A stretch of 64,000 nucleotides of DNA. Source: Bacteroidales bacterium. GTDB taxonomy: Bacteria > Bacteroidota > Bacteroidia > Bacteroidales > UBA10428. Positions 1 through 64,000 of the stretch are shown piece by piece. Numbering within the stretch: position 1 is the first letter of the stretch; each line of letters starts with the position of its first letter. Made by a program: the position numbers and the translations under genes. The notes beneath the pieces were generated by a model, which saw only the letters and a list, made by a program, of their open reading frames with translations, ran no database searches and was not told where the DNA came from. The stretch covers positions 1 through 64,000 of the forward strand of contig JAFGGU010000035.1 of the NCBI GenBank assembly GCA_016930375.1, in the 5' to 3' direction.

Positions 1-150
1 AACTGTGTGAGCCAACACAGCCCTGAAGGGGCTGAACAACAGACCCGATTGTTTATCAATTCAACCCCTTCGGGGCTGAAAATATTTTCTATCTACTTAC
101 CCGTGGGTTTTCACCCACGGTTATTCAGATTTAACCCCTTCGGGGTAGAA
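1..150. repeat. Cluster of REP-like short palindromes
   Basis: Four small hairpin-forming units lie in 150 bases: CCCTGAAGGGG at 21-31, CCCCTTCGGGG at 65-75 and again at 135-145, and a CCGTGGGT / ACCCACGG inverted repeat at 101-120. The CCCCTTCGGGG units would fold in RNA as a stem closed by a C(UUCG)G tetraloop. Each CCCC/GGGG unit is flanked by a conserved AA or TAA before it and a CTGAA or TAGAA after it. The same two hairpin types recur at 48238-48295. No protein-coding signal is seen, and the 1-248 stretch holds nothing else recognisable. Insertion by a REP-type transposase is only an analogy; none is encoded in the window. Confidence 0.7.
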
Positions 151-248
151 AACAAATCAAAAAATCAAAGAACGCTTATATTATATTTAATAACAATAAT
201 TTACAAATATTTCTAAAAAGTTAACGCATCACCAGTAATCATAAATCT

Positions 249-1910
249 TTAATCATGGACCATTTTTGGCGTCCTTTTAAAAAAAACAAATCCGTTTCTT
301 TCATACAAAAGTTCAGCATCCGGGTATTCCACCAAAAATCTATCTTTTCCGGTTATCTTGATCGAAAAATAAGCATCTTTATCAAGAGGTCCTGTCAAAA
401 GCCATTTTTCATCCCTGTTCATGGCAGGTTTTCTGACTTTGCCATAAAACAAATGCGCATAGCTTTTATATCCGATGGTTTCCAGATAGGCATCCTGATC
501 GCTCACCGAGATGAAAAAATCAATGGCTGCACGCTGTGAATAGGTTTCAACACGGGGTACGATCAACAGCATGGCTATCATCATAAATACAGGGATTGTC
601 CCGCTTAAAATCATGACGGCTTTATCATAGCGGTTTCTTTTCCAGAAGAATGCAAAAAATGTAATGCCCATCAGCAAAACCAGGCCACCCATAAACTCAA
701 AGCCTTTCCATCCGCCGTCAGCCATAAGACACCCTTCCGCAAACGGATCATCAATCCAATTTCGGCCAATGATGAACTCTTTAAACCGGTCGATATAAGT
801 GAGCATGATGGATAGTATTCCCAGCAACAAACCCAGGATCAGGATGATAGCCTGAGTTACGGGCTCCCATAACCGCGTAAAGCTTGCGGCATGGTAAAAT
901 GACCAGGCCGCCAGGAAGGTCAACGGGAAATAACAGAGTGATGAATAATGCACGATCTTGGTCCTTACGATGGTGAACAGGATCAACACCACCCAGAACA
1001 AGATCAGCATCCAGAGATAAAAATCCTTTCCGCGTCCTGACTTTTCGCGGGTTCCAAATAATACCGGCAGGGCAAAAACGGAAGCGGGAAAAACGCCTGC
1101 AAAAAGTACCACAAAGTGATACAACAGAAAACCTCCGTGACCGGCATCCTGGGTTCTGAACAGCCTGATCTGGTAGATCATGAAATCAGCAATCAGGCTG
1201 AATTTCCCTTTCAGGGTCTGGAGGATAAACCAGAAACCACCGGTAAATACAAGTATCAGGATAAATATAAGGACATCGGGAAACCGCATCCTTACCCTGA
1301 ACTTTTTCACCAGCAGAAAAACTGCAATGGTCAGTATAAATACAAGGAGAGCCACCGGACCCTTGGTGAGAATGGCCAGACCGATGAAAAAACCGGCACC
1401 GGCAGCATGATACCTTGATTTTTCAGTCGTTTTGAAATACCTGTAGATCTGCAAGACGCCCAGGAAGATGAACAAATTGAACCACGGATCAATAATCCCC
1501 GATTTGAAATAGAAAAAGGGAAGTATGGAACCGGCATAAAACAGGACCCATAATAAACCGAACCGGTTATCAACCAGTTTTCGGCCGGAATTATAAAGAA
1601 TCAGCAGGGATGCTATGCCACAAATCGCATTGGGGAATCTTGCCGCGAATTCACTGATGCCAAAAATTTTCATGGATAGCACCTGCATCCAGATAAACAA
1701 GGGAGGTTTTTCCCAGAAAGGAATGTAATTGATCTGCACGGTAAGGTAATCTCCCGTTGCGATCATCTCACGCGCTGATTCCGCAAAGTTAATTTCGTCC
1801 CAGTCGAAAAGGTGCACGCCTCCCAGGAACGGAATAAAAAGAACGGCTGCGGACAAGGTTATCAGCAGGTTATTCCTCCAAAGGCTGGTATCAGGCTTTG
1901 TTGCTGTCAT
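249..1910 (-). CDS. GT39/ArnT-type membrane glycosyltransferase
   Basis: A polytopic membrane protein of 553 residues that resembles the GT39/ArnT family, whose members move a sugar from a polyprenyl-phosphate donor onto lipid A, other lipids or protein at the periplasmic face. After a first membrane helix (about 15-32) comes the family's acidic motif DWDE at 36-39, then EKPPL at 67-71 before the second helix. About ten further hydrophobic segments follow, with a short periplasmic C-terminal part. The ATG at 1908-1910 is preferred to an upstream in-frame ATG at 2000, because the latter would overlap most of the end of the PAP2 gene and adds a non-homologous leader. The overlap with the PAP2 gene is then 20 bases. 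It is the last gene of the rseC-rnf operon. The acceptor and sugar cannot be told from sequence. Confidence 0.75.
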   Translation of the reverse strand: MTATKPDTSLWRNNLLITLSAAVLFIPFLGGVHLFDWDEINFAESAREMIATGDYLTVQINYIPFWEKPPLFIWMQVLSMKIFGISEFAARFPNAICGIASLLILYNSGRKLVDNRFGLLWVLFYAGSILPFFYFKSGIIDPWFNLFIFLGVLQIYRYFKTTEKSRYHAAGAGFFIGLAILTKGPVALLVFILTIAVFLLVKKFRVRMRFPDVLIFILILVFTGGFWFILQTLKGKFSLIADFMIYQIRLFRTQDAGHGGFLLYHFVVLFAGVFPASVFALPVLFGTREKSGRGKDFYLWMLILFWVVLILFTIVRTKIVHYSSLCYFPLTFLAAWSFYHAASFTRLWEPVTQAIILILGLLLGILSIMLTYIDRFKEFIIGRNWIDDPFAEGCLMADGGWKGFEFMGGLVLLMGITFFAFFWKRNRYDKAVMILSGTIPVFMMIAMLLIVPRVETYSQRAAIDFFISVSDQDAYLETIGYKSYAHLFYGKVRKPAMNRDEKWLLTGPLDKDAYFSIKITGKDRFLVEYPDAELLYERNGFVFFKRTPKMVHD

Positions 1911-2556
1911 TCCGAAAGAGGTTTTGAATCGTCCAGGCGTACCACTTGCGTTCATCACGGTAAAAAACCAGGTAAAAACCAGTAGCTCCCAGGGTGCCAA
2001 TCATTGAACCGGAATAAATATCGATGAGGAAATGCTGGGAAAGGTAAACTCTTGAGAATGCAACCAGGCATGCCAGAATGAAACAGGCCAGTTTGATATA
2101 CCTGTTCGACGAGATGAGGGCAAAACAAAGAAACAACGCAAAGGCACTGGTGGCATGGCCCGATGGAAAACTTCGTCCGCCAAGGAGTTCTACCCCGTCA
2201 ACAAGATGAAGCGAGGCTTTGTCATGAAAATATCTTGAAGGTCTTGTCACATCCTCAAAAAATGCTCTTTTCAGGATTTGTGCGAATAAACCGGTTGAAA
2301 AGTAAGAAACCACAAGAAAGATAAAATGCCTTAAAGAGTAAAAAAGCAATACCACAGCTGGCAGGATGATAAATAATCCATCGCCCAGGAATGTAATATG
2401 CCTGAACAGCCAGTCGGAGAAATCAGAGTTGAACTGGTTAATCCAGAGATGAATTTCCGGTTTGGTGAATAGGATCAAAACCGGTATCAAAGCCAGCAAT
2501 AGGATCAGGTAGGGAATATAAAATAAACCATTATCTTTCAGTGTTTTAACTAACAT
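1891..2556 (-). CDS. PAP2-family membrane phosphatase
   Basis: A 221-residue integral membrane phosphatase of the PAP2 (type 2 phosphatidic acid phosphatase) family. The three catalytic motifs are present in order: KRAFFEDVTRP at 96-106, PSGH at 131-134, and SRVYLSQHFLIDIYSG at 168-183 with the nucleophilic His. About five to six hydrophobic helices surround them. Bacterial relatives remove phosphate from undecaprenyl pyrophosphate, phosphatidylglycerol phosphate or lipid A. The next gene, overlapping by 20 bases, is a GT39-type transferase that would use polyprenyl-phosphate sugar. A joint role in envelope lipid or lipid A modification is therefore a reasonable inference, not shown. It starts 30 bases after rnfA and is probably cotranscribed with the rnf genes. 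Confidence 0.85.
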   Translation of the reverse strand: MLVKTLKDNGLFYIPYLILLLALIPVLILFTKPEIHLWINQFNSDFSDWLFRHITFLGDGLFIILPAVVLLFYSLRHFIFLVVSYFSTGLFAQILKRAFFEDVTRPSRYFHDKASLHLVDGVELLGGRSFPSGHATSAFALFLCFALISSNRYIKLACFILACLVAFSRVYLSQHFLIDIYSGSMIGTLGATGFYLVFYRDERKWYAWTIQNLFRNDSNKA

Positions 2557-2586
2557 TTTTTGAGTTTAATACCTTGTCCCTCGTCC

Positions 2587-3162
2587 CTATTTTACAATAC
2601 CTGAGAATCCCATGAATGCCAGTGAGAGCAATCCTGCTGTAACAAGTGACAGTGGAAAACCTTTCATGTTTTTAGGTGTATCCGTGAGCGCAAGCTGTTC
2701 ACGGATTCCGGCCATAAGAATCAATGCAAGCGTAAAACCAACTGCAATACTTGCGGCATATACAACACTCATAACGATTGTATATTCTTTTTGCACCGCA
2801 AGGATTGCGATTCCCAGAACGGCACAATTGGTCGTTATTAAAGGAAGATAAATACCGAGCGCCTGATAAAGTGCAGGTACGGCTTTTTTCAAAATGATCT
2901 CAACCACCTGTACAAGAAATGCAATGACGAAAATGAAGGAAATCGTCTGCATAAATTCAATATGCAAAGGTAATAACACATAGTTGTATATCAGGTAGGT
3001 AACTAAATTGGCCAGGGACATCACAAAGATCACGGCCATGCCCATTCCCAGGGAAGTATTTATTTTACCGGAAACACCGAGAAAGGGACAAATACCGAGG
3101 AATTGCACCAGGACAACGTTGTTGACCAATACGGCGGAAATGATCAGGAGTATGTATTCCAT
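2587..3162 (-). CDS. rnfA: Rnf complex subunit RnfA
   Basis: A membrane subunit (191 residues) of the Rnf complex, which couples electron transfer between reduced ferredoxin and NAD to Na+ or H+ transport. The protein has six predicted transmembrane helices. It carries the family's paired half-motifs: NNVVLVQFLGICPFLG near residues 14-29 and LPLITTNCAVLG near 106-117. The Cys residues in these two halves (C25 and C113) are those that, in solved Rnf/Nqr structures, hold an iron-sulfur centre between RnfA and RnfE. Length and sequence are normal for the family. It is the last rnf gene in the order B-C-D-G-E-A, with 10 bases separating it from rnfE. Confidence 0.95.
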   Translation of the reverse strand: MEYILLIISAVLVNNVVLVQFLGICPFLGVSGKINTSLGMGMAVIFVMSLANLVTYLIYNYVLLPLHIEFMQTISFIFVIAFLVQVVEIILKKAVPALYQALGIYLPLITTNCAVLGIAILAVQKEYTIVMSVVYAASIAVGFTLALILMAGIREQLALTDTPKNMKGFPLSLVTAGLLSLAFMGFSGIVK

Positions 3163-3172
3163 GTGTATTGTT

Positions 3173-3769
3173 TTATATGTTGAATTTCAATTTAATTCGA
3201 TTCATGATGGCAATCAGAAGGCCATAGGTAATAAAGGCGCCAGGAGGAAGGACAAAAACAAGGATGGTAGATGCATTCTCACCCATTAATCTCAGGTCGA
3301 ACAGTGTTCCGTTACCCAGAATTTCACGGATAGAGGCAAGTAAAGTTATTGCCAATGTAAAACCCAGTCCCATTCCTAAACCATCAAGGATGGCAGGTAA
3401 AACCTTGCTTTTCTGTGCAAAAGCTTCTGCACGTCCCAGAATTATGCAATTCACAACGATCAGGGGAATAAAAATGCCGAGAGCACTGTACAGATCGGGC
3501 GTAAATGCCTTCATTACCAGGTCAACAATGGTCACAAATGTGGCTATGACAAGTATAAATGCGGCAATCCTCACCTTATCGGGGATGTAGTTTTTAAGAA
3601 GGGAGATTAAAAGGTTTGAACACACAAGGACGAAAGTGGTCGCCGCGCCCATGCCCAGTCCGTTAACAGCTGCTGTAGTTACAGCCAGAGTCGGACATGT
3701 CCCCAGAACCAGGACCAGAGACGGGTTTTCTTTAATAAGTCCGTTGGTAAAGTATTTTAAATTTCCCAT
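3173..3769 (-). CDS. rnfE: Rnf complex subunit RnfE
   Basis: A membrane subunit (198 residues) of the Rnf ferredoxin:NAD oxidoreductase, homologous to RnfA and NqrD/E, with about six membrane helices. Motifs include NPSLVLVLGTCPTLAVT near 15-31 and IPLIVVNCIILGRAEAFA near 100-117, the latter typical of RnfE/NqrD. The two Cys residues mirror those of RnfA and are expected to share the intramembrane iron centre. The protein packs against RnfA in an inverted-topology pair in the known complexes. It lies between rnfG, 24 bases upstream, and rnfA, all on the minus strand in one operon. Nothing unusual was seen in length or composition. Confidence 0.95.
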   Translation of the reverse strand: MGNLKYFTNGLIKENPSLVLVLGTCPTLAVTTAAVNGLGMGAATTFVLVCSNLLISLLKNYIPDKVRIAAFILVIATFVTIVDLVMKAFTPDLYSALGIFIPLIVVNCIILGRAEAFAQKSKVLPAILDGLGMGLGFTLAITLLASIREILGNGTLFDLRLMGENASTILVFVLPPGAFITYGLLIAIMNRIKLKFNI

Positions 3770-3793
3770 GGCTTCCGAGAAAAAAGTTTTGGA

Positions 3794-4369
3794 TTATTCA
3801 TTATATAATGAATCATTTACAATAATAAAAGTATCAAATGCCCGCTGTAAGGCATCGCAATAAGCCCGCGAACTTACAGTTGCAGCAGTTATTGCATCAA
3901 CCTGGCCACCGTCTTTCCTGACTCTCAGAACATATTCTTCCGGATTTTTTCCCAGGAACTGATTGCTGAATTTCAGATCCGACATTTTCGTCCCGAGGCC
4001 GGGTGTCTCCTTATGAGAGAGTACTGTTACCTGGTGAATGGAACTGTCCGGCAGAAATCCGGCCATTAATTCAATATGTCCGCCGAATCCCTTTTCTGTA
4101 TAGGTTTTTATGGCATACCCCACCGGCTGGTTTTGTTTGCTCAGGCGGTAAACTATTACACCGTCTTGTTCGGTTTTTGCTGCATTCGGATCACTGTCGA
4201 ATTCAGGAAGAACCTGCCGGATGGCCGCAATTTCCTTTTGTTGTGCGGCAGCCTCAATCGGGCCTTTGGTTCTCAGATATACAAAGGCAAGTGCTGCTGA
4301 CATAACCATGGATAGCAGCACCAGGGACAGGAGCATATTTCCCAGCGTGGACTCAAGTTTCTTAGCCAT
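3794..4369 (-). CDS. rnfG: Rnf complex FMN-binding subunit RnfG
   Basis: A membrane-anchored subunit (191 residues) of Rnf that carries a covalently bound FMN on the outer face. One N-terminal helix (about 10-32) is followed by a soluble FMN-binding domain with GFGGHIE near 94-100 and the flavinylation site TAATVSS at 161-167. The expected flavin-bearing residue is Thr164. The site reads TAAT where the textbook consensus is (S/T)GAT; the Gly to Ala change is small and the rest of the domain looks intact. A strong Shine-Dalgarno sequence (GGAGG, seven bases upstream of ATG) lies inside the 3' end of rnfD, and the two genes overlap by 8 bases. Flavinylation would need an ApbE transferase, which is not in this window. 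Confidence 0.93.
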   Translation of the reverse strand: MAKKLESTLGNMLLSLVLLSMVMSAALAFVYLRTKGPIEAAAQQKEIAAIRQVLPEFDSDPNAAKTEQDGVIVYRLSKQNQPVGYAIKTYTEKGFGGHIELMAGFLPDSSIHQVTVLSHKETPGLGTKMSDLKFSNQFLGKNPEEYVLRVRKDGGQVDAITAATVSSRAYCDALQRAFDTFIIVNDSLYNE

Positions 4370-5363
4370 GTTTCACCTCCTCTCCGAAGCGTTTTGGCTT
4401 GATATACTTGTTAATAAGCGGAACAAAGGCATTCATGATCAGGATGGCAAAGGAAACTCCCTCGGGATATGCGCCAAAAACCCTGATAACAACTGTAATA
4501 ATGCCGATGCCGGCGGCATAGATGATCATGCCTGTTTTGGTCATGGGTGAAGTCACCAGGTCGGTTGCCATATAAATAGCTCCCAGCATAAGACCACCTG
4601 TAAGTATATGAAACAGGGGTGTGGCGTTCTTATCGGGATTTGCCAGCCATAAAATTCCGGTGAATACAAAAACGGTGGCCACTGTGAACACGGGAATGTG
4701 CCAGGTAAGGATTCGTTTATACAATAACCAGAAAAAGCCGAGGACCAGTGCCAGTGCGGATATTTCTCCCAGTGATCCGCCCATTTGACCCAGGAATAAC
4801 TGCATGTGATCGGGTATCTGGTTCATGACATCGGGCAGGGATTCCCCATTGCGCACAGCTTCTTTTAAGATGCCCAGCGGAGTTGCCCCCGTAGCGGCAT
4901 CGAGGTATTGCATCCTTGATTCAACTGGCAATGGCCAGCTTGTCATCTGAACAGGAAAGGAGATCAGCAGGAATACGCGACCTACGAGTGCAGGATTGAA
5001 TGGATTATTTCCCAGACCGCCATAAGTCATTTTTCCAATGCCGATGGCAAACACAGCTCCAAGTACAACCATCCACCAAGGCAGGTTCGAAGGCAGGTTA
5101 AATGCCAACAGTAGACCCGTAACAATGGCAGAGCCATCGTGAATCCGAACCTCTGTTTTCATCATGTATTTCTGAATAGTCAATTCGGCAAGGACGCAGG
5201 TGATCACCGAAATTGTTGTAATGATTAAAGCACCAAGTCCGAAAACGTAGAGTGTCACCAGAAATGCCGGAATCAGTGAGATTACCACACCCTGCATCAG
5301 TTTTTCAACGGATTGATCACTGGCGATATGCGGAGACGGTGAAACGGTTAATAGTCTGCTCAT
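4362..5363 (-). CDS. rnfD: Rnf complex subunit RnfD
   Basis: A polytopic membrane subunit (333 residues) of Rnf, related to NqrB, with around nine to ten helices and a covalently bound FMN. The flavinylation motif TGATP is at 158-162, with Thr161 the likely attachment residue. It also has the conserved GGLGNNPFNPALVGRVFL stretch (about 115-132) typical of the family. The start ATG (5361-5363) overlaps the rnfC stop by one base, so translation is probably coupled. The end overlaps rnfG by 8 bases. In known complexes RnfD helps form the cation path with RnfA and RnfE. No anomalies were seen. Confidence 0.95.
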   Translation of the reverse strand: MSRLLTVSPSPHIASDQSVEKLMQGVVISLIPAFLVTLYVFGLGALIITTISVITCVLAELTIQKYMMKTEVRIHDGSAIVTGLLLAFNLPSNLPWWMVVLGAVFAIGIGKMTYGGLGNNPFNPALVGRVFLLISFPVQMTSWPLPVESRMQYLDAATGATPLGILKEAVRNGESLPDVMNQIPDHMQLFLGQMGGSLGEISALALVLGFFWLLYKRILTWHIPVFTVATVFVFTGILWLANPDKNATPLFHILTGGLMLGAIYMATDLVTSPMTKTGMIIYAAGIGIITVVIRVFGAYPEGVSFAILIMNAFVPLINKYIKPKRFGEEVKHG

Positions 5364-6694
5364 TATTTCTTTCTTGTTCTGATTATTTTACCAACATTGG
5401 ATTTCCCCAGCCTGATGAAGTCGAGCAGCGGACGGCTTGCCGGACAGGTGTAACTGCAGGAACCACATTCAATGCAATCCATCACATGCTCGGTTTCAAG
5501 CCTGTCAAATAAACTCCGCTCAGACAGCGTCATGAGGAGATAGGGTTCAAGTCCCATGGGACATACCGTAACACATTTTGCACACCGAATGCAGGGCTGG
5601 GTCTTTAACCTGGTTGATTCTTCTTCGGCAAGGATCAGTATACCTGATGTTCCTTTCACAACGGGTATATTGGTACCTGATAAAGCCTTGCCCATCATAG
5701 GACCGCCACTGATGACTTTGCCTGCATTCTCAGGCATTCCGCCTGCCGCTTCAATTAAATCAGATATGGAGGTGCCGATCCTGGCTATGAAATTGGATGG
5801 ATTTTTGACAGCCTTTCCGGTAACTGTAACAATTCTGTCAATCAGGGGTTTGTTTTTCTGTACAGCCTCATAAACAGCAAACACCGTTCCAACATTGAAA
5901 GCAACAACACCCACATCTACCGGCAGGCCTCCTGAGGGAACCTCGCGGCCGGTAATGGCCTTAATGAGCTGTTTCTCACCACCCTGAGGATATTTTACCT
6001 GCAGGGCAAATACCTCTATGCCATCCAGTGCAGAAGCCAGGTCTCTCATCTTTTCAATGGCGTCGGGCTTGTTGTTTTCGATGCCAATGTATGCTTTGTT
6101 TACCTGAAGCGCTTTTTTCAACAACTGAATGCCGACCATGATTTCTTCGCCTTTTTCCAGCATGAGCGCATGATCTGAAGTAAGGTAGGGTTCACATTCA
6201 ACGCCGTTTATAACAAGACATTCAGCTTTTTTTCCCCTGGGTACGGTAAGTTTCACGTGTGTGGGGAAGGTGGCGCCTCCCATACCAACAATGCCAGCTT
6301 CTGTAATCCGCTTCAGGATTTCAGGCCCGTCATAACGGATCTCTTTGTCCAGGTTAGTGTCCAGATTAATACCATCCTCCCATTCATCACCCGCAACATC
6401 AATGAATACAGCCTGGCGCCGGTAACCGCTGACATCCTGCACTTCTTCGATTCTGGAAACTTTACCGGATACAGAAGAATGAATGTTGCCGGATAAAAAA
6501 CCTTCTCCCCTGGCAATGATCTGTCCGGTTTTTACTTCATCTCCTTTGTTTACAATTACCTTGGCGGGGGCTCCCATGTGCTGCGATAGCAATATCGCCA
6601 CAGTCCCGGGGACAGGCAATACCTGTATGGGCTTGTGCGCCGATAATTTGCTTTCAGGCGGATGAATACCCCCTTTATGAAACGTTCTTAACAC
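5363..6694 (-). CDS. rnfC: Rnf complex NADH/flavin subunit RnfC
   Basis: A peripheral subunit (443 residues) of Rnf that binds FMN and NAD(H) and two [4Fe-4S] clusters, and passes electrons between ferredoxin-side RnfB and NAD. The N-terminus HKGGIHPPESK is the classic RnfC start. A Gly-rich GIVGMGGATFPTH nucleotide-binding loop follows at about residue 130. Two cluster motifs close the protein: Cys 368/371/374/378 and Cys 407/410/413/417. The start codon is GTG (6692-6694); the family-typical N-terminus begins right there, so no better ATG start exists. It lies 11 bases after rnfB. Length is close to the short form of the family, without the long Ala/Lys-rich tail of enterobacterial RnfC. 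Confidence 0.95.
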   Translation of the reverse strand: MLRTFHKGGIHPPESKLSAHKPIQVLPVPGTVAILLSQHMGAPAKVIVNKGDEVKTGQIIARGEGFLSGNIHSSVSGKVSRIEEVQDVSGYRRQAVFIDVAGDEWEDGINLDTNLDKEIRYDGPEILKRITEAGIVGMGGATFPTHVKLTVPRGKKAECLVINGVECEPYLTSDHALMLEKGEEIMVGIQLLKKALQVNKAYIGIENNKPDAIEKMRDLASALDGIEVFALQVKYPQGGEKQLIKAITGREVPSGGLPVDVGVVAFNVGTVFAVYEAVQKNKPLIDRIVTVTGKAVKNPSNFIARIGTSISDLIEAAGGMPENAGKVISGGPMMGKALSGTNIPVVKGTSGILILAEEESTRLKTQPCIRCAKCVTVCPMGLEPYLLMTLSERSLFDRLETEHVMDCIECGSCSYTCPASRPLLDFIRLGKSNVGKIIRTRKK

Positions 6695-6705
6695 GGTTTT
6701 CTTTT

Positions 6706-7575
6706 TTATATATTAACTGTACTTTCAGAAGTCTGCTCATCCACTTTCGGCTTTCTTACCGGAAATCCAACTTCGATAATGCTGTTGGTCGGGCATTCGG
6801 TCACACACTTGCGGCATAATTTACACTTGTCCGAATCAATAAATGCCAGGTTATTTTTCATAACAATGGCTTCGTAAGGGCATACCTTAAAACACTTGGT
6901 ACAACCGATGCAGGCAACAGCGCAGTTCTTTTTAGCCACACCACCCTTGTCTTCATTCATGCAGGCAACATAGATCTTTTTATCACCTTTCCATCGCTTC
7001 CTTAGCTCAAAGAGATTCCTTGGACAGGCTTTCACGCAGGCTCCGCAGGCAGTGCATTTTTCATCATTTACCACGGGCAGTCCGGTAACAGGATCCATAT
7101 GCAATGCATCAAAATTGCAAACTACAACACAGTCACCGAATCCGTGACATCCATACTGGCATCCGGTTTCACCGCTGTACAGGGCGGAGGCAATGGTACA
7201 GGATTGTGCTCCGTCATACCTGTTGGTACGTGGCCGGTTTTCACAGGTCCCGTTGCAGCGCAATACAGCTACCCGCGGATCCTGTTTTACGGCCTCACGG
7301 CCAAGGATCCCGGCAATCCTCGACATGGTTTCGTTACCGCCAACCGGACAGTACAGCCCTTCAAAAGTCACTGATTTTACCAGTGTTTCTGCAAAATTAC
7401 GGCATCCGGCATAACCACATCCGCCGCAATTGGCGGCAGGCAATTCCGCTTCCACAATATCAATTCTGGGATCTTCAAATACTTTGAAACGTTGCGCCAC
7501 AAAATACAACGCAATGGCAGCAACAGTTCCAAGCAGGCTTAAGGATAATATCGTATATAAGATTGTGGTAGTCAT
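6706..7575 (-). CDS. rnfB: Rnf complex iron-sulfur subunit RnfB
   Basis: The ferredoxin-interacting subunit (289 residues) of Rnf. One N-terminal membrane anchor (about 5-27) is followed by a CxxCxxxxC...C cluster domain (Cys 50, 53, 58, 76). Several further [4Fe-4S] sites follow: Cys 139/143/149/153, 174/177/180/184, 222/225/228/232 and 251/254/257/261. This richness in clusters is typical of the anaerobe-type RnfB rather than the short proteobacterial form. The gene follows the RseC-like gene with one base between stop and start, so coupling is likely, and it heads the rnf genes in the order B-C-D-G-E-A. The complex would let the cell gain ion-motive force from reduced ferredoxin, or drive ferredoxin reduction. 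Confidence 0.95.
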   Translation of the reverse strand: MTTTILYTILSLSLLGTVAAIALYFVAQRFKVFEDPRIDIVEAELPAANCGGCGYAGCRNFAETLVKSVTFEGLYCPVGGNETMSRIAGILGREAVKQDPRVAVLRCNGTCENRPRTNRYDGAQSCTIASALYSGETGCQYGCHGFGDCVVVCNFDALHMDPVTGLPVVNDEKCTACGACVKACPRNLFELRKRWKGDKKIYVACMNEDKGGVAKKNCAVACIGCTKCFKVCPYEAIVMKNNLAFIDSDKCKLCRKCVTECPTNSIIEVGFPVRKPKVDEQTSESTVNI

Positions 7576-7576
7576 T

Positions 7577-7999
7577 TCATACAGTTTTACGGATGGTGAA
7601 CGTGAATTTCTTTTTTAGTTTTTCCCGGAACACATATAACATAAAGTAGTATGGAACAAGCATCCCCAGGGAAATCAACCCGGACAGCCATTCCTGAAGT
7701 CCAAGTGCATTTAGCAGAATCAGCACGGAGATCAATACCAGGAAGGGCAGAAGATAGCCCAGCAATACCGCATTATTGCCCATACTGCGGGAAATGGTCA
7801 CCTCAACATGATCTCCGATCCTGAAATCGGTTCTGTCATCCCTGGTTTTAATAATTCTTTCTCCGATTTCTGCCAGGTTGCAAATGCTACTGGCATTACA
7901 ATGGCCGCAGGCATCCTCCCGGTGAATTCTCACCGTGATCCTGTGATCAATAACTTCTTCCACAGTTCCCTTCTGTGCAACACAGGCATAGGTGTCCAT
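7577..7999 (-). CDS. RseC/MucC-family (SoxR-reducing) membrane protein
   Basis: A 140-residue protein of the RseC/MucC family. The N-terminal cytoplasmic domain carries a Cys motif CGHCNASSIC (Cys 31, 34, 40) that probably binds a metal or iron-sulfur centre. Two membrane helices follow at about 79-98 and 104-122, then a basic C-terminal tail. In E. coli rseC belongs to the SoxR-reducing system together with rsx genes, which are rnf homologues. Its position as first gene of an rnf operon fits that known partnership. One base separates its stop from rnfB. The divergent ftsK gene begins 187 bases away; that AT-rich gap holds both promoters, but I found no convincing -7 box there. Confidence 0.85.
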   Translation of the reverse strand: MDTYACVAQKGTVEEVIDHRITVRIHREDACGHCNASSICNLAEIGERIIKTRDDRTDFRIGDHVEVTISRSMGNNAVLLGYLLPFLVLISVLILLNALGLQEWLSGLISLGMLVPYYFMLYVFREKLKKKFTFTIRKTV

Positions 8000-8186
8000 G
8001 CTGGTAGTTCCTGTTAACTAAGAGGCATAAAAATAATAAGGTTCAAAGAACAAATAACCAAAATTTATCATTATTGGATAATTTAGGATGATTATAAATA
8101 AGAACTGTGAATAACATTTTTAAAGTACTTTCAGTTTGTATCATGTACTGTTGTATTTTAGCAGACCATAGAATGTTGCGATCACA

Positions 8187-10541
8187 ATGGCCAAAAAGAA
8201 TAATTCCGGTGACAATAAAAATGGGAAAACCAGATCAGGTTCCTTTTTTACCGATGAGAAATTTAAGGTGACCCTGGGTGTCATCCTTTCGGGGTTTGCT
8301 GTCCTGCTCTTCATATCATTCGTATCCTACCTTTTTACCTGGAAAACCGACCAGAGCTTCGAATGGTCCAGGGTATTCTCGGATCCGGAATACAAGGTTG
8401 ACAACTGGTCGGGAAAAATGGGCGCCTACTTTTCCAATTTGTTCTTAAACCGCTGGTTTGGCATTGCCTCTTTCGCGGTCCCTTTAATGATCCTTCTCTT
8501 AGGTTTCCGGCTCATGCGGGTCAAAATAAATAAACTTTCCCTGATCATCAGGACCGCGGTTGTTGGAATGATCCTCTTATCCATCTGGCTTGGTTATATT
8601 CTGGGTGACTTCATGGGGATTCTCGGTAGCGGATTGGGCGGTAAACATGGATTGTACATTAGCCAATGGCTTACAGCTTTTGCCGGAACAATAGGCGCTG
8701 CACTTATTTTACTGGCTGCCACGGTGATCTGGTCTGTTTTTTCAATACCAGGCTCTCTCGCCTGGTTCGGCAAATTGTTCTCTTTGAAAATACCCATGCC
8801 AGGGAAAGACCTGATAGTCCAACAAGATGCAGGATCACAGCCGGTTACCGGGGAAGAAAAACCTGAACATTACAATGATCTTGTCTTTGAAACAGAGTTT
8901 AACCGGCATGAACGGGAAGGAAAATCGGTGACAATTGATCAGGGTACTGATGAAGATGACATTGAACTTCTGGTTGAAAAACCGGTTGAGGGGAGCGCCG
9001 CTGAATCTGTGCCGGAGCGTTATGAAATGTTGGAGGATTATGATCCTACACTTGATCTCCCTCATTATCAGATGCCTTCAATCGAACTTCTGGAGAAACA
9101 TGATGCGGAGAATTCTACGGTGACCAACGAAGAGCTGATCAGCAATAAAAACAAAATTGTAGAAACCCTTTCACATTATAAGATCCAGATTGACAAGATT
9201 AAAGCCACCATTGGTCCAACGGTCACCTTGTACGAGATTGTCCCTGCACCGGGCGTTCGCATTTCAAAAATCAAAAGTCTTGAGGACGACATTGCACTCA
9301 GTCTGGCTGCCCTGGGTATTCGTATTATTGCACCAATGCCGGGTAAGGGTACAATTGGAATTGAGGTTCCTAACCAGAATCCTGAAATTGTATCCATGAG
9401 GTCGGTTCTCAGTTCCAGGAAATTCCAGGAAAATTCATTCGAATTGCCCGTCGCTATGGGTAAAACCATATCCAATGAAACGTATGTGTTCGACCTGGCA
9501 AAAATGCCCCATTTGCTGTTGGCCGGGGCAACCGGTCAGGGAAAATCGGTGGGACTGAATTGCATCATTACCTCTTTACTGTACAAAAAGCATCCCTCGC
9601 AGCTCAAGTTTGTTCTTATCGATCCAAAACGTGTTGAACTAACGGCCTATACAAGTCTCGAAAAGCATTACCTGGCCAAGATCCCCGATGCCGAAGAGGT
9701 TATTATTACCGATACCAAAAAGGTCATCTATACCCTGAATTCCCTTACCATTGAGATGGATCAGCGATATCAGCTGCTTGAAAAGGCTGCTGTCAGAAAT
9801 ATCAGGGAATACAACCATAAATTCATCAAGCGTAAACTCAATCCTGAAAAGGGACACCGATACCTGCCCTATATTGTGGTGATCGTGGATGAATTTGCCG
9901 ATCTGATCATGACGGCAGGGAAAGAAGTGGAAACCCCGCTGGCCAGGCTGGCGCAATTGGCCCGTGCCATCGGCATACACCTTGTGATTGCCACCCAGCG
10001 CCCGACCACCAATATCATAACAGGTGTTATCAAGGCAAATTTCCCGGCCCGGATTGCTTTCAGGGTTTCTTCGATGATTGATTCCCGCACCATACTGGAT
10101 TCACCAGGGGCTAACCAGCTGGTTGGCAGGGGTGATATGCTGTTTGCCCCCGGAAGCGACATGATCAGGATTCAATGCGCTTTTATTGATGTACCGGAAA
10201 CAGATACCATTACGAAATTTATTTCAACCCAGAAAGGATTTGCCACTGCGCTCTATCTGCCGGAATTTGTTGAAGAGAATGGCGGATCAGATATCGGTGA
10301 AGTGGATCTGTCAAAACGTGATAATTTATTTAATGATGCAGCCCGACTGGTGGTAATACACCAGCAGGGATCCACTTCACTGGTTCAGCGAAAATTTTCC
10401 ATCGGGTACAACCGGGCAGGCCGTATTATGGATCAACTCGAAGCAGCAGGCATTGTGGGACCTCCTGACGGAAGCAAACCGAGGCAGGTATTTTTCCCTG
10501 ACGAATACAGTCTGGAACAGTTTTTGAGGACCATGAATTAA
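8187..10541 (+). CDS. ftsK: DNA translocase FtsK/SpoIIIE
   Basis: A 784-residue septal DNA translocase that pumps chromosome ends through the closing division septum and helps resolve dimers. Four N-terminal membrane helices occupy about 25-195. An acidic low-complexity linker (about 205-300) follows, then the alpha and beta motor domains with Walker A GATGQGKS at 447-454 and Walker B VDEFAD with Asp568 and Glu569. The winged-helix gamma domain, which reads KOPS-type DNA signals, ends the protein (about 712-780, with GYNRAGRIMDQLEAAGI). Length is usual for Bacteroidota FtsK. The ATG is eight bases after TTGCGATC, with no clear Shine-Dalgarno. The LolA-like gene follows after about 70 bases and may be cotranscribed. 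Confidence 0.96.
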   Translation: MAKKNNSGDNKNGKTRSGSFFTDEKFKVTLGVILSGFAVLLFISFVSYLFTWKTDQSFEWSRVFSDPEYKVDNWSGKMGAYFSNLFLNRWFGIASFAVPLMILLLGFRLMRVKINKLSLIIRTAVVGMILLSIWLGYILGDFMGILGSGLGGKHGLYISQWLTAFAGTIGAALILLAATVIWSVFSIPGSLAWFGKLFSLKIPMPGKDLIVQQDAGSQPVTGEEKPEHYNDLVFETEFNRHEREGKSVTIDQGTDEDDIELLVEKPVEGSAAESVPERYEMLEDYDPTLDLPHYQMPSIELLEKHDAENSTVTNEELISNKNKIVETLSHYKIQIDKIKATIGPTVTLYEIVPAPGVRISKIKSLEDDIALSLAALGIRIIAPMPGKGTIGIEVPNQNPEIVSMRSVLSSRKFQENSFELPVAMGKTISNETYVFDLAKMPHLLLAGATGQGKSVGLNCIITSLLYKKHPSQLKFVLIDPKRVELTAYTSLEKHYLAKIPDAEEVIITDTKKVIYTLNSLTIEMDQRYQLLEKAAVRNIREYNHKFIKRKLNPEKGHRYLPYIVVIVDEFADLIMTAGKEVETPLARLAQLARAIGIHLVIATQRPTTNIITGVIKANFPARIAFRVSSMIDSRTILDSPGANQLVGRGDMLFAPGSDMIRIQCAFIDVPETDTITKFISTQKGFATALYLPEFVEENGGSDIGEVDLSKRDNLFNDAARLVVIHQQGSTSLVQRKFSIGYNRAGRIMDQLEAAGIVGPPDGSKPRQVFFPDEYSLEQFLRTMN

Positions 10542-10613
10542 TTCAGAGGTTCAGAAGTCTACAGGTAAAGGTTGCCTGGCTGTATATTATGCTCTGTCCT
10601 AAAACACATACTA

Positions 10614-11285
10614 ATGTTCAAACTAGTTTCTTTTATTGTCGCGTTAATCGTTCCTGTTCACATCATCTCCCAGGAAAATCAGATCACGCAGGACCCGGTG
10701 GCCGGAAAGATTCTGGATCGCATGGCACTGAAAACCCAGGCGATGCAATCCATGCAGGCAGATTTTGAGCTGGTCATTGAGGATAGAAAAGAAAAGACAA
10801 AAAACATTTCATCCGGCAACGTGCTGATCAAAAAGAATAAATACAAGATCAACAGCCAGGGCAGCACAGTTTATTTCAACGGTAAGACGATGTGGACATA
10901 CATTCAGGATAACAATGAAGTTACCATCACCGAACCCGATACTGAGCCCGATGACTTCTTGAGCAATCCTTCCGCTTTTTTTACCCTGTACAAACGCGAT
11001 TTTAAATACAGGTACGTTCAGGAAACTACCATGAATGGCGCTGGTGCCCACGAAATTGATCTGTTCCCCAAAAACCTCAACCAGCCGTATTCCCGGATCA
11101 AGGTTTTCATCGGATCAAAATCCGATCTGCCCATGGTGATTAAATCTGTTGGTAAAGACGGGGTAGACTATACTGTAACTCTGAAGAATCTATTGCTGGA
11201 CAAGGAAACACCTGATGCTGTTTTCACTTTTGATGCCAGTAAGTTTAAAAAAGTGGAGATTGTGGATATGCGGGGGGTTGAATAG
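10614..11285 (+). CDS. LolA-like outer-membrane lipoprotein carrier
   Basis: A 223-residue exported protein with a signal peptide (about 1-20, ending near VHIISQ) and a LolA/LolB-type fold: alternating amphipathic beta strands, SSGNVLIKKNKYKI, then a WTYIQDNNEVTI strand. LolA carries lipoproteins across the periplasm to the outer membrane. In this phylum the domain also occurs in proteins of unproven function that sit near ftsK, so lolA is not assigned as a symbol. The start at 10614 is chosen over an in-frame ATG at 10572, because the signal peptide begins at MFKLV. The TAG stop abuts a heptad-repeat hairpin (11284-11396) shared with the convergent GH20 gene. Confidence 0.8.
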   Translation: MFKLVSFIVALIVPVHIISQENQITQDPVAGKILDRMALKTQAMQSMQADFELVIEDRKEKTKNISSGNVLIKKNKYKINSQGSTVYFNGKTMWTYIQDNNEVTITEPDTEPDDFLSNPSAFFTLYKRDFKYRYVQETTMNGAGAHEIDLFPKNLNQPYSRIKVFIGSKSDLPMVIKSVGKDGVDYTVTLKNLLLDKETPDAVFTFDASKFKKVEIVDMRGVE

Positions 11286-11396
11286 TGAATAGTGATGAGT
11301 AATAAGTGATGAGCGGGATTTGTGTTTCGGGTAGTGTGCATGCCCGATACCCATGCACACTTGTTACTCATCACTCATCACTCATCACTCTTTACT
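11284..11396. repeat. Heptad-repeat arms forming nested hairpin between convergent genes
   Basis: The left arm (11284-11313) has spaced GTGATGAG units and the right arm (11364-11396) has tandem ACTCATC heptads, the reverse complement, so the region can fold back on itself. Inside the loop a second perfect inverted repeat, GTGTGCATG (11334-11342) and CATGCACAC (11352-11360), can form its own stem. The arms touch the stop codons of both flanking genes (lolA-like and GH20). It may act as a bidirectional terminator or mRNA 3' protector, though there is no T-run typical of an intrinsic terminator. Confidence 0.65.
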
Positions 11397-13974
11397 GGAT
11401 TTCCACGACCCTACTCCCTCTCCCTTTACCATTAAATGCCTTCAGCTTTACAACACCGCTGGCCTCAACAGGTTCAATGTAGGTTTCTGCTTTTTCATCA
11501 GGTTCTGAACCATCGGTAGTATAACGGATCACAAAGCCGGGGAAATCCGTATTGGCATAAAGTTTCCCGTCTTTTACAACTCCGCCGGGAGGAGCGATGC
11601 GGTAGTTAAATCCACCGAAGATATAATCGAGACGGGGGAATTCATAGTACCCAACCTGATTTACAAATTTATTCCAGGCAGCATCCACTACTTTAACCCG
11701 GTTAGATGTAATTTCAATGGTTTCATATGCCGGAGCCTGGCTCCAGGCTCTCTCGGCAAATCCCAGGATTTTCGGTATTGCAGAATATTCCAGCATATCC
11801 TGATTTTTCAGGGTCTCACTCCACAATTCGGCCTGAAGGCCCAGTATGTTTTTGCGGGCACCGGGTTTCAGCCTTTCCATATTACTGTATGCCAGTTCCG
11901 GAACAACCGGCCGACCCTGTTGATCCCAGAGGCTTGATTTGAAGGCATCATACGGTATGAAATCGAAAGCCTTGCGGGTATCCACAAATCCACCCCAGTA
12001 TAGTCCCGGTTCTTTCGGATCGGCATTGTAGGATAGATCCATATAGAAATTATTCACGTTGCATAATACCACAGGATATCCGGCATTGGCCAGTTTATAA
12101 CCCAGGTTGAGATTTGAGCCCAAACTGTTCCAAACAAAAGGAATCACTTTTTGCCCTATAAATTTTGGATTGGGTATCCAACCCCCATCACCAATCAGCA
12201 TGGCCACTTCTTCCCATCCTCCAACGGTCAGATCATATTTCCTGAGAACCTCCATCAGCCTTTCGAGGAAATACCCCTGAAGATTCTGCGGATCACCTAT
12301 CTCCGGATGTTGACCGAGCAGTTTCACACACTCGGGTGATTTGGCCCATACTCCACGGGGAACTTCATCTCCCCCGGTATGAATGAATGTCAGGGGTATG
12401 CCGGCCTCATCGTAGATCGCTTTCAGATCTTGAACCACAGTTTCGTAAAAATGGTAAACCGATTCAAGTGCAACACAAACAACATTATCGTTGTAGGCCT
12501 GGGCAGAGGAATACACGGAACTGTCATTCGGATCGGCAAGCCTGTATTCGGCAGCAGCCTCGGAATTCCCTTCGGCCATCAGCCTGCTGTACCTGTTTTC
12601 CATGGCCTTGATGGCAGCCCTGGAGTGCCCCGGTACATTGATCTCGGGTATCACCTGGATATGCCTTTCACCGGCATACTGAAGAATCTCAATAAAATCA
12701 TGACTGGTATAATAGCCTGTTCCGGAAGAATTTTTAGCATTGGTAAAAGGACCTGATCCATAGGAGGGTTGAAGATGGCTGTCATTTTTAAGGGTATGAC
12801 CCCGTTTGCTTCCTACTTCAGTCAGTTCGGGAAGACTCGGAATTTCAATCCGCCAGCCTTCGTCGTCGGTGAGGTGAAGATGGAGTATGTTGATCTTGTA
12901 CAGAGCCAGCAGATCAATTAATTTCAAAACAGTTTCTTTTTTGGAAAAGTTCCTGGCCACATCCAGATGAAATCCCCTGTAAGGGAACCTTGGAGCGTCT
13001 TTTACAACAATTTCCCCGATGCGGAAGGTTGTATTTCGCGTTTTGTAAACTTCTGCAGGGATCAGTGCAAGCAAACTTTGAATTCCGTAAAAAACACCTG
13101 CCGGGTCGGATCCGGTCAGGGATACGCCTGAGGACTCGGATATTGTTAATATATAGGCTTCCTTTCCAATTCCCTTTATGTTGATCTGACCGGTCTTCAG
13201 GACGATGGAATTAACACCTGCCTTCTCTCCTTCACTGATGTCCATTCTGACACCTGTCAGTTTTTCGAGAGCCGAAGCCAGGTACTCTGCTTCTTTCCTG
13301 CAATCGGCCTGGTAATAAATGTGATCGGTGGCGGTTAACTCAACCTCACCGGTTCCATTTACAAGGGATACCGGGGTAGGAATAATTTTCCCCAGTTTGT
13401 CGGGAGATAAAACAGAGATTCCGGAATTGGCGGTATAAACGGATTCCGGGGTAGGGAAAGAGAAACCGGTTTCCTCATCTGTGATACCCGGCTTTAACAG
13501 GTCAGTGAATGGCAAAACAGTATAATTCTTTACAACAACAGGAATCTCTGACGGTTTGCCATCATTGAACACAAAATACAAACCTTCGGGAGCATGTGAT
13601 TCTTTGATTATCCTTCCGTTGCATGCATAGGCAATGGTTAATTTTTCACCTGGTTTGAGAACGAAGGACTTACCCGGCCTAAGCCGGAAGAAATCACCGT
13701 TCATGTGTTCGAATGTTGCCAGGGCAGAATCAACGGGTTTACCGGGACTGGCCCCGATCTGATTGAAGTATAAATTCCAGTTGCCGGGGACAAGTTCAGA
13801 TTTCCCTTTGTTTTCAAAAACAAATGAAGCATTGCTGTGTCCTTCATTATTACCTGTTAATTCCCAGGTTACAAAAACTTCGTCACCGACCATGGCTTGC
13901 TTCTCCTGATCAGGTTTACAGGATATAGGGATTATCATACAGCCTGCAAGAAATAAAATCCAACGTTTTTTCAT
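11392..13974 (-). CDS. Beta-N-acetylhexosaminidase, GH20 lipoprotein
   Basis: An 860-residue exported glycoside hydrolase that releases terminal GlcNAc or GalNAc residues from glycans. A lipoprotein signal ends at IPISC (Cys19). An Ig-like N-terminal domain, a GH20b substrate-assisting domain (about 190-330) and the GH20 barrel follow, with LHLHLTDDEGW near 350-370 and the catalytic pair in HTGGDEVP, Asp536-Glu537. A C-terminal chitobiase-like strand domain, TTDGSEPD near 825, closes the protein. Its ATG overlaps the stop of the upstream dipeptidase gene as ATGA (13971-13974), so the two are translated together. Substrate could be host mucin-like glycans, chitooligosaccharides or cell-wall sugars; sequence alone does not decide. 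Confidence 0.93.
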   Translation of the reverse strand: MKKRWILFLAGCMIIPISCKPDQEKQAMVGDEVFVTWELTGNNEGHSNASFVFENKGKSELVPGNWNLYFNQIGASPGKPVDSALATFEHMNGDFFRLRPGKSFVLKPGEKLTIAYACNGRIIKESHAPEGLYFVFNDGKPSEIPVVVKNYTVLPFTDLLKPGITDEETGFSFPTPESVYTANSGISVLSPDKLGKIIPTPVSLVNGTGEVELTATDHIYYQADCRKEAEYLASALEKLTGVRMDISEGEKAGVNSIVLKTGQINIKGIGKEAYILTISESSGVSLTGSDPAGVFYGIQSLLALIPAEVYKTRNTTFRIGEIVVKDAPRFPYRGFHLDVARNFSKKETVLKLIDLLALYKINILHLHLTDDEGWRIEIPSLPELTEVGSKRGHTLKNDSHLQPSYGSGPFTNAKNSSGTGYYTSHDFIEILQYAGERHIQVIPEINVPGHSRAAIKAMENRYSRLMAEGNSEAAAEYRLADPNDSSVYSSAQAYNDNVVCVALESVYHFYETVVQDLKAIYDEAGIPLTFIHTGGDEVPRGVWAKSPECVKLLGQHPEIGDPQNLQGYFLERLMEVLRKYDLTVGGWEEVAMLIGDGGWIPNPKFIGQKVIPFVWNSLGSNLNLGYKLANAGYPVVLCNVNNFYMDLSYNADPKEPGLYWGGFVDTRKAFDFIPYDAFKSSLWDQQGRPVVPELAYSNMERLKPGARKNILGLQAELWSETLKNQDMLEYSAIPKILGFAERAWSQAPAYETIEITSNRVKVVDAAWNKFVNQVGYYEFPRLDYIFGGFNYRIAPPGGVVKDGKLYANTDFPGFVIRYTTDGSEPDEKAETYIEPVEASGVVKLKAFNGKGRGSRVVEIQ

Positions 13975-15434
13975 TTTTTTACCGGTATGTTTTGAAGTGT
14001 GTCGACGAGAAAATCCCAGAATTTCTGAACACTGGCTACATGAACCTTTTCATCAGGTGAATGGGGATGCCTGATGGTCGGTCCGAATGAAACCATGTCG
14101 AGATTTGGATATACACCTCCGATGATACCACATTCCAGACCGGCATGGATAGCTTTGATCTCCAGTTTCTTTCCATATTTCTTCTGGTAAACCGCGTCCA
14201 TGGTTTTCATGATGGCAGAATCCATATTGGGTTTCCATCCCGGGTAGGATCCGGTAAATGTAACTTTTGCACCTGCCATTTCAAACAAAGCCCGCATGGT
14301 ATTGGCCAGGTTCTCCTTGGCAGAATCCACTGAACTCCTCAGCAGACAACTTATATTGACCGAAGCAGGATTAGTTTTGACAATGGCCAGGTTGGTTGAG
14401 GTTTCAACAAGTCCCGGTATGCCATCCGTCATGCGGATGGTCCCGTTCGGACAACTGTATACAGCAGCTATCAGTCTTTTCTGGAAATCAGTTTGCATAA
14501 CATTTGCCGGCATTTCGGCTTTTGACAATTCGATCTTCAGATCGGGTTCTGTAAAAGCCAGTTCCTTCGACACAACCGAGGTATATTCTTTGACCAGCTC
14601 CAGGAAGGCTTTTTCGTTCCGTTCGGGAACAATAACCACAGCATGCGCTTCGCGGGGGATGGCATTCCTCATATTGCCGCCTTCAACCATACACAAACGC
14701 ATTCCGCTTGTGTTTTCAGCTCTCCAGAGCAACCTGAAAAGGATCAGATTTGAATTGCCCCTGCCCAAATTGATGTCGATGCCTGAGTGCCCGCCCTTCA
14801 ATCTTGAAATTTTAATCAGGTAGGGTTTGTAGCCGGACGGAATTTTATCGGCAAGGTAATCGAATTCAAAATTGCCATCCATGCCACCGGCACAGCCAAT
14901 ATAAAGTTCTCCTTCATCTTCCGAATCAAGGTTCAGGAGAATATCCCCTTTCAGGATTCCTGGTTCCAGCGCAAAGGCACCAGTCATGCCGGTTTCTTCA
15001 TCAATTGTAAAAAGGGCTTCAACCGGTCCATGCGATAAATCCTTCGATTCAAGAACAGACATCATTGCGGCTACACCTATTCCGTTGTCAGCACCGAGGG
15101 TAGTTCCGTTTGCCTTGACCCATTCTCCATCAATATAGGCCTCAATGGGATCTTTTTCAAAATCATGTTTCTTATCACTGTTCTTTTGTGGAACCATATC
15201 GAGGTGAGACTGAAATATCACACCTTTTCGATTTTCCATGCCCGGTGTTGCCGGTTTACGGATTACAATATTGCCAACCCGGTCAACATGGGTTTCGAGC
15301 CTGAGGTTTTCGCCAAACTTCTTAATGTATTCAATGATGCGGGCTTCCTTCTTGGAAGGCCTGGGTATCTGGGTCAGGCTTTTGAAATTCTTCCATATGC
15401 CTGATGGGGTGAGTGTTTCAAGTTTTGTATTCAT
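13971..15434 (-). CDS. pepD: Aminoacyl-histidine dipeptidase PepD (M20)
   Basis: A 487-residue cytosolic zinc dipeptidase of the M20C group (PepD, Xaa-His dipeptidase). Metal and catalytic residues are visible: HLD at 77-79 (His77, Asp79), Asp116 in LGADNGIG, the catalytic Glu146-Glu147 in DEETGM, Asp170, and the late zinc-binding His in RHPHSPDEKVH near the C-terminus. A lid domain sits between about 207 and 385. The ATG at 15432-15434 is chosen because MNTKLETLTPSGIW matches the family start; the longer frame adds nine residues. The stop overlaps the GH20 start by four bases. It would hydrolyse imported dipeptides. Confidence 0.92.
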   Translation of the reverse strand: MNTKLETLTPSGIWKNFKSLTQIPRPSKKEARIIEYIKKFGENLRLETHVDRVGNIVIRKPATPGMENRKGVIFQSHLDMVPQKNSDKKHDFEKDPIEAYIDGEWVKANGTTLGADNGIGVAAMMSVLESKDLSHGPVEALFTIDEETGMTGAFALEPGILKGDILLNLDSEDEGELYIGCAGGMDGNFEFDYLADKIPSGYKPYLIKISRLKGGHSGIDINLGRGNSNLILFRLLWRAENTSGMRLCMVEGGNMRNAIPREAHAVVIVPERNEKAFLELVKEYTSVVSKELAFTEPDLKIELSKAEMPANVMQTDFQKRLIAAVYSCPNGTIRMTDGIPGLVETSTNLAIVKTNPASVNISCLLRSSVDSAKENLANTMRALFEMAGAKVTFTGSYPGWKPNMDSAIMKTMDAVYQKKYGKKLEIKAIHAGLECGIIGGVYPNLDMVSFGPTIRHPHSPDEKVHVASVQKFWDFLVDTLQNIPVKK

Positions 15435-15553
15435 AATATGAGGTTTTAGAAAAATATCCAAAACCCTAAAATTACCGATAATCTGCTATTTACGCCAAGA
15501 TATTTGTCATGAATTTTTTTAGGATGAGCGACTTTGAATCTGAAAAGCTGTAG

Positions 15554-15587
15554 TTGAATCATCCATTGGAACATTTTCGTAACTTTG
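15554..15587 (+). promoter_or_regulatory. Bacteroidota-type promoter (TTG-N23-TAACTTTG)
   Basis: TAACTTTG at 15580-15587 matches the Bacteroidota -7 consensus TAnnTTTG exactly. A TTG at 15554-15556 lies 23 bases upstream, within the spacing reported for this phylum's -33 element. It is 26 bases before the ATG at 15614. This placement also argues against reading the gene from the in-frame TTG at 15554. Confidence 0.6.
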
Positions 15588-15613
15588 GCGTTATATTAAA
15601 TAAAAGAAATGTA

Positions 15614-16147
15614 ATGAGAAAAACGATTATATCACTGGTTGTTTTGTTTTTTGCTTTTTCTGTCACTGCGCAGACCCCGGTTAAATGGTACACCATTGAG
15701 GAAGCCTTTACACTGACCAGGAAACAGCCTAAAAAAATTCTGATCGATGTATATACCGACTGGTGCAGCTGGTGTAAAGTAATGGACAATAAGACATTCA
15801 GCAATAAAGTGATCGCCGATTACCTGAATAGCAATTATTATCCCGTAAAATTCAACGCTGAACAAAAGGGCGATGTCATTCTGGACGGTAAGACCTATAA
15901 ATTTGTAGCCAGCGGCCAAAGGGGTTATCATGAACTTGCTGCCCAGCTGCTCAACGGAAAGCTGGGATATCCTTCTGTAGTATTTCTTGATGAACAAACC
16001 AGGATGATACAGCCTGTTCAGGGTTATATACAGGCCAGGGAATTCGACGAAATCATCCGGTTTATCGGCGGGGGACATTATAAAAGTCAGAAATGGGAGG
16101 ATTTCCAGGCAAATTACAAATCACCCATTCCGGCTGAAGCACAGTGA
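15614..16147 (+). CDS. Exported thioredoxin-like protein
   Basis: A 177-residue periplasmic thioredoxin-fold protein. A signal peptide (1-20, cleaved after VTAQ) is followed by a domain with the redox motif DWCSWCK (Cys51 and Cys54) and the cis-Pro loop GYPSVVFLD about 115-124. The DxDWCxxC context is that of the DUF255/thioredoxin_7 group, which includes chaperone-like and disulfide-reducing proteins. The specific partner is unknown. The start at 15614 fits the signal peptide and a consensus promoter 26 bases upstream. It stands alone between divergent pepD and a convergent DUF4831 gene. The 3' flank is a 7-bp-period repeat tract. Confidence 0.82.
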   Translation: MRKTIISLVVLFFAFSVTAQTPVKWYTIEEAFTLTRKQPKKILIDVYTDWCSWCKVMDNKTFSNKVIADYLNSNYYPVKFNAEQKGDVILDGKTYKFVASGQRGYHELAAQLLNGKLGYPSVVFLDEQTRMIQPVQGYIQAREFDEIIRFIGGGHYKSQKWEDFQANYKSPIPAEAQ

Positions 16148-16156
16148 GCAGGTATC

Positions 16157-16287
16157 GGTAAACAGTAAACAGTAAACAGTAAACAGTAAACAGTATTCAG
16201 TAAACAGTATTCAGTAACCAGTACCTAGCAACTAGTATCCAGTATTTGCACATTGGCATTTTGGTACATTGGCATATTGGCATATTG
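16157..16287. repeat. 7-bp tandem repeat tract (TAAACAG) plus TATTGGCA repeats
   Basis: From 16157 to about 16244 the sequence is a tandem array with a 7-base period. TAAACAG is nearly perfect for five units, then drifts through TATTCAG, TAACCAG and similar variants. From about 16249 to 16287 a second array follows, with 7 to 8-base units around CATTGGCA and CATATTGG. Both fill the gap between the convergent thioredoxin-like and DUF4831 genes. Decay away from one end suggests expansion by slippage followed by mutation. Confidence 0.85.
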
Positions 16288-16292
16288 TTTCA

Positions 16293-17387
16293 TCATTCTC
16301 CCCCCAGATCCATTGGTATAAAAGCTCCGCTCTGAAACACCGGATAAATAGCTTCAGCCCAGATCTGTTCTCCGACAGTTAACTTGACCGCAACCTGGTC
16401 CGCTACCCTGTAATTAATCTGATTGACCGGCATTTTTAAGGGTACCCGGTACTGTTCCAATGCCCTGGTTTTGTTTTCGTTCATGAGTTCCAGCATAACC
16501 GGTATGCCTCCGGCTTCCCTGGCATCAACAAATCCTTCATTATCAGCAAATCTGAAAAGGACTACAGGATTGCTCTCCTTATCCGCCACGGGTGCATACC
16601 TGTAATTCCTGTTAAAGAGTGTTGTTATTCTTTTCCCGATAAACAGAGACAGATATTCCGCTTCGAGCCGGGATAATTCTTTCAGTGCATCGGCCATGGC
16701 TTCTCCTTCGGGCATAAAGTCGTACTGACCGGCCACAAGCTTAAAACGACGTTTTTTCAACTTGATCAGAAAATTAGCCGCTTCTTCGGCTTTTTGCTCC
16801 AGGGTTTTTTCTTTCAGCGTATTCCGGCGTGTGGGCTCTCCATCGGCGCCCGGCATCACCAGACTGATATCAACATTTTTTTCAGCCTCGAAATTCCGTT
16901 TAACGGATAAATCGGTAAAAGGAATATTAGTGCTGATTGCAGGATTATTGAAGGGAAAGGTATGATCGAAAGAAAAATCCCCGGCCCCAAGTATCAACCC
17001 GTTGCTGATCAGCCCGGCCAATGAAGGATTGACATCCGTTCTCCCAACTCCGCGCATCGTGTAGATATAATCAGGATCGGCTTCGAAATGCCTGGATAGT
17101 TGCATTTCAACAATTCGCCAGGAGATTTCATTTTTTTCTGGTACATCCTGAATTCCCAGGTATTTGTCGGCAAACTGATAATAAGGTCCTGGGATTACGG
17201 TCACCTGTTCGGCCTTAACCTGTACATCAATTACCGTAAGGGGCAGTGCGTATAGATAAGAACCAGTCAGAGCCGAACCCGTTTCATTGATATGGTTTAC
17301 CGAGATCCTGGCACTTTGCGAACATGAGAAAGCGATTGCAGCCATGAAGATTGCTGCTGAGGTTTTTCTACTGCGGTGATTTTTCAT
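16293..17387 (-). CDS. DUF4831-family lipoprotein-like protein
   Basis: A 364-residue exported protein resembling the Bacteroidota-specific DUF4831 family, whose function is unknown. The N-terminal hydrophobic stretch ends in AFSCSQSA, a plausible lipobox with Cys23. The family signature YALPLTVIDVQVKAEQ near 45-60 is followed by a GPYYQFADKYLGIQDV stretch. The remainder is mixed alpha/beta with a Lys/Arg-rich segment near 210-225. The ATG at 17385-17387 is chosen over an upstream ATG (17417) because it begins a normal signal peptide. It overlaps the end of the nnr gene by 20 bases, suggesting cotranscription, though no functional link is known. Confidence 0.72.
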   Translation of the reverse strand: MKNHRSRKTSAAIFMAAIAFSCSQSARISVNHINETGSALTGSYLYALPLTVIDVQVKAEQVTVIPGPYYQFADKYLGIQDVPEKNEISWRIVEMQLSRHFEADPDYIYTMRGVGRTDVNPSLAGLISNGLILGAGDFSFDHTFPFNNPAISTNIPFTDLSVKRNFEAEKNVDISLVMPGADGEPTRRNTLKEKTLEQKAEEAANFLIKLKKRRFKLVAGQYDFMPEGEAMADALKELSRLEAEYLSLFIGKRITTLFNRNYRYAPVADKESNPVVLFRFADNEGFVDAREAGGIPVMLELMNENKTRALEQYRVPLKMPVNQINYRVADQVAVKLTVGEQIWAEAIYPVFQSGAFIPMDLGGE

Positions 17388-18900
17388 GATCCATAATCTT
17401 TTTGAAGGCCTTACCAATATTTTGTATGATATCCGAGGCTATTAATCCCTGCTGGCTGAAATCCTCAGCTGCCATATCGCCAGCCAGTCCGTGGAGGAAT
17501 GCACCGATAACCGCGGCATCACCCGGGGCATATCCCTGAGCCAATAACGATAAAATGATACCGGTTAGTACGTCACCACTTCCTGCTGTTGCCATACCGG
17601 GATTTCCCGTACTGTTAAAATAACACCGTCCATCGGGCATCGTGATTGACGTGAATGCACCCTTCAGTAATACTACCAGACTATATTTTTTTGAGAATCC
17701 GACCTGCTCCTCATTTCGCTTAAAACCGCTTCCGGAGATTCCGGTAAGCCTTTCAAATTCACCAGGATGAGGTGTAATAACCGTATTATGCGGCAATACA
17801 GAAAGTAATTCAGGATGCGCAGCCAGTATGTTTAATGCATCTGCATCCAGGACCAGCGGACTCTGTGTTGTTTTTATCAGGGTTTCCAGCGCCTCTTTGG
17901 TTTGCGGATGGACACCGATACCCGGACCTGCTGCAACAGCAGAGTATTTATCGGGAACCGGACATTGTAAAAAAAACTCCTCTGAATGGTCTATGCTGAA
18001 AACTGATTCAGGAACGGCACCCTGAACTATCGGATAAACTGACCTTGGCACATGCGTTGTCAGCAATCCTGTTCCCGACCTGATGCATGCCCTGGCTGCA
18101 AGAATGGCTGCTCCTGCCATGCCATATGAGCCGGCTATCAGAAGCGCATGTCCATTTGTTCCCTTATGCGAAAATCTCTTCCTTTTCACGATTTTTCCGG
18201 AAAGGTCATCCATGGTTATGTAATGGAAATTGGATTGTTTTTCCAAAAGAATCCCGGGATGAAGTCCGATAGGAATGATATGCCAGTTGCCAACAAATTT
18301 TTCATTTTCCGCATAAAAGAAAGATCTTTTGGGAAACTGAAATGTCAGTGTATCTGAAGCCCTGATTATGCCAGATTCAGGATTGCCGGAATTATCCTCA
18401 CCCATTAAACCGCTGGGGATATCAATAGAAATTATACGGCATCCGGAGTTGTTCAGGTGATCAATCAGCTGAGCAGGCATACCTTCCAAAGGCCTCGACA
18501 AACCGGATCCGAAAAGTGCATCGATAATTATAGAGTTGTCAATACATAAAGGGAAATCAGCTGATGATTTAATCTCGCTGACAGGAACCTTTCCCTGGCG
18601 GATCAACCGGGTCCGGTTAATTTCTGAATCCGGTGAAATGATCCGGTTGATTTGCAACTGATAAAGGCAGATATTGAGATACATAAGGTCGGACAGAAGT
18701 CGTGCGATGGCCCATCCGTCACCGCCATTGTTGCCGGGTCCTGCAAATATGTTTACAGGAGTTTTCCTGTCAATGTTTCTTTCAATCCAGCGTATACAGC
18801 CGAGGGCAGCCCTCTCCATCAGGTCAACTGAACTGATGGGTTCCTGCCTGATGGTGTAATCATCAATTTCCCGGATCTGACCGGTTTCAAAAACCTTCAT
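17368..18900 (-). CDS. nnr: Bifunctional NAD(P)H-hydrate epimerase/dehydratase
   Basis: A 510-residue repair enzyme that rescues hydrated NADH and NADPH. The N-terminal half (about 1-215, YjeF_N) is the epimerase converting the R to the S hydrate, with AGPGNNGGDGWA near 54-65. The C-terminal half (about 225-500, YjeF_C, ribokinase-like) is the ADP-dependent dehydratase, with GTNGHALLIAGSYGMAGAA near 248-266 and the catalytic loop TAGSGDVLTGI near 444-454. Both halves look intact. The divergent histidine kinase starts 216 bases away across an AT-rich spacer in which I found no firm promoter match. The gene is widely conserved and ordinary. Confidence 0.95.
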   Translation of the reverse strand: MKVFETGQIREIDDYTIRQEPISSVDLMERAALGCIRWIERNIDRKTPVNIFAGPGNNGGDGWAIARLLSDLMYLNICLYQLQINRIISPDSEINRTRLIRQGKVPVSEIKSSADFPLCIDNSIIIDALFGSGLSRPLEGMPAQLIDHLNNSGCRIISIDIPSGLMGEDNSGNPESGIIRASDTLTFQFPKRSFFYAENEKFVGNWHIIPIGLHPGILLEKQSNFHYITMDDLSGKIVKRKRFSHKGTNGHALLIAGSYGMAGAAILAARACIRSGTGLLTTHVPRSVYPIVQGAVPESVFSIDHSEEFFLQCPVPDKYSAVAAGPGIGVHPQTKEALETLIKTTQSPLVLDADALNILAAHPELLSVLPHNTVITPHPGEFERLTGISGSGFKRNEEQVGFSKKYSLVVLLKGAFTSITMPDGRCYFNSTGNPGMATAGSGDVLTGIILSLLAQGYAPGDAAVIGAFLHGLAGDMAAEDFSQQGLIASDIIQNIGKAFKKIMDHEKSPQ

Positions 18901-19116
18901 GTTAACATTTCTGAATTGCGGATTTGAAGATAGCCGAATATTTACCCTGATAATATTATGAAAAAAAAATGAATCTGTCTTTCCTTTTTGGTGTTTGACG
19001 GCTTTCTTTTTTTGCTAACTTTATAATCTGAAAGATTTTGTGCAACAATTGCTAATTGTTGGCAGGTAGGTTTAAGTTTAGTTCATCTGAAGCCAGTTTA
19101 GGGGTAGTCACATATC

Positions 19117-21975
19117 ATGAACCAAATCAAAAAAAATAAGAAATCTTCCGGATTACTCATCTTTATTCTTATTGCATTAAATTTTGGCATTGCCCTGATA
19201 TCTGCCGGATACTTTTTAATGGAAAGGAATAGGTCCAGGCATGAAATTGTCAGCCAGCTTCAAAGCATTTCAGATGTAAAGGCCAACCAGATTGTAGATT
19301 GGCGAAGGGAACGATTGTCTGATGCGCGGTATCTGTCAAAAAGCCACGAGATTTCTTTAAGTTTCAAAATCCTTTCAGAAGATACCGGCAACATGCACAA
19401 CAGATTGAAGCTGTTTGATAATCTGAATGCCATGTTTTTGAATGGGAAATACGAAGCCATGCTGGCTGTAAACAAAAAAAAGGAATGCTTTTTTTCCATA
19501 CCTGAGAGCCTTGCGCTGGAGCTTCACATGATTGAAGACATCACCAAATCCGGAAATTCCGGAGAATTTTTCATGGGTGATATGTACCTGGACAAAGACA
19601 GTTCCGCCAGGATCGATATCCTGATTCCTGTAACTGGTTCGCGATCATTAGATACCGTCACCGCAGGCTGGATCATACTGAGGATCAACCCTGAGAAGCA
19701 GTTTTATAACCTCATGGAATCCCTTCCTGTAGTTTCAAAAACACTGGTTGTGGATTTGGTGAGAAAAGAGGGAGAAGAAATTGTCCTGCTCAGCAGAAAG
19801 AAGTTTCCAAAAGTAAAGATGGATCCTTCGCTGATCAACCCCATGACTTTCATCAATTACAAGGCCGTAAACGGTTTCAAGGGAGTATTGGAGGGAATAG
19901 ACAGCGATGGGAAAACGGTTATTGCTGTTACCCGTCCGGTTCCGGAAAGTGACTGGTACCTGGTTGTAAAAGTTGAAAAATCAGAGGCATACGCAGATCT
20001 GAGAAAAATCATGCTCACTACCTCGGCGCTGGCATTTTTGCTGATGGCAGCGCTTACCTCTTCTGTTTTATTGTTCTGGCAGAGGCACCGTGGAGAAGTT
20101 GAAAATCTTGAACAGGAACAAAAGCAACTTTCTGAACGTTATGATTGGTTATCTCAATATGCCAATGATGTAATTCTTTTGTATGATCATGACCTGAGAA
20201 TTCTGCAGGTTAACGATAAGGCCGTGGCAAAATATGGCTATAGTCACGAAGAACTCATGGAAATGACCATGGATATGCTCAGGAGTTCCCGGACACGGGA
20301 TGAACTAAAGGACAAACTATCTGAGATCACGAACAGCGGGGGACAAAGATATGAGACTATTCATCAAAGGAAGGATGGCACAGAATTTCCGGTTGAGGAA
20401 AGCGCCAAATTTATCAGTACCCAGGGAGAGAATTGTTTTCAGAGCATCATTCGCGATATAACCGAAAGAAAGAGAATTGAGAAGGCTTTGCATGACAGCG
20501 AAGACCGGATGAGGCTCATCACCAATTCAGTCCCTCAGATTGTCTGGACTGCAAAAGCTGACGGCAGTTTCGACTATTTCAATTCGAGGTTTGAGGCCAT
20601 TACAGGACTATTGCCGTTCAAAGGATCAGCTGTGACTGATTCAGTGCATCCTGATGACATAGAAGGCGTCAAACAAAGCTGGGAAAGGGCCATTCATGAA
20701 GGTAACGAATTTCAGATTGAATTTCGCCTTCGGTTGCGGGATGGCTCGTACCGGTGGTTTATAAACACGGGTATTCCATTTTACGATGATCATGGAAAAA
20801 TTCTTAAATGGTTTGGCAGTGCCACAGACGTTGAAGAGCTGAAAAGATCAGCTCAGGAACTGCGCCGAAGGGAATTGCTGCTTCGCAATGCTGTTAATAA
20901 TCTGCCTTCATCTTTTACAATATATGATGATCAGGGCAGGATTGAGTATATCAATGATTTCAGCCTGGTGCGTTCCGACATGACTGCCGAAGAAGCCATT
21001 GGTAAACGCGAAGAGGACATCTTTCCCGAAGAGGTCACCAGGAATTACCTGCCAGTTCTTTCCGATACCTATAAAACAAAAGAACCGCAGGTTATCGAGT
21101 GCCTTATTAATTATGCCGATGCACCCCGGTTCGTGATATATCACTTTGTGCCCACGCTGGATGAAAACAATAATATTTATAAGGTGCTGGGAATGGCCTA
21201 CGATATCACCGAAAGAAAAAACTCGGAAGAAAAACTGAAAGAAGCAATAGAAAAAGCGGAAGAGTCCGATCGATTAAAGTCAGCCTTCCTGGCAAACATT
21301 TCGCACGAAATCCGCACACCCCTGAATGCAATCATGGGTTTTTCACAAATGATTCAGAAAACATTCAGGGAGGATGAGCAACTGAATGGATATGTAGATA
21401 TTATCATGGCAAGCGCTGAGCAGTTGCTGGATATCATCAAACAGATGCTTGAAATCTCACAGCTGGAATCCGGTGGTTCACATCTCAACCCAATCAGGTT
21501 TTCGGTGGCCGGTTTGTTGAATGAACTCTATCAGAATTACTGCCTGCAGGAAAGAAACAGCCTCAGTAACGGGCTCAGGTTTATTTTGGAATTGGATGAA
21601 ACGTTGAAGGCTGCGCCTGATGTTGTGACCGACAGGGATAAACTGTATCATATCTTAAGAAATCTCCTGGACAATGCATTTAAGTTTACCAGGACTGATG
21701 GAACCATTTCCTTCGGGTGCAAAATCATGGATAATGATATGCTGCAGTTTTTTGTGCGTGACACAGGAATCGGTATAGAAGAAAGCAAACTGCAGTTCAT
21801 CTTCAACACATTCCGGCAGGCCGATGAAACCTATACCCGTAGCTATGGCGGCATAGGATTGGGCCTATCCATTTGCCGTAACCTGGTTGGCATCCTGGGG
21901 GGGGAGATTTGGGCCGAAAGCAAACCGGGCAAAGGATCCGTATTTTACTTTAAAATTCCTTGCAGCAAAACATAA
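19117..21975 (+). CDS. Membrane PAS-domain sensor histidine kinase
   Basis: A 952-residue hybrid-free sensor kinase. A first membrane helix at about 12-33, an extracytoplasmic sensing domain of about 260 residues, and a second helix at about 295-320 form the input part. A short coiled coil and three PAS domains follow (about 342-460, 464-585, 587-705; the second is a PAS_3-type with a PAC end). The transmitter is typical: H-box SHEIRTPLN with phospho-accepting His730, N-box NLLDNAFKF, G1 DTGIGIEE and G2 GGIGLGLSI. No receiver domain or cognate regulator is adjacent, so the partner is elsewhere. Signal unknown. The next gene is a GIN-domain lipoprotein about 90 bases away, apparently with its own promoter. 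Confidence 0.93.
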   Translation: MNQIKKNKKSSGLLIFILIALNFGIALISAGYFLMERNRSRHEIVSQLQSISDVKANQIVDWRRERLSDARYLSKSHEISLSFKILSEDTGNMHNRLKLFDNLNAMFLNGKYEAMLAVNKKKECFFSIPESLALELHMIEDITKSGNSGEFFMGDMYLDKDSSARIDILIPVTGSRSLDTVTAGWIILRINPEKQFYNLMESLPVVSKTLVVDLVRKEGEEIVLLSRKKFPKVKMDPSLINPMTFINYKAVNGFKGVLEGIDSDGKTVIAVTRPVPESDWYLVVKVEKSEAYADLRKIMLTTSALAFLLMAALTSSVLLFWQRHRGEVENLEQEQKQLSERYDWLSQYANDVILLYDHDLRILQVNDKAVAKYGYSHEELMEMTMDMLRSSRTRDELKDKLSEITNSGGQRYETIHQRKDGTEFPVEESAKFISTQGENCFQSIIRDITERKRIEKALHDSEDRMRLITNSVPQIVWTAKADGSFDYFNSRFEAITGLLPFKGSAVTDSVHPDDIEGVKQSWERAIHEGNEFQIEFRLRLRDGSYRWFINTGIPFYDDHGKILKWFGSATDVEELKRSAQELRRRELLLRNAVNNLPSSFTIYDDQGRIEYINDFSLVRSDMTAEEAIGKREEDIFPEEVTRNYLPVLSDTYKTKEPQVIECLINYADAPRFVIYHFVPTLDENNNIYKVLGMAYDITERKNSEEKLKEAIEKAEESDRLKSAFLANISHEIRTPLNAIMGFSQMIQKTFREDEQLNGYVDIIMASAEQLLDIIKQMLEISQLESGGSHLNPIRFSVAGLLNELYQNYCLQERNSLSNGLRFILELDETLKAAPDVVTDRDKLYHILRNLLDNAFKFTRTDGTISFGCKIMDNDMLQFFVRDTGIGIEESKLQFIFNTFRQADETYTRSYGGIGLGLSICRNLVGILGGEIWAESKPGKGSVFYFKIPCSKT

Positions 21976-22005
21976 AAAATATTACTTTTTCCGAGTCACT
22001 ATGAT

Positions 22006-22013
22006 TAACTTTG
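22006..22013 (+). promoter_or_regulatory. Predicted -7 box (TAACTTTG)
   Basis: TAACTTTG exactly matches TAnnTTTG and lies 55 bases before the ATG of the GIN-domain gene. No good TTG was found at the usual upstream spacing; only a T-rich run is there. The assignment rests on the -7 element. Confidence 0.45.
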
Positions 22014-22068
22014 GGAACATGTGCAGCATTCTGCAGTAATAGCCGTATATACAATAAACCAATAAACC

Positions 22069-22788
22069 ATGAAAGCAAAAGCTATCCTTGTATTGAACTT
22101 ACTTCTGATATTCCTGGCCTCCGGTTGTGTGGTAAATTTACAGGATTCTGTCACAGGTAATGGCAGGGTGATCAGTCAAACCCGTGATTTGCAGGAGTTT
22201 TCCGGTGTAAAAGTGGGAAGCGGCATTGATGTGTTTCTTACCCAGGGTACACCTCAGCGGGTGGAAGTTGAAGCAGATGAAAATCTTCAGGACTGGATCA
22301 GGACCGAGGTTGAAGGTAACGTACTCCATATTTTTACTGAGAGAAACATCCGGCTTGCCAAAATGAAAAAGGTTCACATTACCTGTCAGACCATCGATAA
22401 AATTGAAGTTTCCAGTGCCGGCGATGTCACAAGCCTGACACCCTTTAAAACCGATAAACTGGATATTGATATGAGCAGCGCAGGTGATCTCAAGTTTGAA
22501 GTCGAAGCCCGGGAGATTTCTATTTCGATTTCAAGTGCCGGAAATGTAACCATAAAAGGGAAAACCGATACGTTAAAGGCCGATCTGAGCAGCGCCGGAG
22601 ATCTTAACGCTTATGACCTGGAAGCCAGAGTGGGAGAGGTTTCTGTTTCCAGCGCAGGAAGTGCCAACGTATATGTCACGGAGGAAGCAACATTCCGGTC
22701 AAGCAGCGCAGGAGATATTGATTATAAAGGTGAACCCAGGATCAAGGAGATTCATACTTCAAGCGCGGGATCGGTGAATAAGAAATAA
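22069..22788 (+). CDS. Head-GIN (DUF2807) domain lipoprotein
   Basis: A 239-residue exported lipoprotein with lipobox LASGC (Cys20). The mature part is a DUF2807 head-GIN domain. An N-terminal beta segment with VKVGSGIDVFLTQG is followed by a repetitive right-handed beta-helix marked by seven SSAG turns (VSSAGDV, MSSAGDL, ISSAGNV, LSSAGDL, VSSAGSA, SSSAGDI, TSSAGSV), spaced about 14 to 24 residues apart. The family is abundant in Bacteroidota and thought to be an adhesin-like or envelope-associated scaffold; exact function unknown. It is probably transcribed alone. The TAA stop is followed directly by a heptad-repeat hairpin. Confidence 0.88.
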   Translation: MKAKAILVLNLLLIFLASGCVVNLQDSVTGNGRVISQTRDLQEFSGVKVGSGIDVFLTQGTPQRVEVEADENLQDWIRTEVEGNVLHIFTERNIRLAKMKKVHITCQTIDKIEVSSAGDVTSLTPFKTDKLDIDMSSAGDLKFEVEAREISISISSAGNVTIKGKTDTLKADLSSAGDLNAYDLEARVGEVSVSSAGSANVYVTEEATFRSSSAGDIDYKGEPRIKEIHTSSAGSVNKK

Positions 22789-22880
22789 GTTGTAGAGGTT
22801 GTAAAAGTTGCAAGTTGTAAGTTGTAAGTTGTAGGTTGTAAGTTATATGTTAAACCTACAACCTACAACCTACAACTTCC
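22789..22880. repeat. 7-bp repeat inverted array between convergent genes
   Basis: The left part (22789-22846) is a GTTGTAA-type heptad array, and the right part (22852-22879) is its reverse complement, three ACCTACA units and a partial one. The short joint TATGTTA between them would be the loop of a long stem. It lies between the stops of the GIN gene (+) and the CHAD gene (-). It has the same architecture as 11284-11396, with a different heptad. Confidence 0.8.
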
Positions 22881-22885
22881 TGATT

Positions 22886-23803
22886 TTATCCCACAAACAT
22901 CCCATAAAAAACCTCTGCCTTCCTCGCCACAGCCCCCGGTTTATCCGCAAATAATCTTTGAGCCAGGGGGATTATCGATTTCTGCAATTGTTTTCTTTTC
23001 CAGGCAATATATTCAGTTAACAGGTTACACTGGATCCTGTCTTTCCCTGAGCTTTTTTTGCGAAGCAATTTTTCAAGTTCAGCCAGGTCATGCTCAAAAC
23101 CAAGTTTTTGGGCAAGAATATCGAGATGATGAATGGCAAAGCCATAATAGGAAGGCCATATGGGTTTGATCAGGATCAATTCGTTCCAGAGTGATTTCGT
23201 GATTTTCCGGAACTCATGAAAGTTCTCAGCCGTTGGTTGAATAGTGGCCTGATCAAGGCATTTCTGACCCCGGCTGTAAGTTTTCCTTAAACAGGAAACC
23301 AGGTCATTGAATTTGCCCTGAGCCGGCAGTTCCCGGGCATTTGCCCGTAACTCCGATTCCAGGAGGCCGTAAAGACCCTGGTCTACCTCACGGGTAAGGA
23401 TTATTTCAGCGGATGCTTCCCTGTGATACCTTTCCATTGCCCGGATCAGTTTGCCGAGATATTTCGCATTTACCGGCATTTTCCGGTCTGTGGAGATCAG
23501 CTTCAGCGTCTCGAAATATACAAAACTGATCCTGTGGTCAGCCAGAACATGACTCACATGGCTGTAAAATTCCTTTCCATGCCTGTACAATTCATAGCCG
23601 GTTACCTGTTGGTATAAACGGTATACTGCCCTGACGCGTTTCGTGGATTTTCTGATTTCATGGGTGGCAAAGTCCGGCTTTTCAGGAAACTGCCTGCACA
23701 ACTGCAGCGAAATCCTCAGTTGTTCATCCACCACTCGCCTGAATGTTTCGGACAGAGATTCCTGCCTGTAAATCCTGAATCCGTGAAGGGTAGTATTTTT
23801 CAT
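22886..23803 (-). CDS. CHAD-domain protein
   Basis: A 305-residue cytoplasmic helical protein with a CHAD domain (conserved histidine alpha-helical domain). CHAD domains bind inorganic polyphosphate through basic residues on paired helical bundles. The diagnostic stretch ATHEIRKSTKRVRAVYRLY lies near 46-64, and a second half-repeat HEFRKITKSLWNELI near 196-210. There is no fused CYTH (triphosphate tunnel) domain. No polyphosphate kinase lies nearby, so its partner is unknown. It is divergent from tex with 55 bases between the two start codons. Confidence 0.9.
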   Translation of the reverse strand: MKNTTLHGFRIYRQESLSETFRRVVDEQLRISLQLCRQFPEKPDFATHEIRKSTKRVRAVYRLYQQVTGYELYRHGKEFYSHVSHVLADHRISFVYFETLKLISTDRKMPVNAKYLGKLIRAMERYHREASAEIILTREVDQGLYGLLESELRANARELPAQGKFNDLVSCLRKTYSRGQKCLDQATIQPTAENFHEFRKITKSLWNELILIKPIWPSYYGFAIHHLDILAQKLGFEHDLAELEKLLRKKSSGKDRIQCNLLTEYIAWKRKQLQKSIIPLAQRLFADKPGAVARKAEVFYGMFVG

Positions 23804-23858
23804 TAAGCTAAATTAAGAACTTATCCCTATTTTTATGGACCTAATTTCGTCTATCAGT

Positions 23859-25985
23859 ATGGATAATAAATATGTGCAACTGCTGGCAGTGAACCTGAAT
23901 CTGGCCCCATGGCAGGTTGAGAATACTCTGCGATTATTCGAAACCAATGCCACCATACCTTTTATCAGCCGATACCGGAAGGAGGCAACGGGTAGTCTCG
24001 ATGAGGTTCAGATTGGGAATATCCGGGATTTGTTCAGGAAATTCGAAGAACTTGATAAGAGACGCGAAACAATCATAAGTAGCATCACAGAACAGGGATT
24101 GCTGACGGAAGATCTTCGTATGAAACTTGCAAATGCTGCCAGTATGACAGAACTGGAGGACCTGTACCTGCCTTTTAAACCTAAAAAGAAGACCCGGGCC
24201 TCCATGGCAAAAGAAAAGGGTCTGGAACCTTTGGCAGGAATTATTCTGAATCAGGCTGAACGGAATATTTCGATGGCAGCATCCGGGTTTCTGGGCGAAA
24301 AAGTGGAGACTGAAGAAGACGCCTTGCAGGGCGCAAGGGATATCATTGCTGAATGGATCAATGAAGACCAGCATGCCAGAGTGCTTGTGAGGAGATCCTT
24401 TACCCGGGAAGCTGTTGTTACATCCAGGGTGGTGAAAGGAAAAGAGGAGAACGGAATAAAGTACAAGGATTATTTTGATTATTCAGAACCCCTCAGTCGT
24501 TGCCCTTCACATCGTTTGCTGGCTGTGCTGAGAGGAGAAGAAGAAGGATTCCTGAGATTAAGCATCGAACCTGATGCAGAAAAGACAATACGTTTACTGA
24601 ACGATCAATTTATTAAAAGTAAGGGCGACTGCGCTGAACAGCTTCTTATGGCCATTAAGGATTCCTATAAACGGTTGCTTTGCCCGGCGATTGAAACCGA
24701 ATTCAGGTCACTGTCAAAAGAAAAGGCCGATGATCAGGCCATAAGCGTATTCGCCGAAAACCTGAAGCAGTTGCTGATGTCACCGCCTTTGGGACAAAAG
24801 CGCATACTTGCCATTGATCCGGGATTCAGAACGGGTTGTAAAGTAGTATGCCTGGATGCCCAGGGTAATCTTGTACACAATGAGACGATCTTTCCGCATC
24901 CTCCCCAGCAGGAAACCTCACAGGCTATGAAAAAGATCAACACGCTGGTGAATTCGTATAAAATTGATGCCATTGCCATCGGCAACGGAACAGCCAGCCG
25001 TGAAACCGAATCCTTTATTCACAGAATCAAGTTTGAGCGTGATATTAAGGTTTTTGTGGTGAGTGAAGCCGGTGCATCGGTATATTCTGCCTCTAAAATT
25101 GCCCGCGATGAATTTCCCGATTATGATGTAACTGTGCGGGGAGCAGTATCCATTGGCCGACGCCTGATGGATCCGCTCGCGGAACTGGTAAAGATCGATC
25201 CCAAATCAATCGGGGTGGGACAATACCAGCATGATGTGGATCAGAATAAGCTCAAAGCTTCACTGGACCAGGTGGTTGAAAATTGTGTCAATGCTGTAGG
25301 TGTTGACCTGAATACCGCCAGCATGCATTTGTTGACTTATGTTTCGGGACTGGGAGCGCAATTGGCTCAAAACATTGTGAACTTTCGTAAAGATCAGGGT
25401 ATGTTCGGTTCCCGTGAAGATTTAAAGAAGGTGCCGCGAATGGGCCCCAAGGCCTTTGAACAATCGGCAGGTTTTCTGAGGATCAGGGACGGGAAAAATC
25501 CGCTTGACAACAGCGCGGTGCATCCTGAAAGTTATTATATCGTTGAAAAGATGGCAACCAAACTCAAACATCGCGTAGCTGATCTGTTACAGGATGAAAA
25601 ACTGCGTCAAAGCATCGATATCAGGGAATATACCGATGACAAGGCTGGAATTCCGACGCTTACGGATATTATGCATGAGCTGGCCAAACCCGGGCGAGAC
25701 CCGCGTTCGGTGATCCGGGTTTTTGAGTTTGCACCTGACATTCATTCCATGGAAGATGTGAAACCCGGTATGGTTTTGCCTGGTATCGTTACCAATATTA
25801 CCAATTTTGGCGCATTTGTGGATATTGGCGTTAAACAGGATGGCCTGGTGCACATTTCCCAACTGGCCGATCGTTTTGTGAGCAATCCCGCCGATGTGGT
25901 AAAACTTCACCAGCACGTAAAAGTAAAGGTGCTGGAAGTGGATGTGGCGCGGAAACGGATTCAGCTTTCTATGAAGGATTTATAA
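23859..25985 (+). CDS. tex: Tex-family S1 RNA-binding transcription accessory protein
   Basis: A 708-residue Tex protein (homologue of eukaryotic Spt6) that binds nucleic acid and influences transcription. The order is usual: N-terminal helical Tex domain (about 5-190), a YqgF/RNase H-like domain with LAIDPGFRTGCK near 317-328, helix-hairpin-helix repeats with KKVPRMGPKAFEQSAGFL near 527-544, and a C-terminal S1 domain (about 640-708) with GAFVDIGVKQDGLVHIS. An in-frame ATG eight codons upstream (23835) is possible, but MDNKYVQLLAVNL aligns with usual Tex starts. The next gene begins 24 bases after the stop. Confidence 0.95.
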   Translation: MDNKYVQLLAVNLNLAPWQVENTLRLFETNATIPFISRYRKEATGSLDEVQIGNIRDLFRKFEELDKRRETIISSITEQGLLTEDLRMKLANAASMTELEDLYLPFKPKKKTRASMAKEKGLEPLAGIILNQAERNISMAASGFLGEKVETEEDALQGARDIIAEWINEDQHARVLVRRSFTREAVVTSRVVKGKEENGIKYKDYFDYSEPLSRCPSHRLLAVLRGEEEGFLRLSIEPDAEKTIRLLNDQFIKSKGDCAEQLLMAIKDSYKRLLCPAIETEFRSLSKEKADDQAISVFAENLKQLLMSPPLGQKRILAIDPGFRTGCKVVCLDAQGNLVHNETIFPHPPQQETSQAMKKINTLVNSYKIDAIAIGNGTASRETESFIHRIKFERDIKVFVVSEAGASVYSASKIARDEFPDYDVTVRGAVSIGRRLMDPLAELVKIDPKSIGVGQYQHDVDQNKLKASLDQVVENCVNAVGVDLNTASMHLLTYVSGLGAQLAQNIVNFRKDQGMFGSREDLKKVPRMGPKAFEQSAGFLRIRDGKNPLDNSAVHPESYYIVEKMATKLKHRVADLLQDEKLRQSIDIREYTDDKAGIPTLTDIMHELAKPGRDPRSVIRVFEFAPDIHSMEDVKPGMVLPGIVTNITNFGAFVDIGVKQDGLVHISQLADRFVSNPADVVKLHQHVKVKVLEVDVARKRIQLSMKDL

Positions 25986-26009
25986 TCTTTAATCCTAAAA
26001 ATAAAACCC

Positions 26010-26744
26010 ATGCTTGCTTTTCCCGAAATGCTAAAAAACCTGACGCCGGTCAGACGATTGTTCTCAAAAGGTTCTTCCTTCAGAAAACACTTCCTGGAGA
26101 AAATGGCTGATTTGTTGGCCATAGTTGTAAGTATTTATCTTGCCCTCAGTATTGAAGGCTGGGCTGAAAAACGGATCGAACATAAAAAACTGAAGCAGTA
26201 TTATCACAACCTGATCTCTGAAATTGAAAAAGATACTATCGCGCTCACAGACGTAATTGCCGATGCCGAAAGGCATGTAACCATTGAAAGGAAACATTTT
26301 AAGATGATCTCGACGTATCAACCCGGTTTGGAAGATTCAGTAACAAGTTTATTCCAGGGAATGGTATCCAGTCAGTTGTTCGGTTCTTCCAGTATGGTAT
26401 CATATCAAAGTATGACCCTTAGCGGGGATATTAGGCTGATTGAGAATCTGGAAGTAAGGGATAAACTGATCGAACAAGAAGAAGTATACAAAGGATTGAA
26501 GATTTGGGAAGATCTATACCTGGATTATTTTCGTAACGAGGTGATAAACAGGTTTTTCGGAAGTTTTAACTGGTTGGATAATACATTGTTGGATAAACAA
26601 CTGTACACCAGTCCCGAATATGCCATAATGCTTGTAAAGTCGATTTCCTTCAATGAAAATCGTGCAGTCGAATATAAAAATGCCTTACAAAAGGCGAGAA
26701 CAACCCATGCCATATTGAAGAAGGAATTGGGCATAAAACGGTAG
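26010..26744 (+). CDS. Small membrane protein, DUF6090-like
   Basis: A 244-residue protein with one N-terminal membrane helix (about 33-50, LLAIVVSIYLALSIEGW). This resembles the Bacteroidota DUF6090 pattern of a helix ending in a Trp-containing turn followed by a soluble helical domain. The rest is charged and helical, with no catalytic motif. Function unknown. A second possible ATG lies six codons in (26028). The stop codon TAG is part of a perfect 28-base palindrome (26741-26768), so the present C-terminus may have been set by the repeat. It follows tex by 24 bases and is likely cotranscribed with it. DUF6090 membership is a resemblance judged by eye. Confidence 0.55.
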   Translation: MLAFPEMLKNLTPVRRLFSKGSSFRKHFLEKMADLLAIVVSIYLALSIEGWAEKRIEHKKLKQYYHNLISEIEKDTIALTDVIADAERHVTIERKHFKMISTYQPGLEDSVTSLFQGMVSSQLFGSSSMVSYQSMTLSGDIRLIENLEVRDKLIEQEEVYKGLKIWEDLYLDYFRNEVINRFFGSFNWLDNTLLDKQLYTSPEYAIMLVKSISFNENRAVEYKNALQKARTTHAILKKELGIKR

Positions 26745-26768
26745 AGACGCATTGCAATGCGTCTCTAC
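26741..26768. repeat. Perfect 28-bp palindrome over a stop codon
   Basis: Two exact 14-base arms meet without a spacer: GTAGAGACGCATTG followed by its reverse complement CAATGCGTCTCTAC. It begins one base before the TAG stop of the DUF6090-like gene and lies between that gene (+) and rpoD (-), which converge. The sequence type is a familiar dispersed repeat in several bacterial phyla. It could serve as a hairpin terminator or mRNA end for both genes, but no T-run follows. Confidence 0.9.
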
Positions 26769-26789
26769 GGCGGTTAATAGATAGATTTT

Positions 26790-27650
26790 CTACCCCAAAT
26801 AAGATTTCAATAACTTGCTTCTTGAAGTATGTCTTAACCTGCGGATGGCTTTTTCCTTGATCTGACGGACCCTTTCCCGGGTAAGGTCAAATTTTTCACC
26901 GATTTCTTCGAGGGTCATTTCCTGCACACCAATGCCGAAAAAGAATTTTATAATATCACGTTCCCGCTCTGTTAAGGTGGCCAATGCCCGGTCTATCTCT
27001 TTCATCAGAGATTCGCTGATCAGTTTTTTGTCGGCTTTAGGCGAATCATGATTGATGAGGATATCCAGCAGACTGTTGTCTTCGCCTTCGGCGAAAGGAG
27101 CATCAACAGAAACATGACGTCCTGACACTTTCAGTGTATCTGAAACTTTTTCCTTGGGCAATTCCAAAGCCTCAGCCAATTCTTCGGGGGTAGGGGTACG
27201 TTCGAATTCCTGTTCAAATTTAGAGAAAGCCTTGTTGATTTTATTAAGCGATCCGACCTGGTTCAGGGGAAGTCTTACTATGCGCGATTGTTCTGCCAGG
27301 GCCTGTAGGATCGACTGCCTGATCCACCATACTGCATAGGAAATAAATTTAAAACCACGGGTTTCGTCAAATTTTTCAGCTGCCTTGATGAGGCCCAGAT
27401 TGCCTTCGTTGATCAGATCGGGCAAGCTGAGTCCCTGATTTTGATATTGCTTGGCCACTGAAACAACGAATCTGAGATTGGCCCGGGTCAGTTTTTCGAG
27501 GGCATTTTTATCTCCCTTTTTAATCCGTTGCGCTAATTCCACCTCCTCTTCGACTGTGATAAGTTCCTCTTTACCAATCTCCTGCAAATACTTATCCAAT
27601 GAAGCGCTCTCCCTGTTGGTAATTGATTTTGTGATCTTTAATTGTCTCAT
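26790..27650 (-). CDS. rpoD: Primary sigma factor RpoD/SigA
   Basis: A 286-residue sigma-70 protein. Region 1.2 (about 16-48), region 2 with the [18 protein letters not shown] core-binding and -10-reading segment (about 80-97) and [10 protein letters not shown] (about 106-115), region 3 (about 130-208) and region 4 with a helix-turn-helix [18 protein letters not shown] (about 255-272) are all present. Region 1.1 is absent and total length is about 286, as in the Bacteroidota housekeeping sigma, which reads TTTG/TAnnTTTG promoters. Those boxes are indeed found in this window. The gene is transcribed alone, with a degP terminator upstream of it and a palindrome downstream. Confidence 0.93.
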
Positions 27651-27730
27651 TCCCCAAAAAATTAGTGCGACGAATTTATGCTATTTTATGATTAATAAAT
27701 AGATATTGAAATGTTAATTTTTTTTTAATA

Positions 27731-27760
27731 AAAAAGGCCTGCGAACTGCAAGCCTTTTTT
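27731..27760 (-). terminator. Intrinsic terminator of the DegP-type gene
   Basis: On the minus strand a stem AAAAAAGGCTTGC / GCAGGCCTTTTTT with loop AGTTC ends in a T-run, 23 bases after the stop of the DegP-type gene. The one-base imperfection in the stem is minor. It separates degP from rpoD transcription. Confidence 0.85.
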
Positions 27761-27782
27761 ACATGTGTTTTTTAGGATGCTG

Positions 27783-29210
27783 TTACAGTCCAAATGCGTA
27801 ATATGCTACACTACCATTCTGATATACACCTTCTATGTAAACTCCACCTTTAATTGCTTTAAAGATTTTCTCCAGATCAGCAACTGAATAAACCGCCTGG
27901 TTGTTAACCTGCGTGATTATGAATCCCGGCTTTACACCCTCGGCTTTAAGTTTACCTTCCTGAAGTTCAGTAACTTTTACACCGTATTTGATGCCGAGTC
28001 TCTTCTTCTCCTGTTCATCGAGGTTAACTACCTTTGCTCCAAGTATGGTTTCGAATGTTCCTGCTTTAACGACTCCAGTGTCACCCTGAAGATTACGTAA
28101 GGTCACCGTAATTTGTTTCGTTTTGTCTTTCCTTTTTAGATTCACAGTGATCTTATCGCCCGGACGGTATCGCCCGACCATTTCCTGTAATTCGGAAGGA
28201 CTTTTTACAGTTACTCCGTTGATCTGCGTGATCACATCGCCTGATTCAATGCCTGCGTCTTTGGCAGCACTGTTTTCATTAACTTCCGAAACGTAAACAC
28301 CGTCAAGAAGGTCGAGACCTTTTTCCTTGGCCAGTTCGGCAGTAATATCCTGGATCTGCACACCCATAATGGCGCGTTGCACGGTTCCAAACTCAATCAG
28401 GTCCTTGACAACCTTCTGCACAATGCTTGAAGGAATAGCAAACGATATTCCCACATTTCCCCCGGAAGGAGAAACAATGGCTGTATTGATACCGATCATT
28501 TCACCTTTCAGGTTGACCAGGGCGCCTCCACTGTTGCCCCTGTTGACTGAAGCATCCGTCTGAATGAAAGATTCGATCCTGTAATTGTCCCCTATTATTC
28601 CCATGCTTCTACCTTTGGCGCTGACAATACCTGCCGTTACTGTTGAAGAAATATTAAACGGATTTCCGACTGCCAGAACCCATTCCCCAATCCTGAGCGC
28701 GTCAGAATTACCAAAAGCAATCATTGGTAATCCTTCCGCATCTACCTTCAGCAGGGCCAGGTCAGTGGAATGATCTGTTCCGACCACTTTGGCAGTATAT
28801 TCACGCTTGTCATTAAGAGTAACTGACACTTTGTCAGAATTTTCAATGACATGATTGTTGGTTACAATATAACCATCTGCGGTTATTATCACTCCCGAAC
28901 CTATTCCCGTTACAGGTTCCTCATCACCCTGAAACCTGTCACCATAAAAGAATTCATAGATCGGGTTTCTATACTGGACAGTTGACTGGGTTTTTACATT
29001 CACCACCGCATTCACCGTTTTTTCAGCAGCAAAAGTGAAATCAGTGGAACTGTCAAGACCTGCTGTCAGGTTGACCATGCTCACGGGCTGCGTTGTTTGT
29101 GCGATCTGTTTCTTCTCCTTGTTATCAAGCAGAGCTGAGTAAGCAAATACTGCTATCAAACCGCCAATTACAGCGGCTCCGAAAATTGCAAATAGCTGTT
29201 TGTTTTTCAT
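27783..29210 (-). CDS. degP: DegP/HtrA (Do-type) periplasmic serine protease
   Basis: A 475-residue envelope protease and chaperone. An N-terminal helix (about 7-27) anchors or exports it. The trypsin-like domain has the triad His120 (TNNHVIE), Asp150 (STDLALL) and Ser227 (NRGNSGGAL). Two PDZ domains follow (about 275-370 and 385-470). All catalytic residues are intact, so an active protease is expected that removes misfolded envelope proteins. It is a monocistronic gene with a clear intrinsic terminator. It is divergent from the GH29 gene across 155 AT-rich bases in which no confident promoter was found. Confidence 0.94.
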   Translation of the reverse strand: MKNKQLFAIFGAAVIGGLIAVFAYSALLDNKEKKQIAQTTQPVSMVNLTAGLDSSTDFTFAAEKTVNAVVNVKTQSTVQYRNPIYEFFYGDRFQGDEEPVTGIGSGVIITADGYIVTNNHVIENSDKVSVTLNDKREYTAKVVGTDHSTDLALLKVDAEGLPMIAFGNSDALRIGEWVLAVGNPFNISSTVTAGIVSAKGRSMGIIGDNYRIESFIQTDASVNRGNSGGALVNLKGEMIGINTAIVSPSGGNVGISFAIPSSIVQKVVKDLIEFGTVQRAIMGVQIQDITAELAKEKGLDLLDGVYVSEVNENSAAKDAGIESGDVITQINGVTVKSPSELQEMVGRYRPGDKITVNLKRKDKTKQITVTLRNLQGDTGVVKAGTFETILGAKVVNLDEQEKKRLGIKYGVKVTELQEGKLKAEGVKPGFIITQVNNQAVYSVADLEKIFKAIKGGVYIEGVYQNGSVAYYAFGL

Positions 29211-29365
29211 ATGTCTGACTTTTAATCCTTATCTTTATTAATAAATCATTATTTTAATTTCACAAATCCTGAATTTCAAAAACTATGCCTTTGGCTTGTG
29301 ATTATGTCTCCAAAATTAGCTCATTTATGTACCTGATATACTGGATTAACATAATTTAACGAACT

Positions 29366-30673
29366 ATGAAAAAACATCTTATTTTAATAATTCTGATAAC
29401 CGCAGGTGTCCTGCTTCAGGCACAGCAGGTATATCAACCAACTGAACAGAATCTTCGGAGCCGCACCTGGTTCCAGGACGCCAAATACGGTATGTTTATT
29501 CACTGGGGGGTTTATTCTGTGCTGGGTGACGGAGAGTGGGTTATGCATCAGCAACAGATCAACAGGAAGACTTACGAAAAGTTGCCCGCTTTTTTCAACC
29601 CTGTCGCGTATGATCCTGCTGAATGGGTTGCACTGGCCAAAGCAGCGGGCATGAAATACATAGTTATTACCAGCAAGCACCATGATGGTTTTGCCATGTT
29701 CGATTCAAAAATGACGGATTGGGATATTGTTGATCGAACCCCTTATAAAAAGGATGTTCTGAAAATGCTGGCTGACGAATGCCGCAAACAGGGTATCAGG
29801 CTTTTCTTTTACCATTCGCATCTTGACTGGTACCAGGATAACTATTTCCCCCGGGGTAACACGGGGCAGTATGCAGGCAGACCTGACCAGGGAAACTGGA
29901 ACGAGTATATCAGTTATTTGAACGGTCAGCTTACCGAACTTCTTACCAGTTACGGCGAAATTGGCGGGATCTGGTTTGATGGCTGGTGGGACAAAAAGAA
30001 TGCGGACTGGCAGCTTGAGAAAACCTATCAACTGATACATGACCTGCAACCGGGATGCCTGATCGGCAATAATCATCACCAGGTACCTAAGTCCGGTGAA
30101 GACTTTCAGATGTTCGAGAAGGACCTGCCCGGCTTTAATACAGCCGGACATAGCAGTGAATCACAGATTGGGTCACTTCCTCTTGAAACCTGCGAAACCA
30201 TGAATAACTCCTGGGGATTCAACCTCCAGGACAAAAGATTCAAATCTTCTAAGGGTCTCATTCATTACCTCGTAAAGGCAGCCGGATACAACAGCAATTT
30301 CCTGCTTAACGTCGGCCCCATGCCGAATGGCAAAATACAGCCTGAGTTCATGGATACGCTGAAAGCAGTCGGGAAATGGATGGATGAATTCGGTGAGACT
30401 ATATATGGTACGCGGCAGGGACCGGTTACTCCCAAAAGCTGGGGCGTTACAACACAAAAAGATAACAGGGTGTTCATCCATGTGTTGAATGCAGAAGATC
30501 GTAATTTATTTGTGCCAAAACTTGGAAAGAAGATTGCTTCGGTCCGTTTTTTTCATAGTAAACAACCGGTCATCTATTCGGAAAATAAGTATGGTGCAAT
30601 TTTTGAAATTCCTGCCAGTGTTACCGGTATGCCGGATATCGTGCTTGAGGTAACGCTAACTGGCGGCCGGTGA
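29366..30673 (+). CDS. Alpha-L-fucosidase, GH29
   Basis: A 435-residue exported glycoside hydrolase that removes alpha-linked L-fucose from glycans. A signal peptide (1-19, LLQAQ) is followed directly by the GH29 catalytic barrel: YGMFIHWGVYS at 41-51, SKHHDGFAMFDS at 103-114, and the catalytic nucleophile in IWFDGWWD, Asp205. A C-terminal beta-sandwich region covers about 345-435. It lacks any carbohydrate-binding module, so it is a short form. It stands alone, 10 bases from the convergent LOG-family gene. Together with the GH20 enzyme it suggests foraging on fucosylated, amino-sugar-bearing glycans, but no operon links them. Confidence 0.93.
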   Translation: MKKHLILIILITAGVLLQAQQVYQPTEQNLRSRTWFQDAKYGMFIHWGVYSVLGDGEWVMHQQQINRKTYEKLPAFFNPVAYDPAEWVALAKAAGMKYIVITSKHHDGFAMFDSKMTDWDIVDRTPYKKDVLKMLADECRKQGIRLFFYHSHLDWYQDNYFPRGNTGQYAGRPDQGNWNEYISYLNGQLTELLTSYGEIGGIWFDGWWDKKNADWQLEKTYQLIHDLQPGCLIGNNHHQVPKSGEDFQMFEKDLPGFNTAGHSSESQIGSLPLETCETMNNSWGFNLQDKRFKSSKGLIHYLVKAAGYNSNFLLNVGPMPNGKIQPEFMDTLKAVGKWMDEFGETIYGTRQGPVTPKSWGVTTQKDNRVFIHVLNAEDRNLFVPKLGKKIASVRFFHSKQPVIYSENKYGAIFEIPASVTGMPDIVLEVTLTGGR

Positions 30674-30683
30674 GTTTGGTACA

Positions 30684-31253
30684 TTATGGAAACCGGTTTT
30701 CGGAACCGGTAATCCTGTCTATCAGGTCTGTCACTTCCTTGCCAATGATAAGCTGATCGTACCGGTCCTTTTTGAGAAAGCCTCTTTGCACCATGCTTTC
30801 AAGCAGACCGATGAGGTTATTATAGAATCCGCTGGTGTTAAGCAAAGCAATCGGTTTATGGTGATAGCCCAACTGCAACCAGGTGAATACTTCGAAAAAC
30901 TCATCCATGGTGCCGATTCCGCCCGGCAGTATCAAAAAGGCATCGGATAATTTGGTCATCAGCGCTTTTCGCTCATGCATGCCCGGAACAATATGCAGAT
31001 TAGTTAGACCGTTGTGAACGACTTCAATGTCCACAAGCTTTTGGGGAATTACCCCTGTCACCTCACCGCCCAATCTCAGCATTTCGTCAGCCAGAATGCC
31101 CATAAGCCCGATATTGCCTCCGCCATATACCAGGCCAATCCGCCGAGAATGCAGTATTTTTGCAGTATTAATACAAACCTTCCTGAATGCAGGATCCGAG
31201 CCGTTGGCAGATCCGCAGAAAATCGCTATTCTATTTATGAAAGAAGGCCTCAT
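30684..31253 (-). CDS. LOG-family Rossmann-fold protein (TIGR00730)
   Basis: A 189-residue cytosolic protein of the LOG family. Plant and some bacterial members are cytokinin riboside monophosphate phosphoribohydrolases; many bacterial members cleave AMP-like nucleotides. Key motifs are CGSANGSD at 13-20, VYGGGNIGLMG at 42-52 and PGGIGTMDE at 110-118, with the catalytic Arg/Glu region intact (MHERKALM about 92-99). The exact substrate is not predictable. It lies downstream of the DUF1573 gene but is separated from it by a terminator. The 3' coding end contains a hairpin CCGGTT / AACCGG (30693-30709) close to the convergent GH29 stop. Confidence 0.9.
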   Translation of the reverse strand: MRPSFINRIAIFCGSANGSDPAFRKVCINTAKILHSRRIGLVYGGGNIGLMGILADEMLRLGGEVTGVIPQKLVDIEVVHNGLTNLHIVPGMHERKALMTKLSDAFLILPGGIGTMDEFFEVFTWLQLGYHHKPIALLNTSGFYNNLIGLLESMVQRGFLKKDRYDQLIIGKEVTDLIDRITGSENRFP

Positions 31254-31256
31254 GGG

Positions 31257-31294
31257 TGTAAAAAAACCTCACAGGTATTCAATCTGTGAGGTTT
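31257..31294 (-). terminator. Intrinsic terminator of the DUF1573 gene
   Basis: A perfect 11-base inverted repeat, AAACCTCACAG (31264-31274) and CTGTGAGGTTT (31284-31294), is followed on the minus strand by a run of seven T. It lies 53 bases past the DUF1573 stop and just before the LOG-family start codon. Confidence 0.88.
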
Positions 31295-31346
31295 GACAGC
31301 ATTATAATCGAGGAGAAACCAACTTAATTCCTGTAAATTTATACGT

Positions 31347-31763
31347 TTAATTGGTAGCACGTTCCTTTCTGACTACTTCACCCTTGATGACAAGAGCTGT
31401 ATTTCCCTCCTGGGCATTGGTAGTTACAATAATCGACTTGGTAAACACACCGGAGGCGGCAGCGTTAAAAGTCACGGAGATTTTTCCTGATTTTCCGGGT
31501 TGAACGGGTTCTTTCGGATAATCGGCAATGGTGCAACCACAGGTTGGCCTCACTGAACTGATGATCAAAGGAACCATGGTGGGATTCTGGAACTCAAATT
31601 CGGCCGCTACTGGTTTGCCTTGTTCGATTTTTCCAAAATCAATGGTGGTTGAGGTCCATGCCATTCCTGAAACCGGCTTTCTGGAATCCTGCGCATTTAA
31701 ATTGTTGGAGAAACCGAAAAGCATTACAGCCAAGAACAACGAGAAAAAGGATGTTATTTTCAT
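31347..31763 (-). CDS. DUF1573 exported protein
   Basis: A 138-residue exported protein with a signal peptide (1-24, NNLNAQ) and a single DUF1573 domain, an Ig-like/ASH-type beta sandwich common in Bacteroidota. The signature PTCGCTIADYPKEPVQPG lies at about 77-94, with the CGC pair. Function is unknown; related domains are thought to be envelope or adhesion modules. It is monocistronic, with a clear terminator downstream and a possible promoter close upstream. Confidence 0.88.
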   Translation of the reverse strand: MKITSFFSLFLAVMLFGFSNNLNAQDSRKPVSGMAWTSTTIDFGKIEQGKPVAAEFEFQNPTMVPLIISSVRPTCGCTIADYPKEPVQPGKSGKISVTFNAAASGVFTKSIIVTTNAQEGNTALVIKGEVVRKERATN

Positions 31764-31791
31764 GATGATGATTTTAAGTATTCGTTAATTA

Positions 31792-31799
31792 CAAAGTTC
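31792..31799 (-). promoter_or_regulatory. Weak -7-like box for the DUF1573 gene
   Basis: On the minus strand GAACTTTG matches seven of the informative positions loosely (A and TTTG of TAnnTTTG, first T missing), 28 bases before the ATG. A TTTTTG lies about 20 bases upstream of it. Low confidence because of the mismatch. Confidence 0.3.
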
Positions 31800-31904
31800 G
31801 CTAAAACTACGTTTTATCTGCAAAAATTGTTCCTAAAATTTAGTTAAAAATTTAAAATTGTTATCCGAAAACTTAATCCGGTCATTGGCAAACCCTGGTT
31901 GTTC

Positions 31905-31921
31905 ATCGGGAAACTCCCGAT
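31905..31921. other. Small perfect hairpin in the susC upstream region
   Basis: ATCGGGA (31905-31911) and TCCCGAT (31915-31921) form a seven-base stem with a three-base loop. It lies in the 352-base gap 31764-32115 between divergent DUF1573 and susC genes. It could be a protein-binding dyad or an RNA hairpin; no further evidence. Confidence 0.45.
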
Positions 31922-31952
31922 AGGAATTTTCCTCGCAAATCTTTTAATTTAC

Positions 31953-32094
31953 TTAAAACCAGGAAAAAAGGAATGCCGGAATACAAATTAAAATTTCAGG
32001 TTTATAATAGGTTAAGAGTTAGCGCCCAATACATCCCTCCAACAAAGTTTCCGGCATACCTTTTTCCTTCAAGTAGCCATTTTACTGGTTTTAA
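31953..32094. other. Long imperfect inverted repeat in the susC leader
   Basis: The left arm at 31953-31981 (TTAAAACCAG, then GGAAAAAAGGAATGCCGGAA starting at the last G) is answered on the opposite strand by TTCCGGCATACCTTTTTCC (32049-32067) and CTGGTTTTAA (32085-32094). The right arm carries a 17-base interruption between the two matching blocks. The arms bracket 67 AT-rich bases, and the right arm ends 21 bases before the susC ATG. It may be a structured 5' leader that hides the ribosome site, or a small invertible segment as found ahead of some susC genes. No recombinase gene is in the window. The rest of the 352-base gap shows only a small hairpin. Confidence 0.6.
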
Positions 32095-32115
32095 GGCAAC
32101 TGAAAAACTAAAACG

Positions 32116-35100
32116 ATGAGATTTATGAACAGAGCAGTAATGTTGGTTGTGTTTGTGGCAGTAACACAACTCATGTTGGCATTGATCCAACCTTATGCCT
32201 TATCAGCGCAGGACATACAAGTTTCAGGAATGGTCACTTCCTCTGATGATGGGAGTCCTCTTCCGGGGGTGTATGTAAAAATCAGCGGGACAAACAACGG
32301 TACAGCAACGGATATTGATGGCAAATTTCAGCTTTCAGTTCCTGCCAATGCAAAATTGTTATTTTCCTTTATTGGCTATAAAGAACAGGAAATTGAAGTT
32401 CATGGTCAGTCTGTGATTAACGTGGTGCTGGAAACAGATGTAACCATGGTGGATGAGGTGGTTGTTACCGCATTGGGAATCACCAAATCAAAAAAATCAC
32501 TGGGATATGCCGTGGCGGACTTCAGCAATGAGGATCTCGAAAACCGGCAGGTCATTGACGCTACACAGGCATTGACCGGAAGGGTGGCAGGCGTCTCCAT
32601 ATTTTCTACCTCCGGCTCTCCAGGGGCTTCCACAAGTGTCATTGTGAGAGGACTATCATCCATAACACAAAGTACCCAGCCGCTCTATATTATCGATGGG
32701 GTGCCGGTGAATAACCAATACGCAAGTGGCAACAGCACACAGGCCATGACAACGGCCAATTTAACCGTTGACTTTGGCAATGCAGCTTCTGATATAAATC
32801 CTGCAGATATTGAGACCATTAGCGTACTGAAAGGTGCTGCAGCTACCAGTCTGTATGGCTCACGTGCAGCCAACGGAGTTATTCTCATAACCACCAAGAG
32901 CGGGAAAAAGAATCAGAACCTGAAGGTCGATTTTTCATCTTCTTACACAGTAACGACAGTAGGCCGTTTACCCTATTACCAGAAACGGTTCGGACAAGGG
33001 TGGAGCGGACACTTTGCCTACGAGGAGAACGGCAGCTGGGGACCTGTAATGGACGGAGCCATGAGGTTAACGGGAAATGTGGTGGACAATTCACAGCGTC
33101 TTATGCCATTCAAGTTCCAGGAAAACGGTCTGCGGGACTTTTTTGAGTACGGCTCCGCTTTTAATAATGCCATCGCCATATCCGGCGGAACGGACAAGAT
33201 AGGATATTACGTCTCCTTTGCCAATACAACACAGGATGGAGTTATTCCGGGGGACGCTGACGTTCTGAACAGAAATTCTCTGACGGTAAAGGCCAATGGC
33301 GGCAATGAAAAAACCAGGATCAGCTTCAGCTCATCCTATACCAATAAAAAGATCAGCGCCGTGGCAACAGGCCAGGGAGATGATGCCGGCGGAGGAAAAG
33401 CTGTATTCCAGGAATTGCTCGGTACGCCGGTAAACCATTATATCCCTTTGTACAGGGATTACAACAATAAATTCGATAATCTGGATAATTACTTTAATTT
33501 ATATACACAGAATCCCTATTTCGTTATTAATGAAAATGGTAACGATTTTGAACAGGACAGACTGATCAGCAGTCTGGACCTGAGCCGCAAAATTCTCGGA
33601 GGTCTTAGTGTTTCCTGGAGAGGAGGAGTAGATCAGTACAGCAATTTCTACAAAAGGTATGGCGCGGTAACTCATAAAACTCCCGGCTCTCCCAATTCCT
33701 CCGAAAATGATGTGGCCGGCATGGTGAAAGAGGAGGGAAGGACCGTTAGCCAGTTGAATTCCGATTTGTTAATCACCTATGACGGTAAGCTCAATATAGG
33801 AGACCAATTCCTGGAATACAACATTGTATTGGGGAATAACATCAACCAAAGAACCTCTACCAGGCTAACAACTATTGCGAGGGGTCTTGTGGTTCCCGAA
33901 TACTATAGCGTTACCAATATCAGTGGGAGCGCCGATGTTTCAACTTACAGGGAAAAAAGGCGTTCAGTAGGGCTGTTTGGAACGGTCGCCCTGAATCTCG
34001 GGGATTTCCTTTTCGTGCAGTTTAGCGGGAGGAATGACTGGTCATCCACCCTTCCCAAGGAAAACAATTCTTTCTTCTATCCCGGTGTAAACCTGGGATT
34101 CATATTCTCCGAGTTTCTGCCCAAGGGATTTCTGACTTATGGAAAATTAAGGGCAGGATATGCCCTGGCCGGCAACGATGCTCCGGCGTATTCCCTGGAT
34201 CCGTTTTACCGCGCCGCCATTCTGCGAAATGGTGGTTACGGAGTTACCAATTATCCGGTTGGTGGGGTGGCTGCTTTTGAAAAATACCGGCAGCTGGGTA
34301 ATCCGAATCTGAAAAATGAGCTGTCCAAGGACTTTGAAATCGGAACAGAATTAAGGTTCTTCAGCAACCGCATAGGACTGGATCTGGCCTATTATAAAAA
34401 GGTAACCACTGATTTGATTTTTGATGCCACCATTGCCGGTTCATCGGGATTCGATATTCAGACAACAAACCTGGGGCAGATTACCAACAGCGGCATTGAA
34501 TTGAAACTGGATCTGAATCCTGTCAGATGGGGTGACTTCAGATGGGACCTGATCTATATCTATACCAAGGGCAACACCGTGCTGGACGAATTGTCGGCAG
34601 AACTGGGCGTTGAAGAATATGTGATAAACTCGGCCTATGAAACTGAATTTGTAGCCATACCGGGTGAACAATTGGGCCAGTTCAGGATACCGGATTACAA
34701 ATATTCACCAACCGGACAGGTTGTTGTTGGTGACAACGGACTTCCGCTGGAAGGTGAAAAAATACTCTATGCCTCGTCAGTTCCCGATTATAAAATGTCA
34801 CTCACGAATTCATTCTCATTCAAGGGTATAAACTTTTCCTTCTTATTTGATTATCAACAAGGTGGGCATATGTATTCCAATACGGCCAACAGTTGTTTCT
34901 GGAGCGGGAACAGTGAGCAATCCGTTACCAATGACCGGCGACCGTGGGTTATTCCCAATTCGGTCCGGGAAATTACGGATGAGGAAGGCGCTGTCACTTA
35001 TGTTGAAAATACCACACCTATCCTGGGCAACTGGCATGAGTACTATAACAGCAATACGAACAAGCCCATTGAAAGGAATAGAATCCTCGAAAAGACTTAT

Positions 35101-35343
35101 GTCAAACTTCGCGAAGTATCATTGAATTACAGTTTACCCGTATCGCTTGTGGAAAAGATAAAATTGACTACGATCAATGTCGGAGTATATGGCACCAATT
35201 TGTTTTTATGGACACCGGCATCAAACAGTTTTATCGATCCTGAAATGTCCACCTTTGGCAATGGCATTGAAGGACTTTTCGGCGAATTTGACGGTTTGCC
35301 GCAGACCAGAACGTATGGTGTAAAATTAAACGTAGTATTCTAA
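32116..35343 (+). CDS. SusC/RagA-type TonB-linked outer-membrane transporter
   Basis: A 1,075-residue outer-membrane receptor. The signal peptide ends near residue 32 (ALSAQ). Then come a carboxypeptidase-regulatory-like beta-sandwich (about 36-108, ending SVINVVLETD), a TonB-box-like DEVVVTALG near 114-122, the plug domain (about 128-255, with VIVRGLSSITQ and SRAANGVILITTKSG), and a 22-strand barrel to the C-terminus GVKLNVVF. It would import a ligand captured by the partner SusD lipoprotein using TonB energy. The ligand is unknown, as no polysaccharide-degrading enzyme is in the operon. The downstream order (SusD, BT_2262-like lipoprotein, lipid-binding-type lipoprotein) is the operon's frame. 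The start codon lies just after a long inverted repeat. Confidence 0.94.
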   Translation: MRFMNRAVMLVVFVAVTQLMLALIQPYALSAQDIQVSGMVTSSDDGSPLPGVYVKISGTNNGTATDIDGKFQLSVPANAKLLFSFIGYKEQEIEVHGQSVINVVLETDVTMVDEVVVTALGITKSKKSLGYAVADFSNEDLENRQVIDATQALTGRVAGVSIFSTSGSPGASTSVIVRGLSSITQSTQPLYIIDGVPVNNQYASGNSTQAMTTANLTVDFGNAASDINPADIETISVLKGAAATSLYGSRAANGVILITTKSGKKNQNLKVDFSSSYTVTTVGRLPYYQKRFGQGWSGHFAYEENGSWGPVMDGAMRLTGNVVDNSQRLMPFKFQENGLRDFFEYGSAFNNAIAISGGTDKIGYYVSFANTTQDGVIPGDADVLNRNSLTVKANGGNEKTRISFSSSYTNKKISAVATGQGDDAGGGKAVFQELLGTPVNHYIPLYRDYNNKFDNLDNYFNLYTQNPYFVINENGNDFEQDRLISSLDLSRKILGGLSVSWRGGVDQYSNFYKRYGAVTHKTPGSPNSSENDVAGMVKEEGRTVSQLNSDLLITYDGKLNIGDQFLEYNIVLGNNINQRTSTRLTTIARGLVVPEYYSVTNISGSADVSTYREKRRSVGLFGTVALNLGDFLFVQFSGRNDWSSTLPKENNSFFYPGVNLGFIFSEFLPKGFLTYGKLRAGYALAGNDAPAYSLDPFYRAAILRNGGYGVTNYPVGGVAAFEKYRQLGNPNLKNELSKDFEIGTELRFFSNRIGLDLAYYKKVTTDLIFDATIAGSSGFDIQTTNLGQITNSGIELKLDLNPVRWGDFRWDLIYIYTKGNTVLDELSAELGVEEYVINSAYETEFVAIPGEQLGQFRIPDYKYSPTGQVVVGDNGLPLEGEKILYASSVPDYKMSLTNSFSFKGINFSFLFDYQQGGHMYSNTANSCFWSGNSEQSVTNDRRPWVIPNSVREITDEEGAVTYVENTTPILGNWHEYYNSNTNKPIERNRILEKTYVKLREVSLNYSLPVSLVEKIKLTTINVGVYGTNLFLWTPASNSFIDPEMSTFGNGIEGLFGEFDGLPQTRTYGVKLNVVF

Positions 35344-35360
35344 AATTTAAATATAAGAAG

Positions 35361-36881
35361 ATGAAGCACTTTACTATCATATTGAGCTTATTGTTCTTTG
35401 GCCTGTCAGGATGTGATGAATTCCTGGATGTAAATGAAAATCCGAATTTTCCCGACGACGTCGAAGATTATTTGTTGCTGCCTTCTGCCCAGGCAGGGGT
35501 TGCTGGTGTTATGAGCGCGGATTATGGCCTGATCGGGTCGTTTTGGGCACAGCACTGGGCACAAAACAATACATCATCTCAATACCAGACATTTGAGACC
35601 TATACCCTCAGTAGCAATGATAACAGGGTGGATGGCTCCTATCTTTCGATGTACAGGGATGGTCTGGGTGACAATGAAATCATTCATAAGAAGGCAGAGC
35701 AGGAGGAAAACTGGGGCCTTTATCTGATGACTTCCACGCTAAAAGCCTATGGATTTCAGTACCTGGTTGATTTTTATGGGAATGTACCCTATGATGAGGC
35801 ATTCAAAGGGGAAGAGGGGAATTTCACACCTGTTATTAATACGGGAGAACAGGTCTATGCCTCCATTTATGAATTGCTGAATACGGCACTGGAGAAAGAT
35901 CTTGATGGTTTTGCAGCTGCCAGGTACCGCCAGTATGATGTATTGCTGGATGCCGATATAGATGACTGGGTTGATTTTGCCAATACCATGAAACTTAGGA
36001 TAATCTTAAGACAGTATGCAGCCAATACAGCCTGGGCCAATACAGAACTGACCAATTTACTGGCTGAGGGTACATTTTTGACCCGGGATGTTGCGCTGAC
36101 CAATTTCGAAGATGTGGACAGCTAATCAAATCCGTTGTTTGAAGCCGATCAGCGCCAATTAAATACCGCCCAGAATATCAGGGCCTGCGCAACCTTCACC
36201 ACTTATCTGAAGGCAAATAATGATTCAAGGTTGCAGGCGCTTTTTGCAGTCATTGGTGGCAACATCGATGGCATAATTCCGGGATCGTATGAAATACCAA
36301 CAACGCAATGGATGGCGCCTGATGTTATCTCAAAGCCATTTTTAACCGCTACCATGCCGGTTTATTTGATGACTGTGGCTGAAACCAACCTTTTGCTGGC
36401 GGAAGCTTACCTGAGGCTGGGTGATATACCTGCAGCGGAAAGCCATTACAAAGAGGGCGTAATCAGTTCATTTGCCCGCATGGGAGCCGATACCACCGGC
36501 ATGCATTTGTTTTCAACCGTGTACCCATTCCCGGCCACCGATTTCAATGCCCGGTTAAAGGCTATCATTATGCAGAAATGGGTTGACGCCGCTGAAGGTC
36601 AAAGAGGCGCTGAGGCTTTCCTGGAACGCGTAAGAACCGGTTACCCGGAGCAGGCTGCACCCGAAGTTCAGAGCGAAATTCCGGAAGGGCGGGAATCGGA
36701 TCTGCCTGCATCATACATTCCCGGGACTTTAATCTACAGTAAAAAGGGCGCATCCAATGGCAATTTCCCTGTCAGGCTGCCTTATCCCGACAGCGAATTA
36801 AACTTTAATATCAATGCAGCTGCATACAAGGATATCCCGGATGCCACGGTTATGCAGACTAAAGTATGGTGGAACCAATAA
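35361..36881 (+). pseudogene. SusD/RagB-type lipoprotein, interrupted by in-frame TAA
   Basis: A SusD/RagB-family nutrient-binding surface lipoprotein of about 506 residues, with lipobox LSGC (Cys18) and VNENPN at the mature start. The reading frame has a TAA at 36123-36125, after codon 254. The very same frame then continues (SNPLFEADQRQLNTAQN) without gap to the normal C-terminus at 36879. Both halves match one continuous SusD-like protein, so one base substitution explains it; a frameshift does not. TAA ends many other genes here, so it is not a sense codon. A TTG at 36135 is not a believable restart for an exported protein. Either the gene is dead, or the base is a sequencing or assembly error or a strain variant. 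The start lies 17 bases after susC. Confidence 0.85.
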
Positions 36882-36892
36882 TATTTAATGCT

Positions 36893-37642
36893 ATGAAACT
36901 CAGAAAATCAATGTATATATTATTCGCAAGCCTCCTGTTGCCATTTATGGGTTGCGAAAAGGAATATGAAGACGAATCGGGCATTACCTTTTTCCCTGTT
37001 TTTGAAATGGAAGGTGAATCGGAAATGATTCATACCATCGGAGTGCCCTATACCGATGGCAGTGTAACTGCAACAGAGGACGGAAACCCTCTGGATGTCA
37101 GGGTCAGCGTAATTGGTGAATTTACAGGTTATAGCGGAACGACAGTGGATGTGGATGTAATAGACAAATATGTAATCAGCTATGCAGCTACCAATGCGGA
37201 TGGCTATGAGGGTGTAGCCACCCGGACCGTCTTCATTGCTCCGCCAAACGAAGATATGGTGACCGGACTGGAAGGCGTTTATCTGGCCAATGTTCAAAGA
37301 ACACCTGCCTTTGCTGTTTTACCCCAATACAGTGATATGAAGTACGTTTATATTCTCAAAACAGGCGACAAGACCTATGAGTTATCCTGTGCACTGGGTG
37401 GGTACTATTCTATCGGACGAGCTTACGGAACTGATTTTGCTTTCCAGGGGGCTGTAATAACCGCCAATGATATCCCGGCCAATAACTTTACCATAAGCCA
37501 GGCAACTGCCCCGGGATTCGGGAATGTGGCTGACATTTCTTCATTTACCGTTGATGCGGTTAATAAAAGAATCACATTTACGAGTACCGCAGATTTTGAC
37601 AACGGGGTTTTTCATGTACAACTGGAACAAGTTCAATATTAA
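36893..37642 (+). CDS. SusE-position lipoprotein, BT_2262/HYR-like
   Basis: A 249-residue surface-type lipoprotein with lipobox PFMGC (Cys21). An N-terminal Ig/HYR-like beta domain (about 35-115, YVISYAATNADGYEGVATRT) is followed by a C-terminal beta domain (about 120-249). This resembles BT_2262/DUF5011-type proteins found in SusCD operons, which extend from the surface and may help hold ligand. The assignment is by operon position and the HYR-like pattern; ligand unknown. The ATG at 36893 starts the signal peptide; an earlier frame at 36866 overlaps susD and is not used. It lies 11 bases after the susD stop. Confidence 0.7.
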   Translation: MKLRKSMYILFASLLLPFMGCEKEYEDESGITFFPVFEMEGESEMIHTIGVPYTDGSVTATEDGNPLDVRVSVIGEFTGYSGTTVDVDVIDKYVISYAATNADGYEGVATRTVFIAPPNEDMVTGLEGVYLANVQRTPAFAVLPQYSDMKYVYILKTGDKTYELSCALGGYYSIGRAYGTDFAFQGAVITANDIPANNFTISQATAPGFGNVADISSFTVDAVNKRITFTSTADFDNGVFHVQLEQVQY

Positions 37643-37653
37643 AAGCAAAACCT

Positions 37654-38169
37654 ATGAAAAACAGTATAATATTTCTGTTGATTACCGTCTTTCTGTTTAC
37701 ATCCTGCGATCTGAAAGATGATTTTGAGAATGAGGAATCACCGCTGGTGGAAATGGCCGGAGAATGGTATGTCCATTACGATCATAACGTTTATGGCCCT
37801 GATCCTTTCGGGGCTGGCTATACAAGGGTAGTAACCTACAACACATCCGCCGATGACGGCAATGAGATGTGGATCAATGACGAGGGCAATTTCTGGACCT
37901 ACCAGGTAAAAATACCCGTTGACCTGACAACCCTGACTTTTGGCAGTCAGGATACAGTGATCAATTATATCGATGGGTATGATATTAAAGTACTAGTCAG
38001 GAATGGCAAAATTATCAAGGATGCATCAACACGGGAATCCGGCGCAATTGCCGACAGCATTTATTTCGAAATGTGGTTTGAGGATCTGGAAGGCTCTACA
38101 GGAATTGCCGGAGATACACTGATTGTTTCGGGTTACCGAAGAACCGGATTTCTGGAAGATGAACCCTAA
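37654..38169 (+). CDS. Lipid-binding-type (PF12888-like) lipoprotein
   Basis: A 171-residue lipoprotein with lipobox LFTSC (Cys18) and a single lipocalin-like beta domain. The stretch EMAGEWYVHYDHN near 34-46 and the C-terminal DTLIVSGYRRTGFLED are typical of the Bacteroidota family named lipid-binding putative hydrolase. No hydrolase motif is evident. It ends the susCD operon, 11 bases after the previous gene and 11 before the terminator at 38181. It may form part of the surface uptake complex. Confidence 0.72.
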   Translation: MKNSIIFLLITVFLFTSCDLKDDFENEESPLVEMAGEWYVHYDHNVYGPDPFGAGYTRVVTYNTSADDGNEMWINDEGNFWTYQVKIPVDLTTLTFGSQDTVINYIDGYDIKVLVRNGKIIKDASTRESGAIADSIYFEMWFEDLEGSTGIAGDTLIVSGYRRTGFLEDEP

Positions 38170-38180
38170 ATGAAGCATTG

Positions 38181-38210
38181 AAAGGCTGTCCAAAAAAGAC
38201 AGCCTTTTTT
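38181..38210 (+). terminator. Intrinsic terminator of the susCD operon
   Basis: AAAGGCTGTC and GACAGCCTTTTTT form a stem of ten pairs with a seven-base A-rich loop, followed by a T-run. It begins 11 bases past the last stop codon of the operon. Confidence 0.92.
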
Positions 38211-38246
38211 CATGTTGTCACAAAATGTTCGTAATCGCACACTACA

Positions 38247-38274
38247 TGTACCGGAATCGGACACATCCGGTACA
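38247..38274. promoter_or_regulatory. Perfect 9-bp inverted repeat, possible operator
   Basis: TGTACCGGA (38247-38255) and TCCGGTACA (38266-38274) are exact reverse complements with a ten-base centre. The element lies about 215 bases before the TPR histidine kinase start. A dimeric regulator site is possible, for example for the LytTR protein, whose sites are usually direct repeats. The rest of the 318-base gap 38170-38487 holds the terminator, a weak -7-like box AATATTTG (38345-38352) and nothing else seen. Confidence 0.4.
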
Positions 38275-38487
38275 GATTTCACGCACCACTTTGCCGATTA
38301 TTTATATATTTATCAGATTACTAGCTATATAACCTGAATGGTATAATATTTGCATTTATCTCGTAATCAGTTAATTATCTTGATTAAAATGTAGAAAGCG
38401 GAGTAGGGTATTTCATGTATCAGGGATCATAGTAAAAGAGGCGGTTCAGGTACTTGTATTCAACACGATAATGCGGAGAAAACAACA

Positions 38488-40461
38488 ATGAAACTTATCT
38501 TCATTAGAATTATAACCTGTTATGCCCTGGTGTTTTTAACCGGACTCGCACCTGTAAATGGCACCATTGATTTTGATGACTTTAAAACTGAACCTCTGCA
38601 GGATACCGGTAAACTTAAAACCCTATATGATTCGGCCAGGTTCTATTCAAGAATTGATCCGGTTCTCAGCAAAAATTTGCTTCGCAAACTGATTGCCATT
38701 TCCAAAAGCAAGGATAGCAGTGAATTGTATGATTACTATACTTTATTCGGAAATGCGTGCGTGGTGAATGGTGAATTCGATGAAGCGCAATATTATTATG
38801 GCAAATCACTTGCCATTGACAAGGAACGAAAGGATACCCTCGAACAGATCAGGGTTTACAATAACCTGAATTATCTCTATTTGTTATCGGGAAAACTTGA
38901 TCTTTCGTTGCAGAGCGCGCATGAAGGTGCCAGGTTGATTGAGATCATGAAACAGGGTGGAAGTTTACCCTCTTCTATGAAGCAGTTTGGCGACAAAAAA
39001 TCGGACTGGGTGGAAGCCTACTTTTATACCAATATCGGACAGATTAATATGAAAGTTGGCAACTATAAAGAGGCTCTTTATTACTACCAAAGGGCGCTTT
39101 CGAGTGTTGAAACAAGCGGGGATAAGATTTATTATGCAAGTGCGCTGAACGACATGGCCCTTGCATACAGGCAGCTGAAACAGTATGATCAGGCTCTTGC
39201 CTGTATTCAAAAAGCATTGACGATCAACAAGGAAATTGACAATGAATTTGGAGTTGGGCTGAATTATCAAATTCTGGGTGATATTTATGCGCAGACCGAG
39301 GACCTGACCAGTGCGCGAACACTTCTCGACGAGGGGATGGAAATCCTTGAAAAATCAGATGATATTAATGCGCAATCCTTGACCCTACTGAGTATTGTTG
39401 ATGTGGAAATTAAATCAAAGCAATTCGACAAAGCCCGGAAGAACCTTGATAAATGCTTCGACCTGGTTAAAATGTCAAATGATCTGAGGACGCTGAAAGA
39501 CTATTATTATTACAAATTCAAGCTGGATTCCTTCCAGAACAAAAACCAGGAGGCCATGGCAAGCTATATCCGGTATCATGAGCTGGATAAACAGATCATC
39601 GATGTCCAGCTGAGCCAGCGCATTGCAGATATCCAGACAACCTATGAGATGCAGCGGAAGGAACAGGAAAACAAACTGCTTAAATCGGAGAATGAGGTGC
39701 AGAAGATCAGGATCAACAAATCCAGGACCATTCTGATCGCTTTGTGTGGAATCTTTGGTCTGATCTTCGTTATAACACTTTTGGTGGTCAGACATCAGCG
39801 GTTATTGACCCAACACAAGATTATCGAGCTGAAGCAAAAGAATCTGAATCAGCAGATGAATCCTCATTTTGTATACAACTGTCTGACCTCCATTCAATCC
39901 TATATCTTCCACAACGATACCCCTAAATCGCTGGAATACCTTTCCAAGTTCTCGAAACTCATGCGCAAAATACTGGAAAGTTCACAAAATCAATACATGT
40001 CGGTGCAGGATGAAATTGAAATGTTGTCACTGTATCTTAAACTGGAATCAGTAAGGTTCAAGGGAAAATTCGACTACGACATTTTTGTGGATGAAAAGAT
40101 CGACCCCATTCTTTTTAAAATACCATCCCTGTTGATACAGCCTTTTGTTGAAAATTCACTTTGGCATGGTATCCAGAACAAGCAGGGAAAAGGAAGGATA
40201 CAGGTATCCTTTAACCTGGCAGACAAGTCCATTTTCTGTGCCATTGAGGACAACGGAATAGGAAGGGAAAATGCTGAAAAGATTAAAAACAGCCGGATAA
40301 CCAATCACATTTCACTGGGAGGTTCCATCACCCAGACCCGGATGAAACTGCTAAAGTCTTTGTACGGAAGCAGACTCGGGATTCGCTATATCGATCTGAA
40401 AGACAATGAAAATAAGCCCTCAGGGACTCGTGTCGAATTGTTTTTACCCATACTGAATTAA
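38488..40461 (+). CDS. TPR-containing LytS/His_kinase-type sensor kinase
   Basis: A 657-residue sensor kinase. A signal peptide (1-26, APVNG) is followed by a periplasmic domain of about six TPR-like helical repeats (about 60-360, one being GDYKEALYYYQRAL-like), then a coiled coil and one membrane helix (about 413-434, LIALCGIFGLIFVITLLVV). The cytoplasmic transmitter is of the PF06580 LytS/YpdA type, with NQQMNPHFVYNCL and phospho-acceptor His460, and an ATP-binding part with QPFVENSLWHGI and EDNGIGREN. The partner LytTR regulator follows after 11 bases. Signal unknown; TPRs hint at a protein ligand. Its place after a susCD operon suggests, but does not prove, control of that operon. Confidence 0.92.
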   Translation: MKLIFIRIITCYALVFLTGLAPVNGTIDFDDFKTEPLQDTGKLKTLYDSARFYSRIDPVLSKNLLRKLIAISKSKDSSELYDYYTLFGNACVVNGEFDEAQYYYGKSLAIDKERKDTLEQIRVYNNLNYLYLLSGKLDLSLQSAHEGARLIEIMKQGGSLPSSMKQFGDKKSDWVEAYFYTNIGQINMKVGNYKEALYYYQRALSSVETSGDKIYYASALNDMALAYRQLKQYDQALACIQKALTINKEIDNEFGVGLNYQILGDIYAQTEDLTSARTLLDEGMEILEKSDDINAQSLTLLSIVDVEIKSKQFDKARKNLDKCFDLVKMSNDLRTLKDYYYYKFKLDSFQNKNQEAMASYIRYHELDKQIIDVQLSQRIADIQTTYEMQRKEQENKLLKSENEVQKIRINKSRTILIALCGIFGLIFVITLLVVRHQRLLTQHKIIELKQKNLNQQMNPHFVYNCLTSIQSYIFHNDTPKSLEYLSKFSKLMRKILESSQNQYMSVQDEIEMLSLYLKLESVRFKGKFDYDIFVDEKIDPILFKIPSLLIQPFVENSLWHGIQNKQGKGRIQVSFNLADKSIFCAIEDNGIGRENAEKIKNSRITNHISLGGSITQTRMKLLKSLYGSRLGIRYIDLKDNENKPSGTRVELFLPILN

Positions 40462-40472
40462 AACCCTAACCA

Positions 40473-41219
40473 ATGCTTAAAACTATAGTTATAGATGATG
40501 AACCGGATGCCATCGATTTCCTTTGCGGGGCCATCAACCAATACTGCCCTGATACCAGGGTGGTTGGCTCATCTACCAATATTACCGACGGTTTGATTGA
40601 GATAGCAGTCAAGAATCCGGATATCGTTTTCCTGGATATTGCCATGCCGTCGGGAAGTGGCTTCGAGTTGCTCAATCGGTTACCCGACCGAAGTTTTGAG
40701 GTTATCTTTGTGACTGCCTACAATGAGCATGCCATACAGGCGTTCCATTACAGTGCCATTGACTACCTGCTGAAGCCGGTTGACATTACTGAACTGGTAT
40801 CAGCAGTAAATAAAGTTACCAGATCCATTAAAAGAAGCCAGTTGAATATGGTTAGCGTGTTGCTCGACAATTTGAGATCCGGTTCGCCAAACAAGCTTTC
40901 TTTGCCAACAACCATGGGGTATGAATATGTTCTCATTGAGGATATTATCCGGATTGAGGCTGAACGGAGCTATTGCTGCTTTTACCTTACACAAAAAAGA
41001 AAATACCTGGTTTCCCGATGTCTGAACGACTATCATCTTCTGCTTGACAACAACCACTTTTTCCGAATCCACAATTCCCACCTGGTCAATTTGCGACATG
41101 TGAAATCTTACATGCGAAAAGACGGCGGCTATGTTGAAATGTCGGATTCTTCGCAGATCCCTGTCTCCCGAACCAAGAAAGATTTCTTCCTGAATGCGAT
41201 AAAACAGCATGTAGTATAA
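40473..41219 (+). CDS. LytTR-family response regulator
   Basis: A 248-residue response regulator. The receiver domain (about 1-120) has the acidic pair Asp8-Asp9, phospho-acceptor Asp55 (VFLDIAMPSGS) and the conserved Lys in YLLKPVD near 108. The C-terminal LytTR DNA-binding domain (about 150-245) has RIEAERSYCCFYL, FFRIHNSHLVNLRHV and PVSRTKKDFF. It follows the TPR kinase by 11 bases and is surely its partner. LytTR proteins bind pairs of short direct repeats upstream of their targets; targets here are unknown. Confidence 0.95.
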   Translation: MLKTIVIDDEPDAIDFLCGAINQYCPDTRVVGSSTNITDGLIEIAVKNPDIVFLDIAMPSGSGFELLNRLPDRSFEVIFVTAYNEHAIQAFHYSAIDYLLKPVDITELVSAVNKVTRSIKRSQLNMVSVLLDNLRSGSPNKLSLPTTMGYEYVLIEDIIRIEAERSYCCFYLTQKRKYLVSRCLNDYHLLLDNNHFFRIHNSHLVNLRHVKSYMRKDGGYVEMSDSSQIPVSRTKKDFFLNAIKQHVV

Positions 41220-41270
41220 ATCACAACTTTTTCTTCAAAAATATTTTGTGGATTTAAAAATTTGATTTAA

Positions 41271-41316
41271 TTTTGACCAGTTGGTTAAACCAAATGATTT
41301 AATTAAATGGTCAAAA
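41271..41316. promoter_or_regulatory. Nested dyads at the tetR start, probable autoregulatory operator
   Basis: TTGGTT-A-AACCAA (41281-41293) is a perfect dyad with an odd centre. It overlaps TTGACCAGTTGGTTAA, a 16-base dyad with one mismatch (41272-41287). An outer pair, TTTTGACCA (41271-41279) and TGGTCAAAA (41308-41316), runs into the start codon. Overlap with the start and the presence of a TetR gene make an operator for self-repression of the efflux operon the simplest reading. Confidence 0.6.
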
Positions 41317-41927
41317 CCCCTGAAACGCATTCCCAATCCACTGAGAATAAGATTCTCGAAGCGGCTAAGAAAGTCTTCATACTCCATGGACTGGAAGGCA
41401 CCAGCATGCAGCAGATCGCCAGTGAGGCCGGTATCAACAAATCGTTGCTGCACTACTATTTTAGAACCAAGGAAAAACTCTTTGACGCGGTTTTTACGTA
41501 TGCCTTCCACTATATCGTGCCCCAGATGGAAGGTATCCTGAGTTCAGACAGTGGTATTAATGACAAAATTGAACGAATTGTAACTGAATATATGGATATG
41601 TTGTCAGAGAACAAATTCATTCCCGCTTTCATACTGCATGAGATCAACAGGAACCCCGACAGGTTATACAACATTATGCAAAAATCCGGGATAAAGCCTG
41701 AAATGTTTGTCAACCAGTTTGTTAATGAGATTCAGCAGGGGAATATCCGACCAATTGATCCACGACAACTGATCATCAACATCCTGTCCATGTGTATTTT
41801 TCCGGTTGCAGCCAGACCTTTAATACAGAGGATCTTCTTCGGAAATAATGAAAACGCCTATCGTCAATTTCTGGAGGAAAGAAAAAAAGTAGTCAGTGAA
41901 TTCATTATCCAATCTATAAAGCCCTGA
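41307..41927 (+). CDS. TetR/AcrR-family transcriptional regulator
   Basis: A 206-residue repressor-type regulator. The N-terminal helix-turn-helix (about 14-60) has ILEAAKKVFILHGLEGTSMQ, then QIASEAGINKSLLHYYFRTK. The C-terminal ligand-binding domain is variable, as usual. It heads the efflux operon: the TolC-type gene starts one base after its stop. It likely represses the operon until an inducing compound binds. A nested dyad over its start (41271-41316) is a likely binding site. Ligand unknown. Confidence 0.93.
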   Translation: MVKTPETHSQSTENKILEAAKKVFILHGLEGTSMQQIASEAGINKSLLHYYFRTKEKLFDAVFTYAFHYIVPQMEGILSSDSGINDKIERIVTEYMDMLSENKFIPAFILHEINRNPDRLYNIMQKSGIKPEMFVNQFVNEIQQGNIRPIDPRQLIINILSMCIFPVAARPLIQRIFFGNNENAYRQFLEERKKVVSEFIIQSIKP

Positions 41928-41928
41928 T

Positions 41929-43203
41929 ATGAGAAAACTATTTCTGATACTTGCAGTTGTATCTTGGTATGCCGGGGTCTTTGGCCAGCATGCAGAACCA
42001 CTTACGATTGCCGATTGCCTGAGAATTGCCGGAGAACGCAGTCCGCTGAACCGGCAAAAGCAAATTTCCGGCGAAGCCTTATCCTTTAGGATCAAAAACC
42101 TGACCACCAACTGGTACCCGGCCATTGGCCTTAACGCACAGGCTACCTATAATAGCGAAACAATTGATTTTTCGGATATTCTGGAAAACATGCCCGTTAC
42201 CATACCCTCACCTCCGCTTGACCAGTACAGGATATGGGCAGATATCAACCAGCCATTGTATGATGGCGGCATCACCAGGGCGCAGAAAGACATTGAAAAG
42301 GCAAATTATGAAGCGGATATGCAGCAGGTTGAATCGGATCTGCTGCGCATAAGACAGCAGGTGAGCGTGGTTTATTTTTCCATTTTGATCACCGAGAAGA
42401 ACGCTGATGTTTTACGGGTTTCCCTGGATGAATTAAAGGAAAGAAAAAAAGCCGTTCAGGCCGGTGTGGTCCATGGGGTGCTGTTACCCGAGAACATGCT
42501 GGCCCTGGAAGCTGAAGAAATAAAGCTTGAACAAAAACTGACCGAATTAAAATTAAACAGGGTGCAGCTTTTTAAAACGATGTCCATTTTGCTCGACTCA
42601 ACCCTGACCGAAGAACAGACCATAACCGAACCTGTTGATCCGGGAAGCATGGATCAATCGGTTAATCGACCGGAATTGGTGTTATTCGACAAGCAAAAGG
42701 AGGTGCTCCTGGCGAACCAGAAACTGGTTTCATCTTCGGATCTTCCCAGGTTTTTTGCATATGGACAGACTGCCTATGGCCGGCCGGGCTACAATATGCT
42801 GAGCGATAAATTCCATACTTTCTATTCGTTGGGAATCGGTATGAAATGGAATTTCCTGAATTATGGAGATAACCGGAGACAGAAAAAAATACTGGATATC
42901 CAGAAAGAGGTGGTCGATATCAAAAAGAAAACATTTAATGATCAGTTAAACATACAGTTACTGACAGAAGTTACCAATCTGAAGAAATATGATGAACTCA
43001 TTGAGCAGGATAAAAAGATTCTGGAACTCAGAAAAGCAATCACTGCAGCCAGCCTGTCGAAACTCACCAGCGGAATCATCACTTCAAACGATTATTTGTC
43101 CGATCTCGATGCGGAAATCCTGGCAAAACTCCAGTATGAAAATCACAGGATCCTTAAACTGCAGGCCATATATAATTACAAGCTGCTACAGGGCAACTTA
43201 TAA
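41929..43203 (+). CDS. TolC-family outer-membrane efflux channel
   Basis: A 424-residue outer-membrane factor. A signal peptide (1-18, GVFGQ) is followed by the two-fold repeated helical and beta hairpin pattern of the TolC family, with long coiled-coil helices (about 120-230 and 325-424). The final segment, KLQAIYNYKLLQG, matches the common family end. It would form the exit duct for the adaptor and ABC exporter encoded next. It starts one base after tetR and ends 40 bases before the adaptor gene. Length is at the short end for the family. Confidence 0.9.
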   Translation: MRKLFLILAVVSWYAGVFGQHAEPLTIADCLRIAGERSPLNRQKQISGEALSFRIKNLTTNWYPAIGLNAQATYNSETIDFSDILENMPVTIPSPPLDQYRIWADINQPLYDGGITRAQKDIEKANYEADMQQVESDLLRIRQQVSVVYFSILITEKNADVLRVSLDELKERKKAVQAGVVHGVLLPENMLALEAEEIKLEQKLTELKLNRVQLFKTMSILLDSTLTEEQTITEPVDPGSMDQSVNRPELVLFDKQKEVLLANQKLVSSSDLPRFFAYGQTAYGRPGYNMLSDKFHTFYSLGIGMKWNFLNYGDNRRQKKILDIQKEVVDIKKKTFNDQLNIQLLTEVTNLKKYDELIEQDKKILELRKAITAASLSKLTSGIITSNDYLSDLDAEILAKLQYENHRILKLQAIYNYKLLQGNL

Positions 43204-43243
43204 AATGATAACTCAATTCGTTTAATACATTAATCAATTACCC

Positions 43244-44155
43244 ATGAAAAGTATACTGATCCATACACCCATGACGGTTTTAATTTTCCTGATCCTGTTG
43301 CTGATGCCTTCCGCCTGCCGCAATAATAACAACAAAGCAGACGCCTATGGCAATTTCGAGACTGATGAAGTGATCGTATCGGCACAGGCACAGGGCATTT
43401 TAGAGTTCCTCAATGTTGCAGAAGGCAGCACAATTGAAAAAGATCTGGTAATCGGCAAAATTGACACCTCTGTGCCAGCCATCAAAATGACTCAGCTGCA
43501 GGCGCAAAACCAGGTGATCAATGCCCGTCTGCATAATCTCGATGCGCAACTGAAAGTTCAGGAGGAACAACGTACCAATTTGCTCAGGGAAGTTGACCGC
43601 ATGGAAAAACTACTTCGGGAGAATGCTGCCACCCAGCAACAATTTGATGATATTACAGGCAGGTTGAAGGTGCTGGATTCACAGACAGAGGCCATCAGCA
43701 GCCAGAGAAACATTATACACGGGGAGCAGTCGGTTCTCAAAGCGCAGCTCAGCGAAGTAAAGAACCAGCTCGAGAAATGCCGCATTTCAAGTCCGCTGAA
43801 AGGAACGGTTCTTGAGAAGTATGTCGAGCCCGGCGAACTGGTCACCCCGGGCAAAGGTCTGTTTAAGGTGGCCGACCTGGATGAGATGGAACTTAAGGTA
43901 TACATCAGCGGCTCACAGCTTTCCTCGGTGGAAATCGGTGACTCACTGGATGTTATCATTGACGGGCCGGATGAAACCCTTCAAAAGCTTAAAGGCCGGG
44001 TGACCTGGATTGCTTCACAGGTGGAATTTACACCCAAAATCATCCAGACCCGCGACGAACGGATTAATATGGTCTATGCCGTTAAGATCAGCGTGAACAA
44101 TGACGGGAGATTGAAGATAGGGATGCCGGGGGAGGTGGTGTTTGGTAAAAAGTAA
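43244..44155 (+). CDS. HlyD-family efflux adaptor (lipoprotein)
   Basis: A 303-residue membrane fusion protein. Lipobox MPSAC (Cys25) anchors it at the membrane. A first biotinyl-lipoyl half (about 45-85, VIVSAQAQGILEFLNVAEG), a long coiled coil (about 85-170), the second lipoyl half (about 183-200, RISSPLKGTVLEKYVEPGE) and a beta-barrel follow. It is similar in type to YbhG/YhiI adaptors that pair with ABC-2 exporters. The last codons (GKK then TAA) are already part of a GTAAAAA heptad-repeat tract (44144-44190), so the C-terminus may have been remodelled by it. It bridges the TolC-type channel and the permeases. Confidence 0.9.
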   Translation: MKSILIHTPMTVLIFLILLLMPSACRNNNNKADAYGNFETDEVIVSAQAQGILEFLNVAEGSTIEKDLVIGKIDTSVPAIKMTQLQAQNQVINARLHNLDAQLKVQEEQRTNLLREVDRMEKLLRENAATQQQFDDITGRLKVLDSQTEAISSQRNIIHGEQSVLKAQLSEVKNQLEKCRISSPLKGTVLEKYVEPGELVTPGKGLFKVADLDEMELKVYISGSQLSSVEIGDSLDVIIDGPDETLQKLKGRVTWIASQVEFTPKIIQTRDERINMVYAVKISVNNDGRLKIGMPGEVVFGKK

Positions 44156-44190
44156 ACGGTAAAAAGTAAACAGTAAAAAGTAAACGGTAA
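44144..44190. repeat. 7/14-bp tandem repeat at the HlyD gene end
   Basis: GTAAAAA and GTAAACG/GTAAACA units alternate with a 7-base period (14-base superperiod) from the last codons of the adaptor gene to about 44190. The TAA stop (44153-44155) is inside it. The unit closely resembles the TAAACAG array at 16157. Confidence 0.8.
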
Positions 44191-44191
44191 G

Positions 44192-44294
44192 AAAACCCTG
44201 TCAGCGGTGAGATTTGGCCTGGCGGGTGGAAAACCCTGACAGCGGTTGGTATATCTAAAATCTGAAATCTTCAATCTGCAATCTTAAATTTAAA
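44192..44294. repeat. 17-bp direct repeats and AATCTG heptads before the ABC gene
   Basis: Two 17-base copies, AAAACCCTGTCAGCGGT (44192-44208) and AAAACCCTGACAGCGGT (44230-44246), differ by one base and start 38 bases apart. Then comes another 7-base-period tract, AATCTGA AATCTTC AATCTGC AATCTTA (about 44261-44288), running almost to the ATG of the first ABC ATPase. The operon continues through this 139-base gap, so it would be in the mRNA. Confidence 0.75.
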
Positions 44295-45221
44295 ATGGTA
44301 TCAATTAACATAAACGGTGTAGATAAGTCCTACGGTCAGGTCAAAGCAGTGCAGCAGGCTTCTTTTGAGGTTCCCGGGAATTGCCTGTTCGGGTTGATCG
44401 GTCCGGACGGTGCGGGTAAAACCACATTGTTCAGAATGATCACAACGTTATTGATCCCTGACCAGGGTAATATATCCGTTTTTGGATTTGATACGGTCAG
44501 AGACTATCGCAAGATAAGGTTGTTCACAGGGTATATGCCGGGCCGGTTCTCATTGTACCCCGATCTGACGGTAGGGGAGAACATCTCCTTTTATGCCACG
44601 ATCTTCGGGACCACCGTGAAGAAAAACTACCACCTGATCAAACCGGTTTATTCCCTGCTGGAACCTTTTCGTGACCGGCTGGCCAGTAATCTGTCCGGTG
44701 GAATGAAACAAAAGCTGGCGCTTTGCTGCGCCCTGATCCATAATCCGAAATTGCTGGTGCTGGATGAACCCACCACAGGTGTAGATGCGGTATCGAGGAA
44801 AGAATTCTGGGAGACACTGCATCAACTGAAAGATTCCGGTATGACCATACTGGTATCCACGCCTTACATGGATGAGGCAGCCCGGTGCGACAGGATTGCC
44901 CTTATGCAGGCAGGCAGGATCATGGATCAGGATACGCCCGGGGAAATTCTTTCAAAGTTCAGGGTACCGCTTTTCGAGATCCGTGCCAATGACAGGTTAG
45001 GAACTTTGGAAATACTTCGCTCCATTCCGGAGATTAAGCGGGCTTATCTTTTCGGCCAGTATATTCACATTGCCACTGATTCTGAACGTCATGGTGCGGA
45101 ATGGCTGAAAACACAACTTTCAAACCGTGGAATTGCCAATGTTAAGATTACACCGGTCGTGGCCGATTTTGAAGATTGTTTTATCGATGCTGTTGAAAAC
45201 TATACAACTCACCGGACATGA
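44295..45221 (+). CDS. ABC transporter ATPase, first subunit
   Basis: A 308-residue ATP-binding protein of a drug/efflux-type ABC-2 exporter. Walker A GPDGAGKTT is at 36-44, the signature LSGGMKQK at about 136-143, Walker B LLVLDEPTTGVD at about 154-165, and an H-loop-equivalent STPYMDEA near 190, where the usual His is replaced by Pro in the STP(Y) pattern common in this group. A C-terminal extension of about 90 residues follows. Its stop overlaps the next ATPase start (ATGA). In E. coli YbhF the two ATPase halves are one protein; here they are separate genes. Confidence 0.93.
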   Translation: MVSININGVDKSYGQVKAVQQASFEVPGNCLFGLIGPDGAGKTTLFRMITTLLIPDQGNISVFGFDTVRDYRKIRLFTGYMPGRFSLYPDLTVGENISFYATIFGTTVKKNYHLIKPVYSLLEPFRDRLASNLSGGMKQKLALCCALIHNPKLLVLDEPTTGVDAVSRKEFWETLHQLKDSGMTILVSTPYMDEAARCDRIALMQAGRIMDQDTPGEILSKFRVPLFEIRANDRLGTLEILRSIPEIKRAYLFGQYIHIATDSERHGAEWLKTQLSNRGIANVKITPVVADFEDCFIDAVENYTTHRT

Positions 45222-45949
45222 ACCAGCGCAAGACCATTATATCAGTAAATAATCTGGTGAAGAAATTCGGCGGTTTTGTCGCCAATGACAATCTGACCTT
45301 TGATGTGCATGAAGGTGAGATTTTCGGTTTTCTGGGTGCCAACGGTGCAGGGAAGACCACAGCCATCCGGATACTTTGCGGTCTGTCATATCCCACATCC
45401 GGTAAGATTCTCGTATCCGGTTTTGATGTGTATACACAACGGGAAGAGATCAAAAGAAATATCGGGTACATGAGTCAGAAATTTTCCCTGTATGAAGACC
45501 TGAATATCCGCGAAAACATTCGTTTCTATGGCGGCATTTACGGCATGTCATCTTCGGCAATCCGCAGAAAGACCGATGAACTGATTGAGGAACTCGATCT
45601 GTCCGACATAGCCGGCACGCTGATCAGGGACATACCCCTGGGCTGGCGTCAGAAAGTGGCCTTTTCCGTGGCAGTTTTCCACGAACCCAAAATCGTATTC
45701 CTCGACGAACCAACAGGTGGTGTTGATCCGCTTACCAGGCGCCAGTTTTGGGAACATATTTACAGGGCTGCCGCCAGGGGCATAACGGTATTCATTACAA
45801 CACATTATATGGATGAGGCGGAATACTGTGAACGAGTTTCCATTATGGCTGAAGGCCGCATTGAAGCACTGGATTCACCCGAGAACCTGAAAAACAATTA
45901 CGGTGTAAAAACTATGGATGAGGTGTTTTTAAAAATTGCGAGAAAATGA
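45218..45949 (+). CDS. ABC transporter ATPase, second subunit
   Basis: A 243-residue ATP-binding protein with Walker A GANGAGKTT at 40-48 and Walker B IVFLDEPTGGVD at about 160-171, plus the H-loop ITTHYMDEA near 193. The signature region reads IPLGWRQK in place of LSGGQ. This altered form is usual for the second ATPase half of YbhF/RbbA-type transporters, so the protein is probably functional as a heterodimer with the preceding ATPase. It overlaps the upstream gene (ATGA) and the downstream permease (ATGA, 45946-45949) by four bases each. Confidence 0.93.
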   Translation: MNQRKTIISVNNLVKKFGGFVANDNLTFDVHEGEIFGFLGANGAGKTTAIRILCGLSYPTSGKILVSGFDVYTQREEIKRNIGYMSQKFSLYEDLNIRENIRFYGGIYGMSSSAIRRKTDELIEELDLSDIAGTLIRDIPLGWRQKVAFSVAVFHEPKIVFLDEPTGGVDPLTRRQFWEHIYRAAARGITVFITTHYMDEAEYCERVSIMAEGRIEALDSPENLKNNYGVKTMDEVFLKIARK

Positions 45950-47052
45950 AAGAGTTTCTGGGATTCGTTAAGAAAGAGTTTATTCATATATTCCGGGATA
46001 GCCGTACCCTGGTGGTGTTATTTGGATTGCCTGTGGCCCAGATTCTGATTTTCGGGTTTGTCATTCAGAATGAAATCCAGGATGTAAGGATTGCCATCCA
46101 TGATAAATCCAAGGATCCTGTGACTTTCGATATCACCAACAAATTATTGTCATCCGGATTTTTCAGGCTTGAAAAATACCTTACCTCGGAAAAGGAAACA
46201 GAGACTATTTTTAAAACAGGCAGGGTCAGAGAGGTTATCGTATTTGATGATGATTTTGCCGAAACCCTTAAAAGGGAAGGAACTGCAGGTATCCAGTTGC
46301 TGGCAGATGCTTCTGATCCCAATTCTGCGAGGATGATCGTTTCCTACACACAAGCCATAATAGCAACTTACCTGAAGGAGTTGAACCGCGATCACCAGCT
46401 TCCCCTGATCATTGAGCCCCGTGTCAGAATGATGTACAATGCCGATCTGAAGAGTGCATTTATGTTCGTGCCCGGAACCATGGCCCTGGTCCTGACCCTG
46501 GTATCAGCCATGATGACCTGTATAACGATCGTCCGCGAAAAAGAGACCGGAACCATGGAAGCCCTGCTGGTGTCTCCCCTGAGGCCTGTTCAGATCATTG
46601 CAGGCAAAGTCACGCCCTACATACTCTTATCCTGCATCAATGCTGTTGTTATTCTCATCCTCGGGTATTTCATTTTTCAACTTCCCATTCGCGGCAGTTT
46701 ATTGTTATTGTTCGGGGAGACCATATTATTTATTTCCCTGGCCCTTTCCCTGGGGATCATGATTTCAACCATGAGCAAAACCCAGGTCGTTGCCATGTTT
46801 TTCTCTGCCTTCGTTCTGTTACTGCCGACTTTATTGCTATCCGGCTTTATTTTCCCCATTGAGAACATGCCCAAAGTACTGCAGTGGCTTTGTTATGCCA
46901 TGCCGCCGAAGTATTTTATCACCATTTTACGGAGTGTAATGCTCAAAGGAACAGGTATAGCGGAGGTATGGAGGGAGACATTGGTTTTGACCGGAATGTT
47001 GGTTTTTTTCATCAGTGTGAGTGCAGTCCGTTTCAAGGTTCGATTACAATAA
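45946..47052 (+). CDS. ABC-2 type permease, first
   Basis: A 368-residue membrane permease of the ABC2_membrane_3 (YbhS/YbhR) type. A first helix (about 20-40, LVVLFGLPVAQILIFGFVI) is followed by a large extracytoplasmic domain (about 45-170), then five helices in the C-terminal half with the conserved EKETGTMEALLVSPLRP loop near 197-213. It has the usual DSR motif at the start (HIFRDSRT). It is coupled to the ATPase gene by a four-base overlap. It forms a heterodimer with the next permease. Confidence 0.92.
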   Translation: MKEFLGFVKKEFIHIFRDSRTLVVLFGLPVAQILIFGFVIQNEIQDVRIAIHDKSKDPVTFDITNKLLSSGFFRLEKYLTSEKETETIFKTGRVREVIVFDDDFAETLKREGTAGIQLLADASDPNSARMIVSYTQAIIATYLKELNRDHQLPLIIEPRVRMMYNADLKSAFMFVPGTMALVLTLVSAMMTCITIVREKETGTMEALLVSPLRPVQIIAGKVTPYILLSCINAVVILILGYFIFQLPIRGSLLLLFGETILFISLALSLGIMISTMSKTQVVAMFFSAFVLLLPTLLLSGFIFPIENMPKVLQWLCYAMPPKYFITILRSVMLKGTGIAEVWRETLVLTGMLVFFISVSAVRFKVRLQ

Positions 47053-47064
47053 CCCGCCGAATCC

Positions 47065-48186
47065 ATGAGAACAATTTTATATATTATTCAGAAGGAATTC
47101 AAACAGGTATTCAGAAACAAGACCATGCTCCCGATGATCTTTGTTTTACCCTTTGTTCAGTTGCTGATACTGGTAAATGCAGCGACCATGGACATGAAAA
47201 ACATTGACATGATCGTTGTCGACATGGACCTTTCAACATCCTCCCGCAGTTTAATCGAGAAGTTTTCGCATTCTCCCTTTTTTACTTTGCTGAAAACTAC
47301 TTTCTCCGTTGATGAGGCTGAAAACAGGATGCTGGAAAATGAAACGGACATGATCCTTGTCATTCCCGCCGGATTTGAGCATGAATTGTACGGGCAGGGT
47401 GCGACCAGCCTGCAGATCCAGGTAGATGCCATCAACGGGATGACAGCAGGCCTGATCAATGGCTATGCTACCCAGATCATCAACGGTTATACTTTGGAGC
47501 TGCTTTCAGAAACAGGCAGAAACGCACTGATCAACCTGATTCCGAAGAACATCACCGTTAATCATAGTTTCTGGTACAACAGCGAATTGGAATTCAAGCA
47601 TTACATGGTTCCGGGTATATTAACCATTCTTCTTACCATTATAGGTATGTTTCTGGCATCCCTGAACCTGGTTCGGGAAAAGGAAATGGGAACGATTGAG
47701 CAGATCAATGTCACACCAATACGTAAATATCAGTTTATCATCGGCAAGCTCGTCCCTTTCTGGATCATTGCCATGTTTGAACTGGCGTTCGGCCTGGGAA
47801 TCGGGAAACTCCTTTTTAATATTCCCGTCGAAGGAAGCCTTCTTCTTTTGTTTGCCTATGCTGCATTATACCTCGTTGCCGTTTTAGGGATGGGACTGCT
47901 GATTTCAACCCTGTCACAAACCCAGCAGCAGGCCCAGTTTCTGAATTTCTTCGTTTTGGTGACCTTTGTGATGATGAGCGGCATTTTCACCCCTGCTGAA
48001 AGTATGCCTCACTGGGCGCAGGATTTGAACACAATCAATCCGCTTGCATACTTCATGCGGGTAATCCGGATGATATTGCTGAAGGGATCTGAATTCAGGG
48101 ACGTAGCAGGCGATTTTCTGGCAATCGCCATCATGGCTGTAGTGCTCACGGCGCTGGCAACCTGGAGGTACAGGAAAATTGCATGA
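47065..48186 (+). CDS. ABC-2 type permease, second
   Basis: A 373-residue permease paralogous to the one before, with the same plan: helix about 20-42, large outer domain, then five helices. The loop EKEMGTIEQINVTPIRK (about 210-226) matches the family, and FKQVFRNKTMLP is near the N-terminus. It ends the efflux operon (tetR, tolC-like, hlyD-like, two ATPases, two permeases). The gap to the previous gene is 12 bases. Substrates of such systems include drugs, cations and other small amphiphiles; none can be named here. Confidence 0.92.
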   Translation: MRTILYIIQKEFKQVFRNKTMLPMIFVLPFVQLLILVNAATMDMKNIDMIVVDMDLSTSSRSLIEKFSHSPFFTLLKTTFSVDEAENRMLENETDMILVIPAGFEHELYGQGATSLQIQVDAINGMTAGLINGYATQIINGYTLELLSETGRNALINLIPKNITVNHSFWYNSELEFKHYMVPGILTILLTIIGMFLASLNLVREKEMGTIEQINVTPIRKYQFIIGKLVPFWIIAMFELAFGLGIGKLLFNIPVEGSLLLLFAYAALYLVAVLGMGLLISTLSQTQQQAQFLNFFVLVTFVMMSGIFTPAESMPHWAQDLNTINPLAYFMRVIRMILLKGSEFRDVAGDFLAIAIMAVVLTALATWRYRKIA

Positions 48187-48189
48187 CAA

Positions 48190-48296
48190 AGCCACGAAGT
48201 GCCTGCCTGCCGGCAAGGCAGGGCTTAATATGAATAACCGTGGGTGCAACCCACGGATAATCCAATCTAGCACTCCACAAACCTGAAGGGGTTGAA
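48190..48296. repeat. Second cluster of REP-like palindromes
   Basis: A near-palindrome built on CCTGCCTGCCGGC (48202-48222), a CCGTGGGT-GCA-ACCCACGG hairpin (48238-48256) and a CCTGAAGGGG unit (48282-48291) lie directly after the efflux operon. The last two are the same types as at 101-120 and 21-31. The remaining gap to 48505 is AT-rich; a short dyad (TCCATTTTATGGA) and no clear promoter are seen in it. Confidence 0.7.
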
Positions 48297-48505
48297 TTTC
48301 AATTTTTCTTTACTCCATTTTATGGAATTTTTATTACCGGATCATCTTATTAGTAAATACAAGACATTCAGAAATGATCTTACACTGAGGATTAATAAAA
48401 ATTCATAAATAGAATACATTGGCATTTATTTTGTAACTTTTTTATATATTTACGGCTCACAACAAGGTAAATGCAGGTTTTAAACAACTTAACAAATAAA
48501 CCAGT

Positions 48506-48733
48506 ATGAACAGAGATTCACTTCCCAGCATGATGACGGTGGTGGGGTTTTTGGTAGCTGCCTTGTTTGTGGTTTTCGGACTATATGTTATCTTTGCCAA
48601 ACCGATGCAAAACATACCCCGTGAATTCCGAAACATTTTCGGCTATATTGTCATAGGGTATGGCGTCTTCAGATCGGTCATTATATATCAGAAACATAAA
48701 GAAAGAAAGGATGCAGACGATGAGAACGAATAG
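48506..48733 (+). CDS. Small two-helix membrane protein
   Basis: A 75-residue protein with two membrane helices (about 9-31 and 43-58) and a Lys/Glu/Asp-rich cytosolic tail. The spacing of the helices, a FRNIFGYIVIGYGVFRS loop and helix, and its place at the head of a PstS-TPR-ExbB operon suggest it is a real gene. Its 3' end overlaps the start of the PstS-like gene by 14 bases. I do not recognise a family with certainty. Confidence 0.72.
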   Translation: MNRDSLPSMMTVVGFLVAALFVVFGLYVIFAKPMQNIPREFRNIFGYIVIGYGVFRSVIIYQKHKERKDADDENE

Positions 48734-49670
48734 CATATCCGTTGTCACTATGCTGGTGCTTTCTTTATGGCTTTCAGCATCGTGCAAAAAGTACAGTGAG
48801 AAGCAAGTGAACAAGGAAACCGCAACAGGCGGCAGCATTAGTATTGCTGTGGATGAGGCCTATCAGTTGCTGGCTGATTCTGAAATCGCTGTGTTCGAAA
48901 GCCAGTACAAATATGCACATATCAAGGCCATCAGCGCTTCCGAAGACAGCATACTCAAACTCTTTCTTGCTGATTCGGTAAGGCTGATGATTACAAGCCG
49001 CAAGTTAAACGCCAATGAGGAAGTTTTCCTGAAAGAGAAACTGGTTGTACCGCGTACCACGCTGATAGCCTATGATGGCCTTGCATTTGTTGTCAACAAG
49101 GCCAATCGCGACAGCTTTCTTCGTTACAACACAGTTAAAGACATTTTCGGCGGCACCACTGATAACTGGAAGGATATCAATCCACGCTCCTCGCTGGGCG
49201 GGATCCGGGTTGTATTTGACAACCAGGGGTCCAGCAATGTACGGTATATCATGAAAAAATTCAGTATTTCCGAATTGCCGGATTATTGTTATGCCGCCAA
49301 TTCCAATCCGGCCGTGATCGATTATGTCGAAAGCCATCCCGAAGCGCTGGGTATCATTAGCGTGAACTGGATTAGCGACCCGGATGATTCTATCACACAC
49401 GCGTTTCTGGACCGCATCAAGGTAATCGGGGTGACCCCTGAGTTTTATTCGGAAGGGGATGACTATTTCACACCTCACCCGGCTTATATTGCTGATAAAT
49501 CCTATCCCTTCATTCGTGAAGTTTATACCATCTCCCGGGAGACATTCACCGGGCTTGGACGCGGATTTATTCAGTTTGTGGCCGGTGACCAGGGACAGCG
49601 GATCATATTGAAAGCAGGGATGGTCCCTGCAACTATGCCTGTAAGAATAGTTCAGATAAAAAAAGAATAG
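48720..49670 (+). CDS. PstS-like substrate-binding lipoprotein
   Basis: A 316-residue lipoprotein with lipobox LSASC (about Cys22). The periplasmic-binding fold resembles PstS phosphate-binding proteins: TTLIAYDGLAFVVN, VKDIFGGTTDNWKDINP, VFDNQGSSNVRYIM and GRGFIQFVAGDQGQ are the usual landmarks. The phosphate-pocket residues are not clearly all kept, and there is no PstCAB transporter here, so phosphate binding is unproven. The start at 48720 follows AAGAAAGG at a good distance; an ATG at 48711 is also possible. It overlaps the small membrane gene and is 27 bases ahead of the TPR gene. Confidence 0.82.
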   Translation: MRTNSISVVTMLVLSLWLSASCKKYSEKQVNKETATGGSISIAVDEAYQLLADSEIAVFESQYKYAHIKAISASEDSILKLFLADSVRLMITSRKLNANEEVFLKEKLVVPRTTLIAYDGLAFVVNKANRDSFLRYNTVKDIFGGTTDNWKDINPRSSLGGIRVVFDNQGSSNVRYIMKKFSISELPDYCYAANSNPAVIDYVESHPEALGIISVNWISDPDDSITHAFLDRIKVIGVTPEFYSEGDDYFTPHPAYIADKSYPFIREVYTISRETFTGLGRGFIQFVAGDQGQRIILKAGMVPATMPVRIVQIKKE

Positions 49671-49697
49671 ATTGTTTACCTTTAATATGTACTTAAA

Positions 49698-51494
49698 ATG
49701 AAACCTATAGCTATTTTATGGAGTTGCCTTTTCGCATTGAATGCATGGAGCCAGGATCTGAGCACTGCATTGAAACTCTCAAACAGTCAACAGTATGAGG
49801 AAGCGGCGAAGGTTTTTGAGGAATTGGTTAAAACGAATCCTGCCAATGGGGATATTTATTATTATTATGGTGAGACACTGATCAAGGATTATCTGTCGGA
49901 TACGTTTTCAAATTCACTGGATGAATATGCCAGAAAGGCTGAAACCTTATTCCAGACAGGTATAAAACAAGCCCCGGGCAATGTATTGAACCAGATCGGA
50001 ATGGGTGCAATTACCCTGCTCAGGACGAGTGACACCACAAAGGCATTGCCTTATTTCGCCGCTGCAGAAGCAGCTGTTCCGTTGAAACTTAAGAAAAAAG
50101 AATTCACGCCGGATAAAGCGGTTATACTTACTAAACTGGCCACTGCCCAGTTATTTGGCAAAATCATCAACTACAAGAAGACCTTCAATTATTTAAACAG
50201 GGCCAAGGTGATCAACCCGGCTGATCCGGAAATCTATCTTGCCACCGGCGATGTTTATCTGAAACAGAATGATGCTTCTAATGCTTTGGTGAATTATAAC
50301 CAGGCTTTGATTAAGGATCCCAAATCACCCAAGCCCAAGATCAAGATTGGTAACATCTATATGCGGGTCCCGAACATTAATGCTGCACGTCCTTATTTCG
50401 AGGATGCGCTGGCCATTGATTCCACCTACGCTCCGGTTTACAGAAGTCTGGGTGAACTCTGGACAATGGCCGGCCGGCACGACCTGGCGAAATCCTATTT
50501 TAAAAAGTATGTGACAATGTCGGGTAACTCCGCTCCTGCCATGGTCCGGTACGGCAACTCCCTGTTCCGGTCAAAGGATTACGCCGGCGCCCTTGAAGTT
50601 ATCGAAGAGGTTCTTAAAGTGGACAACACCCGAAATTACCTCAACAGGCTTGCTGCATACAGCTGCTATGAAAAGAAACCGCAGGACCTGGAAAAGGGAC
50701 TCCAGTACATGGAAACTTTCCTCAAGAATGCCAATCCCGATAACCTCATCACCAGAGACTATGTTTATTACGGACATCTGATGTACAAACTGGCCACCGC
50801 CAATGATGATTCCATCATGCTCAACAAGGCTTTTGAACAACTCAAGAAGGCTTATTCCATGGATGAGTCCGACAAGAATCTGCTTACCGAGATCGCGATG
50901 AACAATTACTATAACCGCAGGTACAAAGATGCGATTGAGTTGTTAAAAATGAAGGCCGCGAAGGGCTGGGCCGGTAAAAACGATGCCATGACTGTCGGTA
51001 AGTGCTATTATCAACTCAAAGATTTGACCAATGCTGATAAAGCATTTAGCGAAATTATTGCCAGCGATCCTGATAATATAGAAGCACATCTTTTCCTGGC
51101 TCGTACCTATTCGCTGATGGAAAACGATCCTGTTGAGGGCCGGGCAGCTCCTAAGTTTGAAGCCATGATTAAGCAAATAGGTACCAGAGGTGACGAATTC
51201 AAGCAACCATTGTATGAAGCCTATAAATATCTAGCATACCATAACTATCAGGCTGGCAGATCCGAGGCTGCTCATTCATGGTATGATAAATGGCTTAACC
51301 TTGATTCGAATAATAAGGAATGGCAGGTAAATGCGTTACGGGGAAAGGCTATGATTGACTTCAAAAGAAAAGACTGGGTTTCTGCAAGAGATGATTATAA
51401 CAGGGTTCTTGCCATTGATCCGAACAACGTGGAAGCTAAAAAGTTTGTCACTGATCTGACCAAGATAATCAATGCTGAAAGAAATCTCCGGTAA
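49698..51494 (+). CDS. Exported TPR protein
   Basis: A 598-residue exported protein (signal peptide 1-18, NAWSQ) made of about a dozen tetratricopeptide repeats. Clear repeat units include EEAAKVFEELVKTNPANGD, ASNALVNYNQALIKDPK, NAARPYFEDALAIDS and SARDDYNRVLAIDPN. TPR arrays bind proteins or peptides; the partner is unknown. It stands between the PstS-like gene and the ExbB-ExbD-ExbD-TonB genes, a gene neighbourhood that I recall as recurring in Bacteroidota. About 150 bases with a possible promoter separate it from exbB. Confidence 0.88.
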   Translation: MKPIAILWSCLFALNAWSQDLSTALKLSNSQQYEEAAKVFEELVKTNPANGDIYYYYGETLIKDYLSDTFSNSLDEYARKAETLFQTGIKQAPGNVLNQIGMGAITLLRTSDTTKALPYFAAAEAAVPLKLKKKEFTPDKAVILTKLATAQLFGKIINYKKTFNYLNRAKVINPADPEIYLATGDVYLKQNDASNALVNYNQALIKDPKSPKPKIKIGNIYMRVPNINAARPYFEDALAIDSTYAPVYRSLGELWTMAGRHDLAKSYFKKYVTMSGNSAPAMVRYGNSLFRSKDYAGALEVIEEVLKVDNTRNYLNRLAAYSCYEKKPQDLEKGLQYMETFLKNANPDNLITRDYVYYGHLMYKLATANDDSIMLNKAFEQLKKAYSMDESDKNLLTEIAMNNYYNRRYKDAIELLKMKAAKGWAGKNDAMTVGKCYYQLKDLTNADKAFSEIIASDPDNIEAHLFLARTYSLMENDPVEGRAAPKFEAMIKQIGTRGDEFKQPLYEAYKYLAYHNYQAGRSEAAHSWYDKWLNLDSNNKEWQVNALRGKAMIDFKRKDWVSARDDYNRVLAIDPNNVEAKKFVTDLTKIINAERNLR

Positions 51495-51560
51495 TTGCTC
51501 CGGATTTCACTGATACTGTGTTAATTTGTCATTTAAACGTTTAATTTTGTTCATAGAGAA

Positions 51561-51590
51561 TTGAATATCTAAAGTATTTTACTTTCTTTG
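51561..51590 (+). promoter_or_regulatory. Possible promoter ahead of exbB
   Basis: TTTCTTTG (51583-51590) matches TAnnTTTG except for the second base. A TTG (51561-51563) lies 19 bases upstream, an ideal spacing. It is 53 bases before the exbB ATG. A single mismatch leaves this uncertain. Confidence 0.4.
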
Positions 51591-51643
51591 TATGCGATAT
51601 TTACAATAAACTATTATTAATACACTTAAAATAACTATTGATT

Positions 51644-52453
51644 ATGAAAGGACAATCTTTAGCTGAAGCACTGAAATCTGCTTTTGTTTTGGTGGTTATG
51701 GTGCTGTGTTTGGTGGCCGGTTACCTCATCTGGAAAATGGTAATGGGTAATCCAATTAACTTCGAAGGTGGCAATCCTGAGGGGACTCCATTGCAAAACA
51801 ACTTCCTGGGGATTATTTACAAAGGTGGTTATATTGTTCCCATTCTGATGGCAGTGAATTTAATTCTTATCACCTTTATTATTGAAAGGTACATCAGTTT
51901 ATGGCGTGCCAAGGGACGCGGCAACCTGAATTCGTTTGTCCGTAATTTACGTGATCTTCTGAATAGCGACAAAATTGAAGAAGCCGAAAAACTTTGTGAC
52001 AAACAAAAAGGTTCACTGGCCAATGTAATGAAAGCCGGACTTCACAGGTACAGGGATCTCCAGGCCGACAAATCCTTGATGAATGACCAGAAAGTGCTGG
52101 CGCTTCAGAAAGAACTCGAAGAAGCTACTGCGCTTGAATTGCCTGTTTTGTCGCAGAATCTTGTCATCCTGTCCACCATTGCCTCCATCTCCGTGCTGAT
52201 CGGGCTGATCGGAACGGTTCTTGGTATGATCCGTGCATTCGGCGCTCTGGCAACCAGTGGCGCTCCTGATGCATTGGCCCTGGCAACAGGTATTTCCGAA
52301 GCCCTTGTTAACACTGCTTTTGGTATTACCGGTTCCACCCTGGCTCTGATTTTCTACAACTATTATCAGACCCGTGTTGACAGCATGACTTTTAAAATTG
52401 ACGAAGCTGGTTTCAGTCTTGCACAGACCTTTGCTTCTTCGTTGAAAAAGTAA
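51644..52453 (+). CDS. exbB: ExbB/TolQ-type proton channel subunit
   Basis: A 269-residue MotA/TolQ/ExbB membrane protein. A first helix at about 12-32, a second near 62-82, and the paired C-terminal helices at about 165-190 and 210-235 carry the channel signature LSTIASISVLIGLIGTVLGM (about 174-193) and TAFGITGSTLALI near 225-237. It forms the proton-driven motor that energises TonB. The first helix before the usual three is common in Bacteroidota. The ATG at 51644 starts it; the in-frame TTG just upstream is not used. It is followed by exbD after 58 bases. Confidence 0.93.
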   Translation: MKGQSLAEALKSAFVLVVMVLCLVAGYLIWKMVMGNPINFEGGNPEGTPLQNNFLGIIYKGGYIVPILMAVNLILITFIIERYISLWRAKGRGNLNSFVRNLRDLLNSDKIEEAEKLCDKQKGSLANVMKAGLHRYRDLQADKSLMNDQKVLALQKELEEATALELPVLSQNLVILSTIASISVLIGLIGTVLGMIRAFGALATSGAPDALALATGISEALVNTAFGITGSTLALIFYNYYQTRVDSMTFKIDEAGFSLAQTFASSLKK

Positions 52454-52511
52454 GTTTTATATCATTTGATAATGGGACGAATAAGTTTGTGGAATAATTA
52501 AATCTGGAACG

Positions 52512-53141
52512 ATGGGAAAAATTAAAATGGCTAAAAATCCGCCTAAGATCGATATGACTCCGATGGTGGACTTGTTTTTCCTTCTGCTTATCTTTTTTAT
52601 TTTGACGGCCACATTTCGTCCACAGGAAGCTGTTGCGGTTGATACGCCGAGTTCAAATTCGAATACGACAACCCCTGAATCGCATGTCATTACACTTACT
52701 GTCTCCAAAGACAATTTGGTATTCTTTAACATTGATAACGGTACCGACTCCTCGGAACATCTTCGCGCCAAGGTTTTGCAGGCAATGGGAAGTCAGTACA
52801 GCATCAGGTTTACACCTGCTGAGATCAAAAGATTCGAAGCACTGAATTCCTTTTCTCTGCCAATTGCTAAGATGAAGGACTGGCTCGATGCTAAAGATGC
52901 GAAAACACGTGATGCCATGCATACCGGATTGCCCATGGATTCCACGGACAACCAGCTTTTGATGTGGATAAGATTTGCCCGTCAATATTATCCCGATTTC
53001 GAGGTTGCCCTCAAAGGTGACCGCGATGCGGACTACAAAGAGGTGAAGAAGGTGATCGATATCCTGCAGGATAATAATGTGAATAAATTCAATCTCACCA
53101 CGAACCTCGAGGCTGATAAAGTTACTCTGGATAATATTTAA
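52512..53141 (+). CDS. exbD: ExbD-type motor subunit (paralogue 1)
   Basis: A 209-residue ExbD-type protein. A single membrane helix (about 18-40) contains the essential Asp20 in DMTPMVDLFFLLL, the proton-carrying residue of this family. A periplasmic domain follows. An extra helical insertion of about 60 residues (about 105-165) distinguishes it from short proteobacterial ExbD; this is typical of the phylum's long form. It is 11 bases from the second exbD. An alternative start at residue 6 (MAKNPP) is possible. Confidence 0.92.
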   Translation: MGKIKMAKNPPKIDMTPMVDLFFLLLIFFILTATFRPQEAVAVDTPSSNSNTTTPESHVITLTVSKDNLVFFNIDNGTDSSEHLRAKVLQAMGSQYSIRFTPAEIKRFEALNSFSLPIAKMKDWLDAKDAKTRDAMHTGLPMDSTDNQLLMWIRFARQYYPDFEVALKGDRDADYKEVKKVIDILQDNNVNKFNLTTNLEADKVTLDNI

Positions 53142-53152
53142 TGACATAAAAA

Positions 53153-53821
53153 ATGGCTGAAATAATTCAAAACGAAGGCGGAGGCAAGCAAAAAGGGAAA
53201 CGACGCATTAAACGGCACAGTACACACATCGACATGACTCCGATGGTGGACCTTGCCTGTCTGCTGCTTACTTTCTTCATGCTTACGACTGCATTTAGCA
53301 AAGCTAAGGTCATGGAGATCATACTTCCTGAGAGAACGCAGGAAGATGATAAGAACAGACCTCAGGTTGACGATTCGAAGGTGTTGAACCTCATATTGGT
53401 TGATAATGATAAGATTCTCTGGTACAACGGACTCGCTGATCCTACAAAAGCATCACTGCCACCACTGGTCGAAACCGATTTCAGTGCTGACGGGATTCGA
53501 AAAATTTTGCTCCAGCGTAACAGGGATCTGTTTGCCAAAATCGACGGCTTGAATAACGACATTATCACAGGTAAGATCAAACTTCCCCGGGATTCGGTTG
53601 ATGCCCGCATAGTCAACTTCAAAAGGGGTGACAAACTGGGTCCGGTTGTGCTGATCAAGGCGCACGACAATGTGAAGTATAAAAATGTTGTCGATATCAT
53701 CGATGAGATGTCCATTACCAATATCGCAAGTTATGCACTTGTAGATATAAATCATGTGGAAAATAAGATGGTGTCCAATTACTTTGCCGCGACTTCTTCA
53801 GGTGCCGGTAGTAACAAATAA
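53153..53821 (+). CDS. exbD: ExbD-type motor subunit (paralogue 2)
   Basis: A second ExbD, 222 residues, with the helix at about 29-52 and the essential Asp33 in DMTPMVDLACLLL. A basic N-terminal tail (KGKRRIKRHS) precedes the helix. The periplasmic domain carries an insertion like the first paralogue but with different sequence. The two proteins may occupy the two central peptide positions of the ExbB pore as a hetero-dimer. It lies 11 bases after the first exbD and 17 before tonB. Confidence 0.92.
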   Translation: MAEIIQNEGGGKQKGKRRIKRHSTHIDMTPMVDLACLLLTFFMLTTAFSKAKVMEIILPERTQEDDKNRPQVDDSKVLNLILVDNDKILWYNGLADPTKASLPPLVETDFSADGIRKILLQRNRDLFAKIDGLNNDIITGKIKLPRDSVDARIVNFKRGDKLGPVVLIKAHDNVKYKNVVDIIDEMSITNIASYALVDINHVENKMVSNYFAATSSGAGSNK

Positions 53822-53838
53822 TTCTAAATCTGTTAACC

Positions 53839-54624
53839 ATGGCTAAGAATAAGAAAGAGAAAGAATTCATAGCGGTAACCATCACCGACATGGTATTTGA
53901 AAACCGGAACAGGGAATACGGAGCTTTTGATTTACGAAAAAGATTCCATAAGTACCTGCTGATCGGCTTCCTGATTTCACTGATCGGGATATCGTCCGGT
54001 ATAGCTGTGCCTGTGATCAGGGCATACATGACCAAGGAACAAACAGTTGTGCTGGTAAAGGAAACCGTTGCTGAATTGCAGAATGTGCAAACAGATGATG
54101 ATATCGCTCCTCCTCCGCCACCGCCACCTCCTCCGGCAGCGGTGGAACAGCAGGTGAAATATACCGCACCGGTTGTTGTTGATACGGTTACGGAAGAAGT
54201 AACACTTGCTATTGTTGATGACGTCAGGGAGACGGTTTCGAATGAACCGGTTCCTGAAACCATTGAGGTGGTTGAGGAAGAAGAACCGGTGATCGTGGAA
54301 GAAGAGCCTGCCTTTGTTTTCGTTGAAGAACAGGCGACCTTCCAGGGTGGTGACATCAATTCCTTCAGGGATTGGGTTCAGAAGAACCTGGTGTATCCTC
54401 CGGTAGCTGTTGAAAACGGTATCTTTGGCAGGGTAACTGTTCAGTTTGCCGTCAACTCACGTGGTGATGTAACCGATGTGAAGATTCTGCGTGGTGTTGA
54501 CCCTTCGCTGGATAAGGAGACCATTCGTGTAATCATGTCCTCACCCAAGTGGGGAGCAGCCAAACAGGGCGGACGCGCTGTTAAACAGCAGTTCGTCATA
54601 CCTGTGATCTTCATGTTGCAATAG
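53839..54624 (+). CDS. tonB: TonB energy transducer
   Basis: A 261-residue TonB. One cytoplasmic-membrane helix (about 43-63) follows a basic N-terminus, then a Pro-rich spacer with eight consecutive Pro residues (about 93-100) and an acidic Glu/Val-rich stretch (about 125-165). The C-terminal domain (about 170-261) has DWVQKNLVYPPVAVENGIFG and GRVTVQFAVNSRGDVTDV, typical of TonB_C of this phylum. It links the ExbB-ExbD motor to outer-membrane receptors, such as the SusC-type and BtuB-type proteins in this window. It is the last gene of the cluster and ends at a strong terminator. Confidence 0.94.
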   Translation: MAKNKKEKEFIAVTITDMVFENRNREYGAFDLRKRFHKYLLIGFLISLIGISSGIAVPVIRAYMTKEQTVVLVKETVAELQNVQTDDDIAPPPPPPPPPAAVEQQVKYTAPVVVDTVTEEVTLAIVDDVRETVSNEPVPETIEVVEEEEPVIVEEEPAFVFVEEQATFQGGDINSFRDWVQKNLVYPPVAVENGIFGRVTVQFAVNSRGDVTDVKILRGVDPSLDKETIRVIMSSPKWGAAKQGGRAVKQQFVIPVIFMLQ

Positions 54625-54647
54625 GATAATATACGATTATCATATAT

Positions 54648-56710
<2,063 letters not shown>

Positions 56711-56815
56711 TTAAGCATTTTGAGGTGAAAGCCCGATACAATCAAATGGAATAATTTCGGGTTTGGCTTAAACCTTATTCGGTATAAACAGTCTAACCAG
56801 ACAAACAGTTCAGCG

Positions 56816-57145
56816 ATGAAAAGAATGTTACTTATTGGATTAATGGCGCTGACCGGCAACCTGGCAGTTTTGGCACAGGATCAGCCGGAAACGCAGGGAT
56901 CGGGACAAATTGACCGGGATAATCTTGTTTTACGGCCAAACAGCAGGGATTACACCATTGTGAGAAAGGGCAATAACCATCAGCGTGTCGTTCAAATGCG
57001 ATCCCAGGCTTTAACGCGGCACAGGCAGGCGATGATTAACCGCAAAATGGCCATGGAGCGCCGGAAATCAACGATGCGGAATAAAATGATCAAACAGCAG
57101 CAGATCCGGCAACGCATGATCCGCCAGCGTGGAATGCATCGTTAA
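56816..57145 (+). CDS. Small exported Arg/Met-rich basic protein
   Basis: A 109-residue protein with a clear signal peptide (1-20, AVLAQ) and a mature part of about 88 residues. From residue 45 on it is strongly basic, with many Arg, Lys, Gln and Met (for example IKQQQIRQRMIRQRGMHR at the end) and almost no acidic residue. A helical, RNA-, polyanion- or metal-binding character is possible. It has no family I recognise. A TPR protein gene follows after 30 bases. The ATG at 56816 is well placed and the signal peptide supports the frame. Confidence 0.7.
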   Translation: MKRMLLIGLMALTGNLAVLAQDQPETQGSGQIDRDNLVLRPNSRDYTIVRKGNNHQRVVQMRSQALTRHRQAMINRKMAMERRKSTMRNKMIKQQQIRQRMIRQRGMHR

Positions 57146-57175
57146 TCATGACCCCAACAACAAAACCTGATTGGT

Positions 57176-57889
57176 ATGTATAAAATAGTAACACTCACTT
57201 TTTTATGTCTGGCTATCTTCAGAATCGGAATTGCGCAAACTACAGCCGGTGAGTTGCTGGAGTCGGGCAAGAAGAAACAGGCAAAAGGTGCCGCCGAATC
57301 TGCCATTAAAGATTATACAAAGGCCATTGAGCTGGATAAAAACCTCACGGATGCCTATTATTTCCGCGGCAATGCCTGGTTTGACCTGGAGGAATTCCAA
57401 AAAGCGGTTGACGATTATTCCAGCGCTATCGAATTGCAGCCCCAATACAAGGATGCTTTTTTCAATCGCGGAAATGCCTATTATGAGCTTGAGAAATATG
57501 TTATGGCCATTCAGGATTTCTCCAACTGCATTGCCCTGGATCCGGGATACGCCGATGACTGGTTCAGCCGTGGAAATGCTTTCTTCAAACTTGGCAGGTT
57601 TCAGGAAGCCCTGGATGATTTCAACAAGGGTATTACGTTGAATAACGCGAATGCCGATGCCTATTATGACAGGGCCAATACACAGTATAGTCTCAGGAAC
57701 TTTGAATCTGCGGTAGCCGACTATACCAAAGCCATTGAACTGCAGGAAGGTACTTTCGATTTTTATTTTAACAGGGCGCTTGCCTATTTCTCCCTCAATA
57801 TGGATGATAAAGCTTGTGAGGATCTTGCTAAAGCAGAGGAATTGGGTGATCCGGAGGCGAAGGAATACATCCGGGAATTGTGCAAGTGA
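57176..57889 (+). CDS. Exported TPR-repeat protein
   Basis: A 237-residue exported protein with a signal peptide (1-20, RIGIAQ) and about six TPR units, each close to the consensus: DAYYFRGNAWFDLEEFQKA, DAFFNRGNAYYELEKYVMA, DDWFSRGNAFFKLGRFQEA and so on. The tight, regular array implies recent internal duplication or strong structural constraint. It likely scaffolds a protein complex. It is 30 bases after the small basic protein gene and probably in the same transcript. Confidence 0.85.
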   Translation: MYKIVTLTFLCLAIFRIGIAQTTAGELLESGKKKQAKGAAESAIKDYTKAIELDKNLTDAYYFRGNAWFDLEEFQKAVDDYSSAIELQPQYKDAFFNRGNAYYELEKYVMAIQDFSNCIALDPGYADDWFSRGNAFFKLGRFQEALDDFNKGITLNNANADAYYDRANTQYSLRNFESAVADYTKAIELQEGTFDFYFNRALAYFSLNMDDKACEDLAKAEELGDPEAKEYIRELCK

Positions 57890-57961
57890 TTTATAAAACT
57901 GGTTATTCAACAATTGAACCTCAAGGTTCTAAGTATGAATTTTTCCAGAAACATCATTATG

Positions 57962-58055
57962 GCAACACACTACATCCCTGTAGGGGATAAATTATTGTAG
58001 AAATATCATTAGCGCAACACACATAACATCCCTGTAGGGGATGAATTATTGTAGA
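57962..58055. repeat. Two direct copies of a 41-43-bp palindromic unit
   Basis: Copy one (57962-58002) and copy two (58013-58055) both read GCAACACAC, a short spacer, CATCCCTGTAGGGGAT, then (A/G)AATTATTGTAGAA. They start 51 bases apart. The core ATCCCTGTAGGGGAT is itself a dyad. The unit is similar in style to, but distinct from, the REP-like units at 1-150. It lies between the TPR gene and a convergent outer-membrane protein gene. Confidence 0.8.
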
Positions 58056-58083
58056 AGATCACAGATCAAATCCCCTGAAGTCC

Positions 58084-59058
58084 CTATTTCTTTCCAAACA
58101 TTAAATTGTATGTCACCCCTATATCAAAGAAGAACTGTGCTTCATCCGATAAATAGTCCGGTTGTCCGACGGGGATCATCAGGTACAGTCCCATATTAAT
58201 CCCGAAATTACCGATCATGTAAAAAAACGGGAGATTTATACTGACTGAGGTGAGTTTAAAATCATCCTGCGCTTTGTCAATGAGGTAATCATCCAGGACC
58301 TCTTCTTTTGTCAATTCCGGATTTTTCAGTATTTCAGCAATTACATAACGCCGTATGGCAGGGTAGGACAGCAGATAAAGATATAAATAAGGTTCTTTTC
58401 TGAGTTCATCCAGGTAATAGAGATTAAGGTACTCGTAACTGCCAAAATTGGCATCCACACCCGGTTGGATGCTCAATGTACCCTTAGAAGAAAGGAATCT
58501 GTCAAACTGAATATCATAATAATTGTGAATGGAAGTGTAAAAAGTATTTTTCTTGCCGAGATAAAATCCGGAGGAAACACCCAAATTCAAAAACCTGTAA
58601 TTGTAATCCACATCCAGCCGGATATCATCCGAGAATATTGATTTTAAGGCATTGGAATTACTGCTGTGAAAAAAATGAGTATAGCTGGGATAAATGGTAA
58701 ATCCATCCACAGGTTGTAGAGTATATCCTAACATGAGATCAAGCTCAGATGTGAAATGATCCAGGGAATCATCGGAGTTACCCACGAAATAACCACCTGC
58801 GGAAATATCTACTCCCCATTTGCTAAAGAAAAAAAGGGAAGGGGAGAATGATGGTTGCCTGGTTTCAGGATTGAAATTGCCCATTACATTTGTATTGGTC
58901 ACATAATCAGCTGAAAACATCAGGGTGCTGTATTTCAGCGGGTCAGATGACTTTTCCTGCTTTTGCAGGTTGGCGATTTGCGCGGACCCTGATTCGCATA
59001 AAAAAATGATGGCTGTAATCATCAATAAGCTGTATCGCATACCCGGATAAATGTTCAT
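58084..59058 (-). CDS. Unidentified outer-membrane beta-barrel-like protein
   Basis: A 324-residue exported protein with a signal peptide (about 1-26, ESGSAQ) and alternating hydrophobic/aromatic beta strands, ending in an aromatic strand (GVTYNLMFGKK) as outer-membrane proteins do. It has a helical insertion with a Pro/Glu-rich LKNPELTKEEVLDDYLIDKA near 245-264. I do not recognise a family. A shorter start at residue 7 (59040) is also possible. It is divergent from the cobalamin-regulated BtuB-like gene, and could be linked to envelope transport, but there is no direct evidence. Confidence 0.65.
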   Translation of the reverse strand: MNIYPGMRYSLLMITAIIFLCESGSAQIANLQKQEKSSDPLKYSTLMFSADYVTNTNVMGNFNPETRQPSFSPSLFFFSKWGVDISAGGYFVGNSDDSLDHFTSELDLMLGYTLQPVDGFTIYPSYTHFFHSSNSNALKSIFSDDIRLDVDYNYRFLNLGVSSGFYLGKKNTFYTSIHNYYDIQFDRFLSSKGTLSIQPGVDANFGSYEYLNLYYLDELRKEPYLYLYLLSYPAIRRYVIAEILKNPELTKEEVLDDYLIDKAQDDFKLTSVSINLPFFYMIGNFGINMGLYLMIPVGQPDYLSDEAQFFFDIGVTYNLMFGKK

Positions 59059-59110
59059 TAAGGGTCTAAAATTAGTAATTTACGCTGACTTTGTCGTTGT
59101 TGAAAAATGG

Positions 59111-59144
59111 TTGACCAGTAAAGCAAAAGATTTTCCTATATTTG
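59111..59144 (+). promoter_or_regulatory. Promoter of the cobalamin riboswitch transcript
   Basis: TATATTTG at 59137-59144 matches TAnnTTTG exactly, with a TTG at 59111-59113 (23-base spacing). Transcription would start about where the riboswitch begins (59150), which supports both calls. Confidence 0.65.
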
Positions 59145-59149
59145 TCAGG

Positions 59150-59348
59150 ATTATGGTTCCGGTCAGGAAATTCCTGTATCGGATAATAGGGAACCAGGTG
59201 CAAAACCTGGACAGTACCCGCTGCTGTAATCTCCTGATTTTTCCAGGCACAAAACCTGCCACTGTTCTGCCGGTCACTATTGCTCTGATAGCGCCGGAGG
59301 ATGGGAAGGCAGCCTGGAAATGGAGAGAGTCAGAAGACCTGCCATGAT
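59150..59348 (+). ncRNA. Cobalamin (B12) riboswitch
   Basis: The sequence has the class landmarks of the cobalamin riboswitch in order: the P1 strand ATTATGG (59150-59156) pairs with CCATGAT (59342-59348). GGGAACCAGGTG follows, then GGACAGTACCCGCTGCTGTAA, here split as GGACAGTACCCG (59209-59220) and CTGCTGTAA (59221-59229), then GCCACTG (59258-59264), GGGAAGGC (59303-59310), and the B12 box AGTCAGAAGACCTGCC (59328-59343). It lies 32 bases before the BtuB-like ATG. Known members turn off the downstream gene when adenosylcobalamin is plentiful. This one is probably a translational or transcriptional off-switch. Confidence 0.95.
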
Positions 59349-59380
59349 CAGTAGTGTTCGGGAACAAACCAAAATTAATC

Positions 59381-61333
59381 ATGGACAGATTTTATCCTTT
59401 CTTTCTTCTTACATTACTGCCTTTCCTGATACCTTTACCTGTCTTTTCCCAGGAATTGCCCGTTAAGCAGATTCCGGAGGTCACCGTTGTAAAAGGCAAT
59501 CAGAAGTTCTTTTCCGATGATCAGACCATTTATAAAGTTGATCTTGAACTCATTCGTTTGGACAGGCATCAGAACCTGGGTTATTTTCTTGAAAAACAAA
59601 CTCCTGCACTGGTTAGATCCTACGGAAGCGCTGGTTCACTGGTATCGGTTTCACTCCATGGTGCCGGAAGCAACCACACTCAGGTCAACTGGAACGGTTT
59701 TCCTTTAAACTCTCCGACTACAGGTCAGGCAGATCTCGCGCTAATCCCTGCGGGTTTTATGCAGACCGTGGAGCTGATGAACGGTTCATCAGGAGCATTG
59801 TTTGGAAGCGGTACTTTTGGCGGTTCAATCAATTTATCCAACGAGCCCGACTGGAATAACAGGTTTGCCGCTCACTATTCCTTTGATGCCGGCAGTTTCG
59901 GGTCAAACGGCCATATGCTGAGCGTTCGCACCGGTGGTGAAAAATTGCAGTTTCAGTTGTCGGCCATCAGCGCAAAAGCAGAAAATGATTTCACCTATCG
60001 GGATCGTTACCGTTACGGATCGCCTGAAGTCAAAACACAACACAATGCTTACCGTTCAGTAGGGCTGATCCATAACATTTACCTGAACCTGAATAAGGGT
60101 AGCTACCTGGAAGCCGGTATGTGGTATCAGCGGAAAATCCTTGAAATTCCTGCTCTTATGGGGTCCTATAAAGAGAGCAATGCCCGGCAAAAGGACAGTA
60201 TTTTCAGATCTTACATGAGTTACCGGAAAATCACGGCAAAATCGGCACTGCTTGTCAGGTCAGCCTATTTCTCCGATTATTTAGGCTATACCGATAAAAA
60301 TCTCACTACGGATACATCCTATTCAATTGATTCCAGGATTGCCACCACCCGATGGATGAATGAGGCGGATTACAGGTATTACCTTTCATCGAAGCTGATT
60401 GTCGGGGGAGGCGCCATGTACAACAGGTTATCAGGCAATTCCGGCAATTACGGGGGCAGGATCACTGAACATGAATATGCCGTGTTTGGCAGTTTGAAAG
60501 TTAGCCTCTCTGATCTTATCATCAATGCAGGTGTGAGAAAGGAATTCTATGAAGGCCTGAATCCGGGTATACAATATTCCCTGGGTTTAAGATTCAGGCC
60601 CAATGAGCATTGGATTCTACGGTCAGGTTTCTCCAGCAAGTTCAGAAAACCGACTTTCAATGAAAAGTACTGGAGACCGGGAGGAAATTCACTTTTGCGG
60701 CCTGAAAAGGGCAGGGGAGGCGAAATCACTGCTGAATGGTCCTCAAAAGGAGACCAGGAACGTTCGTTGTGGCTCGAAGCCCAGATTACCGGTTATTATC
60801 AATGGATTGACAACTGGATTCAATGGGTGATCCGTGATTCGCTCACTCCTGTTGAATACAAGAAGGTTCATGCCCGTGGTATAGATACCCGGATGGAGTT
60901 GGGCTATCATTTAAATGAATTTGCAATTAAAGCATTTGTGAATTACGATTATAACCGCTCCGTGATCATCAGCACGTATGATAATAATCCGCTTTGCGAG
61001 GGAAATCAAATGACATACGTTCCTGTTCATACGGCAGGGGCTGGTCTTGAGGCAGTATATCATGGGTTTTTGCTGGGAATTTCCTCCTCTTATACCGGGT
61101 ACCGGGAAACCGTTGAAACTGCAGATGAAACACTTCGCCTGCCGGGATTTTACCTGATGAACATGGTGACAGGCATCCGCCGCGAAATTCTTGGCGCAGA
61201 TCTGGCATTCTTCTTCCGCATTGACAACATAACAGACAGATCCTATGAGGTTATCCGGTCTTTCCCGCTTCCGGGCCGTAACTACCATTTCACGTTGACC
61301 ATCGGATTACAAAAGATTACCTCTGACAATTAA
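59381..61333 (+). CDS. btuB: BtuB-like TonB-dependent cobalamin receptor
   Basis: A 650-residue outer-membrane receptor. The signal peptide (1-23, PVFSQ) is followed by a TonB box-like PEVTVVKGNQKF and a plug (about 45-165, with SHLHGAG-like VSLHGAGSNHTQVNW and LFGSGTFGGSINLS), then a 22-strand barrel. The C-terminus ends in RNYHFTLTIGLQKITSDN. The cobalamin riboswitch just upstream and the BtuG-like lipoprotein downstream make vitamin B12 or a corrinoid the likely substrate. The ATG at 59381 starts the signal peptide; an earlier in-frame ATG at 59354 lies within the leader and is not used. It overlaps no gene; the next starts 18 bases later. Confidence 0.88.
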   Translation: MDRFYPFFLLTLLPFLIPLPVFSQELPVKQIPEVTVVKGNQKFFSDDQTIYKVDLELIRLDRHQNLGYFLEKQTPALVRSYGSAGSLVSVSLHGAGSNHTQVNWNGFPLNSPTTGQADLALIPAGFMQTVELMNGSSGALFGSGTFGGSINLSNEPDWNNRFAAHYSFDAGSFGSNGHMLSVRTGGEKLQFQLSAISAKAENDFTYRDRYRYGSPEVKTQHNAYRSVGLIHNIYLNLNKGSYLEAGMWYQRKILEIPALMGSYKESNARQKDSIFRSYMSYRKITAKSALLVRSAYFSDYLGYTDKNLTTDTSYSIDSRIATTRWMNEADYRYYLSSKLIVGGGAMYNRLSGNSGNYGGRITEHEYAVFGSLKVSLSDLIINAGVRKEFYEGLNPGIQYSLGLRFRPNEHWILRSGFSSKFRKPTFNEKYWRPGGNSLLRPEKGRGGEITAEWSSKGDQERSLWLEAQITGYYQWIDNWIQWVIRDSLTPVEYKKVHARGIDTRMELGYHLNEFAIKAFVNYDYNRSVIISTYDNNPLCEGNQMTYVPVHTAGAGLEAVYHGFLLGISSSYTGYRETVETADETLRLPGFYLMNMVTGIRREILGADLAFFFRIDNITDRSYEVIRSFPLPGRNYHFTLTIGLQKITSDN

Positions 61334-61351
61334 CCAATTATTTTTTTAATT

Positions 61352-62428
61352 ATGAAATATACTTACTGGCTATCTGGTGTGGCAGCTTTTGCCCTGTTTT
61401 TATCGGGATGTGAAAAAAATGATAATCCTCCCAAGGAAACCGATTATTCACAGGGCATTTACATTGTGAATGAAGGATCATTCCAGTCGAACAATGGTTC
61501 AATAAGTTATTATGACCCCTTGGAAGGGTTGATTATCAATGGTATTTTTGAGGCAGCCAACGGACGGGCCCTGGGTGATGTAGTGCAGTCATTTGCCACG
61601 GTGGGTGATACTACCGGGTTTATTGTGGTGAATGGTTCCGCCAAACTTGAGGTAATTGACCTCAGAACTTTTAAAAGCATTGTTGAGCCCATTCCGGTGG
61701 ATTATCCACGGTATTTCTTACCCGTCGAATCCGATCGAGGTTACCTGACCGGTGGTAGTCTCGGAGGCTATATTTATCATATTGATCTGAAGACCTTTGA
61801 AATCAAGGATAGCATTGAAGTAGGAAAGGGACCTGAAAATATGGCGCAATTGTATGATATGGTTTTTGTGGCAAATAGTGGTGGCTGGGACATTGATTCA
61901 ACAATTCATAAAATACACACATTGGAGGATAGGATAACAGATACGCTCTATGTCGGGAAAGCACCGGTTGATTTGGTGTTCGACGGATCCGAGAACCTGT
62001 GGGTTTATTGCAAGGGTCAGGCTGTTTACAACTGGGATCCTCCCTATGAACTTATCTCAGAAACCGACGCCCTGATGCAAAAGATTGATATCTGGCATGG
62101 TAATGTTATCTGGGAAAGTGCTGTAGGGAAAGCGGGCGATTATACGGCCACTCCGCCCCGGATTGCCGCATCAGCAGATGGCGAAAGCATTTACTACCTG
62201 AGACCCGATGGCGTATATAAAATGGATGCCGCTAATCCTGCAGTCCCTGACACTCCTATAATTACCGGTAGTTTTTATGGAATGGATGTGAATCCCGACG
62301 ACGGAAACATTTATGTCTTCGAGGCCAGTTTTACCGGCAATGGTACCATGAAGATCTTTAATGAATCCGGAACTCTCCTGTCGGAAGGCACCGTGGGTAT
62401 TGCACCCAACGGGGCCGTTTTTCATTAA
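61352..62428 (+). CDS. BtuG-like surface beta-propeller lipoprotein
   Basis: A 358-residue lipoprotein with lipobox LSGC (Cys20). The mature part is a YncE/DUF5074-type beta-propeller with about seven repeats. Examples of blades are GIYIVNEGSFQSNNGSISYY, TTGFIVVNGSAKLEVIDL and MVFVANSGGWDIDS. In Bacteroides, BtuG is a surface propeller lipoprotein encoded beside btuB that captures B12 very tightly and hands it to BtuB. The gene order and riboswitch control fit this role. The identity with BtuG proper is inferred from context and fold, not from B12-contact residues. The stop (62426-62428) overlaps that of the convergent oxidoreductase gene. Confidence 0.75.
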   Translation: MKYTYWLSGVAAFALFLSGCEKNDNPPKETDYSQGIYIVNEGSFQSNNGSISYYDPLEGLIINGIFEAANGRALGDVVQSFATVGDTTGFIVVNGSAKLEVIDLRTFKSIVEPIPVDYPRYFLPVESDRGYLTGGSLGGYIYHIDLKTFEIKDSIEVGKGPENMAQLYDMVFVANSGGWDIDSTIHKIHTLEDRITDTLYVGKAPVDLVFDGSENLWVYCKGQAVYNWDPPYELISETDALMQKIDIWHGNVIWESAVGKAGDYTATPPRIAASADGESIYYLRPDGVYKMDAANPAVPDTPIITGSFYGMDVNPDDGNIYVFEASFTGNGTMKIFNESGTLLSEGTVGIAPNGAVFH

Positions 62429-63747
62429 ACCGCAGGCAGTTCCCAGGGACTTCTGTACTTTGCCTTCAGGTATTCATTGGCCTCAGGGTCATTCGTAAAC
62501 AGGGAGGCATTACTGTCCCAGTACAATCTTCTGCCGGTCTTGTAGGCGATGTTTCCCAGATTCGCTACCCTGGCAATATTGGCACCAATTTCAATGCCTG
62601 CATTGGGCGTAACGTTTCTGTCCCTGATGCAGGCAATGAAGTTCTGCATGTGGTTTTCCAGTCCTTTTCCTACTCCCTTTCTGAGTTCCACACGCTCCAT
62701 TTTGGCTTTTCCGTTTTCCTGCTCGGGGATGACTTCCCAGCCTTCCCTGTCAACGACAAGGGTACCCAGGTTGCCCACAAATCCCACGCCATGAGAACGT
62801 CCGTAATATCCTCCGTCAATACCCGTAGCATGGTCCCACAACAGGGTGAATCCGTCAAACTCAAACAAGGCCTGCAAAGTATCCGGAGTTTCACAGGCAT
62901 CCCCGGGATAAGCATATTTGCCTCCCATGGCCATAATTGATTTGGGTTGACTGACTTTCATGCCAAAAAGGGCATAATCAAGTATATGCACTCCCCAGTC
63001 GGTCATCATGCCACCAGCATAATCCCAAAACCAGCGGAAAGTGAAATGAAAGCGGTTGCGATTGAAGGGTCTTGCAGGAGCTGGTCCCAGCCAGAAATCA
63101 TAATCAACGCCGGCAGGAACAGGTTCATCCGGCAGAACTGGCACTGATTTCATCCAGCCCTGGTAGGACCATGCGCGAACAGTCCGGATCTTGCCCAGTT
63201 TTCCCGAGTGCACAAATGCAACAGCATCCTGCCAGTGATTATCGCTTCGCTGCCACTGTCCGATCTGGACAACCCTGTCGTACTTTTTCACAGCTTTCTG
63301 CATGAGGTTGATCTCCTCGATGGTGTTGGAAAGAGGTTTTTCGCAATACACATCTTTCCCTGCCTGGCAGGCATAAATAAAAGGCAGACAATGCCAGTGG
63401 TCAGGCGTGCCGATAATCACAACATCGATATCCTTATCCTCAAGCAGCCTTCTGAAATCCTTGTAAACCCTTGGTTTCCTGCCTTGAATTTTCTCAACTT
63501 CGGCAGCCTGTCTGTTCAGAACATTTTCATCTATATCGCACAGTGCCGCGCATTCGGTATTGGGTTGCGCCAAAAAGGCTTTCAAATCGGCAAATCCCAT
63601 ACCGTTGATTCCAATGGCACCCACTGTCAGTTTATCATTGGCGCCAAGCACATTTCCAATCCTGGAGAAGGGCATGGCTGACAGTAATCCGGTTCCTGCC
63701 GCAAGTGTCAGGGAACCTGCAATAAATTTCCGGCGTGAAGTATACAT
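62425..63747 (-). CDS. Tat-exported Gfo/Idh/MocA oxidoreductase
   Basis: A 440-residue NAD(P)-dependent oxidoreductase. The twin-arginine signal SRRKFIAGS (4-12) and a following hydrophobic region imply folded export to the periplasm. The N-terminal Rossmann domain (about 38-160) has VGAIGINGMG and a CEKPLS motif near 133-138. The C-terminal half has the family's WFWDYAGGMMTDWGVHILDY stretch (about 241-260). Such secreted members are common in Bacteroidota and act on sugars or inositol-like compounds; the substrate is unknown. The 3' end overlaps the BtuG-like gene by four bases. No metabolic link with B12 is evident. Confidence 0.9.
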   Translation of the reverse strand: MYTSRRKFIAGSLTLAAGTGLLSAMPFSRIGNVLGANDKLTVGAIGINGMGFADLKAFLAQPNTECAALCDIDENVLNRQAAEVEKIQGRKPRVYKDFRRLLEDKDIDVVIIGTPDHWHCLPFIYACQAGKDVYCEKPLSNTIEEINLMQKAVKKYDRVVQIGQWQRSDNHWQDAVAFVHSGKLGKIRTVRAWSYQGWMKSVPVLPDEPVPAGVDYDFWLGPAPARPFNRNRFHFTFRWFWDYAGGMMTDWGVHILDYALFGMKVSQPKSIMAMGGKYAYPGDACETPDTLQALFEFDGFTLLWDHATGIDGGYYGRSHGVGFVGNLGTLVVDREGWEVIPEQENGKAKMERVELRKGVGKGLENHMQNFIACIRDRNVTPNAGIEIGANIARVANLGNIAYKTGRRLYWDSNASLFTNDPEANEYLKAKYRSPWELPAV

Positions 63748-63862
63748 TTTATCAGGTTTATTATGTTAGTATTCTGAATTCATTTTTTACGTTGGCGTTA
63801 CCAATTTAGCTTATTTTATCTTAACAGTCGATGAATTTAAACAATTTCAATAATTTCACTGC

Positions 63863-64000
63863 ATGATTAAGAAGAATTCCCGGCAATTTTTCATGAACGG
63901 AGTGTTAATGTTTGCGGTGTGGCTGTTGTCCTGCCTTCCTTCTGATGCGCAACTCTCACGACCTGGTAAGCCCTATCCGATAGATTATCCCGGATCCCCT
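63863..64000 (+). CDS. Exported protein, 5' part only
   Basis: An open frame begins at ATG 63863 and runs to the window end without a stop (46 codons). It starts MIKKNSRQFFMNGVLMF, has a hydrophobic stretch, and a possible lipobox-like VWLLSCLP or cleavage after SDAQ. This is a signal peptide, followed by LSRPGKPYPIDYPGSP. Too little is seen to name the protein. It is divergent from the oxidoreductase gene across 115 AT-rich bases. Confidence 0.5.
   Translation, partial: MIKKNSRQFFMNGVLMFAVWLLSCLPSDAQLSRPGKPYPIDYPGSP

Follow-up and report, generated by a model that had tools for sequence, protein, structure and literature searches.

An inverted repeat upstream of a Bacteroidales susC gene as the stem of a hairpin carrying a putative antisense seed against other susC leaders

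What is the role of an inverted repeat that ends immediately before the start codon of a susC gene? Such a repeat is located on the plus strand of the 64,000-nucleotide stretch of a Bacteroidales genome analyzed here (the window). A sequence-only reading had suggested three meanings for it, namely a leader RNA stem, the target of a regulatory RNA, or an invertible DNA segment. Here, we propose a reading based on comparison with related genomes: the repeat probably encloses an antisense sequence directed against the leaders of other susC genes.

The inverted repeat and the downstream module

The repeat was confirmed at the position given by the earlier reading, and its end at 32094 is 21 bases upstream of the susC ATG at 32116. 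On the plus strand, it is composed of a 5' outer arm (TTAAAACCAG, 31953–31962), a 5' inner arm (AAAAAGGAATGCCGGAA, 31965–31981), a 3' inner arm (TTCCGGCATACCTTTTT, 32049–32065), and a 3' outer arm (CTGGTTTTAA, 32085–32094). The outer arms were assigned from the window sequence and the fold, the 5' inner arm from the window sequence and flank complementarity, and the 3' inner arm from the window sequence. The TTTTT end of the 3' inner arm forms a terminator-like T-run (32061–32065). The inner arms are 17 nt each and 94% complementary with a spacer of 67 nt, and the gap between the 3' inner and 3' outer arms is approximately 19 nt. RNA folding of 31940–32120, which the earlier reading had proposed as a check, gave -37 kcal/mol with a z-score of -2.47, and 2 of 200 shuffled sequences folded equally well. 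The flanks of the loop core showed a complementarity of -28.6 kcal/mol, which was matched by 1 of 1000 dinucleotide shuffles. At ~67 nt, the loop is longer than is usual in intrinsic terminators, and a simple scan of the window hairpin detected no terminator. No promoter of the TAnnTTTG type was seen in the 75 nt preceding the loop core, and an Rfam scan of the window stretch and 11 loci gave no match at the gathering score. The 191-bp hairpin stretch is present as one copy in its own genome (a 112-contig assembly listed as 85% complete); a MITE or other mobile palindrome was ruled out by this single copy.

The hairpin is the first element of a plus-strand module (31858–41252), which the related genome G009 lacks at the corresponding site. 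BLAST of window regions 31641–31990 and 41151–41500 against G009:C85 showed that the homology ends at ~31857 and resumes at ~41253. The DUF1573 and TetR genes adjoin each other in G009, whereas 9.4 kb of extra module lies between them in the window. According to Pfam, the module encodes, all on the plus strand, SusC, a TonB-dependent transporter with CarboxypepD_reg-like, Plug, and barrel domains (32116–35343); SusD (SusD-like_2, 35361–36881); a surface Ig-like/BT_2262-like protein (36866–37642); a Lipid_bd (PF12888) protein (37654–38169); and a sensor kinase with TPR and LytS-type (PF06580) domains (38488–40461). A LytTR response regulator gene follows (40473–41219, plus strand). Reading of the susD ORF revealed one in-frame TAA at 36123–36125; the frame is otherwise open and both halves match SusD families, and a nonsense mutation and an assembly error are indistinguishable here. 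An alpha-L-fucosidase (PF01120) gene is located near the operon (29366–30673).

Loop seed and susC leaders in related genomes

When 60 related genomes were searched at the DNA level, the loop (about 31987–32021) matched sequences close to susC genes, most of them in the opposite orientation. The loop seed (AAATTTCAGGTTTATAATAGGTTAAG, 31991–32016, plus strand) matches, in reverse complement and with one mismatch in the AAATTTC part, a leader sequence that is conserved at the translation-initiation site of susC in the relatives. In the family of the window, the sequence TTAACCTATTATAAACCTAAAATTT...TCTATGAAAAG corresponds to this leader and the beginning of a susC gene, and the direct leader precedes a different susC in 17 of the 23 genomes of the family. 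The distance from the start of the motif TTAACCTATTATAAACCTAAAA to the susC ATG is 29–30 nt at all 17 direct loci. TAnnTTTG is the consensus of the Bacteroidota -7-like box, and such a box was found 40–62 nt upstream of the motif at 16 of the 17. Because of the fixed distance to the ATG and the upstream box, the motif at the direct loci most likely sits in the mRNA leader beside the start codon. The conservation extends into the first codons of susC. A DcuC/AbgT-like transporter gene adjoins the direct-locus susC in 8 of the 17 loci within the stretches compared; these calls are based on N-terminal likeness, with a Pfam check on one such protein. The leader of the window susC itself lacks the direct motif. 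The earlier suggestion that the repeat is the target of a regulatory RNA was thus right as to the kind of element, but the direction is reversed, and the loop appears to be the antisense seed against other susC leaders.

The loci were compiled in two sets. The first comprised 28 places, consisting of 16 direct leaders, four hairpin copies, four stand-alone copies, and four places excluded for having no susC context (G039, G027, G016:C20, and G005:C27); the motif place in G016:C20 lies at the terminator of another gene. The second set, with 33 places listed, contributed a direct leader in G010, a hairpin in G018, and four stand-alone copies; G015:C80, G011:C153, G017:C83, G016:C106, and G009:C120 were left out. 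G015:C80 has a direct-like motif before another susC-type ORF and was omitted from the counts. An order-wide search detected a motif match in 9 of 393 genomes. The matches in G195 and G404 were inspected and then left out, and among 13 named stretches, those in Chryseobacterium and Olivibacter were taken as chance.

A partner for the window copy was sought in its own genome. With up to 3 mismatches of 21 allowed, the search of this 85%-complete assembly turned up no direct leader. The best susC-like partner had a duplex energy of -22.4, compared with a background best of -23.4 among 53 ORF starts of the window. Taken together, the pattern search, the listing of susC-like matches, and the duplex energies gave no convincing partner in this genome, and a susC gene on its contig C18 has a partial motif only. 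A close relative of the direct-leader susC was not found there, nor was the DcuC neighbor in a search that had no positive control. The target of the window copy may be encoded in the portion that the assembly lacks, or the genome may have none; the failure to find one is the chief weak point of the case for the window copy.

Hairpin loci, stand-alone copies, and predicted pairing

Five loci carry the antisense motif in the loop of a hairpin that precedes a susC: the window, G003:C414, G004:C22, G006:C39, and G018:C127. The core lies 78–120 nt from the susC ATG and always in one orientation relative to that gene, and in each of the five a T-run follows the 3' arm on the plus strand. The arm sequences differ among the loci, those of the window and G004 being most alike. 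Because the arms in a MAFFT alignment of four hairpins were too loosely aligned for pair counts, a shuffle test of the flanks was used instead. In the five hairpin loci, 1, 6, 1, 0, and 1 of 1000 shuffles were as good as the natural flanks. The flank complementarity was ordinary in 15 of the 17 direct loci, with lower counts in G010 (4/300) and G017 (18/300). The retention of a hairpin with differing arm sequences at five loci supports the leader RNA stem that had been suggested for the window repeat. The seed is approximately 40–60% unpaired in the predicted folds. Upstream promoter boxes were sought for the hairpins and the stand-alone RNAs, and none was convincing. The G018 genome resembles that of the window in that it has a hairpin copy (G018:C127) and no direct leader was found in it within 2 mismatches.

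The surroundings of the hairpins are partly conserved. A LOG-family protein and DUF1573 are neighbors common to the window, G003:C414, and G004:C22, and the susC genes of these three loci are only distantly alike. Homologues of the window kinase follow susCD at G004:C22 (65% identical over 214 residues) and G006:C39 (40% over 376), in both cases in the N-terminal TPR part, and a TPR protein follows at the G018 hairpin locus. The susD families differ between the window and G004, and the susCD genes flanked by the hairpin and the kinase gene have apparently been swapped between the two. The hairpin and the kinase look like a constant part, for which susCD would be an exchangeable cargo.

Stand-alone antisense copies were found at eight loci (G000:C4, G007:C67, G003:C324, G001:C111, G005:C50, G004:C26, G046:C19, and G014:C126). 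A strong stem followed by a T-run, that is, an intrinsic terminator, lies 3' of the seed on the seed strand in 8/8 and on the other strand in 0/8, with 0–3 of 300 shuffles being as good. None of the 17 direct leaders has a terminator on the antisense strand. The copy at G000:C4 belongs to the window's own genome and shares neighbor genes with those in G007 and G003; the core seeds of the three copies are identical and their terminator stems are different. This sRNA-like locus (G000:C4:23588-23608) consists of the seed TTTTAGGTTTATTTTAGGTTAGTG and then the terminator, and is kept in G003 and G007. Both the own genome and G003 carry a hairpin copy together with a stand-alone copy.

At the sRNA-like locus G014:C126, part of the seed is antisense to the susC start-codon region (TTCTTTTCATAGG). 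In this copy, TTCTTTTCATAGG is joined directly to the leader antisense, with the intervening spacer skipped. In G046, which belongs to another family of the order, the RNA carries the variant ACAATAGG and a susC leader of the same genome carries CTATTGTAAACC. Two further genomes of this family have the same kind of RNA. In this family, a conserved RNA with AGGTTTACAATAGGTTA and a terminator occurs in G046, G254, and G331, and a susC leader of G046 matches the AGGTTTACAATAGGTTA-type RNA with a 2-nt insertion.

Pairing was calculated between the antisense RNAs and the direct leaders of the same genomes. The hairpin RNAs gave -46.6 (G003), -42.3 (G004), and -40.0 kcal/mol (G006), and the stand-alone RNAs gave -36.9, -30.4, -31.9, and -33.0 kcal/mol. 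In seven of the eight same-genome tests, 0 of 500 shuffled leaders paired as well. The exception was the stand-alone RNA of G004:C26, which paired weakly with the leader of its own genome (107/500 shuffles as good). Pairing of the core is partly by construction because the loci were found through the motif, and the extensions beyond the core are independent of the search. The G003 hairpin pairs via ATTTTATC of the leader, beyond the 21-nt search motif; the G014 RNA covers the antisense of the start-codon region; and the leader and RNA of G046 share a base variant. As a counterpoint, the own-genome leader ranked first among the 17 leaders for only three of the eight RNAs, and the ranks for the remaining RNAs were 4, 5, 6, 8, and 15.

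Proposed mechanism and comparison with known systems

On the sequence evidence, the probable explanation is an antisense RNA that acts in trans; it would arise from the susC leader or next to it and block translation of another susC. The inverted repeat would form the stem of a hairpin in an RNA that runs in the same direction as susC, presumably under the control of the LytS/LytTR pair of the operon, and the antisense sequence would be displayed in the loop. Transcripts ending at the 3' arm and the T-run would be short, at roughly 110–130 nt, and read-through past the T-run would yield the susC operon mRNA. Termination or processing at the T-run would free the antisense RNA, which could then pair beside the start codon of another susC and block its translation. 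Turning on one importer could in this way turn off another. What the sequences themselves show in favor of this mechanism is the hairpin, a loop that is antisense to the leaders, the conservation of both in other genomes, and the long same-genome pairing in G003, G004, and G006.

If the 21-nt motif were a DNA operator bound by a transcription factor in either orientation, its occurrence upstream of susC genes in both orientations would be accounted for, and the flanking inverted repeat would have no role. However, the direct motif lies downstream of a -7-like box at a fixed distance to the ATG and is conserved into the first codons, and the antisense copies are found in hairpin loops or directly before terminators. 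An operator is therefore quite unlikely. The constant placement of the hairpin upstream of susC and the T-run after every 3' arm also fit an attenuator acting only in cis, in which the hairpin terminates its own susC operon, the loop senses another susC leader, and no trans RNA is released. The stand-alone copies, with their own terminators and no neighboring susC, suggest that the seed works away from the leader, and attenuation as the sole function is unlikely. The strand of the T-runs is informative for a further explanation, a decoy, in which a minus-strand RNA would mimic the susC leader in its loop and titrate the stand-alone antisense sRNA. Hairpin and stand-alone copies do coexist in the own genome and in G003, but the T-run is on the plus strand in all five hairpins, and on the minus strand it is absent in G018 and broken in G003. 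A decoy is thus very unlikely.

An invertible DNA segment was the first lead. Invertons are phase-variable susC promoters in Bacteroides, with inverted repeats upstream of susC. The window resembles them in having 67 bp enclosed by inverted arms before susC, and the core is found in the opposite orientation before other susC genes. This lead was dropped because the opposite copies proved to be the leaders of other susC genes at other loci, 15 of 17 without notable flanking repeats. The window also differs from invertons in showing no sign of a flipped state, as all five hairpin copies have one orientation. Moreover, the arms would be expected to be conserved if they were recombinase sites; they differ between loci, and a Pfam scan of 16 window proteins identified no recombinase. 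The invertible segment of the earlier reading is highly improbable.

The trans-acting antisense RNA may have a wider meaning, which we put forward tentatively and consider doubtful at present: the leader of one uptake operon would double as the antisense RNA, within a constant LytS/LytTR frame in which the susCD cargo is swapped. The LytS/LytTR pair would turn susCD on, and some of the transcripts would stop at the hairpin and silence a competing susC elsewhere. The constant frame with exchanged susCD would mean that the order of preference among importers is encoded in the leader RNA.

Antisense sRNAs that target the starts of susC genes are already known. The FopS sRNAs of Bacteroides thetaiotaomicron are antisense RNAs that act on the translation-initiation regions of susC-like mRNAs (PMC11697453), GibS acts likewise on those of other mRNAs (PMC7366714), and the DonS-type RNAs of Bacteroides PULs are cis-antisense RNAs encoded divergently to their own susC (PMC7366714). 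The system proposed here resembles FopS and GibS in antisense action in trans on translation-initiation regions, in the presence of several loci per genome, and in the presence of an RRM protein; the stand-alone forms share, in addition, the order of a seed followed by an intrinsic terminator. Seeds complementary to a susC translation-initiation region were found in G003, G004, and G006. In FopS and GibS, as described, the seed is at the 5' end of an sRNA of 65–70 nt, whereas the window seed is in the loop of a long hairpin before another susC; the window copy is not a ~65–70 nt RNA with a 5' single-stranded seed. The host also differs, the window system being found in a family of environmental Bacteroidales, and FopS was compared by description only. 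The likeness to DonS is an antisense RNA acting on susC. The window seed is not divergent or antisense to the susC next to it, unlike the described DonS arrangement; it is on the strand of the neighboring susC and matches a different susC. No report of a susC leader hairpin with an antisense seed against another susC was found in the open PMC papers searched.

Control of susC translation by a family of antisense sRNAs was described only recently, in gut Bacteroides (PMC11697453). The environmental Bacteroidales family would represent an independent or ancient version, in which targets and both stand-alone and leader-borne RNAs are visible in the genomes. The system offers a direct way to test the choice of importer at the translation step in bacteria with many SusCD importers. 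The proposed mechanism also fits the one RRM_1 protein of 94 aa that the window's own genome encodes (G000:C48:54335-54544), which is similar in kind to RbpB, the RRM protein linked with the FopS/GibS sRNAs.

Follow-up and report, generated by a model that had tools for sequence, protein, structure and literature searches.

The window, by which we mean the whole stretch of 64,000 nucleotides that was analysed, carries a four-gene unit at 32116-38169, in the order susC, susD, a BT_2262-like gene and a BT_2261-like gene, followed by a terminator-like hairpin. Its features are as follows.

32116..35343, + strand: susC-like TonB-dependent transporter, intact (1075 aa; Pfam CarbopepD_reg_2, Plug and TonB_dep_Rec; phmmer to BT_2264 chain 5fq6_B, E 3e-202)
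35361..36125, + strand: susD-like 5′ part (254 aa before the premature stop; LSGC lipoprotein signal; PF12771, E 2.4e-25)
36123..36125, + strand: premature in-frame TAA (codon 255 of the susD-like frame; Lys in five close orthologues and in BT_2263)
36126..36881, + strand: susD-like 3′ part (251 aa in the same frame, without further lesions; PF12741, E 7.9e-21; PF12771, E 1.9e-14)
36893..37642, + strand: BT_2262-like Ig-domain lipoprotein, intact (PF16403; 5fq7_G, E 1e-11; lipoprotein signal)
37654..38169, + strand: BT_2261-like Lipid_bd lipoprotein, intact (PF12888; 5fq6_E, E 1.5e-26)
38180..38208, + strand: terminator-like hairpin of 11 pairs, closing the four-gene unit

For the BT_2262-like gene, a start at 36893 was favoured over one at 36866. 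No longer stem was found than that of the hairpin, which sits 11 bases past the last cassette gene, although such matches overall are not above shuffled expectation. When sequences of solved structures were searched, all four genes matched PDB entries 5fq6, 5fq7 and 5fq8 (SusD with an E value of 9e-43), and the nearest solved relative is the BT_2263/BT_2264 complex. SusC is 59-61% identical to five orthologues, and the gene order is common to all five loci. Judged by homology, the cassette encodes an outer-membrane importer of the SusCD type together with two accessory lipoproteins, and is homologous to BT_2264-BT_2261.

Three further groups of genes were seen elsewhere in the window. An exbB-exbD-exbD-tonB cluster lies at 51638-54624 with all frames open, and a btuG-like pair, in which a DUF5074 gene comes after a TonB-dependent receptor, lies at 59354-62428, also with open frames. 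At 41307-48186, a TetR regulator, an outer-membrane efflux protein, a HlyD-type fusion protein, two ABC ATPases and two ABC-2 permeases stand in a row; this is an ordinary export operon.

susD is a single domain split by one stop codon

Positions 35361-36881 of the + strand read as a single frame of 507 codons, in which TAA occurs twice: internally, at codon 255, and at the end. The preliminary description held that the TAA at 36123-36125 is the only defect of a 506-residue SusD/RagB frame, that SNPLFEADQ continues directly after it, and that an intact susC and two accessory lipoproteins flank the gene. These points all hold: translation gives one internal stop in a 506-codon SusD-like_2 frame, SNPLFEADQ follows it with no change of frame, and the three neighbouring frames are intact and supported by Pfam. 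The protein starts with a lipoprotein signal and its cysteine (MKHFTIILSLLFFGLSGC, by inspection), and susC lies immediately upstream.

The 5′ part covers positions 10-210 of the PF12771 profile and the 3′ part covers positions 234-397, and as these are consecutive stretches, the two parts represent one domain split in two. In a six-frame search of the whole genome with PF12771, susD is correspondingly recovered as a single full-length match across both halves (positions 10-397 of 415, 155.9 bits), with one TAA inside. Continuity of the frame past the stop is not a matter of chance, since five close orthologues read through this point in frame. Because of the TAA at codon 255, susD lacks the continuous open reading frame of the SusD-like_2 family. 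It is an interrupted member of that family and should be classed as one, rather than as a functional SusD.

The site in homologues and the preservation of the 3′ half

Alignment to close homologues at codon 255, which had been suggested earlier, gave a clear expectation for the residue. The five close orthologues of susD, which are ~60% identical, have intact frames and lie in the same four-gene cassette, all have Lys here (AAA in four, AAG in one), as does the intact BT_2263 of Bacteroides thetaiotaomicron. A further 17, more distant homologues mostly have Lys or Arg at the site and never a stop, so that a stop was found at this position in 0 of the 22 aligned homologues.

The sequence downstream of the stop is as well preserved as that upstream. 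Against the five orthologues, the 5′ half shows 57-58% identity and the 3′ half 59-65%; in both, the differences are concentrated at third codon positions, and to an equal degree. By our estimate, a random single substitution in the 3′ part has a ~4.4% chance of making another stop; neither a second stop nor a frameshift is present in that part. This argues that the stop would either have arisen very recently relative to the split from the five orthologues, or be absent from the real genome. As a close SusD orthologue is absent from 22 other genomes of the family and from 393 genomes sampled from the order, the age of the stop is bounded only by the missing companion lesions. The same survey bears on the distribution of the cassette at 32116-38169: the best matches of its SusD are Draconibacterium-type records, with none close in the 22 family genomes, and the lack of a comparable match in the family and order genomes together indicates a patchy distribution. 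Horizontal transfer of the cassette is possible.

Stop codons, recoding and other copies in the genome

The assembly is a bin of 112 contigs and is 85% complete. A scan for mid-gene stops by codon usage, covering 824 kb (21% of the genome), gave the susD TAA as the only clear case, at a sensitivity of ~64% that means further cases may have been missed. The scan yielded 35 candidates, among which six others lacked a nearby ATG; by eye, these six looked like genes that end before another start, or like frames with no coding character. No general excess of interrupted genes was seen in the scanned stretches. No intact second copy of this susD was found in the genome; apart from susD itself, a full-length SusD-like_2 match was obtained for one gene only, which is a distant paralogue on contig 18.

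TAA is in ordinary use as a stop in this organism. It terminates 165 of 290 long ORFs in the sampled stretches, as well as susC, exbB and the btuG-like DUF5074 gene in the window, and the genome encodes two release-factor-type proteins. Among the tRNAs called, none has a stop-reading (UAA) anticodon, with five of 32 candidate tRNA loci lacking an ARAGORN call in this 85%-complete genome. The other SusD-type genes found with two Pfam models in the bin have no internal stops. A change of genetic code or a suppressor tRNA was rejected on the evidence of stop usage, release factors and the called tRNAs; the earlier exclusion of TAA reassignment, made from the stops of three neighbouring genes, is thus borne out, with the other SusD genes and the relatives in agreement.

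Consequence for import

SusD proteins act as lids that open and close over SusC in a ‘pedal bin’ mechanism, and deletion of SusD impairs growth on levan in B. thetaiotaomicron (PMC7782687). For other SusD-like proteins, deletion abolishes growth on the cognate glycan, and the protein is needed for uptake even where it does not bind ligand (PMC9599597). The preliminary description proposed that loss of SusD would disable ligand capture while leaving the transporter in place. The role in capture can be kept, but not a loss of capture only: as SusD is also the transport lid, truncation at residue 254 should disable import itself. Effects on the two downstream lipoproteins are possible.

The reading that we favour, at somewhat better than an even chance, is that the sequenced genome or strain carries one nonsense substitution in susD, at codon 255, which would leave a truncated SusD and strongly reduce import via its SusC. 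The TAA is read directly from the assembly, and from it we infer the nonsense change in the cell. Translation would stop after 254 residues with loss of the C-terminal half of the SusD domain, and the fragment would be expected to misfold or to fail as a lid. Going by what happens when other SusD proteins are deleted, import through this one SusC would then drop strongly. The mutation would be recent enough that the 3′ half shows no relaxation compared to the 5′ half.

A serious competitor, to which we give a little less than an even chance, is that most or all cells carry an intact gene, the TAA having come from an error in the consensus or assembly, or from a minority strain in a mixed population. 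The equal constraint on the two halves, with no other lesion, is consistent with this, as is the bin quality of the assembly. Low-coverage assemblies often contain spurious internal stops: at ≤10-fold coverage, one or more false pseudogenes are expected per Mbp (PMC11017572). One clear stop in 824 kb is close to this rate and counts against a real mutation. On the other side, the lesion is a base substitution, no homopolymer of ≥5 bases lies close by, and the scanned stretches hold no general surplus of interrupted genes. Decay of the locus, a mixed population and a base error had all been put forward earlier, and any of the three may apply, although decay must be narrowed: the cassette shows no damage beyond codon 255, so any decay would only just have begun.

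Persistence of the frame and of constraint beyond the stop could also be expected if the stop were read through or recoded, by a suppressor tRNA, programmed readthrough or a code change, to give full-length SusD, and in-gene stops that bear signs of readthrough have been proposed for bacteria (PMC7918605). We consider this very improbable, as no relative carries a stop at the site, the tetranucleotide TAAT is a normal terminator here (50 of the 290 long ORFs), and the release factors, called tRNAs and uninterrupted SusD-type genes described above all speak against it. Equally improbable is a split SusD whose halves serve as two separate proteins. SusD profiles do match both halves, but the first 25 codons of the 3′ part contain an internal TTG, at 36135, and no ATG. 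The translation of this part also lacks a signal peptide, so that the product would be unable to get to the cell surface. The gene is not split in any relative, and such use of the 3′ half was dismissed. Least probable of all is that the stop is kept and weakly suppressed, tuning the amount of SusD lid relative to SusC.

For annotation, this susD is best flagged as interrupted, and substrate-import predictions for the organism held back pending confirmation of the base. If the nonsense mutation is real, it provides one more natural susD knockout, with susC and two lipoproteins remaining, which would offer a useful setting in which to study how SusC behaves when the lid is missing.

Comparison with known systems

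The closest characterised counterpart is BT_2264-BT_2261 of B. thetaiotaomicron (PDB 5fq6, 5fq7 and 5fq8), which has homologues of all four components in the same order and Lys at the stop site; here, in contrast, susD is interrupted by TAA at codon 255, and the sequences have diverged. The BT_2263/BT_2264 structure contains peptides, and a Bt2263/64-peptide complex is mentioned in PMC7782687; peptide as ligand is known only for this solved homologue. The five orthologous cassettes (L032-L036, from Draconibacterium and other Bacteroidota) share gene order and ~60% identity of SusC and SusD, but unlike the window’s susD theirs are all intact. Nonsense mutations in susD arose during an Elizabethkingia anophelis outbreak (PMC5458099), and a ragB/susD frameshift arose in evolved Flavobacterium johnsoniae (PMC10197871). 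In these cases, as here, a Bacteroidota strain has a susD-family gene with a premature stop, although those alleles were shown in sequenced isolates, whereas the stop in the window is known from one assembly. Loss-of-function susD alleles in Bacteroidota are thus already documented, and the present case represents either an ordinary loss-of-function change of very recent date or an assembly error, and not a new mechanism.
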